Shown here: piece by piece, positions 1 through 55,954 of the stretch
Layout: each line of letters begins with the position of its first letter
How positions within the stretch are numbered: position 1 is the stretch's first letter
From: a virus
Strand: one strand, 5' to 3'
DNA: 55,954 bases
IMG/VR virus record: IMGVR_UViG_3300032047_000018
Coordinates: 1 to 55,954 of that record
Notes under the pieces: generated by a model
Database searches by the model: none
Told to the model about the DNA's origin: nothing
Seen by the model: only the letters and a program-made list of their open reading frames with translations
Made by a program: the position numbers and the translations under genes

Positions 1-434
1 ACAACTTCAGATCAGCCGAAGACATTCTTGAAGCAATTAAACCTTATCTCTTAGAGATGGGAGTAACAGTGAGAGTTGAGGAATCATTAATCGATAACGC
101 AGAGTTTCCGATTATACAATCCACAGCAACCATTACCGATGGTACTGATGCTATACGCGCAACAGCAGTTGTTGGCGTAGACCTCGGCCAGAAGGGTATG
201 GCTATGCCACAAAAGTTCGGCTCGGCCAGCTCGTACGGTAAAAAATATGCACTGGGAAATTTATTGTTGATAGATGACACGGCTGATGCTGATAGTACTA
301 ATACGTATGACAAAGATAGTTTAAAAGATCTAAGCAAAGCGCAGCAGTACATTAAGTCGGGTGGCACAATAGATGCAATTAAAAAGAAGTACAAACTTAC
401 GTCTGAACAAGAAAAGACGTTAACAACTCTTTAA
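1..434 (+). CDS. ERF-family single-strand annealing recombinase (5' partial)
   Basis: The reading frame is open from base 3, so the N-terminus lies left of the window; 143 residues remain and the ATG at 57 is internal. The segment around QKFGSASSYGKKYAL followed by LLLIDDTADAD is the signature of the Erf/Sak single-strand annealing superfamily (GSA-x-SY-x-x-RYAL, then an acidic stretch). Erf proteins coat single-stranded DNA and anneal complementary strands during phage recombination and genome concatemer or circle formation. The gene is followed, with a one-base overlap (TAATG), by a RecE-like nuclease and then an SSB, the usual exonuclease-annealase-SSB set. The C-terminal 30 residues are lysine-rich and may be a DNA-contact or partner-binding tail. 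Family assignment is by motif reading. Confidence 0.85.
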   Translation, partial: NFRSAEDILEAIKPYLLEMGVTVRVEESLIDNAEFPIIQSTATITDGTDAIRATAVVGVDLGQKGMAMPQKFGSASSYGKKYALGNLLLIDDTADADSTNTYDKDSLKDLSKAQQYIKSGGTIDAIKKKYKLTSEQEKTLTTL

Positions 435-1162
435 TGAATAAAGAAGCAATAAAAAAACTACGTGAAGATGAGCATTATTATGGAGATTTTGGTAAACAAT
501 TTCTAAGTAATAGTGACATCTCTACGTTGTTAAACAATCCTTTAGCGTATGGTAAACCTATGGAAATGCGGCCAGCTTTTTTAGTTGGTGGTTATTTTCA
601 CACTGCAATACTTGAGCCAGATAAGCTTAAGAAATACAAAGTGGTCGAAGCTACGACTAGAAATACTAAAGCGTATAAAGAGATTTCAGGCGGCGAGCTA
701 TGTTTGTTGCGGCATGAAGTGGATCAATTAGAAATAATGATCGATGCAATGCTAGCTAACGATGTTTGCAAAGGTTTAATACGAAGTGATAAAGCTGAAT
801 ATGAACAACCTGGAATTGGTGAAATATCTGGAGCTAATTGGAAAGGTAAAGCCGATATAGTTAATCATGACGAAAAACTAATTATTGATTTGAAAACTAC
901 AGCGGATATAAATAAATTTCGCTGGTCAGCTTCAAAATATAATTATGACAGTCAGGCTTACATTTATCAAAAGCTATTTGGCTATGAAATGGTATTCATT
1001 GCAATAGACAAGAAGACTAATCAAATTGGCATTTTCGATTGCTCACCACAATTCTTAGAGAAAGGAAAAGAAAAAGTTGAACAAGCTGTTGAAGCTTACA
1101 ATCTTTTCTATAAGAATTCGGATTTTGATCCACAACAATTTTTTATTAATCAAACACTTTAA
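434..1162 (+). CDS. RecE/YqaJ-like PD-(D/E)XK exonuclease
   Basis: A 242-residue protein with the pattern of the RecE C-terminal / DUF3799-like nucleases. The N-terminal half carries a helical segment with a conserved-looking GGYFHTAILEP stretch; near residues 137-155 comes GKADIV, then LIIDLKTT, giving the D...(D/E)-x-K metal-binding core, and near residue 173 QAYIYQKLFG supplies the Q-x-x-x-Y motif of this family. Such enzymes resect double-stranded ends to single strands, which the adjacent Erf-type protein then anneals. The start ATG overlaps the upstream stop by one base, implying coupled translation. The length fits a stand-alone phage exonuclease rather than full E. coli RecE. A Cas4-like nuclease is an alternative, but I see no cysteine cluster for a 4Fe-4S site. 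Confidence 0.75.
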   Translation: MNKEAIKKLREDEHYYGDFGKQFLSNSDISTLLNNPLAYGKPMEMRPAFLVGGYFHTAILEPDKLKKYKVVEATTRNTKAYKEISGGELCLLRHEVDQLEIMIDAMLANDVCKGLIRSDKAEYEQPGIGEISGANWKGKADIVNHDEKLIIDLKTTADINKFRWSASKYNYDSQAYIYQKLFGYEMVFIAIDKKTNQIGIFDCSPQFLEKGKEKVEQAVEAYNLFYKNSDFDPQQFFINQTL

Positions 1163-1171
1163 TTTAATATT

Positions 1172-1351
1172 ATGGCAAGAACAAGAAAAAATCAAATGAA
1201 AATTTGTAGCGTAACAGGTTTAGAAACTAGTACAACTAATTTTTACAAGAATCAGAACCATGTTAAAGCCGTAGATAACCTGCGCAGGACAACTGGAGCA
1301 ACTAAAGATCAGTTGGCTAGAATGTTTAACCAAATTAATCAATACGCATAA
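1172..1351 (+). CDS. Small conserved-looking hypothetical protein (59 aa)
   Basis: A 59-residue ORF that exactly fills the gap between the nuclease and SSB genes; its stop overlaps the SSB start by one base (TAATG). It starts MARTRKNQMKIC, holds one cysteine and a central SNFYKN-like segment (here TTNFYKNQNH), and ends in an amphipathic helix-like stretch rich in Q and N. The close packing and coding-like composition support a real gene. I cannot assign a function; its position inside the recombination and replication module suggests a small accessory DNA-transaction protein, which is inference only. Confidence 0.6.
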   Translation: MARTRKNQMKICSVTGLETSTTNFYKNQNHVKAVDNLRRTTGATKDQLARMFNQINQYA

Positions 1352-1665
1352 TGGCAAGTATTATTAAAACAAGTATTAACCTTAATGAAATCCCTAAAGA
1401 TAAAATATATCACGGGAAAAAAGGCAAGTACTTACCAGTTACTATCACTTTGAATGACGAGCTAGATCAGTTCGGAAATCAAGGCCCTGTAATTGTAGAG
1501 CAAACCAAGGAAGAAAGAGAGGCTAAAGTACAAAAGGTTTATCTTGGTAATGTTAAAGTAGTATGGACGAATGGAACCAATGTCGAAACAGCACCGAGAG
1601 ATAATCAATCTGCACCAGCAGCTCAACCTAAGAAAGAAGAAGTAGTAGACGATTTACCATTTTAA
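1351..1665 (+). CDS. Phage single-stranded DNA-binding protein
   Basis: A 104-residue protein with a beta-rich N-terminal region (residues 1-75, including YLPVTITLNDELDQFGNQGP and a later KVYLGNVKVVW strand) that suits a small OB-fold, then a disordered linker rich in A, P, Q and K, and the C-terminal tail DDLPF. An acidic tail ending in P-F is the classic SSB protein-interaction tail that recruits helicase, polymerase and recombination proteins. It sits between the nuclease/annealase pair and the primase-helicase, as expected for an SSB. Sequence identity to E. coli SSB is not evident, so the call rests on the tail, size and neighbourhood. Confidence 0.75.
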   Translation: MASIIKTSINLNEIPKDKIYHGKKGKYLPVTITLNDELDQFGNQGPVIVEQTKEEREAKVQKVYLGNVKVVWTNGTNVETAPRDNQSAPAAQPKKEEVVDDLPF

Positions 1666-1678
1666 ATACGATTAATAC

Positions 1679-3406
1679 ATGCAGACAACGGAGATCAATG
1701 GATTCTTGATTGATGAGTTCAATCAATATGGTCTAGAAGAAGGGAAGAAGCAAGGCACATGCCCGCTTTGTTCTCACACTAGACAACCCAAAAATCAGAA
1801 AGCAAAATGTGCTTCTTACGATTGGGAACGGGGTCTCGGTACATGTCACAATTGTAATTCTTCTTTTCAGTTACACACTTATCAACGTAAAGGCGCAAGC
1901 GAAAAAGAATACGTAAGACCTACACCTCCAGACCCAGAATATCCGGGTAGAGATTACGGGTTAGATGATAAAGTAACTGAATGGTTTAAAACAAGAGGTA
2001 TATCACCAGAGACCTTGCTTGATCTAAAAGTTGGGCAAGGCTCTGAGTATATGCCACAAACCGGCAAGTCCGAGAACACAATAAAGTTCAATTATTTCAT
2101 GGGCGATCAACTTATTAATGTTAAGTATCGCGATGGAAGAAAGAACTTTAAATTATATAAGGGTGCTGAAAAAGTATTCTATAATATAAATAGCATAGTA
2201 GGTTATGAATATTGTATTATAACCGAAGGCGAAATGGATGTGTTAGCTTTACATGAGGCGGGTATACCTAATAGTATATCAGTTCCTAACGGAGCAACAC
2301 TTAATAGTAACAACTTAGATTATTTAGACAATTGTATAGATTATTTCGAAGACAAAGAAAAAGTTATTTTAGCAGTCGATTCAGACGAAGCTGGACAAGC
2401 ACTGCAACAGGAACTTGTTAGAAGACTTGGAGCAGAGGTTTGCTATTTAGCCACCTTCGATGATTGCAAAGACGCTAATGAGTATTTAATAAAGTATGGC
2501 AAAGAAAAACTTTCGCAAAGAATTACACAAGCAAGACCCGTACCTCTTGAGAATGTTACTACGTTCCGAGATATTGAGGATGAGGTTACTGACTTTGTTC
2601 GTAATGGCTTTAAGAAAGGATATCAAGTTGGCTTATCCAATTTTGATGACATATTTAGTACTTATACCGGCCAATTCATTACTGTCACTGGCATACCTAG
2701 TTCCGGTAAATCTGACTTCGTTGACCAAATGGTTGTCGGATATAATCGTAACTACAACTGGCGAACGGCTTTTGCGTCACCAGAAAACGCGCCTACGTAT
2801 TTACACGCTCACAAGCTAATGCGTAAAACGTGGGAAGGAATGCCTACGTCAGATGATATACATACAGATAAATGGAATACAGTAGCGGATCACGTTAATG
2901 ATAATTATTTCTTTATTGATATGGAGCGTTACACATTAGAATCTGTATTGCGTAAAGGTGCTGAGCTTGTTAAGCGTAAAGGAATTAAATGTTTAGTCAT
3001 TGATCCGTTTAATAAGATTAGAGATGTAGATTGCAAGACTGAAGATGTTAATAGATACACTATGGAGTATCTAACCAAGATTGAAATGTTTGCTAAAAAA
3101 TATGATGTACTAGTATTTATTGTAGCTCACCCTACTAAGATGTATAAAGGCAGTGATGGTCAAATTGAAGAGCCAACAATGTATAACATTAAAGGTGGTG
3201 GCGAATGGTATGATGCTAGTTATCACGGCATATTAGTTCATAGAAACTATGAAGAAAAAACCGTTAAAGCAAAAGTTCTTAAAGTTAAGTTTCAAAATCT
3301 TGGCGAGAACGGAGCTGAAGCACATTTTAAATGGGAACATAAGTCGGGATGCTTTATACCACATGAACAAATGAAAATAGCAGATGAGGCTATGCCTTGG
3401 GAATAA
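1679..3406 (+). CDS. Bifunctional primase-helicase (TOPRIM plus DnaB/Twinkle-type RecA domain)
   Basis: A 575-residue T7 gp4/Twinkle-like replication protein. Residues about 28-60 hold a zinc ribbon (CPLC ... C ... CHNCNS). A TOPRIM domain follows, with the glutamate motif ITEGEMDVLALHEAG near residue 180 and the DxD-type motif AVDSDEAGQAL near 238, giving primer synthesis. The C-terminal hexameric RecA helicase domain has Walker A GIPSSGKSDF near 338, Walker B CLVIDPFNKI near 440, and a sensor-like FIVAHPTK. This one polypeptide would unwind and prime the fork. No DNA polymerase is in the window, so that gene presumably lies to the left. The stop overlaps the next start (TAATG). Confidence 0.92.
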   Translation: MQTTEINGFLIDEFNQYGLEEGKKQGTCPLCSHTRQPKNQKAKCASYDWERGLGTCHNCNSSFQLHTYQRKGASEKEYVRPTPPDPEYPGRDYGLDDKVTEWFKTRGISPETLLDLKVGQGSEYMPQTGKSENTIKFNYFMGDQLINVKYRDGRKNFKLYKGAEKVFYNINSIVGYEYCIITEGEMDVLALHEAGIPNSISVPNGATLNSNNLDYLDNCIDYFEDKEKVILAVDSDEAGQALQQELVRRLGAEVCYLATFDDCKDANEYLIKYGKEKLSQRITQARPVPLENVTTFRDIEDEVTDFVRNGFKKGYQVGLSNFDDIFSTYTGQFITVTGIPSSGKSDFVDQMVVGYNRNYNWRTAFASPENAPTYLHAHKLMRKTWEGMPTSDDIHTDKWNTVADHVNDNYFFIDMERYTLESVLRKGAELVKRKGIKCLVIDPFNKIRDVDCKTEDVNRYTMEYLTKIEMFAKKYDVLVFIVAHPTKMYKGSDGQIEEPTMYNIKGGGEWYDASYHGILVHRNYEEKTVKAKVLKVKFQNLGENGAEAHFKWEHKSGCFIPHEQMKIADEAMPWE

Positions 3407-3684
3407 TGAAAAGCTTATATAGAAAAAAGAAAAACCACGCCTTACCATCCTATCTTCCAAACCAAGAAGAACAAAAGTGGTATAGATATTGTGTGCATAA
3501 CAATATAAGAATATCACCCTGGGGTATATTTAATGATCCTGATAACTGGTATATAAATATAAATATAGGGCCATATAAACGTGGTGAGAAACAAAACCTT
3601 TCACCAGAACCCTACGATAGAAAACAAATATGGAATAAATATTACGAATACTGTAAATATTATTATGATAAACGTAAACAATGA
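3406..3684 (+). CDS. Hypothetical protein (92 aa), replication-nucleotide junction
   Basis: A 92-residue basic, aromatic-rich protein (many Y, W and K) with a central ISPWGIFNDPDNWYININ segment that looks like a compact beta structure. The ATG at 3406 overlaps the helicase stop by one base; an in-frame ATG nine bases upstream is less likely because it would lie deeper in the helicase gene. The 3' end overlaps thyA by 20 bases. I recognise no family. It is probably translated by coupling with the primase-helicase. Confidence 0.6.
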   Translation: MKSLYRKKKNHALPSYLPNQEEQKWYRYCVHNNIRISPWGIFNDPDNWYININIGPYKRGEKQNLSPEPYDRKQIWNKYYEYCKYYYDKRKQ

Positions 3685-4492
3685 ATACAAACAACTCGTC
3701 GGTGGAATCCTTTACGGAGGCACTGATAAACAAGACCGAACTGGAACTGGGACGCTCTCTGTTTTTGGCAGAACGATTGAGCATAACATGCAACATTCAT
3801 TCCCTATACTTACAGCTAAACGAGTATCATTTAATGCAGCTAGGACTGAGCTCCTTTGGATCCTCAACGGACGCACAGACTTAAAGTATTTAGAAGATAA
3901 CGGTGTTAAGTATTGGCGACCAGATTATGAACGCTCTGGCCGAACTGATGAAACGCTTGGCCCAGTATACGGAAAGCAATGGCGAAACTTTAATGGTGTA
4001 GATCAACTGCATAAGCTAGTAAATGCTATACGTAATAATCCGCATAGTCGCAGATTATACGTTTCAGCTTGGAACCCGGCCGAGATGCCGGATATGGTAT
4101 TACCGCCATGTCATTATGGCTTTCAAGTTTACATTAACGACGGCTTTATGGACTTAGCTTGGCAACAACGATCGGCTGATGTTTTTCTTGGCCTGCCGTA
4201 CGATATTACAATGTATGGCTTATTACTTAGTTTATTGGCTAAAGGCGCTAATTTAACGCCCAGAAAGCTTATAGGCCAGCTTGGAGACTGTCATCTATAT
4301 AAAAATCATTTGGATCAAGCAGATGAATATTTAAATAGACCTAGCGTTGTTGCTAAACCCATAATTAAAATAAGCAATGGTATACATATAGATAACTATG
4401 GTGATTTATTTATACCTGGTAAAAACGATATAGAATTAATAAACTATAAACCCTTACCTGCTATTAAAGCAGAGTTAAGTGTTGGTAACTAA
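3665..4492 (+). CDS. thyA: Thymidylate synthase (ThyA)
   Basis: A 275-residue ThyA that methylates dUMP to dTMP using methylene-tetrahydrofolate. Diagnostic motifs are YGGTDKQDRTGTGTLSVFG at the N-terminus, WNPAEMPDMVLPPCHYGFQ with the catalytic Cys in PPCHYGFQ, QRSADVFLGLPYDI, and GDCHLYKNHLDQ. The length matches E. coli ThyA (264 aa). I place the start at the ATG at 3665, which gives MINVNNEYKQL; an open frame reaches 3581 but the extra residues are low-complexity translation of the upstream gene. The gene begins the nucleotide-supply part of the early block, with MazG-like and ribonucleotide reductase genes downstream. No dihydrofolate reductase is seen here. Confidence 0.95.
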   Translation: MINVNNEYKQLVGGILYGGTDKQDRTGTGTLSVFGRTIEHNMQHSFPILTAKRVSFNAARTELLWILNGRTDLKYLEDNGVKYWRPDYERSGRTDETLGPVYGKQWRNFNGVDQLHKLVNAIRNNPHSRRLYVSAWNPAEMPDMVLPPCHYGFQVYINDGFMDLAWQQRSADVFLGLPYDITMYGLLLSLLAKGANLTPRKLIGQLGDCHLYKNHLDQADEYLNRPSVVAKPIIKISNGIHIDNYGDLFIPGKNDIELINYKPLPAIKAELSVGN

Positions 4493-4500
4493 AAATAAAT

Positions 4501-5283
4501 ATGTACAACATTTATCACATTCCTGGTCAAAAAATCGGAGTTACACGTAATCTTAATAAAAGGGTTACGGAGGAACAAGGTTTCAGTCCAGACGAATACG
4601 AAGTTTTATTTACGAGTGAAGATATCGATGAGGTATCAGCGAAGGAAATAGAACTTCAACAGTCTTATGGCTATAGAGTAGATAGAAAATTATATAAACA
4701 ATTATTTAATAAAATGAAAATAAACCCAACAACTCAAACGAGTACATTTCCATGTCCGGTTAATAAACTTAAAGGACAACTTATGGATAACATAGGTTTT
4801 AAATGGAAAACACCACAAGGTTATAATTTTGAGATAACACATGAAACTATACCTTGGATCATGGCTAACGTGAGAGAGTCTATGTACGACTCTAACAGAA
4901 GTTATGTTTATAACAAAGCTTTTTACGAAGCATTTTATAATCCAAAACATAACCCTGATAAAGAAATTTGCGTAGCTAACAATTTAGATTGTGAAAGATT
5001 TGATCTAATACGAACTTGGGCGGCAGAACGAGGCATATACGATTCTGGCCATAAACATACACAGTATGTAAAACTTCAAGAAGAAGCTGGTGAACTAGCT
5101 AAAGCATTATTGGAAAATGATAAACCTGAAATTCAAGATGCTATTGGAGATATAGTTGTAGTATTAACTAATCTTGCACATTTAGAAGGATTAAGTATAG
5201 AAGATTGTATTGATGCAGCATATGCTGAAATAGTTGGTCGAACTGGTTCTATGGTTAATGGAACATTTGTAAAAGATAAATAA
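4501..5283 (+). CDS. GIY-YIG-like domain fused to MazG-type pyrophosphohydrolase
   Basis: A 260-residue protein of at least two parts. The C-terminal 75 residues (from about 188) are a MazG-like all-alpha NTP pyrophosphatase: YVKLQEEAGELAKALLE supplies the EExxE metal motif and IQDAIGDIVVVLTN the matching D-x-x-x-D helix. The first 65 residues (IYHI, then KIGVTRNLNKRV) resemble a reduced GIY-YIG fold, with IY near the start and the K-I-G-x-T and R positions, but lacking the second tyrosine. A middle region of about 90 residues is unassigned. Phage MazG proteins hydrolyse (d)NTPs or alarmones and are thought to tune host metabolism. The stop is shared with the next start (TAATG). The N-terminal assignment is tentative. 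Confidence 0.8.
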   Translation: MYNIYHIPGQKIGVTRNLNKRVTEEQGFSPDEYEVLFTSEDIDEVSAKEIELQQSYGYRVDRKLYKQLFNKMKINPTTQTSTFPCPVNKLKGQLMDNIGFKWKTPQGYNFEITHETIPWIMANVRESMYDSNRSYVYNKAFYEAFYNPKHNPDKEICVANNLDCERFDLIRTWAAERGIYDSGHKHTQYVKLQEEAGELAKALLENDKPEIQDAIGDIVVVLTNLAHLEGLSIEDCIDAAYAEIVGRTGSMVNGTFVKDK

Positions 5284-5555
5284 TGAGAGATAAAATAATC
5301 GAGCAAGTTATTAATAAGATTAAGAAACGCTCAGATGTAGGCTATAAAAAATATGGCGTTACATTACAAGAAGACGATCAGTCATTAGAAATATGGCTAA
5401 CACATATCCAAGAAGAATTAATGGATGCTGTTAATTATATTGAAAAAGCAAAGGCTGTATTGTGCGATGAAATTGAAGAATGTATGCTTAAAAGAGCTAA
5501 CGAATTCAATGACAATATCTCAAACATCGATGTAAATGAGGAAGAGATATTATAA
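5283..5555 (+). CDS. Small MazG-like / dNTP pyrophosphohydrolase-type protein
   Basis: A 90-residue helical protein. The segments RSDVGYKKYGVTL and IWLTHIQEELMDAVNYIEK resemble small phage proteins of the all-alpha NTP pyrophosphohydrolase group (EE-x-x-D helix, preceded by the R-x-x-x-G-x-x-KYG motif). It follows the MazG fusion with a one-base overlap, so two related helical pyrophosphohydrolase-like proteins are encoded side by side. Possible role: removal of unwanted (d)NTPs. The C-terminal 30 residues are acidic. There is no purZ-like gene in the window, so involvement in modified-base synthesis is not supported. Confidence 0.6.
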   Translation: MRDKIIEQVINKIKKRSDVGYKKYGVTLQEDDQSLEIWLTHIQEELMDAVNYIEKAKAVLCDEIEECMLKRANEFNDNISNIDVNEEEIL

Positions 5556-5991
5556 GAAAAAAAAGAGAGGTCCTGTTGTAAGTAAAAAAGTTACTTATGA
5601 CGGGATCAACTTTGCTTCTGGCCTTGAGCGATATATGTATATGGCTTTAAAAAAAGCTAAGGTTAGAGCTAAGTATGAAGGCGAGACGTTTGTTCTGCTA
5701 AATGGTTTTCATTTTGAAAACGAAGTTTATGAAAGACAATCTAATGGAAAAGGTGATTATAAAAATAGAGGCTGTAAGAGAATCTTACCTATTAAATATA
5801 CTCCTGATTTTATTGGTGATGATTTTATAATTGAAACTAAAGGTAGAGCAAACGAATCCTTCCCGATGCGATGGAAGTTATTTAAACAATTAGTTATGAA
5901 ACAATTTCCTAGTGTTACATTATATAAACCACAAAATCAAAAAGAATGCGACGAAACAATAAGCTTGATCCTGGACAAGAGAAAAGGATAG
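5536..5991 (+). CDS. PD-(D/E)XK endonuclease, DUF1064 / T7 endonuclease I-like
   Basis: A 151-residue protein with a very basic start (MRKRYYKKKKRG) and the layout of DUF1064/endonuclease I-like nucleases: FASGLERYMYMALKKAK with the helix glutamate near residue 31, then YTPDFIGDDFIIETKGR near 93-110 giving the PD...ExK catalytic set, and a helix FPMRWKLFKQLV after it. Such phage enzymes cut branched DNA or act as Holliday-junction resolvases before packaging. The start overlaps the previous gene by 20 bases. Specificity cannot be read from sequence. Family fold is reasonably secure, biochemical role less so. Confidence 0.75.
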   Translation: MRKRYYKKKKRGPVVSKKVTYDGINFASGLERYMYMALKKAKVRAKYEGETFVLLNGFHFENEVYERQSNGKGDYKNRGCKRILPIKYTPDFIGDDFIIETKGRANESFPMRWKLFKQLVMKQFPSVTLYKPQNQKECDETISLILDKRKG

Positions 5992-6119
5992 CTAGACAAA
6001 AGTACGCTGAAAGGCAGATTGATAAGTGGGTTAAATGGAGCTGGGAAGTTAAAGGATATATTAAATTTAAAGACTTAGTTAACATACAAGAACGATACAA
6101 TATAAAAGTATATGGCTAA
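5946..6119 (+). CDS. Small basic hypothetical protein (57 aa)
   Basis: A 57-residue ORF starting MRRNNKLDPGQEKRIARQKY. It overlaps the end of the endonuclease gene by 46 bases and the next small ORF by 8 bases. It is rich in K and R with a W-x-x-W pair (DKWVKWSW), predicted to be helical. Continuous coding without gaps is the main support; no family is recognised. Confidence 0.5.
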   Translation: MRRNNKLDPGQEKRIARQKYAERQIDKWVKWSWEVKGYIKFKDLVNIQERYNIKVYG

Positions 6120-6267
6120 AAAGAAAAAAGAAGAACGAGGCTGGGCCTTGTCTATAGGATTTTATCCTGGTATTTTAATCGGGATGAGAAGTTACGTAGA
6201 GACTGATTTTACTACGCACGTATTATATTTACCGCTAGTTGATCTAGCATTAGAAGTTGATAATTAA
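6112..6267 (+). CDS. Small hypothetical protein (51 aa), possibly membrane-associated
   Basis: A 51-residue ORF beginning MAKKKKEERGWALSIGFYPG. It has a cationic N-terminus followed by a moderately hydrophobic segment (LSIGFYPGILIGMRS) and a second hydrophobic stretch (THVLYLPLVDLAL). Its TAA overlaps the nrdB start by one base (TAATG), which supports real translation coupled to nrdB. No function is assigned. The topology is compatible with a small inner-membrane or membrane-peripheral peptide. Confidence 0.5.
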   Translation: MAKKKKEERGWALSIGFYPGILIGMRSYVETDFTTHVLYLPLVDLALEVDN

Positions 6268-7244
6268 TGGCAGCACCAATTTTTACAGAACGAATACCAT
6301 ACAAACCTTTTGAATATCCTGAGTATTATACAGAAGGCTGGTTAAAACAAGCTCAGGCATTTTGGTTACACACGGAAATACCTATGTCCGGTGATGTAAA
6401 AGACTGGAATGAAAAAATGACACCAGAAGAAAAGAATTTGGTAGGTAACATATTATTAGGTTTTGCACAAACAGAATGTGCAGTGTCGGATTACTGGACA
6501 CAAAAAGTCGTATCGTGGTTTCCTAAACATGAGATACAGCAAATGGCTATGATGTTCGGCTCGCAGGAAACAATACATGCTGTAGCTTATAGTTATTTAA
6601 ATGAAACACTTGGGCTTGAAGATTACGAGGCATTTTTACATGAACCAGCTACGGCTGCTCGTTTTGACAATCTCGTTGCATATGATGGCAATGATCCCGT
6701 GGGTATCGGAAAGTCATTGGCTGTTTTTTCTGCTTTCGCAGAAGGAGTATCTTTATATAGTGCTTTTGCAGTTCTTTATTCTTTTCAAATGCGTAATCTT
6801 CTTAAAGGTATTGGACAGCAAATGAAATGGTCTGTAAGAGATGAATCATTGCACAGCAAAATGGGTTGTCAATTGTTTAGACAAATGTGTTCACAAATAC
6901 CAGGATTAAAAGAAGAATGTAAAGCACACATATATGAAGCTGCTGTAACTATGCACAACGCGGAAATGACTTATATAAGTAAGCTATTTGAAATGGGAGA
7001 CATAGAGGGTATAAAAGAATATGATCTTAAACAATTTATTAAAAAACGTACAAATGATAAACTCAAAGAACTCGGCTACAACCCAACAGGATCAGACGAA
7101 TTCGGCTATGACCAAAAAGGAGTGGATGCTCTTTCTTGGTTCTATCATCTTACCGGCGGGCATACTCATACTGACTTTTTCGCGGTTAGGCCGACAGATT
7201 ATTCGAAAGCTAATGAAGGCGAAGACTTCGAAGACATCTGGTAA
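6267..7244 (+). CDS. nrdB: Class I ribonucleotide reductase, beta (radical-generating) subunit
   Basis: A 325-residue ferritin-like NrdB. The dimetal ligands can be placed: E70 (AQTEC), E101 and H104 (SQETIHAVAY), a glutamate in SAFAEGVS, and E/H in RDESLHSKMG. The radical tyrosine position is kept (Y108, spaced four from H104 as in E. coli E115-H118-Y122). The first ligand reads as Glu, not the Asp of E. coli NrdB. The acidic-aromatic C-terminus (EDFEDIW) is the tail that docks on NrdA. With NrdA (8195-9913) it makes dNDPs for phage replication. The 978-bp gene is separated from nrdA by five tiny ORFs, unlike the usual tight nrdAB pair. Confidence 0.93.
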   Translation: MAAPIFTERIPYKPFEYPEYYTEGWLKQAQAFWLHTEIPMSGDVKDWNEKMTPEEKNLVGNILLGFAQTECAVSDYWTQKVVSWFPKHEIQQMAMMFGSQETIHAVAYSYLNETLGLEDYEAFLHEPATAARFDNLVAYDGNDPVGIGKSLAVFSAFAEGVSLYSAFAVLYSFQMRNLLKGIGQQMKWSVRDESLHSKMGCQLFRQMCSQIPGLKEECKAHIYEAAVTMHNAEMTYISKLFEMGDIEGIKEYDLKQFIKKRTNDKLKELGYNPTGSDEFGYDQKGVDALSWFYHLTGGHTHTDFFAVRPTDYSKANEGEDFEDIW

Positions 7245-7293
7245 CTGGGTAGAAATAACAGAAGAAGATATAATAAAAGATTTAATTAAATGA
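7213..7293 (+). CDS. Possible micro-ORF (26 aa) overlapping the nrdB end
   Basis: An ATG at 7213, inside the end of nrdB, opens 26 residues (MKAKTSKTSG ... EEDIIKDLIK) ending in a TGA that overlaps the next start as ATGA. It fills the 45-base gap after nrdB exactly, so it may be a real micro-protein or only a translational bridge that keeps ribosomes on the message. The evidence is positional only. Confidence 0.35.
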   Translation: MKAKTSKTSGNWVEITEEDIIKDLIK

Positions 7294-7526
7294 AAGAATC
7301 AACATTAGTAAATATGAAACACGACATAGGCTCTGTGTTGGGTGGATTACAAAATACTATAAAAGAATTAGTAAGAATTAATACTTTGCAACAAGGCATG
7401 CTAGAAACAATTAAAAGAATGCCTGGCTACCAAGAAGCTATTGATAAACTATTAGACGAGCAGAGGGAAGAAGATGCTGTTAAGCAAGTTGCTGATATGG
7501 TAGAAAAAGAAATTGAAAATGAATAA
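7290..7526 (+). CDS. Hypothetical coiled-coil protein (78 aa)
   Basis: A 78-residue helical protein with heptad-like spacing (VLGGLQNTIKELVRINTLQQ) and a charged acidic C-terminus (KQVADMVEKEIENE). The ATG overlaps the previous stop (ATGA) and the 3' end overlaps the YkgJ-like gene by 8 bases. No family recognised; it could be a small scaffold, inhibitor or dimerising adaptor. Confidence 0.6.
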   Translation: MKESTLVNMKHDIGSVLGGLQNTIKELVRINTLQQGMLETIKRMPGYQEAIDKLLDEQREEDAVKQVADMVEKEIENE

Positions 7527-7821
7527 ATTTTTATGTTCAGGATGTGGAGCTTGTTGCTTCATGGCTGTAGACAAAGGCTTGATGCCAGACAGAGGCGATG
7601 GTGGTTGCGTAAACTTAGATGACGATATGTCGTGCAAGATATACGAAACCCGTCCTTGGTTTTGCAGAGTTGACGAATTGTTTACACGTATAAAGAAACA
7701 CAAACCACATCTTGATCAAAAAAAATGGAATATATGGAATACAAAACAATGCCATAAAATGATTGACGATAAGGGTTTTGATTCAAAATATAAAATAGAT
7801 TTAAATGAGTACGAGATATAA
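7519..7821 (+). CDS. YkgJ-like cysteine-cluster protein
   Basis: A 100-residue protein with the cysteine pattern of the YkgJ/CxxCxxCC family: CSGCGACC at residues 6-13, then GGCVNL, SCKIYETRPWFCR and a later C near residue 80. The family is predicted to bind zinc or iron (a [4Fe-4S]-like or Zn/Fe chelate site); its biochemical role is largely unknown. I prefer the ATG at 7519 over the in-frame TTG at 7513. It lies between the two ribonucleotide reductase subunit genes, so an iron- or redox-related role near the dimetal enzyme is conceivable, but that is inference. Confidence 0.75.
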   Translation: MNKFLCSGCGACCFMAVDKGLMPDRGDGGCVNLDDDMSCKIYETRPWFCRVDELFTRIKKHKPHLDQKKWNIWNTKQCHKMIDDKGFDSKYKIDLNEYEI

Positions 7822-8068
7822 ATTTTTAAAGCTTTTAGTTAAACAAAGAAAGCTTTTACCTATTGAAAGATTATCTAATAGGCTAGGATATATGGGTGCA
7901 GGATTTATGATGACAGCTCCTCATTTACTGCCTTCTAAAACAGGTATTGTAATATACATACTAGCAGGTTTGTTTTGTATACCGCAAGTTTGGGTTGCAA
8001 AGCAATGGAATTTAGTATTAATAAACTTAAATGTAATAATTGCATACGCGATATTATTTTCAAAGTGA
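7805..8068 (+). CDS. Small integral membrane protein (87 aa)
   Basis: An 87-residue protein with a basic N-terminus (KFLKLLVKQRK) and two to three hydrophobic segments: LGYMGAGFMMTAPHLL, IVIYILAGLFCIPQVWV and LVLINLNVIIAYAILF. It overlaps the YkgJ-like gene by 17 bases and the next ORF by four (GTGA). The topology suggests an inner-membrane protein. Similar tiny membrane proteins occur in phage metabolic regions without known function. It is far from the late lysis genes, so I do not call it a holin. Confidence 0.6.
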   Translation: MSTRYKFLKLLVKQRKLLPIERLSNRLGYMGAGFMMTAPHLLPSKTGIVIYILAGLFCIPQVWVAKQWNLVLINLNVIIAYAILFSK

Positions 8069-8235
8069 AAAAGAATATAATTAAATGTAGTCAATGCGAC
8101 GCAGAGTTTCCTCACGGCCATGCTTATAGAATGCATTGGGAGGAAGCCCACTTAGACGACGCGATAGAATACGCAAAAAAACACGGAAAAACTTATGTGG
8201 AACAAAGAGTGGAAAAAAGGTATAGATTACCCTAG
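8065..8235 (+). CDS. C2H2-type zinc-finger mini-protein (56 aa)
   Basis: From a GTG at 8065 that overlaps the upstream TGA (GTGA), 56 residues contain KCSQCDAEFPHGHAYRMHWE followed by EAH, i.e. C-x2-C ... H-x4-H, a compact C2H2 zinc finger. A longer version from the ATG at 8005 would add a further C-x2-C, but that part is encoded over the membrane-protein gene and may be chance. The 3' end overlaps nrdA by 41 bases. A nucleic-acid or protein-binding adaptor is likely. The start is uncertain. Confidence 0.6.
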   Translation: MKKNIIKCSQCDAEFPHGHAYRMHWEEAHLDDAIEYAKKHGKTYVEQRVEKRYRLP

Positions 8236-9913
8236 TTGGGGTGACAATGATGTTTATAAAAAAACAATATCAGGCGGTTATTTGTTTCAAGGAGAATCTC
8301 CTAAGGAAGCTTATACACGTGTAGCTACACAAGTAGCGAGGCGTTTATATAAGCCTGAAATGGCTGAAACATTTTTTGAATACATATGGAAGGGCTGGCT
8401 ATGTTTAGCCTCCCCTGTGCTATCTAATACAGGTCTAGATCGAGGTTTGCCAATATCATGCTTTGGCATAGATGTTGCAGATAGCATTTTTGACATAGGC
8501 ACAAAAAATTTAGAGATGATGCTACTCGCAAAACACGGCGGCGGAGTTGGTATCGGAGTAAATCAAATTAGACCCGCCGGAGCAAATATAACAGGAAATG
8601 GAACATCAGACGGAGTCGTACCATTCTGTAAGATCTACGATTCAACAATCCTTGCTACAAATCAAGGATCAGTTAGAAGGGGAGCTGCATCGGTCAATAT
8701 CAACATTGAACACGACGATTTTGAAGAGTGGCTTGAAATACGAGAACCTAAAGGAGATATCAACAGACAAAGCCTTAACTTACATCAATGCGCAGTTGTT
8801 GGTGATAAGTTTATGCGAAAACTTAAACAAGGAGATGCAGGAGCTAGGGTTAAATGGAGTAAATTACTTAGAAAACGAAAAGCCACTGGCGAGCCGTATA
8901 TCTTGTTTAAAGGAAACGTTAATAAAAACAATCCAAGCGCATACAAAGACAACGGATTAAAAGTTCATATGACAAACATATGTAGTGAAATAACATTACA
9001 CACAGATGAATCACACAGTTTTGTTTGTTGCTTGTCTAGTTTAAATTTAGCAAAATATGAAGAATGGAAAAATACAAATATTATATATGACAGCATCTGG
9101 TTTCTTGATGGAGTCCTGGAAGAATTTATACAAAGGGCTAAAGGAAAAGTTGGTTTTGCCAACTCAGTTAGAAGCGCAGAAAAGGGCCGTGCGCTTGGGC
9201 TGGGAGTATTGGGATGGCACACCTATCTCCAAGAGAAAGGAATCCCGTTTGAAGGATTACTTGCTCAGTTTGAGACTCGCAGAATCTTTTCTCAGATTAA
9301 AATTGAGTCTGAACAAGCTAGCATGGATCTGGCAAAAATTTACGGAGAGCCTTTATGGTGTGCTGGTACTGGCTTGCGCAATACTCATCTTCGTGCTATT
9401 GCACCTACTGTTAGCAACAGCAAACTTAGTGGAAATGTTTCGCCAGGCATTGAGCCGTGGGCTGCAAATGTTTTCACGGAGCAATCAGCCAAAGGAACGT
9501 TTATAAGAAAAAATCCTACGTTATTAAAACTTTTAAGAAAACATAAAATTAATACGGAAGAAATATGGGATAAGATCTTGGCTGACGGAGGTTCGGTTCA
9601 AGGCATCAAAGAACTCGATGCTATACGCATGCAGCATGATGTACCCGCTAAAGACGTATTTAAAACGTTTAAGGAAATAAATCAATTAGAATTAGTAAAC
9701 CAAGCCGGCCTCCGCCAGCAATATATAGATCAATCAGTTAGTTTGAATTTAGCATTCCCTAGTGAAGCTACACCAAAATGGTTGAACAAAGTTCATATTG
9801 ATGCGTGGGAAAAAGGAGTGAAGACTTTATATTATACGAGAACAGAGAGTGTTCTTCGTGGAGATATTGCGGCTGCAGCAATGGATGAAAATTGCGCGGC
9901 ATGTGATGGTTAG
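8195..9913 (+). CDS. nrdA: Class I ribonucleotide reductase, alpha (catalytic) subunit, short form
   Basis: A 572-residue NrdA that lacks the N-terminal ATP-cone: the sequence enters the ten-stranded barrel region almost at once, compared with 761 residues in E. coli. Catalytic features are present: PISCFG (first redox Cys), NICSEITL (N-x-C-x-E: the radical Cys and its partners), FVCCLSSLNL (second redox Cys), TLYYTRT (the YY radical-transfer pair) and the C-terminal CAACDG that re-reduces the active site. Without an ATP-cone the enzyme should escape overall dATP inhibition, useful when a phage needs a large dNTP pool. It is the last gene of the rightward block, with a hairpin terminator just after it. 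Confidence 0.93.
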   Translation: MWNKEWKKGIDYPSWGDNDVYKKTISGGYLFQGESPKEAYTRVATQVARRLYKPEMAETFFEYIWKGWLCLASPVLSNTGLDRGLPISCFGIDVADSIFDIGTKNLEMMLLAKHGGGVGIGVNQIRPAGANITGNGTSDGVVPFCKIYDSTILATNQGSVRRGAASVNINIEHDDFEEWLEIREPKGDINRQSLNLHQCAVVGDKFMRKLKQGDAGARVKWSKLLRKRKATGEPYILFKGNVNKNNPSAYKDNGLKVHMTNICSEITLHTDESHSFVCCLSSLNLAKYEEWKNTNIIYDSIWFLDGVLEEFIQRAKGKVGFANSVRSAEKGRALGLGVLGWHTYLQEKGIPFEGLLAQFETRRIFSQIKIESEQASMDLAKIYGEPLWCAGTGLRNTHLRAIAPTVSNSKLSGNVSPGIEPWAANVFTEQSAKGTFIRKNPTLLKLLRKHKINTEEIWDKILADGGSVQGIKELDAIRMQHDVPAKDVFKTFKEINQLELVNQAGLRQQYIDQSVSLNLAFPSEATPKWLNKVHIDAWEKGVKTLYYTRTESVLRGDIAAAAMDENCAACDG

Positions 9914-9932
9914 TTAGTTTGTTAGTTGATAG

Positions 9933-9967
9933 AAAGGGGATGCTGGCAACGGTGTCCCTTTTTTATT
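9933..9967 (+). terminator. Intrinsic terminator of the early (+) block
   Basis: AAAGGGGA (9933-9940) can pair with TCCCTTTT (9955-9962) with one G-T pair, leaving a 14-base loop, and a T-rich run follows. It lies 19 bases after the nrdA stop and at the meeting point of the two convergent blocks. On the minus strand the same hairpin has no long T-run after it, so it should act mainly on rightward transcription. Confidence 0.75.
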
Positions 9968-10040
9968 TATACTTTTTGAACATAAGCTTATAAAGTAAGC
10001 TGTTCCAGGCTGCTTGTAGTTTGTCTATAAATTTTTTCAT
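9963..10040 (-). CDS. Possible 25-residue cationic peptide after the M15 gene
   Basis: Its ATG overlaps the stop of the M15 peptidase gene (TAATG), the same coupling seen elsewhere in this block, and the ORF ends just before the terminator hairpin. It encodes 25 residues (MKKFIDKLQAAWNSLLYKLM and on), basic and amphipathic, compatible with a membrane-active helix. It may be a lysis-associated peptide or a chance ORF at the operon end. Confidence 0.4.
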   Translation of the reverse strand: MKKFIDKLQAAWNSLLYKLMFKKYK

Positions 10041-10399
10041 TAGTATGTCCACATTACGTTAGGTGTTTTTACCGGATCAATATCCACATGTATAAATCCT
10101 GAGCCCACACCAATTCTATTAAATCCAATACCCAACAGTATTTCTATTAGTTCAAATCTTTCTTTAGAGCTATTGCAATCTATATCAATTGCTAAACCCT
10201 TTAAATGTGAGGATCCCTCAACCCCACCAACAGCTTCGTTATGTTTTGGCGTTCGGTAACCGCTATTTATATGTATTGGTTTACCATAAGCTGCTCTTGC
10301 GGCGTCAATCATTTTAAGTATATTATCATTCATCATCTGACCACTACCCTGTACATCGGGCGAGTCGAACTCTTCATAAGTAAAATACTTCATTATCAT
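10040..10399 (-). CDS. Peptidase M15-type endolysin (D-Ala-D-Ala carboxypeptidase/endopeptidase fold)
   Basis: A 119-residue M15A-like zinc peptidase (VanY/Hedgehog-type fold). The motifs are INSGYRTPKHNEAVGG, SSHLKGLAIDIDC (H-x6-D zinc ligands) and GSGFIHVDID (third His ligand). Phage proteins of this family cut peptide cross-links in peptidoglycan and act as endolysins; some are virion-bound. The small membrane protein directly upstream (ATGA overlap) looks like a holin, forming a lysis pair. The start may be the ATG at 10399 or the second ATG at 10393; the first overlaps the upstream stop and is preferred. No signal peptide is visible, so a holin would be needed for release. Confidence 0.88.
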   Translation of the reverse strand: MIMKYFTYEEFDSPDVQGSGQMMNDNILKMIDAARAAYGKPIHINSGYRTPKHNEAVGGVEGSSHLKGLAIDIDCNSSKERFELIEILLGIGFNRIGVGSGFIHVDIDPVKTPNVMWTY

Positions 10400-10557
10400 T
10401 TCTTTTTTTCTTTTTTAACATCTCTCCACTTTGCTACTGTATATCCTATAGTAACAAGTAAAAGAATTACTTTAAGGCCGTCTTCTATTTGGGTAAATGT
10501 AGTTACACCCACTGTGCCTGCGTTTAAAACGTATAATTTTAGATCCTCGATAGTCAT
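10396..10557 (-). CDS. Small holin-like membrane protein (53 aa)
   Basis: A 53-residue ORF between the giant gene and the endolysin, overlapping both (TAATG upstream, ATGA downstream). It has an N-terminal polar region, one clear transmembrane segment (LKVILLLVTIGYTVAKW, residues about 28-44) and a C-terminus of KKEKKK. This is the shape of small phage holins or membrane-anchored lysis proteins. A second holin candidate of a known family lies at 53263-53715, so which one times lysis cannot be told from sequence. Confidence 0.65.
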   Translation of the reverse strand: MTIEDLKLYVLNAGTVGVTTFTQIEDGLKVILLLVTIGYTVAKWRDVKKEKKK

Positions 10558-13500
10558 TATTTATTTTTTGATTTTAACCATTCAATTTTTTCTTGAATAG
10601 ATTTGCCTTTTTTCCAAGTATAATATTCAATAAAATATTCGCCTGATAAATTAATTTCTAAATTCATTAAAGTTTCTTTATTTACTCTTCTTGTTTCTGC
10701 TGCTTTTTCTTTACTTAATACTTTTCTTTCTTCTTTCGCTGTGACTTTAATTAAATCACCTTCTTCATTTTTAGCATTAACATCCCAAGTTCTCCACCCT
10801 AATCCTAATGCAATTCTTTGGTACGCTGTATTTCTTTCGTCTAATGCTTCAGATACAGCTTGCAGCTCTACCACTAATCTGTCTAACGGCAAATTAAGAA
10901 ATGCTGATGTTAAGTTACCTATAACGTTATAAGTAGGGCTAATATTAAATCTACCATCAATTGTTACATCAAATCCTCTTTCGGCAATAACATCTTTTTC
11001 GTATACGTCTTTTGTTTGAATAGCAGAGTATACTTTTCTAACCTTTGATCCAATAGGCGGCGAAACATTTAACAATTCAATTAAAGTATTTACATGATCT
11101 GCTTTAAAAGATCCTTTAGCCGCTTCAAATTGGTATCTTTGTATTGCATTTTTTAATGTTGAAACAACAGCTCCACCTAACCCAGACCCTCTTAATATGG
11201 TGTCTATCATGTTATTTAATATTCGCCTAGATTTTTTATCTAAATCATCTTCGTCGGCTTCTTCGTCGTCAAACCCTGGAATTAAAGCAAATAAAGCGTT
11301 GGACAATCCGCTGAAAATAAGATTTTGCACAAATCCATAATACATAATCTTTGAGACGTTTGTTTTAAAATCTCCACGGCCGTTTATAATATCCTGGCCG
11401 GCTTTTTTAATTAAACGAGTGTATTGCATAGGAGTGTTCTGGAAAGCTAATATAAGACGTCCTAAATGGCTTGATTGCTGTGATGAAATTAGCATAGGAT
11501 CACCCGATTGCTGTGTTTCATCCGATATTTTAGTAAAGTCTTGAAAAGCTTTTGCTTCAGCTTCAGCTTTAGACATGCCTTGCTTAACATAAGTTTTAGT
11601 TCTGTTAATTAAAAATGTAGCACCTCCACTAGCAATAGCCATACTATCCGCTATTTGTGTAGGAGTAAAACCTATTTTTAATAAATATGCAGTAATTGCC
11701 GAAACTTTATCTTTAGAATTTTTAGCTTGGTTAGCAATTTCTTGTTCTTGAACATCAGATCTTAAACCACCACGTCGTTGTTTTAATTTGTCAGAGTTAA
11801 ATATTTTTACCCATGTTTTCCAATACAACGGTTGGTTTGCAAACGCAGCCGCAGCATTCAATGGATTATTATCTGACCAATTAACAAAGTTTGTAAACGA
11901 AAGCATTTGTAAAAGAGCTGACCTTCTGTTAAAAAACATTATTGTACCTACCGAGTTGTTTACCCAGTTTAACCATTTGCTTTCCATAGATCCTACACTT
12001 CCAGGTCTGTTGCTACCGGATTTCATTCTACGAATACTATCTTTTAAAGCTTTTACATATAAAGTACCGTAGTTAGCTTCTAACTTAAGCATCATATTTG
12101 CATCAAATATATTATCTACATTTTCAATAAACTCTGCAAGATATTCTTTTCTGCTTATTGTTTGGGTCATATTATTTAAATCCTTTAATATGCTACCAAC
12201 ATCCCAAAACTCGCCCGGCTCTATCCATTCGTTATTTTTACCTACAAGCAATAAACCTTCTGCAAATTCTTTTAATTTATTATCCGCCTCTACAAAACTT
12301 AACAATTGAGCTTTGTCCCTTTTTGATAAACCAGGAATTTCATATCCCATTTTATTATAAAGATATATTCTTGCAGCCTGTTCATTGGTGTACTTTGTAC
12401 CGCCAATTGTCTTACCAAGCTTTCTTTTCATGCCTGCAGAATTTTTTAACAAAACTTTATATCCGTTTATAATATTTTGTCTTTCACTTTCAAGGGCAGC
12501 TACGCCTCTTGTGTAAGGATCAATTAAAGCTTTTTCAAAAAATGCTTGATCGGCTTCTCCTTGTTTGCCTTTACCAGCTAATGTATACGACGTTAGCCCT
12601 CTAAAGTCTTCAGCTGAATAAGGAACAAAGAATTTGTATTTACCTTTTTTAGCGCCTTCTCTTCTTGCAACTATCTGAGAATACACTGCTTCAGCGCTTA
12701 CACCTTTGTTACGCTGAATCATTTCATTCATAGTTTGATTCATTGATTTACTGAATCTTGCACGAGCTTGTTGAACTTTACCGTTTACATCAAAGACGTC
12801 TAATACATCTTTAACAGCTTTAACATTTTTCATTGCATCATCTACAAAGTAAAAATCGTTAAATCCTTCAGCAACTTTATTTATCATCCACCCAGCTTTA
12901 GCCGCTGGAGATCCGTTTTCAAGACCTACTATATTTTCTAATGGTATAGTTAAACCTAATTCTTTTAAAAATGTATGTATAGCTATAGCGGATTGCTGAG
13001 GTCTCGCTGTTAATACAAATATATTTTTGTTGCCAAACTTTTTAATTGCCTTTTTAAGCCTTGGGGCTAATGGCCCAGGTGTTCCTTCTACAACTTTATT
13101 GAATTCGCTAAAATCAAATGATGCGCCTTGCTCAGATAATATTTCATCCTGAGCCGCAAATTCTGCGGGTGTAATTTTCTTAACAGTACCATCAGGCATA
13201 GTAACAATAATATTACTTTTACTGAATGCTAACGTGTCGTCAAAATCATAAACACTAATTCCTTTTGATGGCTTACGAGAATAACTAAGTCTACGCGCTT
13301 TATTAAGAGCTTTATCAGCTATTTGTGCTTCGGTTGATTTAGTGGCTGCTTGATCCGATGTAAGTTTATTAAACGCTACAAACTCTTCACCAATAAGATC
13401 GCCTTTGTTTTCGCCTTCAATTACTTCAATGGGCACCATATTTTTATACCCATACATTACTTCGTCGTAATATCTATTTGTAGCGGGTTGTGTTAGGTAA

Positions 13501-16500
13501 TCCCACTTACCCATATTGTTTTGTCTAAATACGTTTAGATCATTATCCATTTCAATAGGAATAATAGCTACTTTGTATTTATCAAATAAAACATCTAAAT
13601 CTATTTTTTGTAATTTAAAAAAGTGAGCGGTTAAATATCTAGCCATTGCATCGGTAGATATCAAATGTTCATATCTGTTTAAACCATTTTCAAACCCATC
13701 AGCAAGATAATATTTTACTGCAGCCGCAGCTTTAAGCATGGAATTCATATTGCTTTTTAATGACATCATTGTCATTATCCAATCAACAGTTGTTCCGTTC
13801 TTTTTTACATAACCTAACCAATCAAGTAATTCTTCTTTAGCTTCAATAGAAGCATCCAATCTTTCGCTAGCTTCATCTACGAATACTTCTTTAGTTATGT
13901 TTTGCTGGCCACCTTTAAGTTTTTTAGTAGCGGCCTGTTTAGGTGTTGTAAGTTTTTCTTGTATGTTTTCTGCTTTGCCGTTTGAAGTAACGGTTGTAAT
14001 TTTAAAACCGCTTCCGGTTTGCACACCACTGAATACAATGTTTTTCCCTGCGTCTTTAAAAGCAGTATTCATCATGTTCATTAAATCTTCATTACCTCTT
14101 GTAATTTGATTTCTTTTCCCTTTTTCAAAAGCGTCCGCGCCAGCAGTAGCCATATGCCCTTGCTGCCACTTTAAAAATCTTATAGCAGTATTTTTATTTA
14201 AAGTCTGTATATATTTGCTTACAAGCTCTCTGTGTTTATTAACATAATCAGGAGTCCTAAACAATTCTGTTTGAGAGTTAATATCTAATTTTTTAAGACT
14301 AACACCAGATAAAAATAATACTGTTTTGCTTGTCATCATTTCTGATGCTGCAATTTCATCTAACAATACTCTACTAAAATTAACATTCTCAGTTCTATCA
14401 CTTTTTGTTAAAAATCTTTTTATAACATTAACAGACCTTCTTGAAAATTGCTCTATTTCTTTTGGGGTTAATCCTAAGTCTAAATCTTTCATAACCCCTT
14501 GCACGCGCGCGTAGGTTATATTATCACCCTCTTTAAACCTATTCTCTAATGCTTTTAATATCTTGGCTTCATTAGCGGCTACTGTGTTGGCAATATTTTT
14601 AGATAAACTAAATTTAGCGGGCCTTCCGTCTACTTGCTTCACAACTTCACCAACATAGTTCTCCATTAACTGTAAACCTAGTGCTGCTTGGTTTTTTTCA
14701 AAGGCATCTTTTATAGGGCCGCCAAATTCTATTTGATCTCTGAATATTTCTAATCCAATTTCAGATCCTATCTCAGCAGCTAAAGCTTCTTTCCTGCCTC
14801 TTATAGGCGTTCCATCGGGCTTGGTTATAAAATCTGCAAATTCTGCATCATTAACACTTGCTGACTTTCTTCTTCTAACTAACTGAGGACCAGACGTTTG
14901 GCCTTGTTGATCAGTAGATGTTTTTGCTCGATCTATTTTTTTACCAACCCAACCAGGGTAGTTTATAAAATTAGGAATAAATATAAAATCACCATTAGAA
15001 TCTTTTTTTCTTTTTCCGTCTTGGTCTGTTTCATATCTTCCTCCAACAGATTTTTGAATAACGACTGGTATACCGCCATCAACTGTACCTTTTTTCTTAT
15101 TGTCTTTACCCATTAAAAATGTAAGAGTAGAGTTTTCAATAATAGCTTTTTTATTTTTTATAGACCATTTTCTTAAAGCTCTATCCGCTTTGCCACCCAT
15201 TTCTTTTTTAAGAATGATATCAGCTTGAGTCTTTAAATCATTTTTAATTTCATTAATTAAATCAGTTTTAGTTTTATTAATTGTACCAACTTGATCTAAT
15301 CTAGATTTTAAAATTCTCGTTGCAGACAAAACAGAATTTGCAACATCTTTAAATGCTTTAGGTGAAATTATTTTACTTTTAGTAAATGCCCTATATGTTG
15401 GCTTATCGACTTTTTTAGTAGGCCCAGATTCATCAGCAATTTCATTTGTAGATTCATCTGTTCTTTTTGTAAAAGTTTTCTTTTCAATTTTTCTAACTCC
15501 ACTCAAATATTTTCTTTCAAGATAAGAATTTATCCAAGCGTCTAAATCTTGGTTTTGAGAAGGATTAAAATTATTGATATGATTAAGAGTTTCTAAAGTA
15601 GCTTCCATCATAGCGTCTTCTTTAGCAGCAGCTAGTGCCTGAGCATCACCTTCAAAAGTTGCCGTATTAAACATTGAAGATTTGGAATTCTGTATAGATT
15701 CTAACACTGGTATAAATGGTGCTATAATTTTGCCCATAGCTTGTTGGCCTCTAGGTGTTTTTAAAAACGGATCTTTAGATGTTTGCCACTGTGGATTGTC
15801 TTCTACAATTTTATTTACTAGCGCTTTTCTTTTTGCTGGTGGTAATTTACTTTGGCTTTTTTTAGCCCTTTCATTTTTAGCAATAGTACTTAGCTCTCCT
15901 TCAAATGTTACATTAGTTGGTGACCCTTGGTGAGCAGCTTTATTAAAGTCTTCAATAAACATTGCCGCATATTCTCCTTGATTTTCTTTTAATTTTAATG
16001 AAGGAAATTTGGTACCAATAACTCTATTGTACCATAGCCGCATAGCGTTTGTTGTACTTGGTTTTAATTGTGCACCATCGGCAATAACATCAGACATTGC
16101 ATTTAAAGCTTCTGAATAATATTCATCACCTTTAGCTTGATCGGCTTCTTCAAGGTAGCTTTGATTTAATCTGTATTGCACTTTAGCAAACATGTCTTTA
16201 TCGTTTTGTTCCAGCCAATCCAATAGTTCTTTACCCGCATCATTTTCATTAATACCGTTTTGTTCTGCATAAGCATGCAAAACTTCATGAGCAAATATAC
16301 CTATTCTTTTATTTTTAATCGATGCATCTTTATCTACAAGTATTACACCATTTAAATAAACTCCCTCGAAGCTACCCTCATTTAAAGCCCTAGCCATTTC
16401 TATTATTTCAGCAGCTGTAGCTCCAGCGTTTTTGTATGCCTCTAATATAGCTTCATTTTTACCTTCACCTTCAAACGTCTGTATATCTATAGGCGTCTTA

Positions 16501-19313
16501 AGATTCTGTTCTGCAAACTTTCTTGCGTTCTCTTCGCCTTTCTCTATTTTTTCTTTGTATACATTATCCACATAATCTTGGGCCGCTCTATTTTTAACCT
16601 GATCTGGAGTTGGGTTATCAACGCCCTCGGCAACAAACTTAGAAACTGCATCGGCATAGCCATTTTGCTTTTCCACTTCGGTTTGTTTATTGTACTCAGT
16701 CATAATGTCAAGCTGGCTTTCGTTCAGCATAGCAGCATCGTAGAAAGCATACCCCATTGTGTTATCAAAGGCTAAAGTATTTACTGTATTGGATTTTTGA
16801 TTAGCCTCTATAGTACCAGCGTCTGTAAGTATTTGTTGCTTTTGCAACTCTAGTTTATCAAACTCTTTTCTTAATTGAGCTTCGTAAGTTTTTAATTGAT
16901 CAGCCCCTATATTTTTATTAGCAATAGCCGCTAGTAACTGATTGTTTAAATACCTCATCTTTTGGTTTATACCACCAATTGCATAAAGCTGCTCTGCATT
17001 TAGATTAGTGCCGGCCATTTGAATGATTTGATTAATCATCTGTTCGCCTTCAGATTCTAGCTTATCTACTTGATCCTTAATTTCTTTAGGCAAGTTTTTA
17101 TATTGATCTAGGTTTTTTAATTGCCCAACATTAGTTAATTCATTTACGCCGGTTAACCCTCGTAACTGTTCAACTATTTCGATCATTCTTTTGCGCTGCT
17201 CTTTGGTTTCTAGTTCTGAAGCAATACCGCTTCTAACGGCTTTAAGCGCATTAATTGATTTTAAACCACCACCCATTAAGGCACCTCCTGCGAACGATTC
17301 TAATCCACCTTCAAAAAAGTTTTTATCTTCACCGAGTATATATATATCTCCAAAGTTTTGTACTAAAGTAGTAGCAAATTCAGAACCACCCTCTCGCCCA
17401 ATTCCACCACCAATTTGCTTACCAGCATAGCCAGCTATACTACCCCATTTGCTAAAGCCGTCTTTTAACGCCCAAGGTGGCATACCTTTTATACCTGTTT
17501 TTAAACTTTTGAATATAGCTATAGTGCCGACTCTTTCAAAAGCAACCTCTGCTAAACCATGTAATGCTGCATTAGACAATGTTCTCCAATTAGAAACATT
17601 TAATATTTCTGCATCTTTTTGCATTTCATTTTCAATGCTGGCACGAGTTAGCTCATCTAATGTTATATCGTCTAATAATTTTTTATTCTCAACCATCCTA
17701 ACCGCGGCGTCTTGTTGTCTTACAGCTACGTCCGATGTAGAGCTACCAAATCCTGATAGAAAAAATAATGGTAATGCTGCTGGTCCCGTTGTAGCCATAG
17801 CAAGCGATGGAATTAAATTCATGCTCGTACCCGCAACCCACCTACTTGCATTACTAAGATTCCAATCTATATCGCCAAACTCAGGGTTTACTTGGAAAGA
17901 TTCTGTTTCTATATTTAAATCAGATACTAAATCTACAAGGCCCGTAGCGTCGTTTAATCGTTGGGTGTTAACAGCAGATGGCAATGCAAAATACAATGGA
18001 TCGTTGGCCATTTGCGCAAGTGTAGCTAAACCATATGTTACTGTAGCACCTGTTTGTTTAAACGCAGTCGCAAGTTGTTCTAATCTGCTGTAGTTTTTTG
18101 AAAAATCCTGTATTGCAATTGGCACATACTCCATCCTATCATCTAACCCTTCGTCTATTAATTTGTTTTGTAAAGTCTGTAATCTACCTTGCTCTATTAA
18201 TAAATCATTTTGTAATTTAAAAGCAATGTCATATGTTTCAATAGAAGGAGCTAATTCATATTCGTCTAAAGCATATTCAAATTCCAATGCTTTTTTAGAA
18301 AATTGTTTATTTATAGCGTCAAAGTTTTTTAATTGCTCTACATCATATGTAGCCAAAGCAAATATATCCATTCTCTCTTCGTCAGTGCTATCATTAGCCC
18401 ACTCACTAGATTTTTCTAATGTATATTGCTTTTTTCTTTCTATATCCCATGCGGTTTTTTCTTCTTCTGTAACATCATTAAGGACCCCTGTGTTCCAATA
18501 TTGATTATATTCTTCTAGCTCTGCTTCGTTTCCGTTGAAATCTTCAACAGTAGCTGGTTTAATTTCTTGCCCCACCGCCAAAGGCATCTTATCCATTGGG
18601 TCGTTTTCGTAAATTGTTTCTGTTAATTCACGACGTATTCTTTTAAACTTTTTTATTTTGTCTTCAATAAGGCCTTCACTTATTTGAGTTTCAGAATACT
18701 CTGGCGCAGTTACATAAGGTATATAATCATTTATGTAAGTGTCTTCGCTCCTTTCAGCGGCCTGATTAACAAAATTTAAGTCTGCATTTTCAGATATAAA
18801 TTTGTTTATTTCATCAGCTGCTTTTTGTAATTCTTCGTCACTTCTATTTTCTCCAATTCTAGTGGCATAAAACAAATCGCTCACGCTGTCTTCAAGGTAA
18901 TCAGCAATGAAAGAACTACCCTGTGGCGCATTACGAGCTTCTTCTCTTTGTTCCGCACTAGTTAGAGTTAAAGCATCATTCATTAAAGACTGTTCAGCCT
19001 GTATACCTATTCTAGCTAACTTCTTATTTAAAGCGGGTACTGCTATTTCTTCATTAGTACGTAAGTCTTCTATAGTTACAAAGTAATCATCGGGTGATCC
19101 CAATAAAGTATTTTCCGAATTGGAATCCCCATCGGACGCTTGATTGTTCCCTGGAGCTACAGACGCATCCGTCTCCGCAACCCCGTTTCCCTTTACTTTT
19201 AGTCCAGCAAAATCTAAATAAGATTGTAAATCTGTAAACTCAACTAAAGCCATATCTTCTGCAACTTGTGCTTCTGAAAGCACAGCGCCATTACTAGTTA
19301 TGTATTCTGGCAT
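10557..19313 (-). CDS. Giant polyvalent virion-associated protein (2918 aa) with zincin motif, sigma-like segment and HAD phosphatase
   Basis: A 2918-residue multidomain protein at the place where T7-like phages encode ejected internal virion proteins. The N-terminal 450 residues are acidic and helical. Residues about 480-700 include hydrophobic and glycine-rich stretches (LPSLAMATTGPAALPLFF in part, later KQIGGGIGREGG), suited to membrane passage. Coiled coil spans about 700-900. HEVLH at 1009-1013, with a downstream acidic YSEALNAMSD, looks like a zinc peptidase site. Around 1230-1275 a segment resembles sigma-70 region 2. At 2023 VYDFDDTLAF is HAD motif I, followed by FVLTARP (II), a Lys region and FVDDAMKN (IV). 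The C-terminal 700 residues resemble the associated domain of phage polyvalent proteins. It is likely packed in the virion and injected with the DNA. Confidence 0.8.
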   Translation of the reverse strand: MPEYITSNGAVLSEAQVAEDMALVEFTDLQSYLDFAGLKVKGNGVAETDASVAPGNNQASDGDSNSENTLLGSPDDYFVTIEDLRTNEEIAVPALNKKLARIGIQAEQSLMNDALTLTSAEQREEARNAPQGSSFIADYLEDSVSDLFYATRIGENRSDEELQKAADEINKFISENADLNFVNQAAERSEDTYINDYIPYVTAPEYSETQISEGLIEDKIKKFKRIRRELTETIYENDPMDKMPLAVGQEIKPATVEDFNGNEAELEEYNQYWNTGVLNDVTEEEKTAWDIERKKQYTLEKSSEWANDSTDEERMDIFALATYDVEQLKNFDAINKQFSKKALEFEYALDEYELAPSIETYDIAFKLQNDLLIEQGRLQTLQNKLIDEGLDDRMEYVPIAIQDFSKNYSRLEQLATAFKQTGATVTYGLATLAQMANDPLYFALPSAVNTQRLNDATGLVDLVSDLNIETESFQVNPEFGDIDWNLSNASRWVAGTSMNLIPSLAMATTGPAALPLFFLSGFGSSTSDVAVRQQDAAVRMVENKKLLDDITLDELTRASIENEMQKDAEILNVSNWRTLSNAALHGLAEVAFERVGTIAIFKSLKTGIKGMPPWALKDGFSKWGSIAGYAGKQIGGGIGREGGSEFATTLVQNFGDIYILGEDKNFFEGGLESFAGGALMGGGLKSINALKAVRSGIASELETKEQRKRMIEIVEQLRGLTGVNELTNVGQLKNLDQYKNLPKEIKDQVDKLESEGEQMINQIIQMAGTNLNAEQLYAIGGINQKMRYLNNQLLAAIANKNIGADQLKTYEAQLRKEFDKLELQKQQILTDAGTIEANQKSNTVNTLAFDNTMGYAFYDAAMLNESQLDIMTEYNKQTEVEKQNGYADAVSKFVAEGVDNPTPDQVKNRAAQDYVDNVYKEKIEKGEENARKFAEQNLKTPIDIQTFEGEGKNEAILEAYKNAGATAAEIIEMARALNEGSFEGVYLNGVILVDKDASIKNKRIGIFAHEVLHAYAEQNGINENDAGKELLDWLEQNDKDMFAKVQYRLNQSYLEEADQAKGDEYYSEALNAMSDVIADGAQLKPSTTNAMRLWYNRVIGTKFPSLKLKENQGEYAAMFIEDFNKAAHQGSPTNVTFEGELSTIAKNERAKKSQSKLPPAKRKALVNKIVEDNPQWQTSKDPFLKTPRGQQAMGKIIAPFIPVLESIQNSKSSMFNTATFEGDAQALAAAKEDAMMEATLETLNHINNFNPSQNQDLDAWINSYLERKYLSGVRKIEKKTFTKRTDESTNEIADESGPTKKVDKPTYRAFTKSKIISPKAFKDVANSVLSATRILKSRLDQVGTINKTKTDLINEIKNDLKTQADIILKKEMGGKADRALRKWSIKNKKAIIENSTLTFLMGKDNKKKGTVDGGIPVVIQKSVGGRYETDQDGKRKKDSNGDFIFIPNFINYPGWVGKKIDRAKTSTDQQGQTSGPQLVRRRKSASVNDAEFADFITKPDGTPIRGRKEALAAEIGSEIGLEIFRDQIEFGGPIKDAFEKNQAALGLQLMENYVGEVVKQVDGRPAKFSLSKNIANTVAANEAKILKALENRFKEGDNITYARVQGVMKDLDLGLTPKEIEQFSRRSVNVIKRFLTKSDRTENVNFSRVLLDEIAASEMMTSKTVLFLSGVSLKKLDINSQTELFRTPDYVNKHRELVSKYIQTLNKNTAIRFLKWQQGHMATAGADAFEKGKRNQITRGNEDLMNMMNTAFKDAGKNIVFSGVQTGSGFKITTVTSNGKAENIQEKLTTPKQAATKKLKGGQQNITKEVFVDEASERLDASIEAKEELLDWLGYVKKNGTTVDWIMTMMSLKSNMNSMLKAAAAVKYYLADGFENGLNRYEHLISTDAMARYLTAHFFKLQKIDLDVLFDKYKVAIIPIEMDNDLNVFRQNNMGKWDYLTQPATNRYYDEVMYGYKNMVPIEVIEGENKGDLIGEEFVAFNKLTSDQAATKSTEAQIADKALNKARRLSYSRKPSKGISVYDFDDTLAFSKSNIIVTMPDGTVKKITPAEFAAQDEILSEQGASFDFSEFNKVVEGTPGPLAPRLKKAIKKFGNKNIFVLTARPQQSAIAIHTFLKELGLTIPLENIVGLENGSPAAKAGWMINKVAEGFNDFYFVDDAMKNVKAVKDVLDVFDVNGKVQQARARFSKSMNQTMNEMIQRNKGVSAEAVYSQIVARREGAKKGKYKFFVPYSAEDFRGLTSYTLAGKGKQGEADQAFFEKALIDPYTRGVAALESERQNIINGYKVLLKNSAGMKRKLGKTIGGTKYTNEQAARIYLYNKMGYEIPGLSKRDKAQLLSFVEADNKLKEFAEGLLLVGKNNEWIEPGEFWDVGSILKDLNNMTQTISRKEYLAEFIENVDNIFDANMMLKLEANYGTLYVKALKDSIRRMKSGSNRPGSVGSMESKWLNWVNNSVGTIMFFNRRSALLQMLSFTNFVNWSDNNPLNAAAAFANQPLYWKTWVKIFNSDKLKQRRGGLRSDVQEQEIANQAKNSKDKVSAITAYLLKIGFTPTQIADSMAIASGGATFLINRTKTYVKQGMSKAEAEAKAFQDFTKISDETQQSGDPMLISSQQSSHLGRLILAFQNTPMQYTRLIKKAGQDIINGRGDFKTNVSKIMYYGFVQNLIFSGLSNALFALIPGFDDEEADEDDLDKKSRRILNNMIDTILRGSGLGGAVVSTLKNAIQRYQFEAAKGSFKADHVNTLIELLNVSPPIGSKVRKVYSAIQTKDVYEKDVIAERGFDVTIDGRFNISPTYNVIGNLTSAFLNLPLDRLVVELQAVSEALDERNTAYQRIALGLGWRTWDVNAKNEEGDLIKVTAKEERKVLSKEKAAETRRVNKETLMNLEINLSGEYFIEYYTWKKGKSIQEKIEWLKSKNK

Positions 19314-19324
19314 ATTATTTTATT

Positions 19325-20590
19325 TTATTGTGGTAAAACTATGTTAAACATTTGCTTCGCTAGTTCTGGTGTTAAGGCTTCTGGCATACCATTAGTAAAT
19401 AGATAATACTTACCATCTTTTGTTTTTTGTATTCTATATGCTTTTGCTGTAGTAGAGCGCCTTGATACCGGTTGTCTAACTATGTAATTGAATTCTCTCG
19501 CTCCAAATAAATTTTCGTCATCAACGTATGCTTGAAGAGAAACAGTTTCATCTTGGTTTCTTGCTATTTGGGTACCGCTTAATTGAAAAGAATCATCACC
19601 ATCGCCATCGGTTCCTTTTGGATATTTTTTCTTATATGCTGCATTACCATTTTTCCATACGTCTTCTCTCGCTTGAACCATTCTGTTAATTAAATCTGTT
19701 CTTGCGCCCGCGCTAATTACTTCGCCATTATCACCTAGAACATCATCAAAACCATTTGGGTAAAAACCATTATCAAGCTTATCTTGTATATCACCTGTAG
19801 GTAATTCACCTTCAAAGTCAGCTAAAATAGATTTTAAAGTGTCATCGTTTTGAAAAGCATTTTCTAATTCTAATCTATATGCGTTTTGTGTATAAGGATT
19901 CCATTGGCCTCCCCTTGCCGCATTATTATATATAGTTTCATTCTTACTTATTATACTGGAGGCTAATTTATAATCTTTTAAAAATGGCTGAGGAGCGTCG
20001 TCATAAGAAAGTATTTGATCATTAATATTGAAACCTAAATTGCCACCTTCTTGTATTATAAAAGGTGCATTTACGCCGCCGTCATTTCTACCATCGCCAT
20101 CCGCATCAATAAATCCATACATCTTAGCGGCATCGCTATTCATTACAGGATCATTACCTAAGGATATTGTTCCATCTAATTGATCTTTAGCGTATTGAGC
20201 TTTGCTTTGTTTATAAGATTTTAATTGTGCGGCTAAATTAGTAAATGAATTATTGACACCTTGCATTATATCTACGTATTCCATATATCTTGGATCGGTG
20301 GTGTCTTCAAACTTGGCAGCTTCTTTTGCGGCTTGGGCATATTTATTTCTTTCTTGTAACAAAAAATCGCGCATACTTGCAGTCTCTTGTGAAGAAAATC
20401 CAGTAAAGTCCATATCAGTTTTCAAATTAGACATGTAACTATTCACTTGTCTTTGAATTTGATTGTTCTTTTTAACTGTGCCTGGGTTCATACCCGTAGT
20501 TATTCCTGACTCTACGGCTTTAGCAATATCAAAAAATCCTTGAGATTGCCTTAATTGTCCTTCGCCTTGTATTAATGCTTGATTTGCCAT
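19325..20590 (-). CDS. Putative internal virion (core) protein
   Basis: A 421-residue protein, helical in the first 150 residues with many A, Q and K (SYKQSKAQYAKDQLDG), then DADGDGRNDGG, a calcium-binding-like loop, and a beta-rich C-terminal third. It lies between the giant polyvalent protein and the gp14-like protein, separated by 11 and 13 bases, the place of T7 gp15-type core proteins. The sequence itself gives no clear family match, so the role comes from position. A second D/G loop (TDGDGDDS) occurs near residue 327. Confidence 0.6.
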   Translation of the reverse strand: MANQALIQGEGQLRQSQGFFDIAKAVESGITTGMNPGTVKKNNQIQRQVNSYMSNLKTDMDFTGFSSQETASMRDFLLQERNKYAQAAKEAAKFEDTTDPRYMEYVDIMQGVNNSFTNLAAQLKSYKQSKAQYAKDQLDGTISLGNDPVMNSDAAKMYGFIDADGDGRNDGGVNAPFIIQEGGNLGFNINDQILSYDDAPQPFLKDYKLASSIISKNETIYNNAARGGQWNPYTQNAYRLELENAFQNDDTLKSILADFEGELPTGDIQDKLDNGFYPNGFDDVLGDNGEVISAGARTDLINRMVQAREDVWKNGNAAYKKKYPKGTDGDGDDSFQLSGTQIARNQDETVSLQAYVDDENLFGAREFNYIVRQPVSRRSTTAKAYRIQKTKDGKYYLFTNGMPEALTPELAKQMFNIVLPQ

Positions 20591-20603
20591 ATTATATTTT
20601 TAT

Positions 20604-21236
20604 TTATCCGCCCATTAGTTTATCCATAGAAAAACCTCCAGAGCTTCCTACTCCAGATCCGACCGCAGCGCCCGCCAAACCTGTGACTCCACCTATTATA
20701 GAAGATGTTGCCGCGTCTCTAGCCGCGTTAGCCGCACCTAATCTTTGTTGAGCCATACCAAACATCGTATCTACCTTGTCTTTTTCTTGAGCTCTTGATT
20801 GATACGCCCCTTGTATTTCTTGTTGTTTTAATTGAGCGGCCATTTGTCTTTCCGCAGCTTGGTTAGATGCCTCTTGTTGGCCAATACTCACGGCTGCTTG
20901 CTGGGCATTAGAGGTTTGTTGATTCGCCATTGACTGCGCCAAGGCTGCTATACCAGAACCACCAGCGCTTTGCTGTAATGCGTCCATTGTATTTGCCATA
21001 CCTTGGTTTTGCTGCGCGGCTATATAATCTGCTTCTTGTGTGTTTACTGTTAAATCTTCATAAACATTTTCCTGATTAGCATACAAATTAGATGTGTCCG
21101 CATTTTGCATGCGTTCCTTCATTTGATTGTATTCTCTCTGAGCTGCTCGTTGTTCTTGTTTTCTTTTTTTGCTACCAATGATTCCGCCAGCAATACCGGC
21201 CAAGCCTTGAATAGCACCCATTACTGGTACTGCCAT
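20604..21236 (-). CDS. Internal virion protein, T7 gp14-like
   Basis: A 210-residue protein with the layout of T7 gp14-type core proteins: a hydrophobic glycine-rich start (MGAIQGLAGIAGGIIGSKKR), a long Q/A-rich coiled coil (AQREYNQMKERM, then QQTSNAQQAAVSIGQQEASN), and a glycine-rich hydrophobic C-terminus (IIGGVTGLAGAAVGSGVG). In T7 such proteins leave the capsid first and form the outer-membrane part of the ejection channel. Its place next to the 421-residue and 2918-residue proteins supports an ejectosome module. The assignment is by composition and order, not by residue-level similarity. Confidence 0.7.
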   Translation of the reverse strand: MAVPVMGAIQGLAGIAGGIIGSKKRKQEQRAAQREYNQMKERMQNADTSNLYANQENVYEDLTVNTQEADYIAAQQNQGMANTMDALQQSAGGSGIAALAQSMANQQTSNAQQAAVSIGQQEASNQAAERQMAAQLKQQEIQGAYQSRAQEKDKVDTMFGMAQQRLGAANAARDAATSSIIGGVTGLAGAAVGSGVGSSGGFSMDKLMGG

Positions 21237-21267
21237 AATCTATTGTTTTATATATTATTATTACGTA

Positions 21268-21594
21268 TTATTTGCTACTTTCAACAATTTCACTGCCAAC
21301 CGAAAACAGTTCCGCATAGTCGGTGGAGTCATTTCTAAATTGTACATTTGCGTAATAGCCTAACACGGATGTTAAATTTGCTTTGTTGTCTTTACTAAAT
21401 AGTATAAAGCTTGTTTGTGTGGGCCTTATAGTGCCAGCTCCTATTTCGCATGTTATAGAGTTTATAGTTACATTTGTTATTTCACCCATTTCTACAAGAA
21501 CAGTTCCCCGTGCATCATTAGTGTAATATGCTGTGTCTCCTATTTGTACTGAAACATTTAAGGGCTGTGGAAAAGTTATTGTTATTTGTGCCAT
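21268..21594 (-). CDS. Small beta-rich structural protein (108 aa)
   Basis: A 108-residue, mostly beta protein (ITITFPQPLNVSVQIGDTAYY at the start, then T/N/V-rich strands). It lies 10 bases downstream of the large FN3-like gene and upstream of the gp14-like gene. Its composition resembles a single small virion or adhesin domain. No family recognised; possibly a tail accessory or decoration protein. Confidence 0.55.
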   Translation of the reverse strand: MAQITITFPQPLNVSVQIGDTAYYTNDARGTVLVEMGEITNVTINSITCEIGAGTIRPTQTSFILFSKDNKANLTSVLGYYANVQFRNDSTDYAELFSVGSEIVESSK

Positions 21595-21604
21595 AGTTTA
21601 TTTA

Positions 21605-24600
21605 TTAACAGTCAGACCAATCTGAAACTACCCCAAGATTATTAATTTGTTGTTCGAACTGATCTGGTATTTCACTGGTTTCTCCACCCGCGTAATAGCC
21701 TTCGCCATAAAATATATTTGCGTTACCTCCTAATGGACTATCATAAACTGTAGTTCCCGCTGGAGCCGGCTCACTGGCTTCTAGTGTACCAGTTACACTT
21801 CCGTTTGGATCAGGCCACCAATATGCCTGAGTATTAGTTATAGTAGATGCGCAAGCTGCCGATGCACTAGAATACGCGGTATCGCTAATCTCTACATAAT
21901 ATAATGTTGGACTACAAACAGTGTGATTGCCAACAATACCTGTAGCCGATATTGATTGATTGCTTACATTACCTGCAGCACACCCGGATCCATTATCATC
22001 TACCGCATAAGCGCCAACTGCCCAAGTGGAGTTGTAACCCTGTGCGCTTGTAAATACTTGTGTACCTCCTGTGGCCGGGCTATTTGCTCTTCTTTCTTGA
22101 CTTACACCACATATTGTAACATCCGTAGTGGTGTACCAATATCTATCATCATAAGATGTTTCAGAGCAAGGATTATTAGATTTTTTAATATCTACATATC
22201 CTCTTCCGGTCGCTTGTCTAATAGTTCCGTTGACAGCTACTACAAAATTTTGTGTTGCGCTACCATAGGTCCAAGTAACAGTTCCAGTGAGCAATGTTGC
22301 CCCTGAGTACGTTGGTCCAGCAAGCCAGTCACCTTGTTCTATATCAACCGAAGCAGTTACACTCGTACTACCTGTCGTGCCGGGTGTTCCAGAGAATTGG
22401 CCTGTACCTGTTACAGTTACTTGAATAGGCGGATTGCCATAAGGGGGATTTGCGTCGGTAACCCCTGATAAGTTAGCAGTAACGTTAACTATACCTAGTG
22501 GGCAATTTTGTGATGTTAAATCCGCTCCGTTTGTACAAAAACCTGGTTCATCTCCAACTGCTTGATTTCCACCATCTGACGAATCAATAGTATACCAACC
22601 ACCTCTTGAGTTTTCCGCGCCCCACACGTATATACCGTCTGCCAAAGGCACTGTACCGTTTGCGTCTTCATAACAAAAATCTCCACCATTGGGGTTAGTG
22701 TCTTGCCCGTCATGATAAAAAGTTGAAGTACCTGTTGCTAAGTTACTACAAATATTTAAAGTACTAGTTTGAAAATTTGTACTTGATAAATATGATGTTA
22801 AAGACGTTGGTGGCGATGCGGTTGTAACCGATAACTCTTGACCATATCCTGTTCCAACTGAATTTGTAGCATAAGCTCTATAGTAATATGTTGTTCCTGA
22901 ATTGAGCCCTATAAAAATTTGAGTCCATGCACCCGCGTTAGGTACACTCCCAGCTGATTGTTGATAAGGACCACCAGAAATTAAACTATATTCTATACCA
23001 TTGGCTACAGGAGTACCTCCATTAAACGAAAGAGCATTTCCTCCAGTTTGAAAACCACCAATACTTATATTGGTTGCTGTTGTAGTTGTTAAAGTTGGGA
23101 TTGAAGGTCCACCACCGCCAGATGGAGTTGTAAAAGCCACATCAGCGCCCGTACCTACACCTGAACTATTTTGTGCATATGCTTGAGCTATATATCCTGT
23201 TGACGCTGTTAAGCCAGTAATATCAATTAAGAAATCTGCGGTACCGGTAGCTGGGCTAGCTTGGTATGGCTGTATCATTCCGCCAACTGCATCTTTTAAA
23301 TAAATACCTCTACTTGAAATGGCTGATCCATTTTCAGCTAACTGAACACCTGATGTTTTAACCTCTGTTGAAGAAATAAGCTGTACTGGGCCTGTTGAAA
23401 TGCTTGGTACCGTAGGGGAAGTTGCAACTGTTATAAAATTATCTACATCTAAACTTACCGCAACATCTTGCTGAACCCCCGTGCTAACTAAACTTTGCAC
23501 AAAGGTTACTTTATAAGTATCTATAGTCGTTGATACAACTTGCGCACTTAAATTTTGTATATCCCAATAGGTTCCACCATTTAAATCACCATTTAGTTCA
23601 TCTTGTGGTAAAAAATCTTGAACAGTTGGCGCGGGTAATATCGGTGTTATTGTATAGCCGGGCGCTGCAACAACCTCTAATCCTATATTTTGAGTATTAG
23701 GTGGACTATAATTTTGGCTAGGTACAAGTATTGTTTCATTTGACGATGCACTTATTATGGTTATATTAGGATCTGAACTTGTTAAAGATACAGTAAGCGT
23801 CATCGCTAAGTCTTGTGTCAATAAGAATTGATCATCTAATGGTGCAGTTGGGCCTATTAATGCCGGATTTAAATCTCCACCAAAAGTAACTTCATATGTT
23901 TGATCCGCTGTAACGGTTGGAAATACTGCGGTAAAAGAAACGCTACCTGAAGCATCAATAACACCAGCCACATCGATAACAGTTCCCGTCCCTGCGGTGT
24001 TTTCTATTTTTAATGTATAATTTGCACCTGTATTTCCAGTAATTGATATTGCTCTACTCTCACCACCAGCATTAACATTTGATGTATTCATGGAATAAGC
24101 ATTAATATATACTTGTGTAGAAGGAACAGCAATAGCGTTGCCGGTAAAGGTTATAAAGTCGCCTGTTACATTATTATTAGGGAATGTATAACTAACATCA
24201 AAACTAGATTCTGTTATATTTAAACCTGTATATACATCTGTTCTTATTATACTATAGCTAGCTTCAACACCTGTATTTACAGTGGCAACAGGAATTGTAT
24301 TAAAGAAATAATCTGTATCAGCAGTTAGGGTTAAACCCGAAATTACTTCTTCTGTTGTACCTAATTCACCATTACCCGAATATGAACCAGAGGTTTGTAC
24401 TACACCGTTAATTGAACTAGTAGCATTTATAAGCGAAGCAACCCATAGTCCATCTACTGTAATTGCAATAAGCTGATCAAATCCAGCAACACATATAGGA
24501 ACTTCTAAATTATTGCTAGGCATTGTCTCCGAATTAAATACTAATACCAATTCTATATTTGCCCCAACTTGATTAAACACAGAGGCGTTAGCGTCTATTA

Positions 24601-24760
24601 ATGATGGTATAGGTGATCTTAAACTAAAATCACTTGCATCAATAACATAACCTTGATTAGGCGTGATAGTTATCGTAGCCCCGGATTGTACTGTAGATAT
24701 ATCTACAAATTCAGGTACCTCGAAATTAATATCGGTTACTGTAAAATTTCCTAATGCCAT
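21605..24760 (-). CDS. Large modular surface protein with FN3-like domains (adhesin or tail fibre)
   Basis: A 1051-residue T/S/N/G-rich beta protein. The first 450 residues look like several Ig-like beta domains. Residues about 455-545 and 555-650 read as tandem fibronectin type III-like domains (ITGLTASTGYIAQAYAQNSS; FIGLNSGTTYYYRAYATNS, each preceding a TTP/TTA strand). The last 400 residues are cysteine-rich for a phage cytoplasm-made protein, with Cys in CSNLATG, FCYEDANG, GFCTNG, NPCSE, TICG and the final SDC. No enzymatic motif was seen. It follows the vWA-domain gene by 12 bases, and both would make an extended surface layer for binding host glycans or proteins. Whether it is fibre or collar decoration is unknown. 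Confidence 0.65.
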   Translation of the reverse strand: MALGNFTVTDINFEVPEFVDISTVQSGATITITPNQGYVIDASDFSLRSPIPSLIDANASVFNQVGANIELVLVFNSETMPSNNLEVPICVAGFDQLIAITVDGLWVASLINATSSINGVVQTSGSYSGNGELGTTEEVISGLTLTADTDYFFNTIPVATVNTGVEASYSIIRTDVYTGLNITESSFDVSYTFPNNNVTGDFITFTGNAIAVPSTQVYINAYSMNTSNVNAGGESRAISITGNTGANYTLKIENTAGTGTVIDVAGVIDASGSVSFTAVFPTVTADQTYEVTFGGDLNPALIGPTAPLDDQFLLTQDLAMTLTVSLTSSDPNITIISASSNETILVPSQNYSPPNTQNIGLEVVAAPGYTITPILPAPTVQDFLPQDELNGDLNGGTYWDIQNLSAQVVSTTIDTYKVTFVQSLVSTGVQQDVAVSLDVDNFITVATSPTVPSISTGPVQLISSTEVKTSGVQLAENGSAISSRGIYLKDAVGGMIQPYQASPATGTADFLIDITGLTASTGYIAQAYAQNSSGVGTGADVAFTTPSGGGGPSIPTLTTTTATNISIGGFQTGGNALSFNGGTPVANGIEYSLISGGPYQQSAGSVPNAGAWTQIFIGLNSGTTYYYRAYATNSVGTGYGQELSVTTASPPTSLTSYLSSTNFQTSTLNICSNLATGTSTFYHDGQDTNPNGGDFCYEDANGTVPLADGIYVWGAENSRGGWYTIDSSDGGNQAVGDEPGFCTNGADLTSQNCPLGIVNVTANLSGVTDANPPYGNPPIQVTVTGTGQFSGTPGTTGSTSVTASVDIEQGDWLAGPTYSGATLLTGTVTWTYGSATQNFVVAVNGTIRQATGRGYVDIKKSNNPCSETSYDDRYWYTTTDVTICGVSQERRANSPATGGTQVFTSAQGYNSTWAVGAYAVDDNGSGCAAGNVSNQSISATGIVGNHTVCSPTLYYVEISDTAYSSASAACASTITNTQAYWWPDPNGSVTGTLEASEPAPAGTTVYDSPLGGNANIFYGEGYYAGGETSEIPDQFEQQINNLGVVSDWSDC

Positions 24761-24772
24761 AATTAATTTATT

Positions 24773-26431
24773 TTAAGGTGTGCCTCCATGACCTCCACAT
24801 ACATAAATACCGCTATTTGCAATTCCGGCTCCAAATACATAATCTATTGCTACGCCTTCACTCTGTGTGGCATCGCCATTAAAATACCAACCGCTTGGTA
24901 GCTCGGATAGAAGGCTGCCATCGCTTTGCTCTGTTCTATATAATCTATCTCCTATAGTCGGATTACCCTGTGAATTACTTCCCGTAGTAGCCCCAGGTAT
25001 ACGCTCTAAGTAATATACCGGGAAAGTATCACCATTATTAAAATCGTTTTCACCATCTACACAAGCAGTTTCGTCGCCAGCGTAAGTTTCCCATAAGTTA
25101 GGATTTACTGGTCTTGAAAGATTTGTAGAGAAATTTGAAGGAGCAGGTGTGCCGCCGCCACAACTAGGTCCAGCATATGTTGGTATTGAATATCCTAAAG
25201 CTAATAAGTTGTCTACAACAATTTTAGTATAGTAGCCATCACAAGTGTCACCATCATTCCATGTTTGACTTACTTGTGGAGTAAAGGCTTGTTGCACTGC
25301 ATAATAAGTTAAATTAAGTGTTGCGGTTGCCATTTGAGTACCAGCAGCCCCACTTATAGAATCATTATAAAATTCCGCAAATCCGGATAAGTTACCGACT
25401 TGATTATTAATACTAACTGGGAATACTAATCCTCTATAAAAACCGCTATTAGTTGCATTTAATGTTGAAACCTGAGAGCCTAAACGCTGAATATCTTGTA
25501 ATCCAGTTTGTGTTACTGGCGAAGATGTAGTTGGATTGTATGAAGATGCCGCTAGTGGAACACCAATATTATCGCATTCATCCATGAATACACCTATAAC
25601 TACACTAGTAGCATTAGGAAAATCACCGCCTGCTACAGTGCTAAATCCAGCTGTACTTGAATTTGATCTGTTGTTTAATTGATAATGTGGCCTTTCGCTA
25701 GGATCACTTACTAAACTCACGTGACTATTATACCCATTAACACCGTTAGTCGCGTTATCTGTATTGCCTTGCGCTTGTGTAAGGCCTGTAGCAAAAAAGT
25801 CTTGTAGATAATATTGCAAACAAGTATTATCTAACGCGGGATTAGTAACCCCGGATCCTTGAAGATCTCTTTGGAGTCTTGCTAATGTAGTACCCATAGA
25901 TCCGCTGCTGTCAAAAAAGAATTTAAAATAAGAATCTACTGTTGGTACAATACCACCTATTGTTATTGATTGTGTATCGCTTGCCCCAGCAGGATCTGTT
26001 ACAGTTAAATCAAACGTAACACTACCACCTTGAACAGTTCCTTGAACCGTACAGAATCCTCTAGTAGCATCAGGTTGAATAATACTATAATTAGATGGCA
26101 TATTGGAAGAGCTCCAAACTAACAGGTCAACATCGTGATCTGGATCAGTTGCAAAACCTTGATATTCATAACTATCTCCAACTCCGAATGGTCCACTTGG
26201 AGGTGTTGATGTTATATTAGGTGGGTCGTTAACATCTGAAACACTAACTGTTACCGTAGCAACATTACTATCAAAAAAGCCATTGTTTACTTTATATGTA
26301 AAATTACCCGCTGAACCCGTGTAATTAGGGTTAGGTGTAAATACAACAGTACCGGTAGTTGGGTTTATTGTTCCTAACGTTCCGTTCGTCGTATTGTCAC
26401 TTACTAAGCTATATGTTAATGTTAATGGCAT
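24773..26431 (-). CDS. Cadherin-like plus von Willebrand A-domain virion protein
   Basis: A 552-residue protein starting MPLTLTYSL; an earlier in-frame start at 26488 would lie inside the upstream gene and is rejected. Residues 1-75 are a cadherin/VCBS-like repeat (GTVVFTPNPNYTGSAGNFTY ending in VSDVNDPP), followed by a second Ig-like domain (ATDPDHDVDLLVW). Around residue 172 FKFFFDSSGSMGTTLARLQ contains the D-x-S-x-S MIDAS motif of a von Willebrand A domain, with VVIGVFMDECDN as a later core strand. vWA domains bind protein ligands through a divalent metal. Six or more cysteines lie in the C-terminal third. The order of genes suggests a tail or surface protein; adhesion is the likely role. 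Confidence 0.7.
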   Translation of the reverse strand: MPLTLTYSLVSDNTTNGTLGTINPTTGTVVFTPNPNYTGSAGNFTYKVNNGFFDSNVATVTVSVSDVNDPPNITSTPPSGPFGVGDSYEYQGFATDPDHDVDLLVWSSSNMPSNYSIIQPDATRGFCTVQGTVQGGSVTFDLTVTDPAGASDTQSITIGGIVPTVDSYFKFFFDSSGSMGTTLARLQRDLQGSGVTNPALDNTCLQYYLQDFFATGLTQAQGNTDNATNGVNGYNSHVSLVSDPSERPHYQLNNRSNSSTAGFSTVAGGDFPNATSVVIGVFMDECDNIGVPLAASSYNPTTSSPVTQTGLQDIQRLGSQVSTLNATNSGFYRGLVFPVSINNQVGNLSGFAEFYNDSISGAAGTQMATATLNLTYYAVQQAFTPQVSQTWNDGDTCDGYYTKIVVDNLLALGYSIPTYAGPSCGGGTPAPSNFSTNLSRPVNPNLWETYAGDETACVDGENDFNNGDTFPVYYLERIPGATTGSNSQGNPTIGDRLYRTEQSDGSLLSELPSGWYFNGDATQSEGVAIDYVFGAGIANSGIYVCGGHGGTP

Positions 26432-26433
26432 AA

Positions 26434-29400
26434 TTATGGATTTGAGTCTAGTGCATCTAATTGTAATACGGCACAGGTTGTTGTACAATCTTCAGAAACG
26501 GTATATACCATATTGTTTGCAACTGGTGCAACTGTTCCTAAATAACATGACGGATTAATAAATATATGTACATTGTACGAGCTTAAAAGATCCCCTGTAA
26601 CAATTCCTCTACCTATCCCCTGCACTGAAAAGTCGTGACTATCTACATTGTTGTCTGTATTTGTATTGAAAAAAGTATCATCACCTTTTAAGTATTGAAA
26701 CCACTTTCCTTCTTTTTCTACGTATTCATTTACACCACCTGTTTGTAAATTAGTAGTTAAATATTCTGTATACCATCCGTCTTTATATACTGTTTGACTT
26801 GTGGGTATAAAGCTTATAGCAATCATTTCAGCGGCCGTTTTGTCTTGGTACTGTGCGTTGCTATATAAATATTGTTTTGATTTTGATCCTGTGTAATTAA
26901 GTGTTTTGTAAGATTTAACTACGTCAGGCATTTCATTAATTAAAAAGTTAATCGATGAATCATATTGTATACCGTAAAAATTTAATCTTGGTTGAGATTG
27001 TATACCATGCCTCCAGAGCATACCATCTTTCCATGTATAAAATACGTTATTTAAAGATATTAATCCTTCAATGTTTTCAAAAGATTTACGAGTTTCCCAT
27101 CCAGTTACTTTTTCTTTAAACGATAACACTGTAGATTGCGGTATATAATCTTCCCAATCCCCCGAACTATTTACTCTTTTAGATTTAAATTCGTTTTGCC
27201 ATTCGCTGGCTAAAGGGTCTAAGTATAAATTGTAAGCTTTTTTATTATCATCAAAACCACCAATACATAATGTTGATGATGCAAGGTTATCAGCGAAGAA
27301 ATCAATCATCCCATATTCAGATATAGGCGTTAATCCATTTCCACCACCACCAGGCATGCTTGATAATCTAAGCACAGCCCCTCGAGCCTTGTCGGTAAAG
27401 TATGCTCTAAAGCCATAGTTTGCAAAAGACTCTGGGTTTTTACTTATACCATATTCGCCGGCGTAAGGCCTTGGGGTACCCAAAACTTTATTACTTGCTG
27501 TTACTGCTGTATTTCCTGCCGCGCTAAACAATATATCTTTATTAGCCGGCACGCTTAATACTTTATCTTCACAAAAAGTAATTAAATCTGTATCTCTGGC
27601 CCATAATTTTTGTATAGATCCAAATCTTGGATTTATGTCTAATGTTATAGATTCAGCCTGTATAAATTGATTTAAATTATTTATACCTGATATAGAATTA
27701 AACAATCCAGAATATATAAATCCTGTTGTTTTTCTTTCTTCTGCGTATGGCTCATCTAGTGGGGCTGAGGCTATTGGGCCATTGCCTAAAGTAGATGCAT
27801 TGTAATCATCTCTAATTCTATCTGACTCTACACCATTACCAAAAGAATAACAATTGTACCAGTTTAAATCGTAAGGCTGGGGGCTGTTTATATCGCCGTG
27901 GTTGCTAATTGGTATTAAGTCTGATGCTTTATAATAGATATCTAAATCCACAGCCTCTGCGGGCTCCGTTTCCCATATACCTGGATTAGTACTGCTAAAG
28001 CTTTTTTCAATAAAAAACGGTGCAAGTAACTCCATTACGTAACAATCCGACTGATTTGTCCATTGATTATTCCCTATAGTAGGATTAAATCCGCCTGTAC
28101 CCGAAACTAATTTATATTCTATTTCATATCGAGTTCTTTTATTTGAAGATTGCGCAAATGAACCAGACTTAGAATCAGCCTCGTAATTTCTAATTCTTGT
28201 TACTTTATTGCTGGCTGTAATTTCATATATACCTTGTTCTTCTGGCTCTGCTTCTGTTCCAATACCTGGATCTTGCCTCCATCTAAATCTTTGTCCTACC
28301 GCTTCTAGTCCATCTACAAAGTCTGCATATCTTTTTAAAGTAGTATGCCCAACGTTAAAATCTTTATCTTTATCTGGCGGTACACCTGAAAAAGATAAAT
28401 CCATTCTATATATTACATCTGCCCCTTGCGTTGTTGAAGCCCAGCCTGTTCCATTACCACCCGTAGCGGCTGTAACATTATCAATAAATACATTACCATC
28501 GCCTCGGTCTTTCCAATAGCTTTTTCCATAAGATCCAGAAGCATAGCCTACTTGTGTTGCGTTTTTAATTGAATAATTATCTTCATTAGCGTTAGCCAAT
28601 ATATATTTTTCTAATGCTAAATCTCTATATAATTTTACAAAAAATCTACCTTCATATTCAGGCTTTTGCTCGTATACTTTTGCGGCTAATTCAAATTGTA
28701 GGCCAGAAGTTTGTGTATCTCCTGTGCCGTCAATAGAAGTAAACGCCATGTCATCACCAAATCTTCCTTCAATATTAATTTGAATAACATCAGCCCCTAA
28801 GCCATTAACAGTTTCAGAAATAGAGGCTACATCATACCAATCGCTTTTGCCTGTATTACCTACAATACGCATTACCTGCGGATTTAAAGTCTCTGAGGCA
28901 GCTTCTTTTAAAGGGCTTCTATTCCATGTACCTTGAGCTGGATTTGTGTCTGAGCCCAGTTTCATTTGCATGTAAGCATACTCCGGCAAAGGAAATTGCC
29001 CTTGACCGTCGCCACTACCGTTTTGAAAACAAAAAGTATTATTGGGATCGTTATCTAAAGTACCAAATGTTTTTATTCTTTCTCTAATAAATATTGGTGC
29101 CTCATTAGCTATCGCAACTACTTTATATCTAGCAGGGTCAGAAACAAACTCGTCGTTATCGTGTTGTTTTTTTAATTCTAAAAATGTATTTTCGTCTATT
29201 TTATTTCTTTCGGAAGACGGAAATGAAATCCATATATTTTGATCATCAGCTTCATACCAACGATCCATAGCTATATTATAATACGGTTGTGACGCTTCTT
29301 TTATGTACCATGTAAAATAATCGAAACCTTCTGGAGGCAAGCTAGTCATTGTAGCGGTAATCCTATTATATTGATTAGCTTCTGGCTTTTGTAATATAGT

Positions 29401-31056
29401 AGCCGCTGATTCTGATGTAAATACCGGAGATTGTCTTCCGTATTTATCAGAGTATACAACACCAACTTGATATGTTCTCTGCGATTTTATAGATGGGTGC
29501 GATACACCTGGTGTAGGTGGTAACGCATATCCCGCTTGATCCGGGTTTAATGTTGTATTAGGTGCAATTACAATATCTATTGTTGGCTTAATTGTTTGAT
29601 TTAAGTCATTTAATAGCGTATAATTTTGAACATAATTACCAAATATTAGCCTGTTAGCACTTATTTCTAAACTTTTAGCATATCTTGGAACATTGTCATA
29701 TGGCCTTAATATTTGATTAGAAGGTAACACAGAGCTAATAATTTCTGATTGTATATCATAAGTATTAGCCGTCCATATTTCATCATCTCTTTCAAAAGAA
29801 TCTACCTTATATACATTGGTGTTTGAGGTTTCTTTATATAACAACTCAACTTCTTTTACGTTGTCAGGTATGTCATTTGTAATAAAATTACTTATAAGAC
29901 ATTGCCTTAATGTATTTTTCATTCCTAAGTTGTACCCTTGGAACGTGTTATATTCAAATTCACCAGGTAAAAAGGCTACCTCAGAAAATGGTGAGAATGC
30001 AGAAAATTGGTTATCTTCATATTTCCATCGATATGCAAATGAGGGAAATTTAAATTCAAATAAAGGATCGTCTTCTTCTAAAGTAACATCCCATGGTAAT
30101 GCTACTGCTGAAACATTTTCTGAAACAGACAATACACTTACCTCTGCAAATGTTTGTGTTAGCCCTTGAGGAACACTAACAACTTGCACTCTTGCCTCGA
30201 AATTTACTTCGACTTGGTCGTCGTCTTCGGCACTGGTAGTTAGAATTAATACGTCATTTACACTATAGTAAGGATATGGCGATTGAAGCCAATTTAGTGT
30301 AAGTAAAGAGCCTGGGGGTAAAGGAACAAATCCAGTATTGCCTGGGTCAAATCCGATTGGAGCAGACTCGGTAAAGTTAGCAGATGTAGTGTTATTAACA
30401 ACCACAGGATTACCGTCAGGATCAGTAGCTCTCGTATTTGCTAGGTCTAGTATCGGAGCTGTAGTAGGATATTTTTTAATAACTGTTATATCCTCTTCTT
30501 GAAAGTCCCTTGTTATAACGCCGTTAGTATAAGTGGTGTGCGTTAAAAAATTAGTTGAACCATTTTTAAATGTTTCAATTGTAATAGATTTAGGTTCAGT
30601 TTGATTATCAGTCCACATTAATATGCCTTCCAATATACTTATACCTGTAATTAAATAATCTTTACTAAATTTTAATATATTTTGAGTGTCTACTAAAACA
30701 GGAGCTATTGTATCTGTTTTTTGATCATACTCAGCAATAGCACTAATACCACTTGACGCAAGAAACCAATATATTTTTTCGTTGATATCATCTCTTATAC
30801 TACCTATAGTGCATGGGTAATACATGTTGGGTATAAAGTCATTGCCCCATTCAGTTATAACACCTGTTTGCGGATTAAGCGTCTTGTTATTATTAACAGC
30901 GTTACCTAATACAGTTTGTAAAGATCCGACATTGCTACTTTCAGAAGTTGATATTTCTAAATTTAAAGAATCTCTATATTCGCCATTAGGTACTAATCTT
31001 TCATCGAGGTCTTTATTCATTTTCCCCGATGTAAAGTTGTGTATTACTTCTGGCAT
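26434..31056 (-). CDS. Very large tail protein (nozzle/stabilisation-type, P22 gp10 / T7 gp12 position)
   Basis: A 1540-residue protein. The N-terminus NFTSGKMNKDLDERLVPNGE, followed by YRDSLN and VGSLQTVLGN, has the look of phage stabilisation or tail-nozzle proteins (G-K-x-N-x-D-x-D-x-R-L-x-x-x-G-E-Y-R-x-x-x-N). Many short beta repeats follow (LWARDTDLITFCEDKVLSVP near 1155, PRPYAGEYGISKNPES near 1200), compatible with a beta-propeller. It is about twice to three times the size of T7 gp12 or P22 gp10, so extra domains, mainly between 600 and 1100, have been added. It is encoded next to the adaptor-like proteins. I infer that it closes the distal end of a short tail. Confidence 0.7.
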   Translation of the reverse strand: MPEVIHNFTSGKMNKDLDERLVPNGEYRDSLNLEISTSESSNVGSLQTVLGNAVNNNKTLNPQTGVITEWGNDFIPNMYYPCTIGSIRDDINEKIYWFLASSGISAIAEYDQKTDTIAPVLVDTQNILKFSKDYLITGISILEGILMWTDNQTEPKSITIETFKNGSTNFLTHTTYTNGVITRDFQEEDITVIKKYPTTAPILDLANTRATDPDGNPVVVNNTTSANFTESAPIGFDPGNTGFVPLPPGSLLTLNWLQSPYPYYSVNDVLILTTSAEDDDQVEVNFEARVQVVSVPQGLTQTFAEVSVLSVSENVSAVALPWDVTLEEDDPLFEFKFPSFAYRWKYEDNQFSAFSPFSEVAFLPGEFEYNTFQGYNLGMKNTLRQCLISNFITNDIPDNVKEVELLYKETSNTNVYKVDSFERDDEIWTANTYDIQSEIISSVLPSNQILRPYDNVPRYAKSLEISANRLIFGNYVQNYTLLNDLNQTIKPTIDIVIAPNTTLNPDQAGYALPPTPGVSHPSIKSQRTYQVGVVYSDKYGRQSPVFTSESAATILQKPEANQYNRITATMTSLPPEGFDYFTWYIKEASQPYYNIAMDRWYEADDQNIWISFPSSERNKIDENTFLELKKQHDNDEFVSDPARYKVVAIANEAPIFIRERIKTFGTLDNDPNNTFCFQNGSGDGQGQFPLPEYAYMQMKLGSDTNPAQGTWNRSPLKEAASETLNPQVMRIVGNTGKSDWYDVASISETVNGLGADVIQINIEGRFGDDMAFTSIDGTGDTQTSGLQFELAAKVYEQKPEYEGRFFVKLYRDLALEKYILANANEDNYSIKNATQVGYASGSYGKSYWKDRGDGNVFIDNVTAATGGNGTGWASTTQGADVIYRMDLSFSGVPPDKDKDFNVGHTTLKRYADFVDGLEAVGQRFRWRQDPGIGTEAEPEEQGIYEITASNKVTRIRNYEADSKSGSFAQSSNKRTRYEIEYKLVSGTGGFNPTIGNNQWTNQSDCYVMELLAPFFIEKSFSSTNPGIWETEPAEAVDLDIYYKASDLIPISNHGDINSPQPYDLNWYNCYSFGNGVESDRIRDDYNASTLGNGPIASAPLDEPYAEERKTTGFIYSGLFNSISGINNLNQFIQAESITLDINPRFGSIQKLWARDTDLITFCEDKVLSVPANKDILFSAAGNTAVTASNKVLGTPRPYAGEYGISKNPESFANYGFRAYFTDKARGAVLRLSSMPGGGGNGLTPISEYGMIDFFADNLASSTLCIGGFDDNKKAYNLYLDPLASEWQNEFKSKRVNSSGDWEDYIPQSTVLSFKEKVTGWETRKSFENIEGLISLNNVFYTWKDGMLWRHGIQSQPRLNFYGIQYDSSINFLINEMPDVVKSYKTLNYTGSKSKQYLYSNAQYQDKTAAEMIAISFIPTSQTVYKDGWYTEYLTTNLQTGGVNEYVEKEGKWFQYLKGDDTFFNTNTDNNVDSHDFSVQGIGRGIVTGDLLSSYNVHIFINPSCYLGTVAPVANNMVYTVSEDCTTTCAVLQLDALDSNP

Positions 31057-31061
31057 ATTAT

Positions 31062-31991
31062 TTAACTTTTAATCCATTTGGATTGGTTTCTCATTACTTG
31101 CGCTAACAGATTATTTTTAAGTTCTGATAATCTTATTTTAGCATTGCGTCTTGCGGCTACGGATTCTTTTTTCCATCTTGCTACCAGGTATTCTTGCGTG
31201 TTTGCTCTTGTTGATAATATAGCATGTACAATGTATTTATAAATTGCGTCTATTGCAAATTTATGCACTTGCATATCTTCCTCTGTACCTAAGCCATCAC
31301 TAATATATTTTAATACTACAATTCTACCACTTAGATTAGAGCTAAACCTGATCATGCCTTTTATTTTATCAATATAAAATACCCCGTTTGCTTGTGCTTG
31401 TTGTGGATTTAATCCATATCTCCCACCATAAGCATACATAAAAAGCAAATCTGGATTACCCATATACCAATTTTGTAATGCCGTATTAGCATTAAAAGCA
31501 TTAGGAAAAACGTCGTCTCTTTTAAATCTTTTTAAAGTTTCAGATTCTTGCGCTAAAGGTATTTGTGAATCGCTATCAAAAGTATATTCGTATTCACTGT
31601 CTTGTATATATGGAGTTGGATTACTTGTTAAATCGGTTCTATATATTATTCTTTCAATTCCATATTGATCCGTCCAGGAAAGTTTTGTATACCCTACATA
31701 ATCTTGTGGCAAAACCATATATAGCCCAGGTGGTATTTCTATTTCTATAGATTTTTCCTGAGGCAGTATATCAAAGCTAAATTCCTGTAAAGCTCTTTGC
31801 GCATAAAAAGAAACATCTGTTCTTTTAACTTTTGTTATAATTTTTTCTTGGCCTACATATATAGTCATGAAATTATTAATAACATCAGCAATACTTGTAA
31901 ATTGATAATCGCCATAATTCTCGTCGTTGCTGTTCCACAGCCCGTCGGGTCCTAAGTAATATTCCTCTGGTGTTTGATTTAAAAATGGCAT
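31062..31991 (-). CDS. Head-tail connector / tail adaptor-like protein (309 aa)
   Basis: A 309-residue protein with an N-terminal helical part (SIADVINNFMTIYVGQEKII, then VKRTDVSFYAQRALQEFSFD) followed by beta strands (IEIEIPPGLYMVLPQDYVGY) and a C-terminal long helix rich in R and K (VARWKKESVAARRNAKIRLS). This type recurs in marine short-tailed phages beside the nozzle protein and plausibly corresponds to T7 gp11 or to a P22 gp4-type adaptor. It lies five bases from the nozzle gene and three from the next adaptor. No enzyme motif. Confidence 0.6.
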   Translation of the reverse strand: MPFLNQTPEEYYLGPDGLWNSNDENYGDYQFTSIADVINNFMTIYVGQEKIITKVKRTDVSFYAQRALQEFSFDILPQEKSIEIEIPPGLYMVLPQDYVGYTKLSWTDQYGIERIIYRTDLTSNPTPYIQDSEYEYTFDSDSQIPLAQESETLKRFKRDDVFPNAFNANTALQNWYMGNPDLLFMYAYGGRYGLNPQQAQANGVFYIDKIKGMIRFSSNLSGRIVVLKYISDGLGTEEDMQVHKFAIDAIYKYIVHAILSTRANTQEYLVARWKKESVAARRNAKIRLSELKNNLLAQVMRNQSKWIKS

Positions 31992-31994
31992 ATA

Positions 31995-32735
31995 TTAAGC
32001 TTTTTCTTGTTGGTTAGTTTCTTGTTCCATGCTATTAGCTATTTGATACATCTGCACGTCTTCAACATTTAAGCCTGCAAACTCTAAGATTTTAACAACT
32101 AACTCTGTTTCTTCCGAATCATGCAGTTCAAAATTAGTCGCTGTTGTTGCATCATAAAGTGCTTCACCATAAACAATTTGGTAGCCCCAAACTACTTCAG
32201 CGGGCTTTTTAATATAATTACACGTTACATCCGATGTTAACTCGGTATTGCCATATACTTTGTAGCCTGAACTATTCTCTATAAATATAGGTCTTGTGTT
32301 TGTTGGACGTGTGTATGCGGATTGATTGATATAAAGAAAATCATTGTATTCAATTCGCTCGGCTTCTACAAATGTTTCAATAGTTGTAGTAGCACTTGGG
32401 TTTAATGTAAAACCCTCTGTGGTGTTTTTGTAAACTATCGTACCCATTCTGTAAATATCAGCGGGTGGGCTCCAATAGTTATTTGCATAAGTCATATCAT
32501 CGTTGACTTCAAATATGCTAATCTTTTCATTAAGTATATTTAGCATGTCAGAAAACTCTGTATCGTTTCCTGGTATACGGCCAAATTGATTTATATCATA
32601 AAAGTACTGTTCGAATATATCCAATTGTGCTTGATTAGCAAACAAGTTAAATTGCTGAGGTGTTACATATCCTCGTTGTTCTTTATTAAGTATTGCTAAT
32701 ACTCTTTGATATACAGTATCTACGCTTACAGCCAT
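31995..32735 (-). CDS. Putative head-tail adaptor protein (246 aa)
   Basis: A 246-residue protein with an N-terminal helical bundle (DTVYQRVLAILNKEQRGYVT, then PQQFNLFANQAQLDIFEQYF) and a beta-rich second half (VTCNYIKKPAEVVWGY) ending in an acidic Q/E-rich tail. The position between capsid genes and the nozzle protein suggests a connector ring component. The family is known to me only as a recurrent structural protein in marine phages, without experimental function. Confidence 0.55.
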   Translation of the reverse strand: MAVSVDTVYQRVLAILNKEQRGYVTPQQFNLFANQAQLDIFEQYFYDINQFGRIPGNDTEFSDMLNILNEKISIFEVNDDMTYANNYWSPPADIYRMGTIVYKNTTEGFTLNPSATTTIETFVEAERIEYNDFLYINQSAYTRPTNTRPIFIENSSGYKVYGNTELTSDVTCNYIKKPAEVVWGYQIVYGEALYDATTATNFELHDSEETELVVKILEFAGLNVEDVQMYQIANSMEQETNQQEKA

Positions 32736-32757
32736 AATTTATATTTTGTTATTATAA

Positions 32758-32785
32758 TAATAGGCCACCCTTAGATAGCCTATTA
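32758..32785 (-). terminator. Stem-loop between the 251-aa and 246-aa genes
   Basis: TAATAGGC (32758-32765) and GCCTATTA (32778-32785) form a perfect 8-bp stem with a 12-base loop. On the coding strand the stem is followed by TTATAATAACAAAAT, only weakly T-rich, so it could be a partial terminator or an RNA stability or processing element separating capsid from tail genes. Confidence 0.45.
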
Positions 32786-32798
32786 CTATAAAAGGTGA

Positions 32799-33554
32799 CT
32801 ATTTAAGTCTTTTTTCTATATTCTTGTAAAGCTCCATACCCTCGTCAGTCTTAAAGTATGCACTTAGTGCAGAATAAGGATGTTCATCAAATGGTACTGT
32901 CAATACTTTTTTACCACTCTTGCCATAAGTAAATGTTCTTTGGTCTTGTGATAATTTTAATATACCAGCTTCAATTGCTTTTGCACCAAAGTTTCTCAAC
33001 TCAGTGTTTTCATCTTGTGCTAGTTGTAAAAATAGCTGAGGATTTTTTCTAGCAAATACTAATAAATCTCTTTTTAATTCTTCTGAAGATAATCTATTAA
33101 CTTTCTCTCCAACTTCAACTCTTAATATAGCTTCTGCCTCATCTACTGTAGCTTGCTTAGCAAGATTTAAAGCTTGCAATTCAAACTCAATCCAAGCAAC
33201 TTCATTTACTGCTTGCTCTTTTGGTTTTATTTCTTCAATAATACCCTCTTTCATATACGGGTGATATAAGGATAAAAACTTTTGAAGAGTTACATCTTCT
33301 TTTTTTACTCTTAATTGCCCGTTTCTAAATATTACTCTACCCATTGTTGCTTTCCCTTTTTGTTCATCTACAAAAACAGAAGGCTGATTTGTTGCGTATC
33401 GTAATTCTCTTTGGTAACCTAAATTTTCATCAAACCATAATAAAGCTTTTCTTTGTGAATGAGCTGTTGGTATGGTAAATATTAAAGGTTTTTTATTTTT
33501 GGTAAGTTTATAAAGTCTATCTTTAACTTCCCATTGTGTTGCTGTTTTAGCCAT
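32799..33554 (-). CDS. Hypothetical protein after the capsid gene (251 aa)
   Basis: A 251-residue soluble protein, lysine- and glutamate-rich. It has a short beta-containing N-terminus (LIFTIPTAHSQRKALLWFDE), a central helical region (EFELQALNLAKQATVDEAEA) and a small C-terminal domain (RTFTYGKSGKKVLTVPFDEH). It lies after the capsid terminator and before the stem-loop at 32758, so it may be made at a level different from both capsid and tail proteins. It may be a completion, decoration or DNA-related virion protein. No recognised family. Confidence 0.5.
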   Translation of the reverse strand: MAKTATQWEVKDRLYKLTKNKKPLIFTIPTAHSQRKALLWFDENLGYQRELRYATNQPSVFVDEQKGKATMGRVIFRNGQLRVKKEDVTLQKFLSLYHPYMKEGIIEEIKPKEQAVNEVAWIEFELQALNLAKQATVDEAEAILRVEVGEKVNRLSSEELKRDLLVFARKNPQLFLQLAQDENTELRNFGAKAIEAGILKLSQDQRTFTYGKSGKKVLTVPFDEHPYSALSAYFKTDEGMELYKNIEKRLK

Positions 33555-33578
33555 GATATAATATAATATAATTGTTAA

Positions 33579-33611
33579 TAAAAAGTAAAGATTGGGTGCC
33601 CGAAGACACCC
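33579..33611 (-). terminator. UUCG-capped terminator after the major capsid gene
   Basis: On the coding strand GGGTGTC-TTCG-GGCACCC forms a 7-bp stem (one G-U pair) closed by a C(UUCG)G tetraloop, an exceptionally stable hairpin, followed by AATCTTTACTTTTTATT. On the + strand it is at 33594-33611 with the T-tract to about 33579. It lies some 20 bases after the capsid stop codon and should end or attenuate capsid transcription and protect its 3' end. Confidence 0.8.
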
Positions 33612-33632
33612 GTTCCTTACATTAGTTTACTA

Positions 33633-35129
33633 CTAAGTAGCTTTGAATAATACAAAGTTGTTAGCGGCTTGCGTACACATTGTTCTCTCCGATAAGAAGT
33701 TAACAGTCATTGTGTCTGCGTCACTTGTATAGTTACCACCAACTGAACCAGTTACCCAAGATTTTAACCTTCTGTCATCAGCTTCAGAAGCTCTGTAGCG
33801 AATGTGTAAGAATGGTCTTGAAATATTCTGTCCTAATTGTTGATCGTAAACTGTAGAAGTTCCTGCTGGTACTAACACACCTTTAATATCGTCAATAAGT
33901 CCTCTAGTTGTAGAGTCATTTAGATATTTCCAGTCAGTTTTGTAAAAGTCATATGCTCCACGTCTGAAACCAGAGAATCCTAAGTTAAGCGCCATATCTT
34001 CAGAGTTATCAAATACACCATAAGATGTACCTCCTGCTCCGTAAGAATTTTGCTGTGCTAACATAGTATCAATATCAAGAGATGTCTGTCTGTCTAAGAA
34101 TAACATGTTCTCTTCAATTGCTCCCTGCTTATCAAGCTCTTGTAGAATAGTATCGAACTGATCGATTCCTGAACCACCAGCAGCTCCCGCAGGTTCTGCA
34201 AATGCTGGGTCATTATATACCAATCCTCTTTCTTCTAGTGTAGCAAATAAACCTTGCATACCTTGTAGGTTTCCACCTTGGAATCCTGTAAAGCCTGGTA
34301 CACCTGCTACCACTTGCTCTACATTCTTTGATTCTACCATACTCATTTCTAAGTAATCTTCGAATCTAATTCTAGACTCGTGCTCAGATTTTAAGTACCA
34401 TAGATAACCACCTGTACCAATTTCAGTAGTAACTTCAACCCATCCGATTTGAGCAACGTCTGAACCGTTTACTTCATACTTATCTCTGATGATAATTGGT
34501 TGATTACTAAAACTTGTAAAGGAAGCATCAATAGAATTTCCACCCTCTGGTGATCCTTTTTTGTATTCTGAACCGAAAACAAATAAGCTTAACTCCCCAC
34601 CTGCAGCAGCTCCTTGAAGGGCTACATCTAGTACGTTGTTAGCGTCATCATATACATCAATATTGTATGTTTGCAAACCACCTGCAACAGGTCCTGCTAA
34701 ACTATTAATGTAAATATTATTTGTATCGTTTCCAAGTGCGATAACACAAGTCATACCAGGTCCTAAAAGTGGTACATTCCCATCAGCTCCCGGAGAAGGT
34801 AATGAAATTGTTTGTCCACCCGGGCCTGCGCCTGGTGCATTTGATGTAACTGTATCATATGCAATGTGTAATCTTCCTTGTTCTGACCAAACTACTTGGT
34901 CTGATGCCATAGGCATCTCTGCCCCTACCATTCTTAAGAAACCAGTAATCGTTCTGTTTCCATAACGCTCTACTTCTTTCTCGTAAACTTCAGGTAAAAA
35001 TTGTTGAGTCCAAGTCATATCGGCTAGTGATAAATAGTTATCACCAAATAAACCTTGTACGGGTCTTGGAGTCAAATGCGCTAAGTTGGCCAACGTTGGT
35101 GGCGCTTGCGCAAATCCTGGTGCTGCCAT
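33633..35129 (-). CDS. Major capsid protein
   Basis: A 498-residue protein in the canonical place: portal, scaffold, capsid. The N-terminus is a Pro/Ala-rich arm (MAAPGFAQAPPTLANLAHLT), then a helical segment (DMTWTQQFLPEVYEKEVERY) like the long helix region of HK97-fold capsids, and a C-terminal beta/helix part (RPFLHIRYRASEADDRRLKS; MTVNFLSERTMCTQAANNFV). The size suggests an HK97-fold core of about 330 residues with a large inserted domain, here probably residues 100-250, which are glycine-, asparagine- and alanine-rich. It starts seven bases from the scaffold stop and is followed by a strong hairpin terminator. Not similar enough to T7 gp10 to identify by eye. Confidence 0.82.
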   Translation of the reverse strand: MAAPGFAQAPPTLANLAHLTPRPVQGLFGDNYLSLADMTWTQQFLPEVYEKEVERYGNRTITGFLRMVGAEMPMASDQVVWSEQGRLHIAYDTVTSNAPGAGPGGQTISLPSPGADGNVPLLGPGMTCVIALGNDTNNIYINSLAGPVAGGLQTYNIDVYDDANNVLDVALQGAAAGGELSLFVFGSEYKKGSPEGGNSIDASFTSFSNQPIIIRDKYEVNGSDVAQIGWVEVTTEIGTGGYLWYLKSEHESRIRFEDYLEMSMVESKNVEQVVAGVPGFTGFQGGNLQGMQGLFATLEERGLVYNDPAFAEPAGAAGGSGIDQFDTILQELDKQGAIEENMLFLDRQTSLDIDTMLAQQNSYGAGGTSYGVFDNSEDMALNLGFSGFRRGAYDFYKTDWKYLNDSTTRGLIDDIKGVLVPAGTSTVYDQQLGQNISRPFLHIRYRASEADDRRLKSWVTGSVGGNYTSDADTMTVNFLSERTMCTQAANNFVLFKAT

Positions 35130-35135
35130 AATTTA

Positions 35136-36389
35136 CTATTTTAAATGTTTAAATGTTTTAATTTTAAGTTTACTGCTATCATTCCCCGAACCAACTGATC
35201 TAACATTCCAACCATTGGCAGTCTTAACATCTGAATGGACACCTCTCGCCCCCATCTTAACGTTTTTGGCTTTTGTTGTACTGTCTTTAATTGCATCTGC
35301 TTTACCTTGTTCGTAAAAGTGTTTTGCAACTTGATCTGGATTCATAGCTGTAAATAAGCTTTTATGATAACCGGAGGCATCTGACATTTCATTATTTTCA
35401 TTCAAGAACTTCTTGACAAAATTGTTAATGTCGCTCTGGCTATCCTTGACCTTGTTTGCGTCTTTAACATTAAACCTATATTTTTTATCGCCGACGTTAT
35501 ATTCAAAACCTTTGAAATCGTCATTGAAAACTTGGTTTGTTTTATTTAAAAACGCATCAGTCTGCTTTTTAGCTACGGATGATTGCTCTTTTTGTTCTTT
35601 ATTATATCGGTTAAAGAACTCTACCGCTTTTTGTTGTTCCGGTAATAATTTACTACCGCCTTTTATTTCTGCATAATATTTAGATTTTAATCCATCTAAA
35701 TAATTTTTTGCATTAGCAAGTTCTTCTTTTCTTGCTATTTTCTTTTTTCTAATATCTTTTTCATCGTCTTCATCTTCATTATAAGAAAACTTATCTTCCA
35801 TAATAAAGTTAATTTCGTCTCTATCAAGATGAGGTTTCGATGTTTGATAATACTCTGCTAATAGTTGATTTTCATTTAATGAATCATAATCAGTATTTAG
35901 CTTTACGTAGTCTTCTAAACTACCTCCTGTTTCATTTACAAAGTCTACAACCTTTTGAATGTTTTCAGGCAATTCTATACCAGATTCTTTTTGTTCCGCT
36001 ATTGCTTCAGCTACATCTTCTTTTAATTCTTGTGTAACTTCTTGCGTTATTTCCTCTTTCTTTTCTTCCGTTATTTCTTCAAGTACAGTTTCTTCTACTG
36101 GTTTTTCAGGTACGGATTCTTCAGCTTGAACGGGCTCTGGTTGTTGTGGTATTTCTTTTTCCACTTCTTGTACAGGTTCGGCTTGTTTATCTGTAACCAC
36201 GTCTGCTGCTTCTTGCTTTGTATTGGCATCTTGTTCTGGTTTTTTAGTTAAATCAAGTTTTATATTACCAGTTTCCTCGTTAATAACGGCTGGTCCTGTT
36301 TGAGCTGGAGATTCTTTAACTTCAGCTTCTTTTGTTTTTTTGGTGTTTTTTATTTTAAAACTACCTTCTGTTTTTGCTGCTTTAGCCAT
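35136..36389 (-). CDS. Capsid scaffolding protein
   Basis: A 417-residue, highly charged protein. Residues 1-135 are low-complexity, rich in E, K, P, Q, T and V (KPEQDANTKQ, QQPEPVQAEESV, EEITEEKKEEITQ), predicted disordered, followed by helical/coiled-coil stretches (RKKKIARKEELANAKNYLD; LLPEQQKAVEFFNRYNKEQ). The C-terminus is basic and ends KLKIKTFKHLK, similar to the capsid-binding helix-turn-helix end of scaffolding proteins. It lies directly between portal and major capsid genes, as scaffolds do. It should leave the prohead or be degraded during maturation; no protease motif is seen in it. Confidence 0.8.
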   Translation of the reverse strand: MAKAAKTEGSFKIKNTKKTKEAEVKESPAQTGPAVINEETGNIKLDLTKKPEQDANTKQEAADVVTDKQAEPVQEVEKEIPQQPEPVQAEESVPEKPVEETVLEEITEEKKEEITQEVTQELKEDVAEAIAEQKESGIELPENIQKVVDFVNETGGSLEDYVKLNTDYDSLNENQLLAEYYQTSKPHLDRDEINFIMEDKFSYNEDEDDEKDIRKKKIARKEELANAKNYLDGLKSKYYAEIKGGSKLLPEQQKAVEFFNRYNKEQKEQSSVAKKQTDAFLNKTNQVFNDDFKGFEYNVGDKKYRFNVKDANKVKDSQSDINNFVKKFLNENNEMSDASGYHKSLFTAMNPDQVAKHFYEQGKADAIKDSTTKAKNVKMGARGVHSDVKTANGWNVRSVGSGNDSSKLKIKTFKHLK

Positions 36390-36419
36390 GATAAAATATT
36401 ATATAATTAATTGTTAAAA

Positions 36420-38852
36420 TTATCTAGGTTCAAATCCACCTAGACCAAAACCGCCACCCATTATGTCATTACCTCCTGACTCAAAGTCTTTCGGTGGAGT
36501 GTCGTTTTTTCTTTGAGAAATCATTTCTGATTGTTGCGTGCCAATTATTTTAGCTCGCTTGTCTTTACGATCCTCAATTTCTTTTTCGCGATTAGCATTA
36601 TTTTGAACTTCCATGCCTTTAAGCTGCATGTTATATTGAAATTCTAATGCCATCAATTGTTTTTTAGCGTCAACTTCCACGCCTATTCTTTGATTCTCAA
36701 GCTGACTTTTTAATTGCTCTAGTTGAGATTTAGTTTGGAATAGCGCTTGATCTTTTTGTACTTCCGCCTGTGCAGCTACTTGTTGAGCCTGAGCATTAGC
36801 ATTTGCTTGTGCCTGTATATTTGCCTGCTGCTCTTCCTGTAGTCTTTCTTGGCGTTTTTTCTGTCGCACTTTTAATAGCTGATTTGCTAACTTTATATTT
36901 TGTACTTCTCTGATGTCAATTGCATCTGATAAATCAATAAGCCCACCACTTAATGCGGTTTGTATATTGTTTTCTAACATTGCTTTTTCCTCATCATCCG
37001 GAGTTAATTCTAAATAAATACCGAAATCATGAAGATGTAAATCTTTCATTTCATTTAACGTCGCTACATTAAAGCCACCTATTTTTTGAATAAAAGCTTC
37101 TTTGGCAGGGTGGTATTCTAATATATCTGATATCCTTAATGATAAGCACTCCGCGGTTTCTCTTGTTAGATATAAGCCAGCATCTAATATATGTCTTGTT
37201 GCTGTATTGCTATTTGCGGCCGCTAATTTTTGTACACCTACTAAAGCTCTAGAGTCAGGGGTACTAGCGTCTCTTGCCTCATTTAAACCGGTAACATCTC
37301 TTATCATTTGCAAATAATAATTGTAAGTAGATATTAATGTTTGTAATTTTTGACCACCACTACCAGTTTGCACTTCTTGAATAGGTACTTTGCCTGGGTT
37401 CATATCGCCCTCTTGCGTAAAAGATCTACCTATAATAGAACCTGTTTGGAAAAACATATTTAATGCTTCTTGCGGATTGTAATTAGTACCATTACCTAAA
37501 TCAACTTCATTTAAACCGTCAGCATCTAAATACACACCATCTGGTATCATTCTTTGTAATACTTGCTGTAATTTTAAATGTGTTAATTGAATCATATCTG
37601 CAAACGCAGTACATCTACTTACAATAGATTCTATTCTGCCTTGATACATTCTAGGCGCTGTGATAGCGTAGTTTAATTTAACTTTAGTTTCATCAGCCTT
37701 TGGTCTCATCATATTAGGTGCCATTTCCCATTTAAGTAAAATATTACTACCTAATACCATAACACCTTCATATAATACTTCAAGAGATCTTTGCATTTTT
37801 CCAAATTGCTCTTCAAATATTTCTTTAGGCGGATCAAAAGAATCATCTCTTGCTATAATTTTTGTAGCGCCAGTTGCTGTCTCTTTAACTTTGTAAACTT
37901 CGTTCATGTAAGTTTTAAAATTAAAGTATAATATTTGCACAACATTTTGATCGCGATTATTGTTGTACATATTACTTATATTATTATTCCATACACCCCA
38001 ATTCTGAGAACCTTGTTGTTGGATCTCTTCCATTTGGTCTTGCGTTAGGTTCGGAAACTGCTTTTTAAGCTCGTTTAAAGGAACGAATTTAACCTCCCCT
38101 ACATAATATACATCTTGAAAATATGGATCCTCCGTATACGAATAAACCATATAAGCTGGGTCTACATATTCAACAGTAACACCTTCGGTTTCTGTGAAAT
38201 TATTTTTAACCGCTCCTATTCCTAATGTTGCTAAATCGTAATAATATCTTTTCTTTGTTAAATCATATCTGTTGTCATCAAGCATAACATTGATAGCTTC
38301 TTCTTCAGCTATTTCAATACCTTGCTTATAACTTAATTGCATATGAAGATCTAACTCCTCTTCTGAGGCTGGTAATTTATCTGGATTATTTTCAAATAAA
38401 TTAATCCCAAATTCTTGCGCAGCAAAATTATTCAACTCTTCTGTTTGTAAGTCTCTAATTATTGCCTCCATATACTTTGTTCTTTTTTCAACACCGTAAG
38501 GATCTTGAGAATATGCTGTTAAGTCAAAAGCTCTATCAGCAATACCATTAACTACAATATCTACAAATTTAGATAAAATAGGAACTGGTTTCCAGTCTAA
38601 ATTTAAATAAGATAAATCGCCATTAATAGATAATTCATCTTTGTATTTTTGGATAGGTTGTTCTCCGCGCGCATACAATCGTAAATTGTGAAAAGTATTT
38701 TGATTACTTTGAAAACGAGTTGTACCGGAATTGCTAGAGAACCATTCGTTTTGAATTGCTCTTCCCACCTGAAGCCCGTACTCCATCGACATTTTTTCTG
38801 CATCACTTGCGACTTGGGTTGGAAAAAAACTATTTACTACGCCTCTGGCCAT
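36420..38852 (-). CDS. Portal protein
   Basis: An 810-residue portal, long as in P22-like podoviruses (725 aa). The N-terminal region (NTFHNLRLYARGEQPIQKY, then LDWKPVPILSKFVDIVVNG) and a wing-like beta region (VTVEYVDPAYMVYSYTEDPY) are typical of phage portals, and the middle contains the stem/crown-type helices (YNYYLQMIRDVTGLNEARDA). The last 180 residues are a long Q/A/E-rich helical barrel-like tail (EEQQANIQAQANANAQAQQV; QLEQLKSQLENQRIGVEVDA), comparable to the barrel domain of P22 portal. It starts just after the TerL stop, in the usual terminase-portal-scaffold-capsid order. Confidence 0.88.
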   Translation of the reverse strand: MARGVVNSFFPTQVASDAEKMSMEYGLQVGRAIQNEWFSSNSGTTRFQSNQNTFHNLRLYARGEQPIQKYKDELSINGDLSYLNLDWKPVPILSKFVDIVVNGIADRAFDLTAYSQDPYGVEKRTKYMEAIIRDLQTEELNNFAAQEFGINLFENNPDKLPASEEELDLHMQLSYKQGIEIAEEEAINVMLDDNRYDLTKKRYYYDLATLGIGAVKNNFTETEGVTVEYVDPAYMVYSYTEDPYFQDVYYVGEVKFVPLNELKKQFPNLTQDQMEEIQQQGSQNWGVWNNNISNMYNNNRDQNVVQILYFNFKTYMNEVYKVKETATGATKIIARDDSFDPPKEIFEEQFGKMQRSLEVLYEGVMVLGSNILLKWEMAPNMMRPKADETKVKLNYAITAPRMYQGRIESIVSRCTAFADMIQLTHLKLQQVLQRMIPDGVYLDADGLNEVDLGNGTNYNPQEALNMFFQTGSIIGRSFTQEGDMNPGKVPIQEVQTGSGGQKLQTLISTYNYYLQMIRDVTGLNEARDASTPDSRALVGVQKLAAANSNTATRHILDAGLYLTRETAECLSLRISDILEYHPAKEAFIQKIGGFNVATLNEMKDLHLHDFGIYLELTPDDEEKAMLENNIQTALSGGLIDLSDAIDIREVQNIKLANQLLKVRQKKRQERLQEEQQANIQAQANANAQAQQVAAQAEVQKDQALFQTKSQLEQLKSQLENQRIGVEVDAKKQLMALEFQYNMQLKGMEVQNNANREKEIEDRKDKRAKIIGTQQSEMISQRKNDTPPKDFESGGNDIMGGGFGLGGFEPR

Positions 38853-38856
38853 ATTA

Positions 38857-41067
38857 CTATTTTATTATTTTTGATAATTCCCCATTTTGTTTATACTTTG
38901 CAAAGCTTAAATTAATAGGTGATCTTTGTAATTTATTTGTTGGTCTATACAGATCTTTATGACAAGCCATTACTGCTAATCCCGAACTTATAGCCGCATC
39001 AAATTTTGTTCTATTATTTATATCAAATTTAGCCCAATCATTTAATGTGTCTGTAAAATACATAGAACCGTAGTTACCATTGGATTGCAATCCTACGTGT
39101 TTATCTATATACATTTCTATAGCAGCTGCGTGAGCTTGCTTAATATCTTCACTTGAGTTAGGTATTCCACCAACTTCTCTTTCTGAAACTGATAACTTGT
39201 TCCATAATTTGTCAGGCCTATTCATTGAATATCCTCTATAACCGCGCCTTTTTAAATAATATAATAACCTAGGTTTATTATTTTCTGCTAATATTGGCAT
39301 TCCATAAAATACTATAGCCATTAAAACATCTTCAAAAAACATTTCAGCTGTTTGCGGTCTTGCTATATATTCTAAAAAAAATGTGCTAGGGGGTGCATCC
39401 TCCATGCTGAATTTAGTTAACCCATGCAACGCGCCTTTAGAACCTTTGCCGTCTGTTGTACCTGATATATCGTAACTGTCACAACCAAAAGCACCCACGT
39501 GTTCTAATCCCGGCCATCTAACTCCATTCTTTATTATCTGCCTATTTTGTAACTCATAAGAAGGAGTCCAGCTTATTAAAAACCTTCCATTTGGGTTTGG
39601 CGTAAAAATTACTTTTGAATCTTTAATACCATTTTCCCACATAAAACTACCGCGAGTTAATACATTACTATGCCGTAAATCTTCGTTGTAATCTATTTGT
39701 TCGTATATTTTTACTAAATTAAATATACTATTTTTGGTTTCATCCCTAAACGCATGCTCCTCTGTACGTGGAAACTGTCTGTAATACTCGTTTAGAGCGT
39801 CCTGGTCACCTTTTAAACCTTCAGCTTCGTTATTCCAATGCTCTATGACTCCGACGTCTATAATGTCCCCGTATGGCCCAACTTTTTCTTCTTCTGGTGT
39901 GTTGAATACAGGTATGCCATGAGAATCAATGAATCCTTCGTAGTTCCATTCCATAGGTATGAACAAAGAATATAGTCCGCTGCGAGTCTGTCCATTGGCG
40001 TTTCTTTTTGTGACATCTGAATCATTGTATAATCTTTTAAAATTGTCACCACCTTTGTCTAAAGCGTTTGATGTGCTTCCCATCATACACTTACCTATTA
40101 CTCTACTACCTAGTCTTAACGTGGTTTTCGTAACCCTCCAGTTGTTGAGGATGTTGTTCGGCCTTTCCCATTTGCCCGATTCGTCATGGACGAGAAGTTT
40201 AAGCTTCTCCCCGTCGTATGCGTTGTCACCGGTGTTCTTCCAATCGATCGTGGTGTCGAGACCCGATAAGGTTTCAACGGCGGTGTTATTGTCAAGTTTA
40301 CGTCTTGTGAACTTGGACGCTGGAACACGATAGGCGAGCTCGGTTTTGGGGCGGTCCATACCGTCCTGTATTGGTTTGAAAAAGAAGGGGTAATTAACCG
40401 ATATCGGTACCACCTTATCGGTAAACATCTTTTTCGCATCAGCCCCAGACTTGGATAGTATACCATATCGTGAATCGGAATTAATAGTGGCGAGATTAAC
40501 GGTTTCTCCAGAGGCCATAAATGAAAAGCCAGACCGTCTATTCTTGAGGTAGCACATCCCATAGGATCTGGAATCTGCCTTGCAAGCTTCCCAGAAAATG
40601 TAGAATAATCTATTTGCTTCGCGAAACTCTGGCTTCCCAACATCAATCTTGGACCACTGCAAGTACATAAAGTGAGTACCAGTAATGTAAGTAGCCACAC
40701 CTTTATTATTGAACCAATGGCCTTTTTCTCTTTTGTTAAACTGTTCATCGATATATGTGCCCCATTTTGATTTAAACTCTTCGGGATATTCTCTCCAATC
40801 AAATATACTTTTAATTAGTTTTAATTCCTTCGGATATTCCGCGGGCGTCCACTTGTCATTTGATTTGTCTAACTTTGCTGGTGCTTTTGGCAAAGCTATC
40901 TTCAGATTCTGTATATTATATATTTCTCCGATTTGGCCCGACTTACTTATAACAACTACATCATGCTCTTTGTTATAACCATACTTCCATTTCTTACTCT
41001 TATTTAGTCTAGATAAAGTAGTTTGTTTAATTGGTGTTATTACACTATATAAACTTTGTTCGTACAT
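38857..41067 (-). CDS. Terminase large subunit
   Basis: A 736-residue packaging motor. The ATPase domain has LKNRRSGFSFMASGE near residue 178, a divergent Walker A (ending G-F-S instead of G-K-S/T), and LKLLVHDESGKW near 295, Walker B plus the catalytic Glu. A coupling-type S/T motif appears in MMGSTSNALD near 335. The nuclease domain has the first metal Asp in VGAFGCDSYDISGTTDG near 530 and later acidic motifs (DTLNDWAKFDINNR). It drives DNA into the prohead through the portal and cuts concatemers. Codon use in about 40110-40690 is clearly more GC-rich than in the rest of the gene. The start overlaps the TerS stop by one base. Confidence 0.87.
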   Translation of the reverse strand: MYEQSLYSVITPIKQTTLSRLNKSKKWKYGYNKEHDVVVISKSGQIGEIYNIQNLKIALPKAPAKLDKSNDKWTPAEYPKELKLIKSIFDWREYPEEFKSKWGTYIDEQFNKREKGHWFNNKGVATYITGTHFMYLQWSKIDVGKPEFREANRLFYIFWEACKADSRSYGMCYLKNRRSGFSFMASGETVNLATINSDSRYGILSKSGADAKKMFTDKVVPISVNYPFFFKPIQDGMDRPKTELAYRVPASKFTRRKLDNNTAVETLSGLDTTIDWKNTGDNAYDGEKLKLLVHDESGKWERPNNILNNWRVTKTTLRLGSRVIGKCMMGSTSNALDKGGDNFKRLYNDSDVTKRNANGQTRSGLYSLFIPMEWNYEGFIDSHGIPVFNTPEEEKVGPYGDIIDVGVIEHWNNEAEGLKGDQDALNEYYRQFPRTEEHAFRDETKNSIFNLVKIYEQIDYNEDLRHSNVLTRGSFMWENGIKDSKVIFTPNPNGRFLISWTPSYELQNRQIIKNGVRWPGLEHVGAFGCDSYDISGTTDGKGSKGALHGLTKFSMEDAPPSTFFLEYIARPQTAEMFFEDVLMAIVFYGMPILAENNKPRLLYYLKRRGYRGYSMNRPDKLWNKLSVSEREVGGIPNSSEDIKQAHAAAIEMYIDKHVGLQSNGNYGSMYFTDTLNDWAKFDINNRTKFDAAISSGLAVMACHKDLYRPTNKLQRSPINLSFAKYKQNGELSKIIK

Positions 41068-41342
41068 TATTTAGATCTTCTTTCAGCAAACCCACCAAAA
41101 GTTGTTTGTTCGACTTCTTCTTTTGGTTTGTTTTCAATTATTCTTTGCTCCTCATCAATTCTGCTTAATATTTCAAAAGCATCAAATATAGCCAGCTTTT
41201 TTGTGGCTGCTGCATTTTTTAATCTGTCAGCTGAGATATCATCGTCCGAATCTACAATAGCTTCTTTTGCTACTTTAATTAATTCCTCAACTGCTTTGTG
41301 CCCAGCCTGGATTATATTCTTCTTCGTCTCCTTGATATTCAT
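41067..41342 (-). CDS. Putative terminase small subunit
   Basis: A 91-residue helical, charged protein starting MNIKETKKNIIQAGHKAVEE. Segment SDDDISADRLKNAAATKKLA, followed by IFDAFEILSRIDEE, recurs before terminase large subunits in marine phages. It overlaps the upstream gene by 56 bases and the TerL start by one base (TAATG), as expected for a coupled TerS-TerL pair. An earlier in-frame start at 41360 would overlap even more and is less likely. TerS proteins form rings that recognise the packaging site. No classical N-terminal helix-turn-helix is clear, so the call relies mainly on position and size. Confidence 0.65.
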   Translation of the reverse strand: MNIKETKKNIIQAGHKAVEELIKVAKEAIVDSDDDISADRLKNAAATKKLAIFDAFEILSRIDEEQRIIENKPKEEVEQTTFGGFAERRSK

Positions 41343-41880
41343 ATTTAATTGTAATTGCATTCATGGGAACTCGGTATAACCTTTGCCCTTCTATTATAAA
41401 CTCGTATTCTGAATTTGGTTTAAAACCAACAAGCGTTTCTACTTCAATTTGTTCATTGCCGTATTTTACAATGCCGATTAATGGCCTTTCTTTTTCTATG
41501 GAAATTTCGTCCGTTTCTTTTATAGGCATTACAAAAACAAAACCTTCTAGTGCTTTCCACTCATTATTTTGTTTGTAAGCATATATTTGATCAGGCTGCA
41601 CTAAATAAATATCCTCTTCAAAATAGTTTTTACTATTCTTTTCTTTACCACGTATATCTCTAAATCTTCTAAATATATTGTGATGTACAATAACCTCTAA
41701 CCCTTCTTTAATTTCGTTATACATTCTTGCGCGAGGCAATCCTATAACAATACCAATTCTTTGAGTATATTGATGATTTTGTAATTCAGTGTTTAATAGT
41801 AACTCGTTACCTTCTATCTCTTTTTTTCCTGTTGTCCTACTGCCCTTCGGTTTTACCAGGTAATTGAATACACTCTGCAT
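41287..41880 (-). CDS. Tandem GroES-like barrel protein (197 aa)
   Basis: A 197-residue protein that reads as two GroES-like beta-barrels. Unit 1 (residues about 6-105): NYLVKPKGSR, a glycine/lysine loop, ELLLNTEL, RIGIVIGLP, IKEGLEVIVHHN and EDIYLVQPDQIYAY, matching the GroES order (KPLxDRV, mobile loop, GGIxL, GxVxxVG, VKxGDxVxF, xxDI). Unit 2 (about 110-182): FVFVMPIKE, LIGIVKYG, VGFKPNSEYEF and YRVPMNAITIKY. The C-terminus is acidic (EEEYNPGWAQSS). No mobile-loop GGI-type tripeptide is seen, so GroEL binding is not assured. It lies directly before TerS. A plain structural barrel is the alternative. Confidence 0.55.
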   Translation of the reverse strand: MQSVFNYLVKPKGSRTTGKKEIEGNELLLNTELQNHQYTQRIGIVIGLPRARMYNEIKEGLEVIVHHNIFRRFRDIRGKEKNSKNYFEEDIYLVQPDQIYAYKQNNEWKALEGFVFVMPIKETDEISIEKERPLIGIVKYGNEQIEVETLVGFKPNSEYEFIIEGQRLYRVPMNAITIKYEYQGDEEEYNPGWAQSS

Positions 41881-41881
41881 T

Positions 41882-42106
41882 TTACCATGAGAGATCGTAT
41901 TCGACGGATATCGACATGTTTTTGTTAAAGTCCTTCCAGGGCATTAACATATCCTCTTTTGTTATATAGATGGAGTACTTATCTTCTTCCTCTATTATAT
42001 TAGCTATAGTATGCCCGCCATACACTTCTTGCCCAACAGCATAATGCATAGCGTCATTCTTATAGTCTTTACCGACACTAATCTTTCTTATTATCTGCTG
42101 CGACAT
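41882..42106 (-). CDS. Hypothetical small beta protein (74 aa)
   Basis: A 74-residue protein (MSQQIIRKISVGKDYKNDAM at the start) with alternating strands and an acidic C-terminal WKDFNKNMSISVEYDLSW. It overlaps the upstream coiled-coil gene by 29 bases and is one base away from the GroES-like gene. I see no motif. It belongs to the pre-terminase cluster of small genes and may be an assembly factor or a morphogenesis-linked regulator. Confidence 0.5.
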   Translation of the reverse strand: MSQQIIRKISVGKDYKNDAMHYAVGQEVYGGHTIANIIEEEDKYSIYITKEDMLMPWKDFNKNMSISVEYDLSW

Positions 42107-42500
42107 CGGTATATTCTCCAGTTTTTAAATCAATGTTAACAGAACCATATACATCTTCTAACTTTTTTTGTTCAGCTTGAACAACTTCGGCGGCGGCTTT
42201 TATTGCTGTCAACAATTGAGCTTTATGAGCTTCAAGACCACCGATTTGCATTTGAATTTGATTAACTTGATTTACTGCGGCTTGAATAATTTGTAATTCT
42301 TCCGCTTTAATTTTGTTTACTTTTTTTGCCATTTTATTTGATTTAAGTGATTTATAAGGAAAAGCTTTATTTAACTTTTCTTTTCTAGTTTTACAACCGC
42401 AATCTTTTCCGGTTGCTTTCGATATGGTATCAACTACTTTTTTGATACCTGTTGCTTTAGTGATTTTTTCTATTGTATCACCAAGTCCTTTTGATTTCAT
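42078..42500 (-). CDS. Two-part protein: GLGDTIEKI/CGC segment joined to a coiled coil (140 aa)
   Basis: Residues 1-50 contain GLGDTIEKITKATGIKKVVD and a K-D-C-G-C segment before KAFPYK; residues 57-140, from an internal Met in NKMAKKVNKIKAEE, form a coiled coil (QIIQAAVNQVNQIQMQIGGL) and end in VNIDLKTGEYTDVA. The second part could be translated by itself from the ATG at 42332. Proteins resembling each part separately recur in marine phage genomes as far as I can recall, so this looks like a fusion of two small genes or a gene with two starts. Function unknown. Confidence 0.55.
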   Translation of the reverse strand: MKSKGLGDTIEKITKATGIKKVVDTISKATGKDCGCKTRKEKLNKAFPYKSLKSNKMAKKVNKIKAEELQIIQAAVNQVNQIQMQIGGLEAHKAQLLTAIKAAAEVVQAEQKKLEDVYGSVNIDLKTGEYTDVAADNKKD

Positions 42501-42824
42501 TTAACAATTCCATTTACGTCTAGCCGCTTTACCTCTTTCTCCAGTCCACCCACGAGATCTAGCGCAAAATGATTTACGTCTTTTTGCAGCCTTGCTATCT
42601 GGATCTAATTTGGAAGGAGGGGTTGTAACAGCTGTTTTTAAATTACCTCCTGTTTTTCTATTATAATTCGCTACACCTTTAGCGGTCATTCCGCCACCTG
42701 CATCTTTTCCAGTACCGCCTCCTTTTTTAACTTCGGCGTAATTGCCAGACTTTTTGTTTCTTGCTGGCGCATAAGACTTAGATTTAGCTTTTTTGAATGG
42801 TGAGTTGTGTTGTATATATGCCAT
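42501..42824 (-). CDS. Small basic protein with C-rich DUF6321-like end (107 aa)
   Basis: A 107-residue, strongly basic protein. It begins MAYIQHNSPFKKAKSKSY and ends FCARSRGWTGERGKAARRKW plus NC, the pattern of the DUF6321-like basic domain found in phages (a K/R-rich core with C-A-R ... W-N-C). The N-terminal S-P-F-K resembles the S-P-A-K motif of the neighbouring genes. One base separates it from the next upstream gene (shared at 42824). The composition suggests nucleic-acid contact or packaging in the virion. The domain name is from memory. Confidence 0.6.
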   Translation of the reverse strand: MAYIQHNSPFKKAKSKSYAPARNKKSGNYAEVKKGGGTGKDAGGGMTAKGVANYNRKTGGNLKTAVTTPPSKLDPDSKAAKRRKSFCARSRGWTGERGKAARRKWNC

Positions 42825-43810
42825 TATTTCCCAAAGTATTTAAGTTTCATAGGCGCACCTTTTCTAAAGAATTTTGATTTTTTCGGGGCTGCAGTTTTCA
42901 CTTCTTTTAAAGGTATATCTAAATTTTTTTGCTCTTCAACACTTAATTCATTTTGCTTTAAATCTCTACCTTCACCCCTAACAGTCCCTTGAGTGCCTAA
43001 ATAATTAGCCCCATACCCGGAAGTTTGGTTTTGCTTGCTTTGATTTTTTACATTAGTTAACTCGTTGTCAGAAATTTCATATCTACTTTGTGCTTTTGAA
43101 AGTTTATTTAAATCGCTTTGACTTAAATTGTCATTAGCCTTAAAGTTGCCTTCTGCATCAAATGTTCCATACTTGCCCATTTGTCTTCTATACTTGCCTA
43201 CTCTTCGACTCGTATGTATTCCACTTCTTATATTATTACGTCTTTGCAAAGAAGTTTGAGCGGTACCAGAATCGTTAGTTCTTAAGGTTAATTCACCTTT
43301 TTCGAGTTTGTCGTCTTCACCAGTTGTTGTATCTGGTTCTGGATCTTTAATATTTTCATCTGCCCATACGCATCCCTTAACGCCTCTTTTACGAGAGCCA
43401 TCTGCATTATAACATTTTTCTTTAAAGGATTTATCTTGCGCAGCGGTTGAATCGGGTGTATCTTGTACACACTTACCCGCCGCATTCTTAGTAAAACCTT
43501 TGCCACAACCACCTTTTTTAGTAATTAAGTCGCCGGCTGTTGTTCTTTTTTTAACAGTTTTTATAGTGCCATCAGGACCTAGCTCTTGATTCTGGGAAGT
43601 CTCTACGTGCCCAGGCTCATGCGCTTTTAAGGGGCTAATGTTTATAGAAAACCCTTTTTTTTTAGCTGGCGATTTTGTAGCAGCGTCGCTAGTGGTGTTG
43701 TCCCCGTATACGCCGGCTGGCCCAACATTAAGAATAGGCTCTGTAACACCTTTCTTTTGATTGAATAAACCTTTGTTTACTCTAGCTGTTATTGGTATAT
43801 TTTTTCCCAT
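42824..43810 (-). CDS. Basic low-complexity protein with SPAK motif (328 aa)
   Basis: A 328-residue K/G/T/N-rich protein, mostly disordered. It has S-P-A-K-K-K near residue 47, S-P-L-K near 59, a cysteine pair region (GGCGKGFTKNAAGKCVQD; GVKGCVWADENI) and ends RKGAPMKLKYFGK. No folded enzyme motif. It is the longest member of the S-P-A-K cluster and shares a base with the next gene. Likely a DNA-binding or virion-internal protein, by composition only. Confidence 0.55.
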   Translation of the reverse strand: MGKNIPITARVNKGLFNQKKGVTEPILNVGPAGVYGDNTTSDAATKSPAKKKGFSINISPLKAHEPGHVETSQNQELGPDGTIKTVKKRTTAGDLITKKGGCGKGFTKNAAGKCVQDTPDSTAAQDKSFKEKCYNADGSRKRGVKGCVWADENIKDPEPDTTTGEDDKLEKGELTLRTNDSGTAQTSLQRRNNIRSGIHTSRRVGKYRRQMGKYGTFDAEGNFKANDNLSQSDLNKLSKAQSRYEISDNELTNVKNQSKQNQTSGYGANYLGTQGTVRGEGRDLKQNELSVEEQKNLDIPLKEVKTAAPKKSKFFRKGAPMKLKYFGK

Positions 43811-43824
43811 GATTAGTTGTTATG

Positions 43825-44322
43825 TTATAATTTAAATTCCGAAATATCCGGTATTTCTAGTTCTGTGTCAAATTTTTTTCCTGTAAACGAAGCAAATGGA
43901 TTGTCATCCTCTTTACTTACATCGTTACTTAGGTTCGCGGTTTTCGCTGGTGGCTTTTGATCTCCAAATCCTTTTTTCACTTCAGCGGCATAATCAATGC
44001 CTCTTTTGCTAGCTAATACATCTTTCTCTCCTTCTATTAAAGCCATGTTCATTTTTGCTGGAGATTTAGACTTGGTTGTTATTGGATTAGCCATGTCCCC
44101 ATTATAGCCATCTTGAAAGTAAGCTTCACCTCCATAAAAATTTTTATTTAATTTGGCAGGAGATCGTCTTTTAGCAAACATAGCTTCAGCTTCTTTCAAA
44201 TGTACTCTACCACCAACCCCTTGTCTAGGGCCTGGCGCAGACTTCTCTTGAAAGCCGCTGGCGTTTCTATTGTCTGATATTTTATTAAGCTCCTCAGCTT
44301 TTCCTCTAAAATTTATTGCCAT
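43825..44322 (-). CDS. SPAK-motif protein (165 aa)
   Basis: A 165-residue protein with two exact S-P-A-K motifs (KRRSPAKLNK; KSKSPAKMNM) and a variant P-P-A-K. The C-terminal 30 residues are acidic (KFDTELEIPDISEFKL), in contrast with the basic first half. It starts MAINFRGKAEEL. It shares one base with the DUF5872-like gene upstream. No family or enzyme motif. Confidence 0.55.
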   Translation of the reverse strand: MAINFRGKAEELNKISDNRNASGFQEKSAPGPRQGVGGRVHLKEAEAMFAKRRSPAKLNKNFYGGEAYFQDGYNGDMANPITTKSKSPAKMNMALIEGEKDVLASKRGIDYAAEVKKGFGDQKPPAKTANLSNDVSKEDDNPFASFTGKKFDTELEIPDISEFKL

Positions 44323-44579
44323 TATTTTTTATATTTAGTTACTCTGCCTTTTGTATCTTTTTCTCTTTTTGCAGCTGCTTTTTCACTAGGTGATAATTCG
44401 CTCCAGGTTGCTGGTGTTTTACTTGAAACTCTTTTAGTTGGCCTAAAAGTATTTTCACCACCCTCATAGCCTTTCTTGCCGCTGGGTGTTCTCCAATCTT
44501 CTTTAAACCATCGTTTAAGTGCTGCACCCTCTTTGGTTTTTCTAACTTGTAGAGGTGAACCTTTCATTTTAAAAGCCAT
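44322..44579 (-). CDS. Small basic DUF5872-like protein (85 aa)
   Basis: An 85-residue basic protein starting MAFKMKGSPLQVRKTKEGAA. The segment LKRWFKEDWRTPSGKKGYEG and then RPTKRVSSKTPATWSELS with SPSEKAAAKREK resembles the DUF5872 group, small basic proteins found in phages and large DNA viruses, with the RPxKRVSSKTPxT core. S-P-L-Q near the start belongs to the motif series of this cluster. It shares a base at each end with its neighbours (TAATG), so the cluster is co-translated. Role unknown; probable DNA or virion association. Confidence 0.65.
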   Translation of the reverse strand: MAFKMKGSPLQVRKTKEGAALKRWFKEDWRTPSGKKGYEGGENTFRPTKRVSSKTPATWSELSPSEKAAAKREKDTKGRVTKYKK

Positions 44580-45061
44580 TATTTTTTTGAATTACCCCAA
44601 TTAGCAGCTCCAACTTTTCTACATTTGGCCATTGCTCCACTTCTATATGCAGAATTTTTTGGACCATACCTGGCAACTACCTTTTTATAGCATGCATCTT
44701 TTTTTAATGGTGAAGAATTTTTATATGCTTCATCTTCCCATTCAAAATCAGGATGCCCTTCATTCATAGTTTCCCTATTATAAACTTTAGCTGGAGATTT
44801 AGTGTCTTTTTTCCAAGTTACGGTTTGATTATCATACTGCAACCTTCCTTGTGCCATTTGATCTAAATGCACTTTTTCGTGATCAACCGCTTCTTTAACT
44901 TTTTTGTCAGACAGTTTTGAATTAACAAATATAGTACCATCACGATTTGCTTCGCCTTCTATACCTTTCTCTAAATCATCTTTTAAAATAATAGGTTTTC
45001 CAAATTCGGAGTCTTTATGTATTCCGAACACGTCATGTAACGGACGAAGTTTAAATGCCAT
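44579..45061 (-). CDS. HExxH zincin-motif protein with basic C-terminal domain (160 aa)
   Basis: A 160-residue protein starting MAFKLRPLHDVFG. Residues about 60-85 (KVKEAVDHEKVHLDQMAQG) contain H-E-x-x-H, a metallopeptidase zinc site, inside a small domain with preceding strands (GTIFVNSKLSDKK). A linker with S-P-A-K (TKSPAKVYN) and S-S-P-L-K follows. The C-terminal 40 residues (ACYKKVVARYGPKNSAYRSG and CRKVGAANWG) form a cysteine/basic domain like that found in other small phage proteins. It may be a virion protease; the third zinc ligand is not certain, and inactive zincin folds exist. Confidence 0.6.
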   Translation of the reverse strand: MAFKLRPLHDVFGIHKDSEFGKPIILKDDLEKGIEGEANRDGTIFVNSKLSDKKVKEAVDHEKVHLDQMAQGRLQYDNQTVTWKKDTKSPAKVYNRETMNEGHPDFEWEDEAYKNSSPLKKDACYKKVVARYGPKNSAYRSGAMAKCRKVGAANWGNSKK

Positions 45062-45426
45062 TACTTAGAGTATTTACCGCCTTCTTTATTACCGTAGCCT
45101 CCTTTGTTCGCTGCTTGCGCATTTTCTGCATAATGTTTACGTGCAGATTTGCTTAAGCTTTGATTAGACGCTTCTTTAATATCATAAGACATTCCTTTGT
45201 TCATTTTTTTAGCTGGAGAATCATAATCTGCTTTAGAAGCTGATTGATCGCCATGAGATGAACCATCTTTGCCTTTATAACCTTTATCTGTACCTTTGTA
45301 ATTTTTGTAATCTGATCTGCTTGCAGATTGATCACCTTTCATCGCACCGTATTTTTTAGCTGGTGAACCTTTATCACCACATCCTATTTTGTTAGGGCCG
45401 ATACCTTTAAATCCTGAATATGCCAT
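45061..45426 (-). CDS. SPAK protein with internal GDQSAS repeat (121 aa)
   Basis: A 121-residue, very polar K/G/S/Y-rich protein starting MAYSGFKGIGPNK. It has two copies of G-D-Q-S-A-S-(R/K)-(S/A)-D-Y (KGDQSASRSDYKNY and HGDQSASKADYDSP) and two S-P-A-K-K motifs (GSPAKKYG, DSPAKKMN). It is predicted disordered. It shares one base with the next gene. No catalytic feature. It probably works as a flexible binding or packaging protein. Confidence 0.55.
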   Translation of the reverse strand: MAYSGFKGIGPNKIGCGDKGSPAKKYGAMKGDQSASRSDYKNYKGTDKGYKGKDGSSHGDQSASKADYDSPAKKMNKGMSYDIKEASNQSLSKSARKHYAENAQAANKGGYGNKEGGKYSK

Positions 45427-45447
45427 TGTTTATTATTTATTTGTTAG

Positions 45448-45984
45448 TTAATCTATTTTTTTTTGTGACCCTAATCCGCCGCCACGTGATTTGTTTTCTC
45501 TTGCTTTTTGCTTTGCTGTAGGTCCTGATCCGGCACCTTTCATTTTTGCATTAGCAACTTTGCCGGCAATTTTAGTAGCTGCCTCTTTTGATTTGCCTTG
45601 TTTTTCAAGCTTGCTTACTAAACCTTTAAAGCTTTTAGCTGGGCTACTTTTCTTTTTGCCTATAGCTTTATCTACAACTTTCCCAACAACAGCTTTGCCT
45701 AATGCTCCTGCCACGGCTCCTAGTATTTTAGCCGGGGATTCAGGTCCAATATTTTTAGGTCCAATTTTTGCTGGTGAACCTGCTATGTCATCAATGGGCA
45801 TATACTTGTTCAAATTTTTTCTTTCTTGAGATGCTGATTCTTTTTTGCCTGGCGCAGCCTCTATTTTAGCTTTTAGATGATCAGGCAATTTGTGCTGATC
45901 TCCCTTCAATGCTTTTTGCGCAGGACTTGGAAAATTTAAAGTCTTCTTTAAAAGAGGAGACTTGGGGTTCATTTTAAATGCCAT
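45448..45984 (-). CDS. SPAK-rich basic protein (178 aa)
   Basis: A 178-residue lysine/alanine-rich protein beginning MAFKMNPKSPLLKKTLNFPS. It has three exact S-P-A-K motifs (GSPAKIGP, ESPAKILG, SSPAKSFK) plus S-P-L-L-K and S-P-A-Q-K, an alanine/glycine-rich weakly hydrophobic helix (AVAGALGKAVVGKVVDKA) and a basic tail (KQKARENKSRGGGLGSQKK). It is the first gene of the cluster in transcription order. The composition recalls histone H1-like or DNA-compaction proteins, but without proof. A membrane-active peptide in the middle is possible. Confidence 0.55.
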   Translation of the reverse strand: MAFKMNPKSPLLKKTLNFPSPAQKALKGDQHKLPDHLKAKIEAAPGKKESASQERKNLNKYMPIDDIAGSPAKIGPKNIGPESPAKILGAVAGALGKAVVGKVVDKAIGKKKSSPAKSFKGLVSKLEKQGKSKEAATKIAGKVANAKMKGAGSGPTAKQKARENKSRGGGLGSQKKID

Positions 45985-45986
45985 AA

Positions 45987-46427
45987 TTATCTATTTTTAT
46001 CATTAATCATATCGTCAATAGCTTTATTGTAAACTTTGTCCGTATATGTTTTGTTATTGTAGAACTTGCTTCGTTCTGATGTAGGCATGTCTTCTTCTGC
46101 CAGTAATATTCTATATACTCTATTAATTAAATTTTTACAAATATATGAAGTCGTATAAGTGTTAAATTTATTTGTAGTTCTATTTCTTGCTGAATAAATA
46201 TCAATCCATCCGTTTTTTCTTAAACGTTCCCATCGGTTTTTATCCCATGAATATGTGTAAGATCCATTAATAAAATCATTTCTTGTAAAAAACTTTTTAC
46301 AATCTAAATATATTAATAATTCTAAATCAGCGTCTTTTAAGTTGTAAGTTTTACATGCCCACTTACGCACTAACCTATAATATTTAAATAAATTTAATTC
46401 TCTTAAATCGGATGAAGTTAATCTCAT
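45987..46427 (-). CDS. Winged-helix-like DNA-binding protein (146 aa)
   Basis: A 146-residue protein. The first 70 residues (LNLFKYYRLVRKWACKTYNL, DADLELLIYLDCKKFFTRND, then YSWDKNRWERLRKNGWIDIY) fit a MarR-type winged helix: dimerising helix, helix-turn-helix, then a basic wing with RNRTTNK. The end is helical and basic. It lies two bases from the SPAK cluster and overlaps groES by four bases (ATGA), between the chaperonin and virion genes, a plausible site for a late regulator. The fold prediction is by eye. Confidence 0.6.
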   Translation of the reverse strand: MRLTSSDLRELNLFKYYRLVRKWACKTYNLKDADLELLIYLDCKKFFTRNDFINGSYTYSWDKNRWERLRKNGWIDIYSARNRTTNKFNTYTTSYICKNLINRVYRILLAEEDMPTSERSKFYNNKTYTDKVYNKAIDDMINDKNR

Positions 46428-46681
46428 TCTACAATAACCACATCACCAATTGTAATAACTTGGTAAAGTGTGCCGTTCCATTCGATACCATGACCTGCAT
46501 GCTTGTCATATCTAATTATATCGCCGTTCTGTATATGTTCAACCTTATCCCCTACACTAACCACCTTTGCTTTTAAGTACCTAATGTCGTTATTATTTTT
46601 TTCTGTAATTTCCAAACCACCTACTTTCTTCGGCGCTTCCTTAATTTTATCTATTATAATAAAGTAATTAATTGCTTTCAA
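46424..46681 (-). CDS. groES: GroES-like co-chaperonin
   Basis: An 85-residue GroES-like barrel. MKAINYFIIIDKIKEAPKKV aligns with the GroES N-terminal strand and mobile loop, ending in G-G-L-E-I (the hydrophobic tripeptide that contacts GroEL apical helices), followed by AKVVSVGDKVEHIQNGDIIR and a closing VITIGDVVIVE strand. Slightly shorter than E. coli GroES (97 aa), as the roof loop is short. It overlaps groEL by 14 bases, forming the chaperonin operon. It would work with the phage GroEL to fold large virion proteins such as the capsid. Confidence 0.82.
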   Translation of the reverse strand: MKAINYFIIIDKIKEAPKKVGGLEITEKNNNDIRYLKAKVVSVGDKVEHIQNGDIIRYDKHAGHGIEWNGTLYQVITIGDVVIVE

Positions 46682-48275
46682 GAGATCTTACGTTTGAGAT
46701 TATACAATCAGCAGATACTATTGTTGTGGCAACACTTATCGCATTTTTTAATGCAGCTTTTGTTACTGATATAGGGTCTACAATTCCAGCATCTACCATA
46801 TCTTTATAACAACCACATGTAGCATCTATCCCCATTCCTTGCCATTTAGAATCTTCCATTTCATTTTCAGGATCCTCTGTGACTTCTTTAGGAGTAAACA
46901 CATTTGATATACCAGCATTTTCTAATATAGCATGGTATGGCTCTTGTATTGCGTTTAAAAGAAGACCGTACCCGTCGTTTTTTATTTCAATTTCCTGTGC
47001 GGCATTGAGTAAAGCAACACCACCTCCAGGAACAATACCCTCTTGTAATGCAGCTTTTGTAGCATGCAGAGCATCTTCTACCCTATCTTTCTTTTCTTTT
47101 AACTCCACTTTAGAATCGGCCCCTACGTAAATTACCCCAACCTTACCAGTTAACATAGATAAACGCTGCTCTAATTTCTTTTTTAAATAACCGTTCTTTT
47201 CGTCTTTTATTTTCTTTTCAACATCTATTATTCTTAAAGCAACCTCTTCATTTGCTTCTGATACTTGTAATGTTGTAGTCTTGTGATCAGTAACCGCCTT
47301 TGCGACTTGGCCTAAACAATCTGGTTGAATTAAATCTAAATCATCCCCAAGCTCTTCGTTAATTACTTTAGCTCCTGTTAATATTGCTAAATCCTCTATT
47401 GAATCTTCTTTTGTTGTTGCAAATCCAGGGAGGTCAACTATATTTACTTTTATATTACCTTTAGCATTATTAGCGACTAAGGTAGCCCAGGGTTGAGCTT
47501 CTAATGTTGCAACTATTAATAAAGGTTTTTTGTTTTTTATAACAAACTCTAATATATTTTGTATACGTCTTATGTTTGGAATTGGTGAACTTACTATTAA
47601 TACGTAAGGATTATCTAATATGCAAGTACCCTTGCTTTTATCTGTTATCAGATAGGTTGATTTCATTCCTGAATCAAATTGTACGCCATCAACAAATTCA
47701 ACATAAGTTTCATTTGTTTCTGACTCTTCCATCAGAACGATCCCATTTTTTCCAACTTTTTCAAAAGCTTCGCCGATTTTTTCTCCAAGCGTAGAGTCAT
47801 TGTTACATGAAATGTAAGCCACTTGCCTAAGCATATCATCCTTAACCGGAATACTGGCGTTATCAAGATATACCAAAATTTCTTTATGGCATTCAGAAAT
47901 GCCTTCTTTAATGTCTCTAATCGTTTCTTCACCTGCGTATGAATTTATATTATGTAATAAAGAGTGAGCAAGAACGGTAGCTGTTGTTGTACCGTCCCCT
48001 GCTTCTCTTACCGTGTTTGTGGCTGCTTCTTTTATTAAAGTAGCTCCAATGTTTTCGACCGGGTCTATCAAGACTACGCTTTCCGCAACGGTTACACCAT
48101 CTTTTGTTATCACCGGTCGGCCCATTGCGTCTTCATATATAACGCATTTTCCAGAAGCTCCAAGAGTGGATCTCACTGCGTCCGTTAATTTATTAACGCC
48201 AGCCATTATTTTATTTCGCGCTTCATCGCCGAAATTCAGATCTTTAACAATCTGACTTGGTAATTTAAATTCCAT
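46668..48275 (-). CDS. groEL: Phage-encoded GroEL chaperonin
   Basis: A 535-residue GroEL. Equatorial ATP-binding motifs are GDGTTTATVLAHSLL and, near the C-terminus, GIVPGGGVALLNA; the apical domain is present, with the helical protrusion region (IRRIQNILEFVIKNKKPLLI). The typical N-terminus (NKIMAGVNKLTDAVRSTLGA) is kept with the YEDAMGRPVITKDGVTVA segment. The length is just under E. coli GroEL (548); the C-terminal GGM repeat tail is missing. Sequence divergence from bacterial GroEL is considerable. Complete GroEL genes are uncommon in phages and imply a strong folding demand by giant virion proteins. Confidence 0.95.
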   Translation of the reverse strand: MEFKLPSQIVKDLNFGDEARNKIMAGVNKLTDAVRSTLGASGKCVIYEDAMGRPVITKDGVTVAESVVLIDPVENIGATLIKEAATNTVREAGDGTTTATVLAHSLLHNINSYAGEETIRDIKEGISECHKEILVYLDNASIPVKDDMLRQVAYISCNNDSTLGEKIGEAFEKVGKNGIVLMEESETNETYVEFVDGVQFDSGMKSTYLITDKSKGTCILDNPYVLIVSSPIPNIRRIQNILEFVIKNKKPLLIVATLEAQPWATLVANNAKGNIKVNIVDLPGFATTKEDSIEDLAILTGAKVINEELGDDLDLIQPDCLGQVAKAVTDHKTTTLQVSEANEEVALRIIDVEKKIKDEKNGYLKKKLEQRLSMLTGKVGVIYVGADSKVELKEKKDRVEDALHATKAALQEGIVPGGGVALLNAAQEIEIKNDGYGLLLNAIQEPYHAILENAGISNVFTPKEVTEDPENEMEDSKWQGMGIDATCGCYKDMVDAGIVDPISVTKAALKNAISVATTIVSADCIISNVRSLESN

Positions 48276-48297
48276 TTAATTAAATTTTATTTGATTT

Positions 48298-48588
48298 TTA
48301 TTCGAATGTTTTTACAACTTTCGGTCCAGAAACGTAATCAAGTTTTTTCTGATAATGTGAAATGGATCCATCGATTGCTGATTCAGCTCCATCTAATGTT
48401 TCCCTTCTTGTAACATCTTGCCAGGTTTTTTCATCTTTAGGATGTTTTATTTCTGTTTGGTAATATCCATTTGGTAATTGGGTAATACGCCAGTTTTTTT
48501 TATCTGCTGCGTGTTTCCAGGTTTCTATGGATTTTTCTGTTGGTTGTGGTTGACTAGTCCACGAATTAGTCTGGTAAAATAGTGTCAT
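48298..48588 (-). CDS. Hypothetical small protein (96 aa)
   Basis: A 96-residue protein (TLFYQTNSWTSQPQPTEKSI, then WKHAADKKNWRITQLPNGYY). It has a mixed alpha/beta layout with WQDVTRRETLDGAESAIDGS. It lies between the S74 fibre gene and groEL, with 22 and 42 bases to its neighbours. Proteins like it appear in marine phages near fibre genes as far as I know, without function. No motif. Confidence 0.5.
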   Translation of the reverse strand: MTLFYQTNSWTSQPQPTEKSIETWKHAADKKNWRITQLPNGYYQTEIKHPKDEKTWQDVTRRETLDGAESAIDGSISHYQKKLDYVSGPKVVKTFE

Positions 48589-48630
48589 TTTGGTTTTGGT
48601 TTTAATTATTATTTATGGTTATATAATTAC

Positions 48631-50277
48631 CTAATTTTTAAGTAATTTAATTTCTTCTTGCAATTCTTGTATTGCTTTTATTAAAACGGGTACTAATGTA
48701 CTGTAATCAACTTGTTGTGGTATTATACCTTCTATATCCCCGTCTTCTTCTATTTCAGATTTAATAAGGCCTATTTCGTCTTTATAACCTGTGGCCCAAT
48801 CTTCTTTTATATTTTGTAGTTCATGTGCTTTAACACCGTAATCTCTCTCGCCATCAATCCATTTAAAATCGTAAACTTTCATTTGCGAAATTAAATCTAA
48901 GCCATTAAAATCTTTAAAGTCTTCTTTTAATCTATAATCAGACGTGGTATTATATTGTGTTCCAGATCCACCAAATGTTATGGTTCCTTTAATAGTGTTA
49001 TTGTTAGACTCAAACTTTATTGCGGTGTTGCTTGTTCTGTTCCCGCCACTATTAGGAGCTGAAGCTTGCTTTAAAGCTAAACAAGCATAATCATTACCTT
49101 GACCAGTGAAATCTGTCATGTAAAAATTGGCTACCTCTTTAGAATTCGTACCACCTGTTAAATCCGCTTGATAAGAAGATTGCATCGTAGCAGACTGGAA
49201 TATCCTATTGTTAAAAGAAAACGCTACATCATTTGTAAAATTAGTTACATGCGAATAACTCCCGTAAGTATCTATCTTTATGCTTCCATGTACTGTGGCT
49301 TGGTTTCCATCTTGGTACAAATCTATTTGATCATGGACTTTTAATATATCGTCTACTTCTAGGTTTCCATGTATTTGTGTATCTCCTGTATAAGTTATAT
49401 CTAACCTATTTATTGAATCTGTATAAAACTCTACACCTCCACCAGTTCCTACTATTGAGTTAGATGTGCCTGTATTTAAATATATATTATCTGCAACCCT
49501 TAAACTACCATTTACAGCTAATTTATTATTAGCATCTGGACTTGCCCCAATACCTACATTTGTACCATTATCTCTTATTATGCTATTGCCCAGTGTTGTG
49601 CCATTAGTAAACCTAGGTACATAATTAGCAGTACCTGAACCACCTATAGAGCCACCTGAGCTACCACTCGACGCAGCTGTTATTCTACCTTTTGCATCGA
49701 CGGTTATATTAGCATTAGTATAACTATTTGCTGTTACCCCAGAATCTTTTAATGTTAAGCCAGCAACTGAAGTATTTTGTGCCCAGCTTGCTGCATTTAT
49801 ATCTCCACCTGCGCCAATAGATATTGGTTGTGCTTCAATGCTCATGCTCAAATTACCTACATATAAATCGGCATTAAAAGTTGAATTACTCCTGAATCTG
49901 CTTGTGCCATTAACATCTAACTTTGCTGATGGTTGTGTTGTCCCTATACCACAATTATCTCCATTACTACCATTTAATATAATATCACCGTCTCTTTGTA
50001 GTTGTATTTCAGCTCCACCGGTTTGCGCTCTTGATATATAAAATGGAGCACTACCAGCTGTGCCTTGAAAATGCATGTTTACATTGTCTTGGTTACCAGT
50101 ACCCACCGCGCTAAACCTTAACCCAGAAGTGTTATTACTAGAATCTTCTATTTCTATTTGAGCACCTGGGGTTGTTGTGCCAATACCAATTCGACCAGTA
50201 CTTTGGTCTATAAAAAATTGATCAGTATTAGCCGTAAAATCCCCCGTTAACGCTGTGGAATTTAAAAGTTTTGGCAT
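48631..50277 (-). CDS. Tail fibre/spike with C-terminal S74 self-cleaving chaperone
   Basis: A 548-residue fibre. The N-terminal part has short beta repeats (NSTALTGDFTANTDQFFIDQ, then GRIGIGTTTPGAQIEIEDSS) that recur as GIGTTQPSAKLDVNG. The last 100 residues are the peptidase S74 intramolecular chaperone: TTSDYRLKEDFKDFNGLDLI carries the S-D-x-R-L-K cleavage and active-site motif, followed by YDFKWIDGERDYGVKAHELQ and a closing trimer helix (LVPVLIKAIQELQEEIKLLK). This domain helps the trimer fold and then cuts itself off. The fibre is therefore likely a homotrimeric host-recognition protein. Confidence 0.85.
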   Translation of the reverse strand: MPKLLNSTALTGDFTANTDQFFIDQSTGRIGIGTTTPGAQIEIEDSSNNTSGLRFSAVGTGNQDNVNMHFQGTAGSAPFYISRAQTGGAEIQLQRDGDIILNGSNGDNCGIGTTQPSAKLDVNGTSRFRSNSTFNADLYVGNLSMSIEAQPISIGAGGDINAASWAQNTSVAGLTLKDSGVTANSYTNANITVDAKGRITAASSGSSGGSIGGSGTANYVPRFTNGTTLGNSIIRDNGTNVGIGASPDANNKLAVNGSLRVADNIYLNTGTSNSIVGTGGGVEFYTDSINRLDITYTGDTQIHGNLEVDDILKVHDQIDLYQDGNQATVHGSIKIDTYGSYSHVTNFTNDVAFSFNNRIFQSATMQSSYQADLTGGTNSKEVANFYMTDFTGQGNDYACLALKQASAPNSGGNRTSNTAIKFESNNNTIKGTITFGGSGTQYNTTSDYRLKEDFKDFNGLDLISQMKVYDFKWIDGERDYGVKAHELQNIKEDWATGYKDEIGLIKSEIEEDGDIEGIIPQQVDYSTLVPVLIKAIQELQEEIKLLKN

Positions 50278-50281
50278 TATA

Positions 50282-52297
50282 TTATATTGATATTAAAATT
50301 GCTTCGTAAGAGCCATTTGTGATGGTTCCGTTAAATGTTATTGTTAAAGCGCTTCCAGATCTTGTTATTGTTGGAATTACTGTTTCGCCGGCAGAGCTAA
50401 TAACTTCACATTGCACATCTTTCGCGTCTGATTTACCTAAATCTGTACTTGTGTTAATTGACCATGAAGTTGCTCCACCTGATGTTCCATTTGCAGTTAC
50501 CGCTCCCGAGGTTGCCCCAAGTGAGTATCTCTGACCATTTGAAGCTGTAGAGCCTGGATCGTCGTTTGTTACTGTAAATATACCATTTGATACAGATACA
50601 CTAATACCAGTACCAGCTGTTACGCGTGCCGCGCCTACATCTGTTGCTGTTGCATTATCTATTGCTATATCAACGCTACCAGATGAACCCCCGCCCGTTA
50701 TAGGCGCTGTAGTCGTTACTTCTGTTATATCACCTTGTGGTATTGTTGGAAAAGATTGTAACCCACCAGAACCGTCAACATACTCAGAAGAATCACCCTG
50801 CCATTCAAGATCAATAGTTCCGCTACCTGTTACAGGTGTATTAGTTACGTCTAACGCGCCTGTGTTATCTATAGCTAATCCTACACTTGTAACAAAAGGC
50901 AAATCAACTAAAGCATAACTTACTGTTTCACCACTACTTGAAGAATCTAAACCAATTAAAACTTGATCATCTTCCTCAGGAGTTCCACTACCACTTGGCG
51001 CAGCAGCTACTAATCCAGTAGTCGCAGTATAATCTACACCGACTGTTGCTGTACCACTAGAATATGAAACTGTCGTAGCAGTTCCAGCATTTACATTACC
51101 TTCACCAATCGTAGTAAGCGTAGCTTCTGTAACGTTCTTGTTAACTTCTGTCCAGTTTGCTTCAGCAGTTGGATTATCTTGTAAAGCTATAATTAAATCA
51201 CCTATAGCTAATGGTGTAGACCAGTATGTTCCACCTGCACCGCTACCAGCTGTTGTTACAACATATGTATAACCTTGTAGTACTGATGCTCCTGATGGAG
51301 GATCTTGGCTTGCATCATAACCGCCAGCATAAACTAATTGGCCTGTTAATAACCCTTCAACATAACCTTTAGTGGTTAGTGTCGTAGAGCCATCAGATCC
51401 TGTTGTTGCAGCTGATGTTCCTTTATTTGTTATACTTAAGGAATCTACTGTTGCTGTTTTTGTTACAGTTAAGTCACGGCTAATTGTAACGTCTTGAGGT
51501 AAACCTATTGTTAATGTTCCTCCAGACTCAGCCACGTCAACCTCGTTGTTTGTTCCGCTAAATGTAGCTGTTGCTTGTGTAGTTATATTAGTGGTATTAG
51601 AACCGTCTGATAAAACCCAGTAGTTATAATTATCTGAAGAAGGAATACTAACTTTACCACCGTCGGCTGTTACGTATTCACTTGATGTACCTTGCCATTC
51701 AAGTTCAAGCTCGCCATTAGTGGTTATAGGAGAATTTAAAACATCTAAAGCTGTTGAGTTATCTATACTTAACCCCACGCTAGTTACTGTACCTGATTTA
51801 TAGTCTGCTAGTTCACCAGAACCTAAAACAACTTGGGATGAGTCACCTTGCCATTCTAATTCTATAGTACCAGAACTTGTTACAGGGTTGGTACCTCCTA
51901 TACTAATAGCTTCGTCTTCATCTATAGTTAGTTCTACGCTTGTTACCGTACCTACATTACTTGTTTTGTTATTAAATGTACTCCAGTCTGTAGAACTTAA
52001 AAAACCATTTTTGCTTGCTGATGATTGATCAATTCCAATTAATACATCTGTTGTCCCGCTTAATGTTATTGGATTAGTACCTGTAGCTTTACCTATGGTT
52101 TCAACACCACCTCCTACTGCTTCCCAAGTTGGGTTAGTAGAACTAGCTACTGTACATACTTTTAGTTGATTTGAAGAATCATTATAGTAAAGTTGTCCCA
52201 ATACACCAGCTCCAGGATCAGCTCCGAGGTTTTGTATTGCCGCTCCTAATAGTTCGTTCTCATTAAGATTGATGCTGCTTAAAAAATTTATTGCCAT
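50282..52297 (-). CDS. Repetitive tail fibre protein (671 aa)
   Basis: A 671-residue T/S/G-rich beta protein with repeats based on GTVTSV-x-L-x-I-D and ELEWQGDSSEYV-like units (for example IELEWQGDSSQVVLGSGE, LELEWQGTSSEYVTADGG, IDLEWQGDSSEYVDGSGG). The N-terminus (MAINFLSSINLNENELLGAA, then IQNLGADPGAGVLGQLYYND) is a common start of phage fibre proteins attached to the tail. The C-terminus (GSALTITFNGTITNGSYEAI) is a beta end that could be the knob. It starts six bases from the next fibre gene upstream. A receptor-binding fibre is likely; no enzyme motif. Confidence 0.75.
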   Translation of the reverse strand: MAINFLSSINLNENELLGAAIQNLGADPGAGVLGQLYYNDSSNQLKVCTVASSTNPTWEAVGGGVETIGKATGTNPITLSGTTDVLIGIDQSSASKNGFLSSTDWSTFNNKTSNVGTVTSVELTIDEDEAISIGGTNPVTSSGTIELEWQGDSSQVVLGSGELADYKSGTVTSVGLSIDNSTALDVLNSPITTNGELELEWQGTSSEYVTADGGKVSIPSSDNYNYWVLSDGSNTTNITTQATATFSGTNNEVDVAESGGTLTIGLPQDVTISRDLTVTKTATVDSLSITNKGTSAATTGSDGSTTLTTKGYVEGLLTGQLVYAGGYDASQDPPSGASVLQGYTYVVTTAGSGAGGTYWSTPLAIGDLIIALQDNPTAEANWTEVNKNVTEATLTTIGEGNVNAGTATTVSYSSGTATVGVDYTATTGLVAAAPSGSGTPEEDDQVLIGLDSSSSGETVSYALVDLPFVTSVGLAIDNTGALDVTNTPVTGSGTIDLEWQGDSSEYVDGSGGLQSFPTIPQGDITEVTTTAPITGGGSSGSVDIAIDNATATDVGAARVTAGTGISVSVSNGIFTVTNDDPGSTASNGQRYSLGATSGAVTANGTSGGATSWSINTSTDLGKSDAKDVQCEVISSAGETVIPTITRSGSALTITFNGTITNGSYEAILISI
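50790..51945 (-). repeat. Repeats inside the 671-aa fibre gene
   Basis: Three related copies of a roughly 100-base coding unit at about 50790-50890, 51675-51785 and 51840-51940 encode the x-LEWQG-(D/T)-SS segment. They share the CCATTC core and nearby bases at DNA level, so unequal recombination could change the fibre length. Confidence 0.6.
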
Positions 52298-52303
52298 TGT
52301 TTA

Positions 52304-53035
52304 TTAGTTTAGATATGCTTTCCCTGAAAATGCAGCGGAAAAAGTTAGTGTTACTTGTGTCTCTGAATTATATAAGACAGAACCCTGCACAACCGTATTG
52401 GCAGAATCCACAACCGTCACTGACGGAAATTTCTTTAACTGATGATTTATTGTCCATGTTGAGTTTGGTGTTACCTGTTCAAATATTATTGTTTTGTCCT
52501 GCGCGTTTAACGGGTCTAATGTTATACCATATTGATGCGCATCTTGTATGGTCCCGCTGCTCTCTAAAGGTATTAACTGTAATTGATATATTATATTGCT
52601 TACCCCAGTAACACCTGTGAGTTCAAATATTCCAAAAGAACCTAAATCGTTTCTATCGAATATAGTTATAATGTTGTCTTGTACTTTTACTTTTGGATCT
52701 GATGGATCATCAGTAAGTAAGTAATTTAAATATGGTAATGAATTAGAATTATTCATCATTAATGTTTGTACATTAATAGATGTAATATTACTCCAATCTG
52801 TGCCATCACCGCCACCTGCCGCAAAAAACATAGAAGACTTACGCATAGCCCCGTCGATTGCGTCTGTTGTAAATTTCCAGCTATTGTTAGCTAAATAAAG
52901 GCTTATTGCTGCGGCTGATATATCTCCCAATAAAAAATTCTTAGTTGGTCCACCCGCATTATCCATGTCGGTACCAAGTAATAAATCATCCTTTTGAGGG
53001 TTATTATCTATTGGATAACTGGATACTCTAGCCAT
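52304..53035 (-). CDS. Tail fibre-associated protein (243 aa)
   Basis: A 243-residue protein. The N-terminal YPIDNNPQKDDLLLGTDMDN part and the C-terminal STWTINHQLKKFPSVTVVDS, followed by VLYNSETQVTLTFSAAFSG and KAYLN, are a typical end domain of marine-phage fibres. The short length suggests a fibre adaptor or a small distal tip protein. It overlaps the next upstream gene by eight bases and precedes the 671-residue fibre. Confidence 0.65.
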   Translation of the reverse strand: MARVSSYPIDNNPQKDDLLLGTDMDNAGGPTKNFLLGDISAAAISLYLANNSWKFTTDAIDGAMRKSSMFFAAGGGDGTDWSNITSINVQTLMMNNSNSLPYLNYLLTDDPSDPKVKVQDNIITIFDRNDLGSFGIFELTGVTGVSNIIYQLQLIPLESSGTIQDAHQYGITLDPLNAQDKTIIFEQVTPNSTWTINHQLKKFPSVTVVDSANTVVQGSVLYNSETQVTLTFSAAFSGKAYLN

Positions 53036-53261
53036 TTTCTTGTACAGGTTTTAGATTTCTATTGCCCAGCATTAGTTCATTATACTCTATATAAGCTTTA
53101 GGGTCTTCTTGATATTTAGTTCCTTGGGCTACTACCTCTTCCCAGGTTTCACATGTAAGTTTCGCGCAGCCTACGTGCATTCTCCATCTGCCCTCTACAT
53201 CAACTATTAGTTTTACCTTGTATTTATTCAGTATGTTTATTTGCTCCTTTGTATAACCCAT
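53028..53261 (-). CDS. Hypothetical small protein (77 aa)
   Basis: A 77-residue protein (MGYTKEQINILNKYKVKLIV, then GRWRMHVGCAKLTCETWEEV). It is one base from the holin gene and overlaps the fibre-associated gene. Acidic, with two cysteines. No family recognised. Confidence 0.5.
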   Translation of the reverse strand: MGYTKEQINILNKYKVKLIVDVEGRWRMHVGCAKLTCETWEEVVAQGTKYQEDPKAYIEYNELMLGNRNLKPVQENG

Positions 53262-53262
53262 G

Positions 53263-53715
53263 TTATTTTTTTATTATTGATCCCACCTTTTCTGCTCCTC
53301 GCGATCCAAAATAGGCAACGTATACTGTTGTTGTTAATGTTTTAAGTAAGCTAATCCATTCTTGTTCTACTGTAAAATCTATATACCCATGACTATCTAC
53401 CCATATAAAAGATATAGTCATAAATGTAAGAAAAATTAAACTCATAGGCCTTGTATTTTTACTAAGCCATGAATCCGATTTCATATCTGCTTTCCAGCGA
53501 GCACTTACTTCTTGTGCTTCAATCATATCATGCTCCAATAACTTTAGAGCCATCTCTTTATCTGGTGGAGGTAAGTTATCGTCTTTATCAATCAAACCTT
53601 TTACTACACCAAGTAATCCTTTGTCTGGCAAAACATCTGCTAGCGAATCTAATACTCCAGATTTTCCTAATAGGAATTGTCCGACTTTGGTTTCTTTAAA
53701 TTTTTTTTTTGGCAT
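53263..53715 (-). CDS. Holin of the GTA-holin/3TM type
   Basis: A 150-residue protein. Helical N-terminal part (VGQFLLGKSGVLDSLADVLP), then KSDSWLSKNTRPMSLIFLTF, the signature W-L-S-K-x-x-R-P of the 3TM holin family (gene transfer agent and related phage holins), followed by one strongly hydrophobic segment and a second (WISLLKTLTTTVYVAYFGSR). It should form the lysis lesion in the inner membrane that lets the M15 endolysin act. The other candidate holin, at 10396-10557, is next to that endolysin; the two may have different roles or timing. Confidence 0.78.
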   Translation of the reverse strand: MPKKKFKETKVGQFLLGKSGVLDSLADVLPDKGLLGVVKGLIDKDDNLPPPDKEMALKLLEHDMIEAQEVSARWKADMKSDSWLSKNTRPMSLIFLTFMTISFIWVDSHGYIDFTVEQEWISLLKTLTTTVYVAYFGSRGAEKVGSIIKK

Positions 53716-53725
53716 ATTTTATATT

Positions 53726-55954
53726 TTACACTAGGGTAGTTGTAAGATTTCCAGTGTTATCAACTGTTACTCGATAATTATTTCCATTAGGGGCCGTTAA
53801 TACAATCCCAGCGCTAGGCTGTTCTATTTTTACATCCCCGTCTTTCATTATTAAATTACAAGGGTCACCTGATCCAGTATCTACTATTAAATCTGAAGCC
53901 GAACCAACTGTTACTGTAAGAAGACAATTATCTCCGCTGCCGCCTCCTGTAAGAGTTACAGCGTCACCAACAACATAACCTGAACCCCCTTCGTCTATAC
54001 TAAAAGCTGTTACTCCTGAATTGCTGTCTATTTCTAAAACCTTTATTCGAAGACCAGACCCACTACCGCTTGTTGAAGTATTATAAATGTCATCTTCGTT
54101 ATATCCAGTACCGCGACCATTACTGCCAGGTGGGGATATGAAAGAAAGAGCTATACCGCCTGTGGTTTTTATTTCTAAGTCGTTAGCCGCTGTTTCTTTA
54201 ATAGACCAGTTAGGATTTGTTGGGAAATTTTTGTTAAAATAAATATCTCCAGTATATAAAGAGTTAGAAGATACTGTGTTTCCTTCTATTACAGTAAGAA
54301 CTGCACCACCAACATTAAGATTTACTATATCACCCGCATCGTAATCTTGACCTGGATTTGCAACAACGAAAGTGTCAATACCTGAGCCACTAGTTACTTC
54401 ATCTACTGTTATAGTTAAACCAAATCCGTTACCAGTTGATGTCGTAGTATAAGTATCGCCTTCATTATATCCGCTGCCTGCAGAAGTCACACTTAATAGT
54501 ATATCGTCTCCTCTTTGAATTTTAAGAAAACCGCCACTATTATATAAACCGCCGTGTGGTATACCGCCTGTTATTGCCGTATCATCATTATTAAATTCAA
54601 ATGATGGGACTGTTTGTAATGCCACCATTGGGTGGTAATTAATTACTTTTGATCCCTCTGTTATTAGTAAAGCGTTTTTAGTATTTACATCTTTATCTAC
54701 ATATGTATTTACTGCAAATTTAACTGGGCCTCTTTTATTAACTCCAGATTGCGCTGCTGGATATGTAGCGGGGTTGTTATCATAACCCAGAGTCATTGTT
54801 TCTGTTACAGGTGTTAAATCAAAACCTACGCTAAACATATTCCTATGCGCAGCTCCACCGTTACTTGTTATGTTTATATTACTACCTAATGTGAAGCAAT
54901 TTGTTGGTGTGTTGCTCGTACCTATTGCTTTAATGTCATTATCTATACCGTAGACAAAATGTGATCCACCGCCGACATCACTTTGTATAGTGTTCGAATT
55001 ACCTAGCACTATACTATTATTTAATCCTGTTAAATTGTTATTGATACCTTCAACTACTGCATTGTTAGAACTTACAACAGTGTTGACCGAACCACCTATA
55101 ATTGAATTGTTAGAGCTCTGAACGGTATTGTTTGTTCCAGTTAAAATTGTGCAATCTGAATTTAATTGAATTTGGTTACCGTTACCCACTGTTAACGAGT
55201 GATCCGATCCGGCTATAATGTCGTTACTACCGGCCCCAATAATAACCGATGTGTTATCTACTTGGGGTAAACTAGGATTATTAGACACTACAATACCATT
55301 TCTTATAGCAATTGGAAGCCCTGTTGGAGTTCCCATGTCTACTGCGAAATTTGTGTTAGCACTTCTGCCTAATCCTATGTTGGTGCCGTTATCATATATA
55401 GAGCTGCTACCAATTATACTGCCAGCTGCAGTAAATTTAGCAATCGCGTTTTGTGCACCTGTTCCTGTAACATTATTTGCCGGTATTGGTGTTACTATTG
55501 AGCTAACATCTTTCCATTCTACAGAATTTGGGCCACCGGAGCCGCCTTGTGATGTTAATACTTGATTTGTATCTCCAGCTTCTTCGTTAGTATCGTATAA
55601 TGCGCCAAAAATAGTAATCTCATTGAAGTCAAAACCTGCAGTTGTTACAAATTTGGTCTGGGCATTGTTCCATGTTATCTCACTTTCGCCTAAAACGTTA
55701 GTATTTGTCCATAATGCTAGTCTGTTGGCAATTCCGCCGCCAGCTAATACTGATGTATTGTCAATTTTGTCCCAAAAACAGTTTCCTGTGCTATCTTGAG
55801 AGATAATCGCCCAGTCACCAGGCTGCCAATCGGTTATAGGAACGTTTCCGGCGCCAACTAATGGGGTACCACCAGCTACGCTTACTACCCAATAATGTCC
55901 TGTATTACCAGCTTGAGGTACTATAATCGATAAATCAGGTTGATCGAGCGTTGC
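53726..55954 (-). CDS. Tail fibre / adhesin with YadA-like head repeats (5' partial)
   Basis: The frame is open to the right edge (743 codons including the stop), so the N-terminus lies outside the window; the ATG at 55336 is internal and is not the start. The visible N-terminal part (ATLDQPDLSIIVPQAGNTGH and on, with PGDWAIISQDSTGNCFW) resembles a tail-attached fibre body. Residues about 230-320 carry tandem N/S/G-rich strands (NNTVQSSNNSIIGGSVNTVV, then AVVEGINNNLTGLNNSIVLG) like the left-handed beta-roll of YadA-type adhesin heads. Two later units GSGYNEGD and GTGYNEDD, each with a following GxGxGLxI strand, are repeats. A trimeric host-binding fibre is likely. Confidence 0.75.
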   Translation of the reverse strand, partial: ATLDQPDLSIIVPQAGNTGHYWVVSVAGGTPLVGAGNVPITDWQPGDWAIISQDSTGNCFWDKIDNTSVLAGGGIANRLALWTNTNVLGESEITWNNAQTKFVTTAGFDFNEITIFGALYDTNEEAGDTNQVLTSQGGSGGPNSVEWKDVSSIVTPIPANNVTGTGAQNAIAKFTAAGSIIGSSSIYDNGTNIGLGRSANTNFAVDMGTPTGLPIAIRNGIVVSNNPSLPQVDNTSVIIGAGSNDIIAGSDHSLTVGNGNQIQLNSDCTILTGTNNTVQSSNNSIIGGSVNTVVSSNNAVVEGINNNLTGLNNSIVLGNSNTIQSDVGGGSHFVYGIDNDIKAIGTSNTPTNCFTLGSNINITSNGGAAHRNMFSVGFDLTPVTETMTLGYDNNPATYPAAQSGVNKRGPVKFAVNTYVDKDVNTKNALLITEGSKVINYHPMVALQTVPSFEFNNDDTAITGGIPHGGLYNSGGFLKIQRGDDILLSVTSAGSGYNEGDTYTTTSTGNGFGLTITVDEVTSGSGIDTFVVANPGQDYDAGDIVNLNVGGAVLTVIEGNTVSSNSLYTGDIYFNKNFPTNPNWSIKETAANDLEIKTTGGIALSFISPPGSNGRGTGYNEDDIYNTSTSGSGSGLRIKVLEIDSNSGVTAFSIDEGGSGYVVGDAVTLTGGGSGDNCLLTVTVGSASDLIVDTGSGDPCNLIMKDGDVKIEQPSAGIVLTAPNGNNYRVTVDNTGNLTTTLV

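Follow-up and report, generated by a model that had tools for sequence, protein, structure and literature searches.

The internal proteins of phage T4 are diverse and, in the cited account, have only the capsid-targeting sequence (CTS) in common (PMC3012670). The CTS is described as a short N-terminal peptide on the otherwise diverse small proteins IPI, IPII and IPIII (PMC3012670, PMC10229621), an address that the prohead protease later cuts off (PMC10229621). In P22, the scaffold is described as required to incorporate the ejection proteins, with gp7 and gp20 thought to be recruited through their N-terminal parts (PMC8402733). The podovirus phi-crAss001 of a Bacteroidota host is described as holding abundant protein cargo in its capsid and tail (PMC10172136). 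Here we describe a viral DNA stretch of 55,954 nucleotides, referred to throughout as the window, in which a cluster of seven minus-strand ORFs encodes proteins sharing a short S-P-x-K motif or variants of it. The cluster, its upstream boundary and the lineage marker are as follows.

42501..42824, minus strand: DUF6321 protein with the N-terminal tag MAYIQHNSPFKK (Pfam, tag comparison); carries SPFK
42824..43810, minus strand: SPAK protein of 328 aa with one SPAK (at 47), SPLK at 59 and the C-terminal end GAPMKLKYFGK (translation)
43825..44322, minus strand: SPAK protein of 165 aa with two SPAK, a PPAK read in translation and a module of ~30 aa after the second SPAK (profile search)
44322..44579, minus strand: DUF5872 protein with the N-terminal tag MAFKMKGSPLQ, hence SPLQ (Pfam)
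44579..45061, minus strand: small HExxH (metallopeptidase-like) protein with a C-terminal two-Cys domain (alignment, AF2 model); one SPAK and one SPLK
45061..45426, minus strand: SPAK protein of 121 aa starting MAYSGFKG, with two SPAK (translation, motif count)
45448..45984, minus strand: SPAK protein of 178 aa starting MAFKMNPKSP, with three SPAK and one SPAQ (translation, motif count)
45634..45645, minus strand: SPAK codons AGC CCA GCT AAA, an example of synonymous variation (codon comparison)
46668..48275, minus strand: GroEL, the upstream boundary of the cluster (named from similarity to annotated relatives)
38857..41067, minus strand: terminase large subunit, used here as lineage marker (phrog_6681, E = 6e-165)

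All seven ORFs lie where the initial annotation had placed them, and its count of nine exact SPAK copies in five of the seven proteins was reproduced together with the variants listed. Its domain assignments also hold, with Pfam scores of 54.8 bits for DUF6321 (E = 1.5e-14; cut-off 28.5) and 50.5 bits for DUF5872 (E = 3.7e-13; cut-off 27.5) and an HExxH site that reads HEKVH. Two of its descriptions needed amending: the MAFK or MAY starts number five rather than four (42501, 44322, 44579, 45061 and 45448), and, while all seven proteins are indeed net positive, 43825-44322 (+3) and 44579-45061 (+7) are weakly so. Beyond this, PHROGs and Pfam searches of the tagged proteins returned little.

For SPAK, 0.076 copies would be expected where nine are seen, and no more than 3 arose in any of 20000 shuffles within the proteins; the other predicted proteins of the window have none. 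The wider motif SP[ALMFIVY][KQR] is found 14 times in the cluster against 0.28 expected (shuffle maximum 4) and twice elsewhere in the window, as SPLK in 26434-31056 and SPAQ in 35136-36389. Among the non-redundant small proteins of the uncultured marine lineage to which the window belongs, the wider motif is similarly enriched, with 214 occurrences against 38.7 expected. Reversed and permuted strings, as well as SPKK, are at or below expectation there; TPxK is weakly raised (46 against 31.3), and SGxK and SAxK slightly so (93 against 74.1 and 101 against 78.4). The motif is conserved at the peptide level: its 14 sites are encoded by 13 different codon strings, and this diversity rules out a DNA element.

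SPKK motifs of histone H1 have been proposed to bind DNA, and SPxK resembles them in its S-P start and mostly basic end. The cluster might accordingly encode nucleoid-like DNA-binding proteins whose SPxK touches DNA, with any virion location secondary, in line with the positive charge of all seven proteins (three above +20, at +22, +21 and +27) and with two small basic phi38:1 proteins, gp69 and gp80 (net +24), which are encoded upstream of TerL and carry a structural label. However, position 3 of the lineage motif is mostly hydrophobic and depleted in K/R (SP[KR][KR] 8 against 12.6 expected), position 4 tolerates Q (39 against 23.9), and carriers of the motif include a folded HExxH protein and a transglycosylase. 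We regard this explanation as improbable, and the SPKK-like role suggested in the initial annotation found no support.

The motif occurs on unrelated domains across related phages. It lies within the first 30 residues in 39 protein families from 16 relatives and the window, a count that allows H at position 3 and takes in both the SPAQ of 35136-36389 and an SNase-like family whose SPLK (MYTYKISPLKVVDGDTI) is probably a chance match. The N-terminal 30 residues hold 84 motifs against 7.2 expected. From 94 tagged proteins, of the 134 non-redundant ones recovered, comes the consensus MAFKMKGSPxxxGxxxxxSPxK, at a mean column identity of 5%; like the T4 internal proteins, these 94 share a short N-terminal peptide on otherwise unrelated small bodies. 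On unrelated proteins the motif is met at the N-terminus, in repeats and, in the HExxH protein, as an insert of six residues in a loop. Searches of an annotated phage collection by tblastn with the bare tag or one whole tagged protein gave no match, and our literature search found no paper joining 'SPAK motif' with phage and virion and none containing MAFKMKG.

In the HExxH protein, SPAK lies at residues 89-92. This part of the chain, a hairpin region inserted in the clade of the window, is modelled by AF2 (mean pLDDT 69) with strands at 80-83 and 92-95. This six-residue insert distinguishes 11 of 21 aligned sequences (VTWKxDTKSPAxVY against VTWK------GKxY), while the SPLK of the same protein lies in the linker ahead of the two-Cys domain. 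A small gluzincin or selecase-like metallopeptidase would be marked by HExxH with an acidic third ligand further downstream; across the 21 sequences E62, H65, E101 and E109 are invariant and H61 nearly so. Besides the window, 13 of the 16 relatives retrieved have a member of this family (family 18), and 309 phage records match the window's protein, all in its C-terminal half among the 40 matches listed. Its best PDB profile match is weak (E = 0.025), to MJ1213, which we take to be a selecase. Modelling and fold search gave no reliable match; PprI/IrrE chains headed the Foldseek results at E = 0.08, and that unreliable identity was not used.

The presence of this putative peptidase, itself bearing SPxK, raises the possibility that the motif is a processing site, cut by the HExxH protein or by a host protease during head maturation in the manner of T4 gp21. 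Address and cleavage site could even coincide, since the prohead protease removes the T4 CTS in the account cited (PMC10229621). Nevertheless, the enzyme exists without the motif, as the insert is present in only 11 of the 21 sequences, and many motifs are internal or repeated, where cleavage would fragment the proteins. Furthermore, the search for a prohead protease, which covered the T4 type (PF03420), gave no match in the window. We consider processing unlikely, albeit the strongest of the alternatives.

A second set of genes in the window bears on a link between the motif and the virion.

10557..19313, minus strand: giant protein of 2918 aa in the T7 gp16 position, similar to phi38:1 gp101 'structural protein' (gene order, similarity)
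19325..20590, minus strand: presumed internal-protein-block member in the T7 gp15 position, with an N-terminal NQALIQGE..D.. module (gene order, profile)
20604..21236, minus strand: presumed internal-protein-block member in the T7 gp14 position, untagged in the window (gene order, orthologues)
35136..36389, minus strand: acidic scaffold-like protein between the portal and the capsid-like protein, with SPAQ at residue 27 (net charge -15)

Read along the minus strand, 20604-21236, 19325-20590 and 10557-19313 are consecutive past the tail genes and follow the order of T7 gp14, gp15 and gp16, with different sizes (210, 421 and 2918 aa against 196, 747 and 1318 aa). Similarity links 10557-19313 to phi38:1 gp101 and 26434-31056 to gp97, both named 'structural protein' in a record that describes the labels as 'based on similarity'. 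We presume the internal-protein identity of the block from this gene order and weak similarity. Comparison of 20604-21236 with T7 gp14 gave no sequence match (hhalign probability 0.1%), nor did tblastn of 20604-21236 or the giant protein against the whole phage collection; the AF2 model of 20604-21236 is helical (mean pLDDT 69.6), and its fold search gave no telling match.

Homologues of this block are tagged in part of the lineage. Of the 85 unique orthologues of 20604-21236, 14 carry the motif, within the first 30 residues and never beyond them, and 71 lack it; shuffling yields a mean of 0.13 tagged orthologues and a maximum of 2 in 2000. In relatives, the tag is also seen on a homologue of the giant protein, which begins MIKNLKSPLKQ (G032), on the middle protein (G017) and on a protein with an SLT transglycosylase domain (G015; E = 2.3e-9). 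The ~30-aa module of 43825-44322 is, moreover, common to the N-terminus of 19325-20590: a profile built from 48 middle-protein N-termini recovers 14 small proteins (E = 4e-8 to 1.3e-3; best shuffle 0.14), 13 of which have SPxK immediately before the module, and the reverse search finds an identical copy of 43825-44322 (L115_1030, E = 2.9e-5).

The tree of the 20604-21236 orthologues also bears on the idea that the motif arose in passing as domains were shuffled, as a leader recycled at the starts of genes, and binds nothing. The MAFKMKG leaders are alike in their DNA (24 variants among 73) and stand before many different bodies, as gene-start recombination predicts. Yet internal SPxK copies use diverse codons, the motif arises as a loop insert in the HExxH protein, and different tagged N-termini appear on these orthologues, with at least six changes of tag state on the tree, three of them forced by supported branches. 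Such an origin seems very improbable.

A further comparison is offered by DUF6321. A loose SP tag, which allows one extra residue, is found on 37 of 43 lineage proteins of this family against 1 of 44 others (Fisher p = 4e-17), whereas a CTS-like N-terminus, defined as M..[FY]..[FYWH][LIVTC], is found on none of the 43 and on 13 of the 44 (p = 9e-5). Among all proteins of DUF6321 loci, the base rates are 37/2896 in the lineage against 45/794 in others for the CTS-like form, and 146/2896 against 17/794 for SP in the first 30 residues. The strict motif occurs on only 8 of 33 lineage proteins, those from loci with at least one marker, against 1 of 33 others. CTS-like examples such as MKTFKEFLEE, from some other marine phages, recall the MKTYQEFIAEA and MKTFKEFTS of T4. 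This form is rare on two other cargo domains outside the lineage (two-Cys 1/8, IHAKRKR 1/5), and five complete isolate proteins (S-TIP28, Venkman, HTVC028P, S-CAM4 and MED4-213) bear neither tag. The window's DUF6321 and DUF5872 members belong to their families by Pfam score, but as separate short SP-tagged proteins.

Not all CTS-like carriers can be called T4-like: among the 32 records searched, only the two of the CTS-like carriers L296 and L331 match the T4 protease and portal models, and 18 other CTS-like or near-CTS records, many of them short, gave no match. The virion of cyanophage S-SM1 was analysed by MS, and its DUF6321 protein, T4-GC119, keeps the label 'hypothetical', so that a proven virion location for cyanophage DUF6321 is unsupported. 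A relation of phi38:1 gp69 to DUF6321 was not used, given a weak first match (E = 7.5e-4) and drift. We found no paper naming DUF6321, and DUF5872 only in a table of an algal virus (PMC12085832).

The initial annotation would be refuted by a motif that is no more frequent in related genomes than their composition predicts. Within the lineage the motif exceeds that expectation; in the cultured relatives outside it the excess is lost. No cultured member of the lineage was found, and cultured relatives with the same portal and terminase show no enrichment (Panino 3 against 2.9 expected; phi38:1 5 against 2.6; elemoE 0 in pieces or 1 joined against 1.7), as is the case for the uncultured MW202828 (0 against 1.8); the tag is therefore not required for internal proteins generally. 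These relatives also bear on whether the tag addresses a non-virion target, such as the neighbouring phage GroEL/GroES, a host membrane or protease, or an assembly factory. The cluster adjoins GroEL and tag genes lie near GroEL in many relatives, but cultured relatives have GroEL yet no tag, and the tags on the presumed internal-protein block, along with the shared module, point to the virion. We judge such a target somewhat less likely than processing.

We assign a probability of roughly 60% to the reading that S-P-[A/L/M/F/I]-[K/Q] is a lineage-specific address gathering many unrelated proteins at one place in the assembling virion, most likely in the head with internal (ejection) proteins. 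Comparison supports the proposed shared partner and signal for capsid targeting or cargo: the motif spans unrelated domains, enters a loop and tags block homologues, and it occupies the place that a CTS-like N-terminus takes on the same domain in some other phages. From these patterns we infer a place inside the virion for the block, with tagged proteins that would be packaged in the head, injected and recognised by a single partner. The seven-gene cluster would then supply accessory, mostly basic internal 'cargo' (HExxH peptidase-like, DUF5872, DUF6321 and others) travelling with the DNA. The acidic scaffold-like 35136-36389, whose family is net negative in 19 of 19 members, would be a candidate partner, and MAFKMKGSPMKRNFGIG with SPAK copies would be expected to bring a reporter into the virion.

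On the best reading, the tag would function much as the T4 CTS does, with an unrelated sequence and with copies that are also internal, repeated or in a loop. Neither the protease model nor the portal model of the T4 type matches the window. We know of no short tag shared by the ejection proteins of P22 or T7. The cargo proteins of phi-crAss001 include gp45, gp46 and RNA polymerase subunits; SPxK is absent from gp45 and gp46, with two motifs in the 49-kb region read. Rather more tentatively, the motif may be a virion cargo address that evolved independently of T4, a portable tetrapeptide (N-terminal, in a loop or repeated) by which enzymes and basic proteins in varying sets, together with some ejection proteins, would be loaded into the head and so be delivered to the host.

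If so, a second capsid-targeting code would exist beside that of T4 in an uncultured marine lineage that is common by contig matches (at least 600 stretches in a terminase scan). It would be a minimal, portable packaging code, with marine phage lineages trading cargo domains and swapping the address between SPxK and CTS-like forms. Such a short tag, testable with reporters, would provide a sequence rule to predict which phage proteins of unknown function are carried in virions and delivered to hosts, a long-standing gap in annotation. It would also suggest a testable role for three domains that recur in marine phages with no function assigned, namely DUF5872, DUF6321 and the two-Cys domain; the last two occur fused in a single cyanophage protein of 619 aa.

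Seven small minus-strand genes of the window, lying between the GroEL and terminase genes, encode proteins that share the peptide S-P-A-K or variants of it.

Features of the window
42501-45984, minus strand: seven-gene cluster between GroEL and terminase, including 42501-42824 (DUF6321), 43825-44322 (SPAK protein), 44322-44579 (DUF5872) and 44579-45061 (HExxH protein)
46668-48275: GroEL, flanking the cluster
38857-41067: terminase, flanking the cluster
35136-36389: acidic scaffold-like protein, between the portal and the capsid-like protein
33633-35129: capsid-like protein
20604-21236, 19325-20590 and 10557-19313: first, middle and giant proteins of a presumed internal-protein block

The initial annotation's count of nine SPAK motifs is exact, and the other predicted proteins of the window contain none; the MAFK or MAY starts are also present, in five proteins rather than the four claimed. 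When each protein was shuffled 20,000 times, 0.076 SPAK motifs were expected in the cluster (maximum 3), while the wider motif SP[ALMFIVY][KQR] (SPxK hereafter; tag peptides include MAFKMKGSPMKRNFGIG) occurs 14 times against 0.28 expected (maximum 4). Thirteen different codon strings encode these 14 sites, and every one of the six serine and four proline codons appears among them, so the conserved entity is the peptide and not the DNA. The observation is real and proved larger in extent than first reported.

Terminase, portal and virion genes place the window, a 55,954-base viral record from IMG/VR, near the cultured Flavobacteriia podoviruses but outside them; judging by these relatives, marine flavobacteria are the presumed hosts. 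Its terminase is 62% identical to that of the uncultured record MW202828 and approximately 43% to Elemovirus (87 records match in all), and its portal is 45.8% identical to that of Maribacter phage Panino and 37.0% to that of Cellulophaga phi38:1. Next to the cluster, a 140-aa ORF (42078-42500) resembles two joined proteins; the corresponding position holds a pair of separate short ORFs in several relatives. Relatives of the holin-like 53263-53715 (phrog_3427) sit between GroEL and terminase in many tag-bearing loci, unlike in the window.

Enrichment extends across the lineage of uncultured marine phages related to the window. In 1,822 non-redundant small proteins from loci with two or more lineage markers, SPxK was observed 214 times versus 38.7 expected, while reversed or permuted strings did not exceed expectation (36 vs 37.6, 21 vs 36.6 and 27 vs 37.1). 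SG and SA controls were slightly raised (93 vs 74.1 and 101 vs 78.4), a TP variant weakly so (46 vs 31.3), and SP[KR][KR] was reduced (8 vs 12.6). Across 1,592 proteins, the motif was found 84 times in the first 30 residues (7.2 expected), 24 times in the last 30 (8.2) and 95 times in between (20.9). Anchoring on terminase gave 41 loci (two named records and 39 of the 80 that were fetched), in which the motif occurs 59 times upstream of that gene (9.7 expected) and 10 times downstream of it (14.7 expected). Density inside the lineage is uneven, from 1 to 16 per genome, and outside it no enrichment was detected in Panino (3 vs 2.9), phi38:1 (5 vs 2.6), MW202828 (0 vs 1.8) or elemoE (0 or 1 vs 1.7). 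The pattern MA[FY]KMKG[ST]P matched 44 stretches among 2.9 million viral contigs, 39 of them with window-related genes and 5 with none seen, and had no match in a collection of 84,980 prokaryote species, one genome each. A second string, SALK, is enriched in the tag loci L085-L128 (31 vs 1.5 expected) and is part of a second form of the tag, similar to MAFKMKGSPxKxGTIxGTxxHxSALKQ.

The proteins bearing the motif are diverse. Among 16 fetched relatives and the window, 39 families carry it within the first 30 residues, a count that also allows H at position 3 and includes the SPAQ of 35136-36389 and an SNase-like family whose motif is probably due to chance. Tagged bodies include the HExxH protein as well as DUF5872, DUF6321 and two-Cys domains and numerous proteins outside any family; at E 0.01 they match nine Pfam families, eight through a single member. 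Aligning 94 of the 134 tagged proteins found gave the consensus MAFKMKGSPxxxGxxxxxSPxK at 5% mean column identity. Of 21 sequences of the HExxH protein, 11 carry the motif as an insert of six residues, which the predicted model (mean pLDDT 69) puts between strands 80-83 and 92-95; the motif is therefore added to folded proteins too, not just to disordered ones. Two lineage proteins starting MKGSPIRLKQ (L087:5728-5964) and MKGSPIKLKQ (L109:5267-5503) are second-round profile homologues of phi38:1 gp80, which is small, basic and labelled structural.

The motif also reaches the presumed internal-protein block, three consecutive genes downstream of the tail genes whose products span 200-294 aa (helical in its predicted model), 275-904 aa and 2,069-4,311 aa, with one fetched stretch (G017) ending short of the giant gene. 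Their order is that of T7 gp14-gp15-gp16, annotated in T7 as internal virion proteins; T7 gp14 itself showed no similarity to the lineage block protein. In small local databases, the window giant matched two proteins labelled structural, elemoE gp18 (31% over 164 aa, E 7e-10) and phi38:1 gp101 (22% over 478 aa, E 1.5e-7), and tblastn of the whole collection gave no match to it. Similarly, the 20604-21236 profile matched a protein of elemoE labelled 'virion structural protein' at E 3.4e-5, a match with a strong bias in composition; those to a Panino virion structural protein (E 0.003) and phi38:1 gp99 (E 0.0094) were weaker and biased as well. SPxK lies in the first 30 residues of 14 of 85 unique 20604-21236 orthologues and nowhere beyond, against a mean of 0.13 tagged and a maximum of 2 in 2,000 shuffles. 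On an orthologue tree built without these first 30 residues, in which some tagged rows sit on long branches, at least six changes are needed, three of them forced by well-supported branches. The tag is further seen at the N-terminus of the G032 giant (MIKNLKSPLKQ) and, as SPLK, at residue 19 of the G017 middle protein and residue 12 of an SLT transglycosylase-domain protein of G015; the first ATG of each open frame was taken as the start, so the real N-termini of some proteins may lie further downstream.

Tagged small proteins and the block also have a module in common. A profile of the approximately 33 residues that follow SPxK in the family of 43825-44322 matches the middle-protein N-terminus of G001 (E 2.1e-5) and, weakly, that of the window (E 0.044, against 0.049 for the best of 7,314 shuffles). 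The reverse profile, made from the 48 middle-protein N-termini (of 72) that have an L[IV]xG-like start, found 14 small proteins (E 4e-8 to 1.3e-3; best shuffled match 0.14), including the window's 43825-44322 at 2.9e-5 for an identical copy, and SPxK immediately precedes the module in 13 of the 14.

From these sequence patterns we infer that the tagged proteins are probably packaged in the virion. The tag is absent from most internal-block orthologues, and cultured relatives manage without it. SPxK could instead mark a processing site, which we regard as unlikely, or serve as an address to a destination other than the virion, which appears slightly less probable again. For packaging there are precedents. 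According to PMC3012670, PMC5694885 and PMC10229621, the T4 internal proteins are diverse and have in common only the capsid-targeting sequence (CTS), which brings them into the scaffolding core; PMC8402733 states that incorporation of P22 ejection proteins requires scaffold and attributes it to the N-terminal regions of gp7 and gp20. SPxK would be the counterpart of these elements, with Ser-Pro-hydrophobic-Lys bound by scaffold, portal or inner shell, the third residue seated in a small pocket of the binder and repeats adding avidity. The 35136-36389 family is net negative in 19 of 19 members, two from outside the lineage, and is a plausible candidate binder of basic cargo. A small HExxH enzyme and basic proteins that contain Cys hint that the cargo may act on host proteins or DNA after delivery.

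The tag resembles the T4 CTS in kind and differs from it in sequence and protease features; membership of the CTS family was rejected on both. It fits best as a new form of capsid-targeting tag, separate from that family. A comparison comes from DUF6321, a cargo domain that also occurs outside the lineage, with a loose SP tag defined as SP[ALMFIVY] followed, directly or after a single extra residue, by K, Q or R, ahead of the domain. Among unique DUF6321 proteins, 37/43 from loci with two or more lineage markers are SP-tagged and 0/43 have a T4-CTS-like start, against 1/44 and 13/44 at loci with no marker (Fisher p 4e-17 for the SP tag and 9e-5 for the CTS-like start, with patterns chosen after part of the data had been seen and related sequences counted repeatedly). 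Loci with a single marker supplied nine more proteins, 5 CTS-like, 3 SP and 1 neither, which are in neither group. The strict motif occurs in 8/33 (loci with at least one marker) versus 1/33, and unmarked loci also show the T4-like pattern more often when all their proteins are counted (45/794 vs 37/2,896). CTS-like starts such as MKTFKEFLEEA and MKSFREFLEEE may be set beside those of T4 IPII and IPIII (MKTYQEFIAEA) and IPI (MKTFKEFTS). In single examples, GLWDNIHAKRKR bodies have the N-terminus MAFKMKSPLK inside the lineage and MKSFKDHLNE elsewhere, and a DUF5872-like body outside begins, by eye, MENFKEYIDE. Counts for other domains are thin: IHAKRKR has SP in 2/2 lineage proteins and a CTS-like start in 1/5 others, two-Cys in 3/4 and 1/8, and DUF5872 has SP in 5/6, all from marker-bearing loci. 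An exchange of address on common cargo domains, SP in the lineage and CTS-like outside, is suggested; it is supporting rather than decisive because the patterns are post hoc, related sequences were recounted and, of the CTS-like records searched, just two have T4-type protease and portal genes.

The DUF6321 proteins of five isolates, read whole, have neither an SP nor a CTS-like tag. The cyanophage DUF6321 protein T4-GC119 is 'hypothetical' in S-SM1, a phage with virion mass spectrometry, and labelled structural in S-B43. In six of nine named phages of T4-like, T7-like and other kinds (S-CRM01, S-N03, P-HM2, MED4-213, S-TIP28 and Venkman; L357, L356, L355, L359, L351 and L352), a DUF6321 gene precedes that of the terminase large subunit at a distance of 0-2 genes; the DUF6321 gene of the window is likewise upstream, four genes away, and that of S-IOM18 is further from the terminase and adjoins neck and small terminase genes. 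A 619-aa cyanophage protein (L268:2726-4585) fuses two-Cys and DUF6321 domains, which stand apart and SP-tagged in the window lineage, and adds a CWxGYxxVGMKKKGKKMVPNC stretch. At four loci (L306, L318, L320 and L328), at least two proteins per locus have CTS-like N-termini, and one such family has ..KLKHLEHVEDHV.. or similar after the start.
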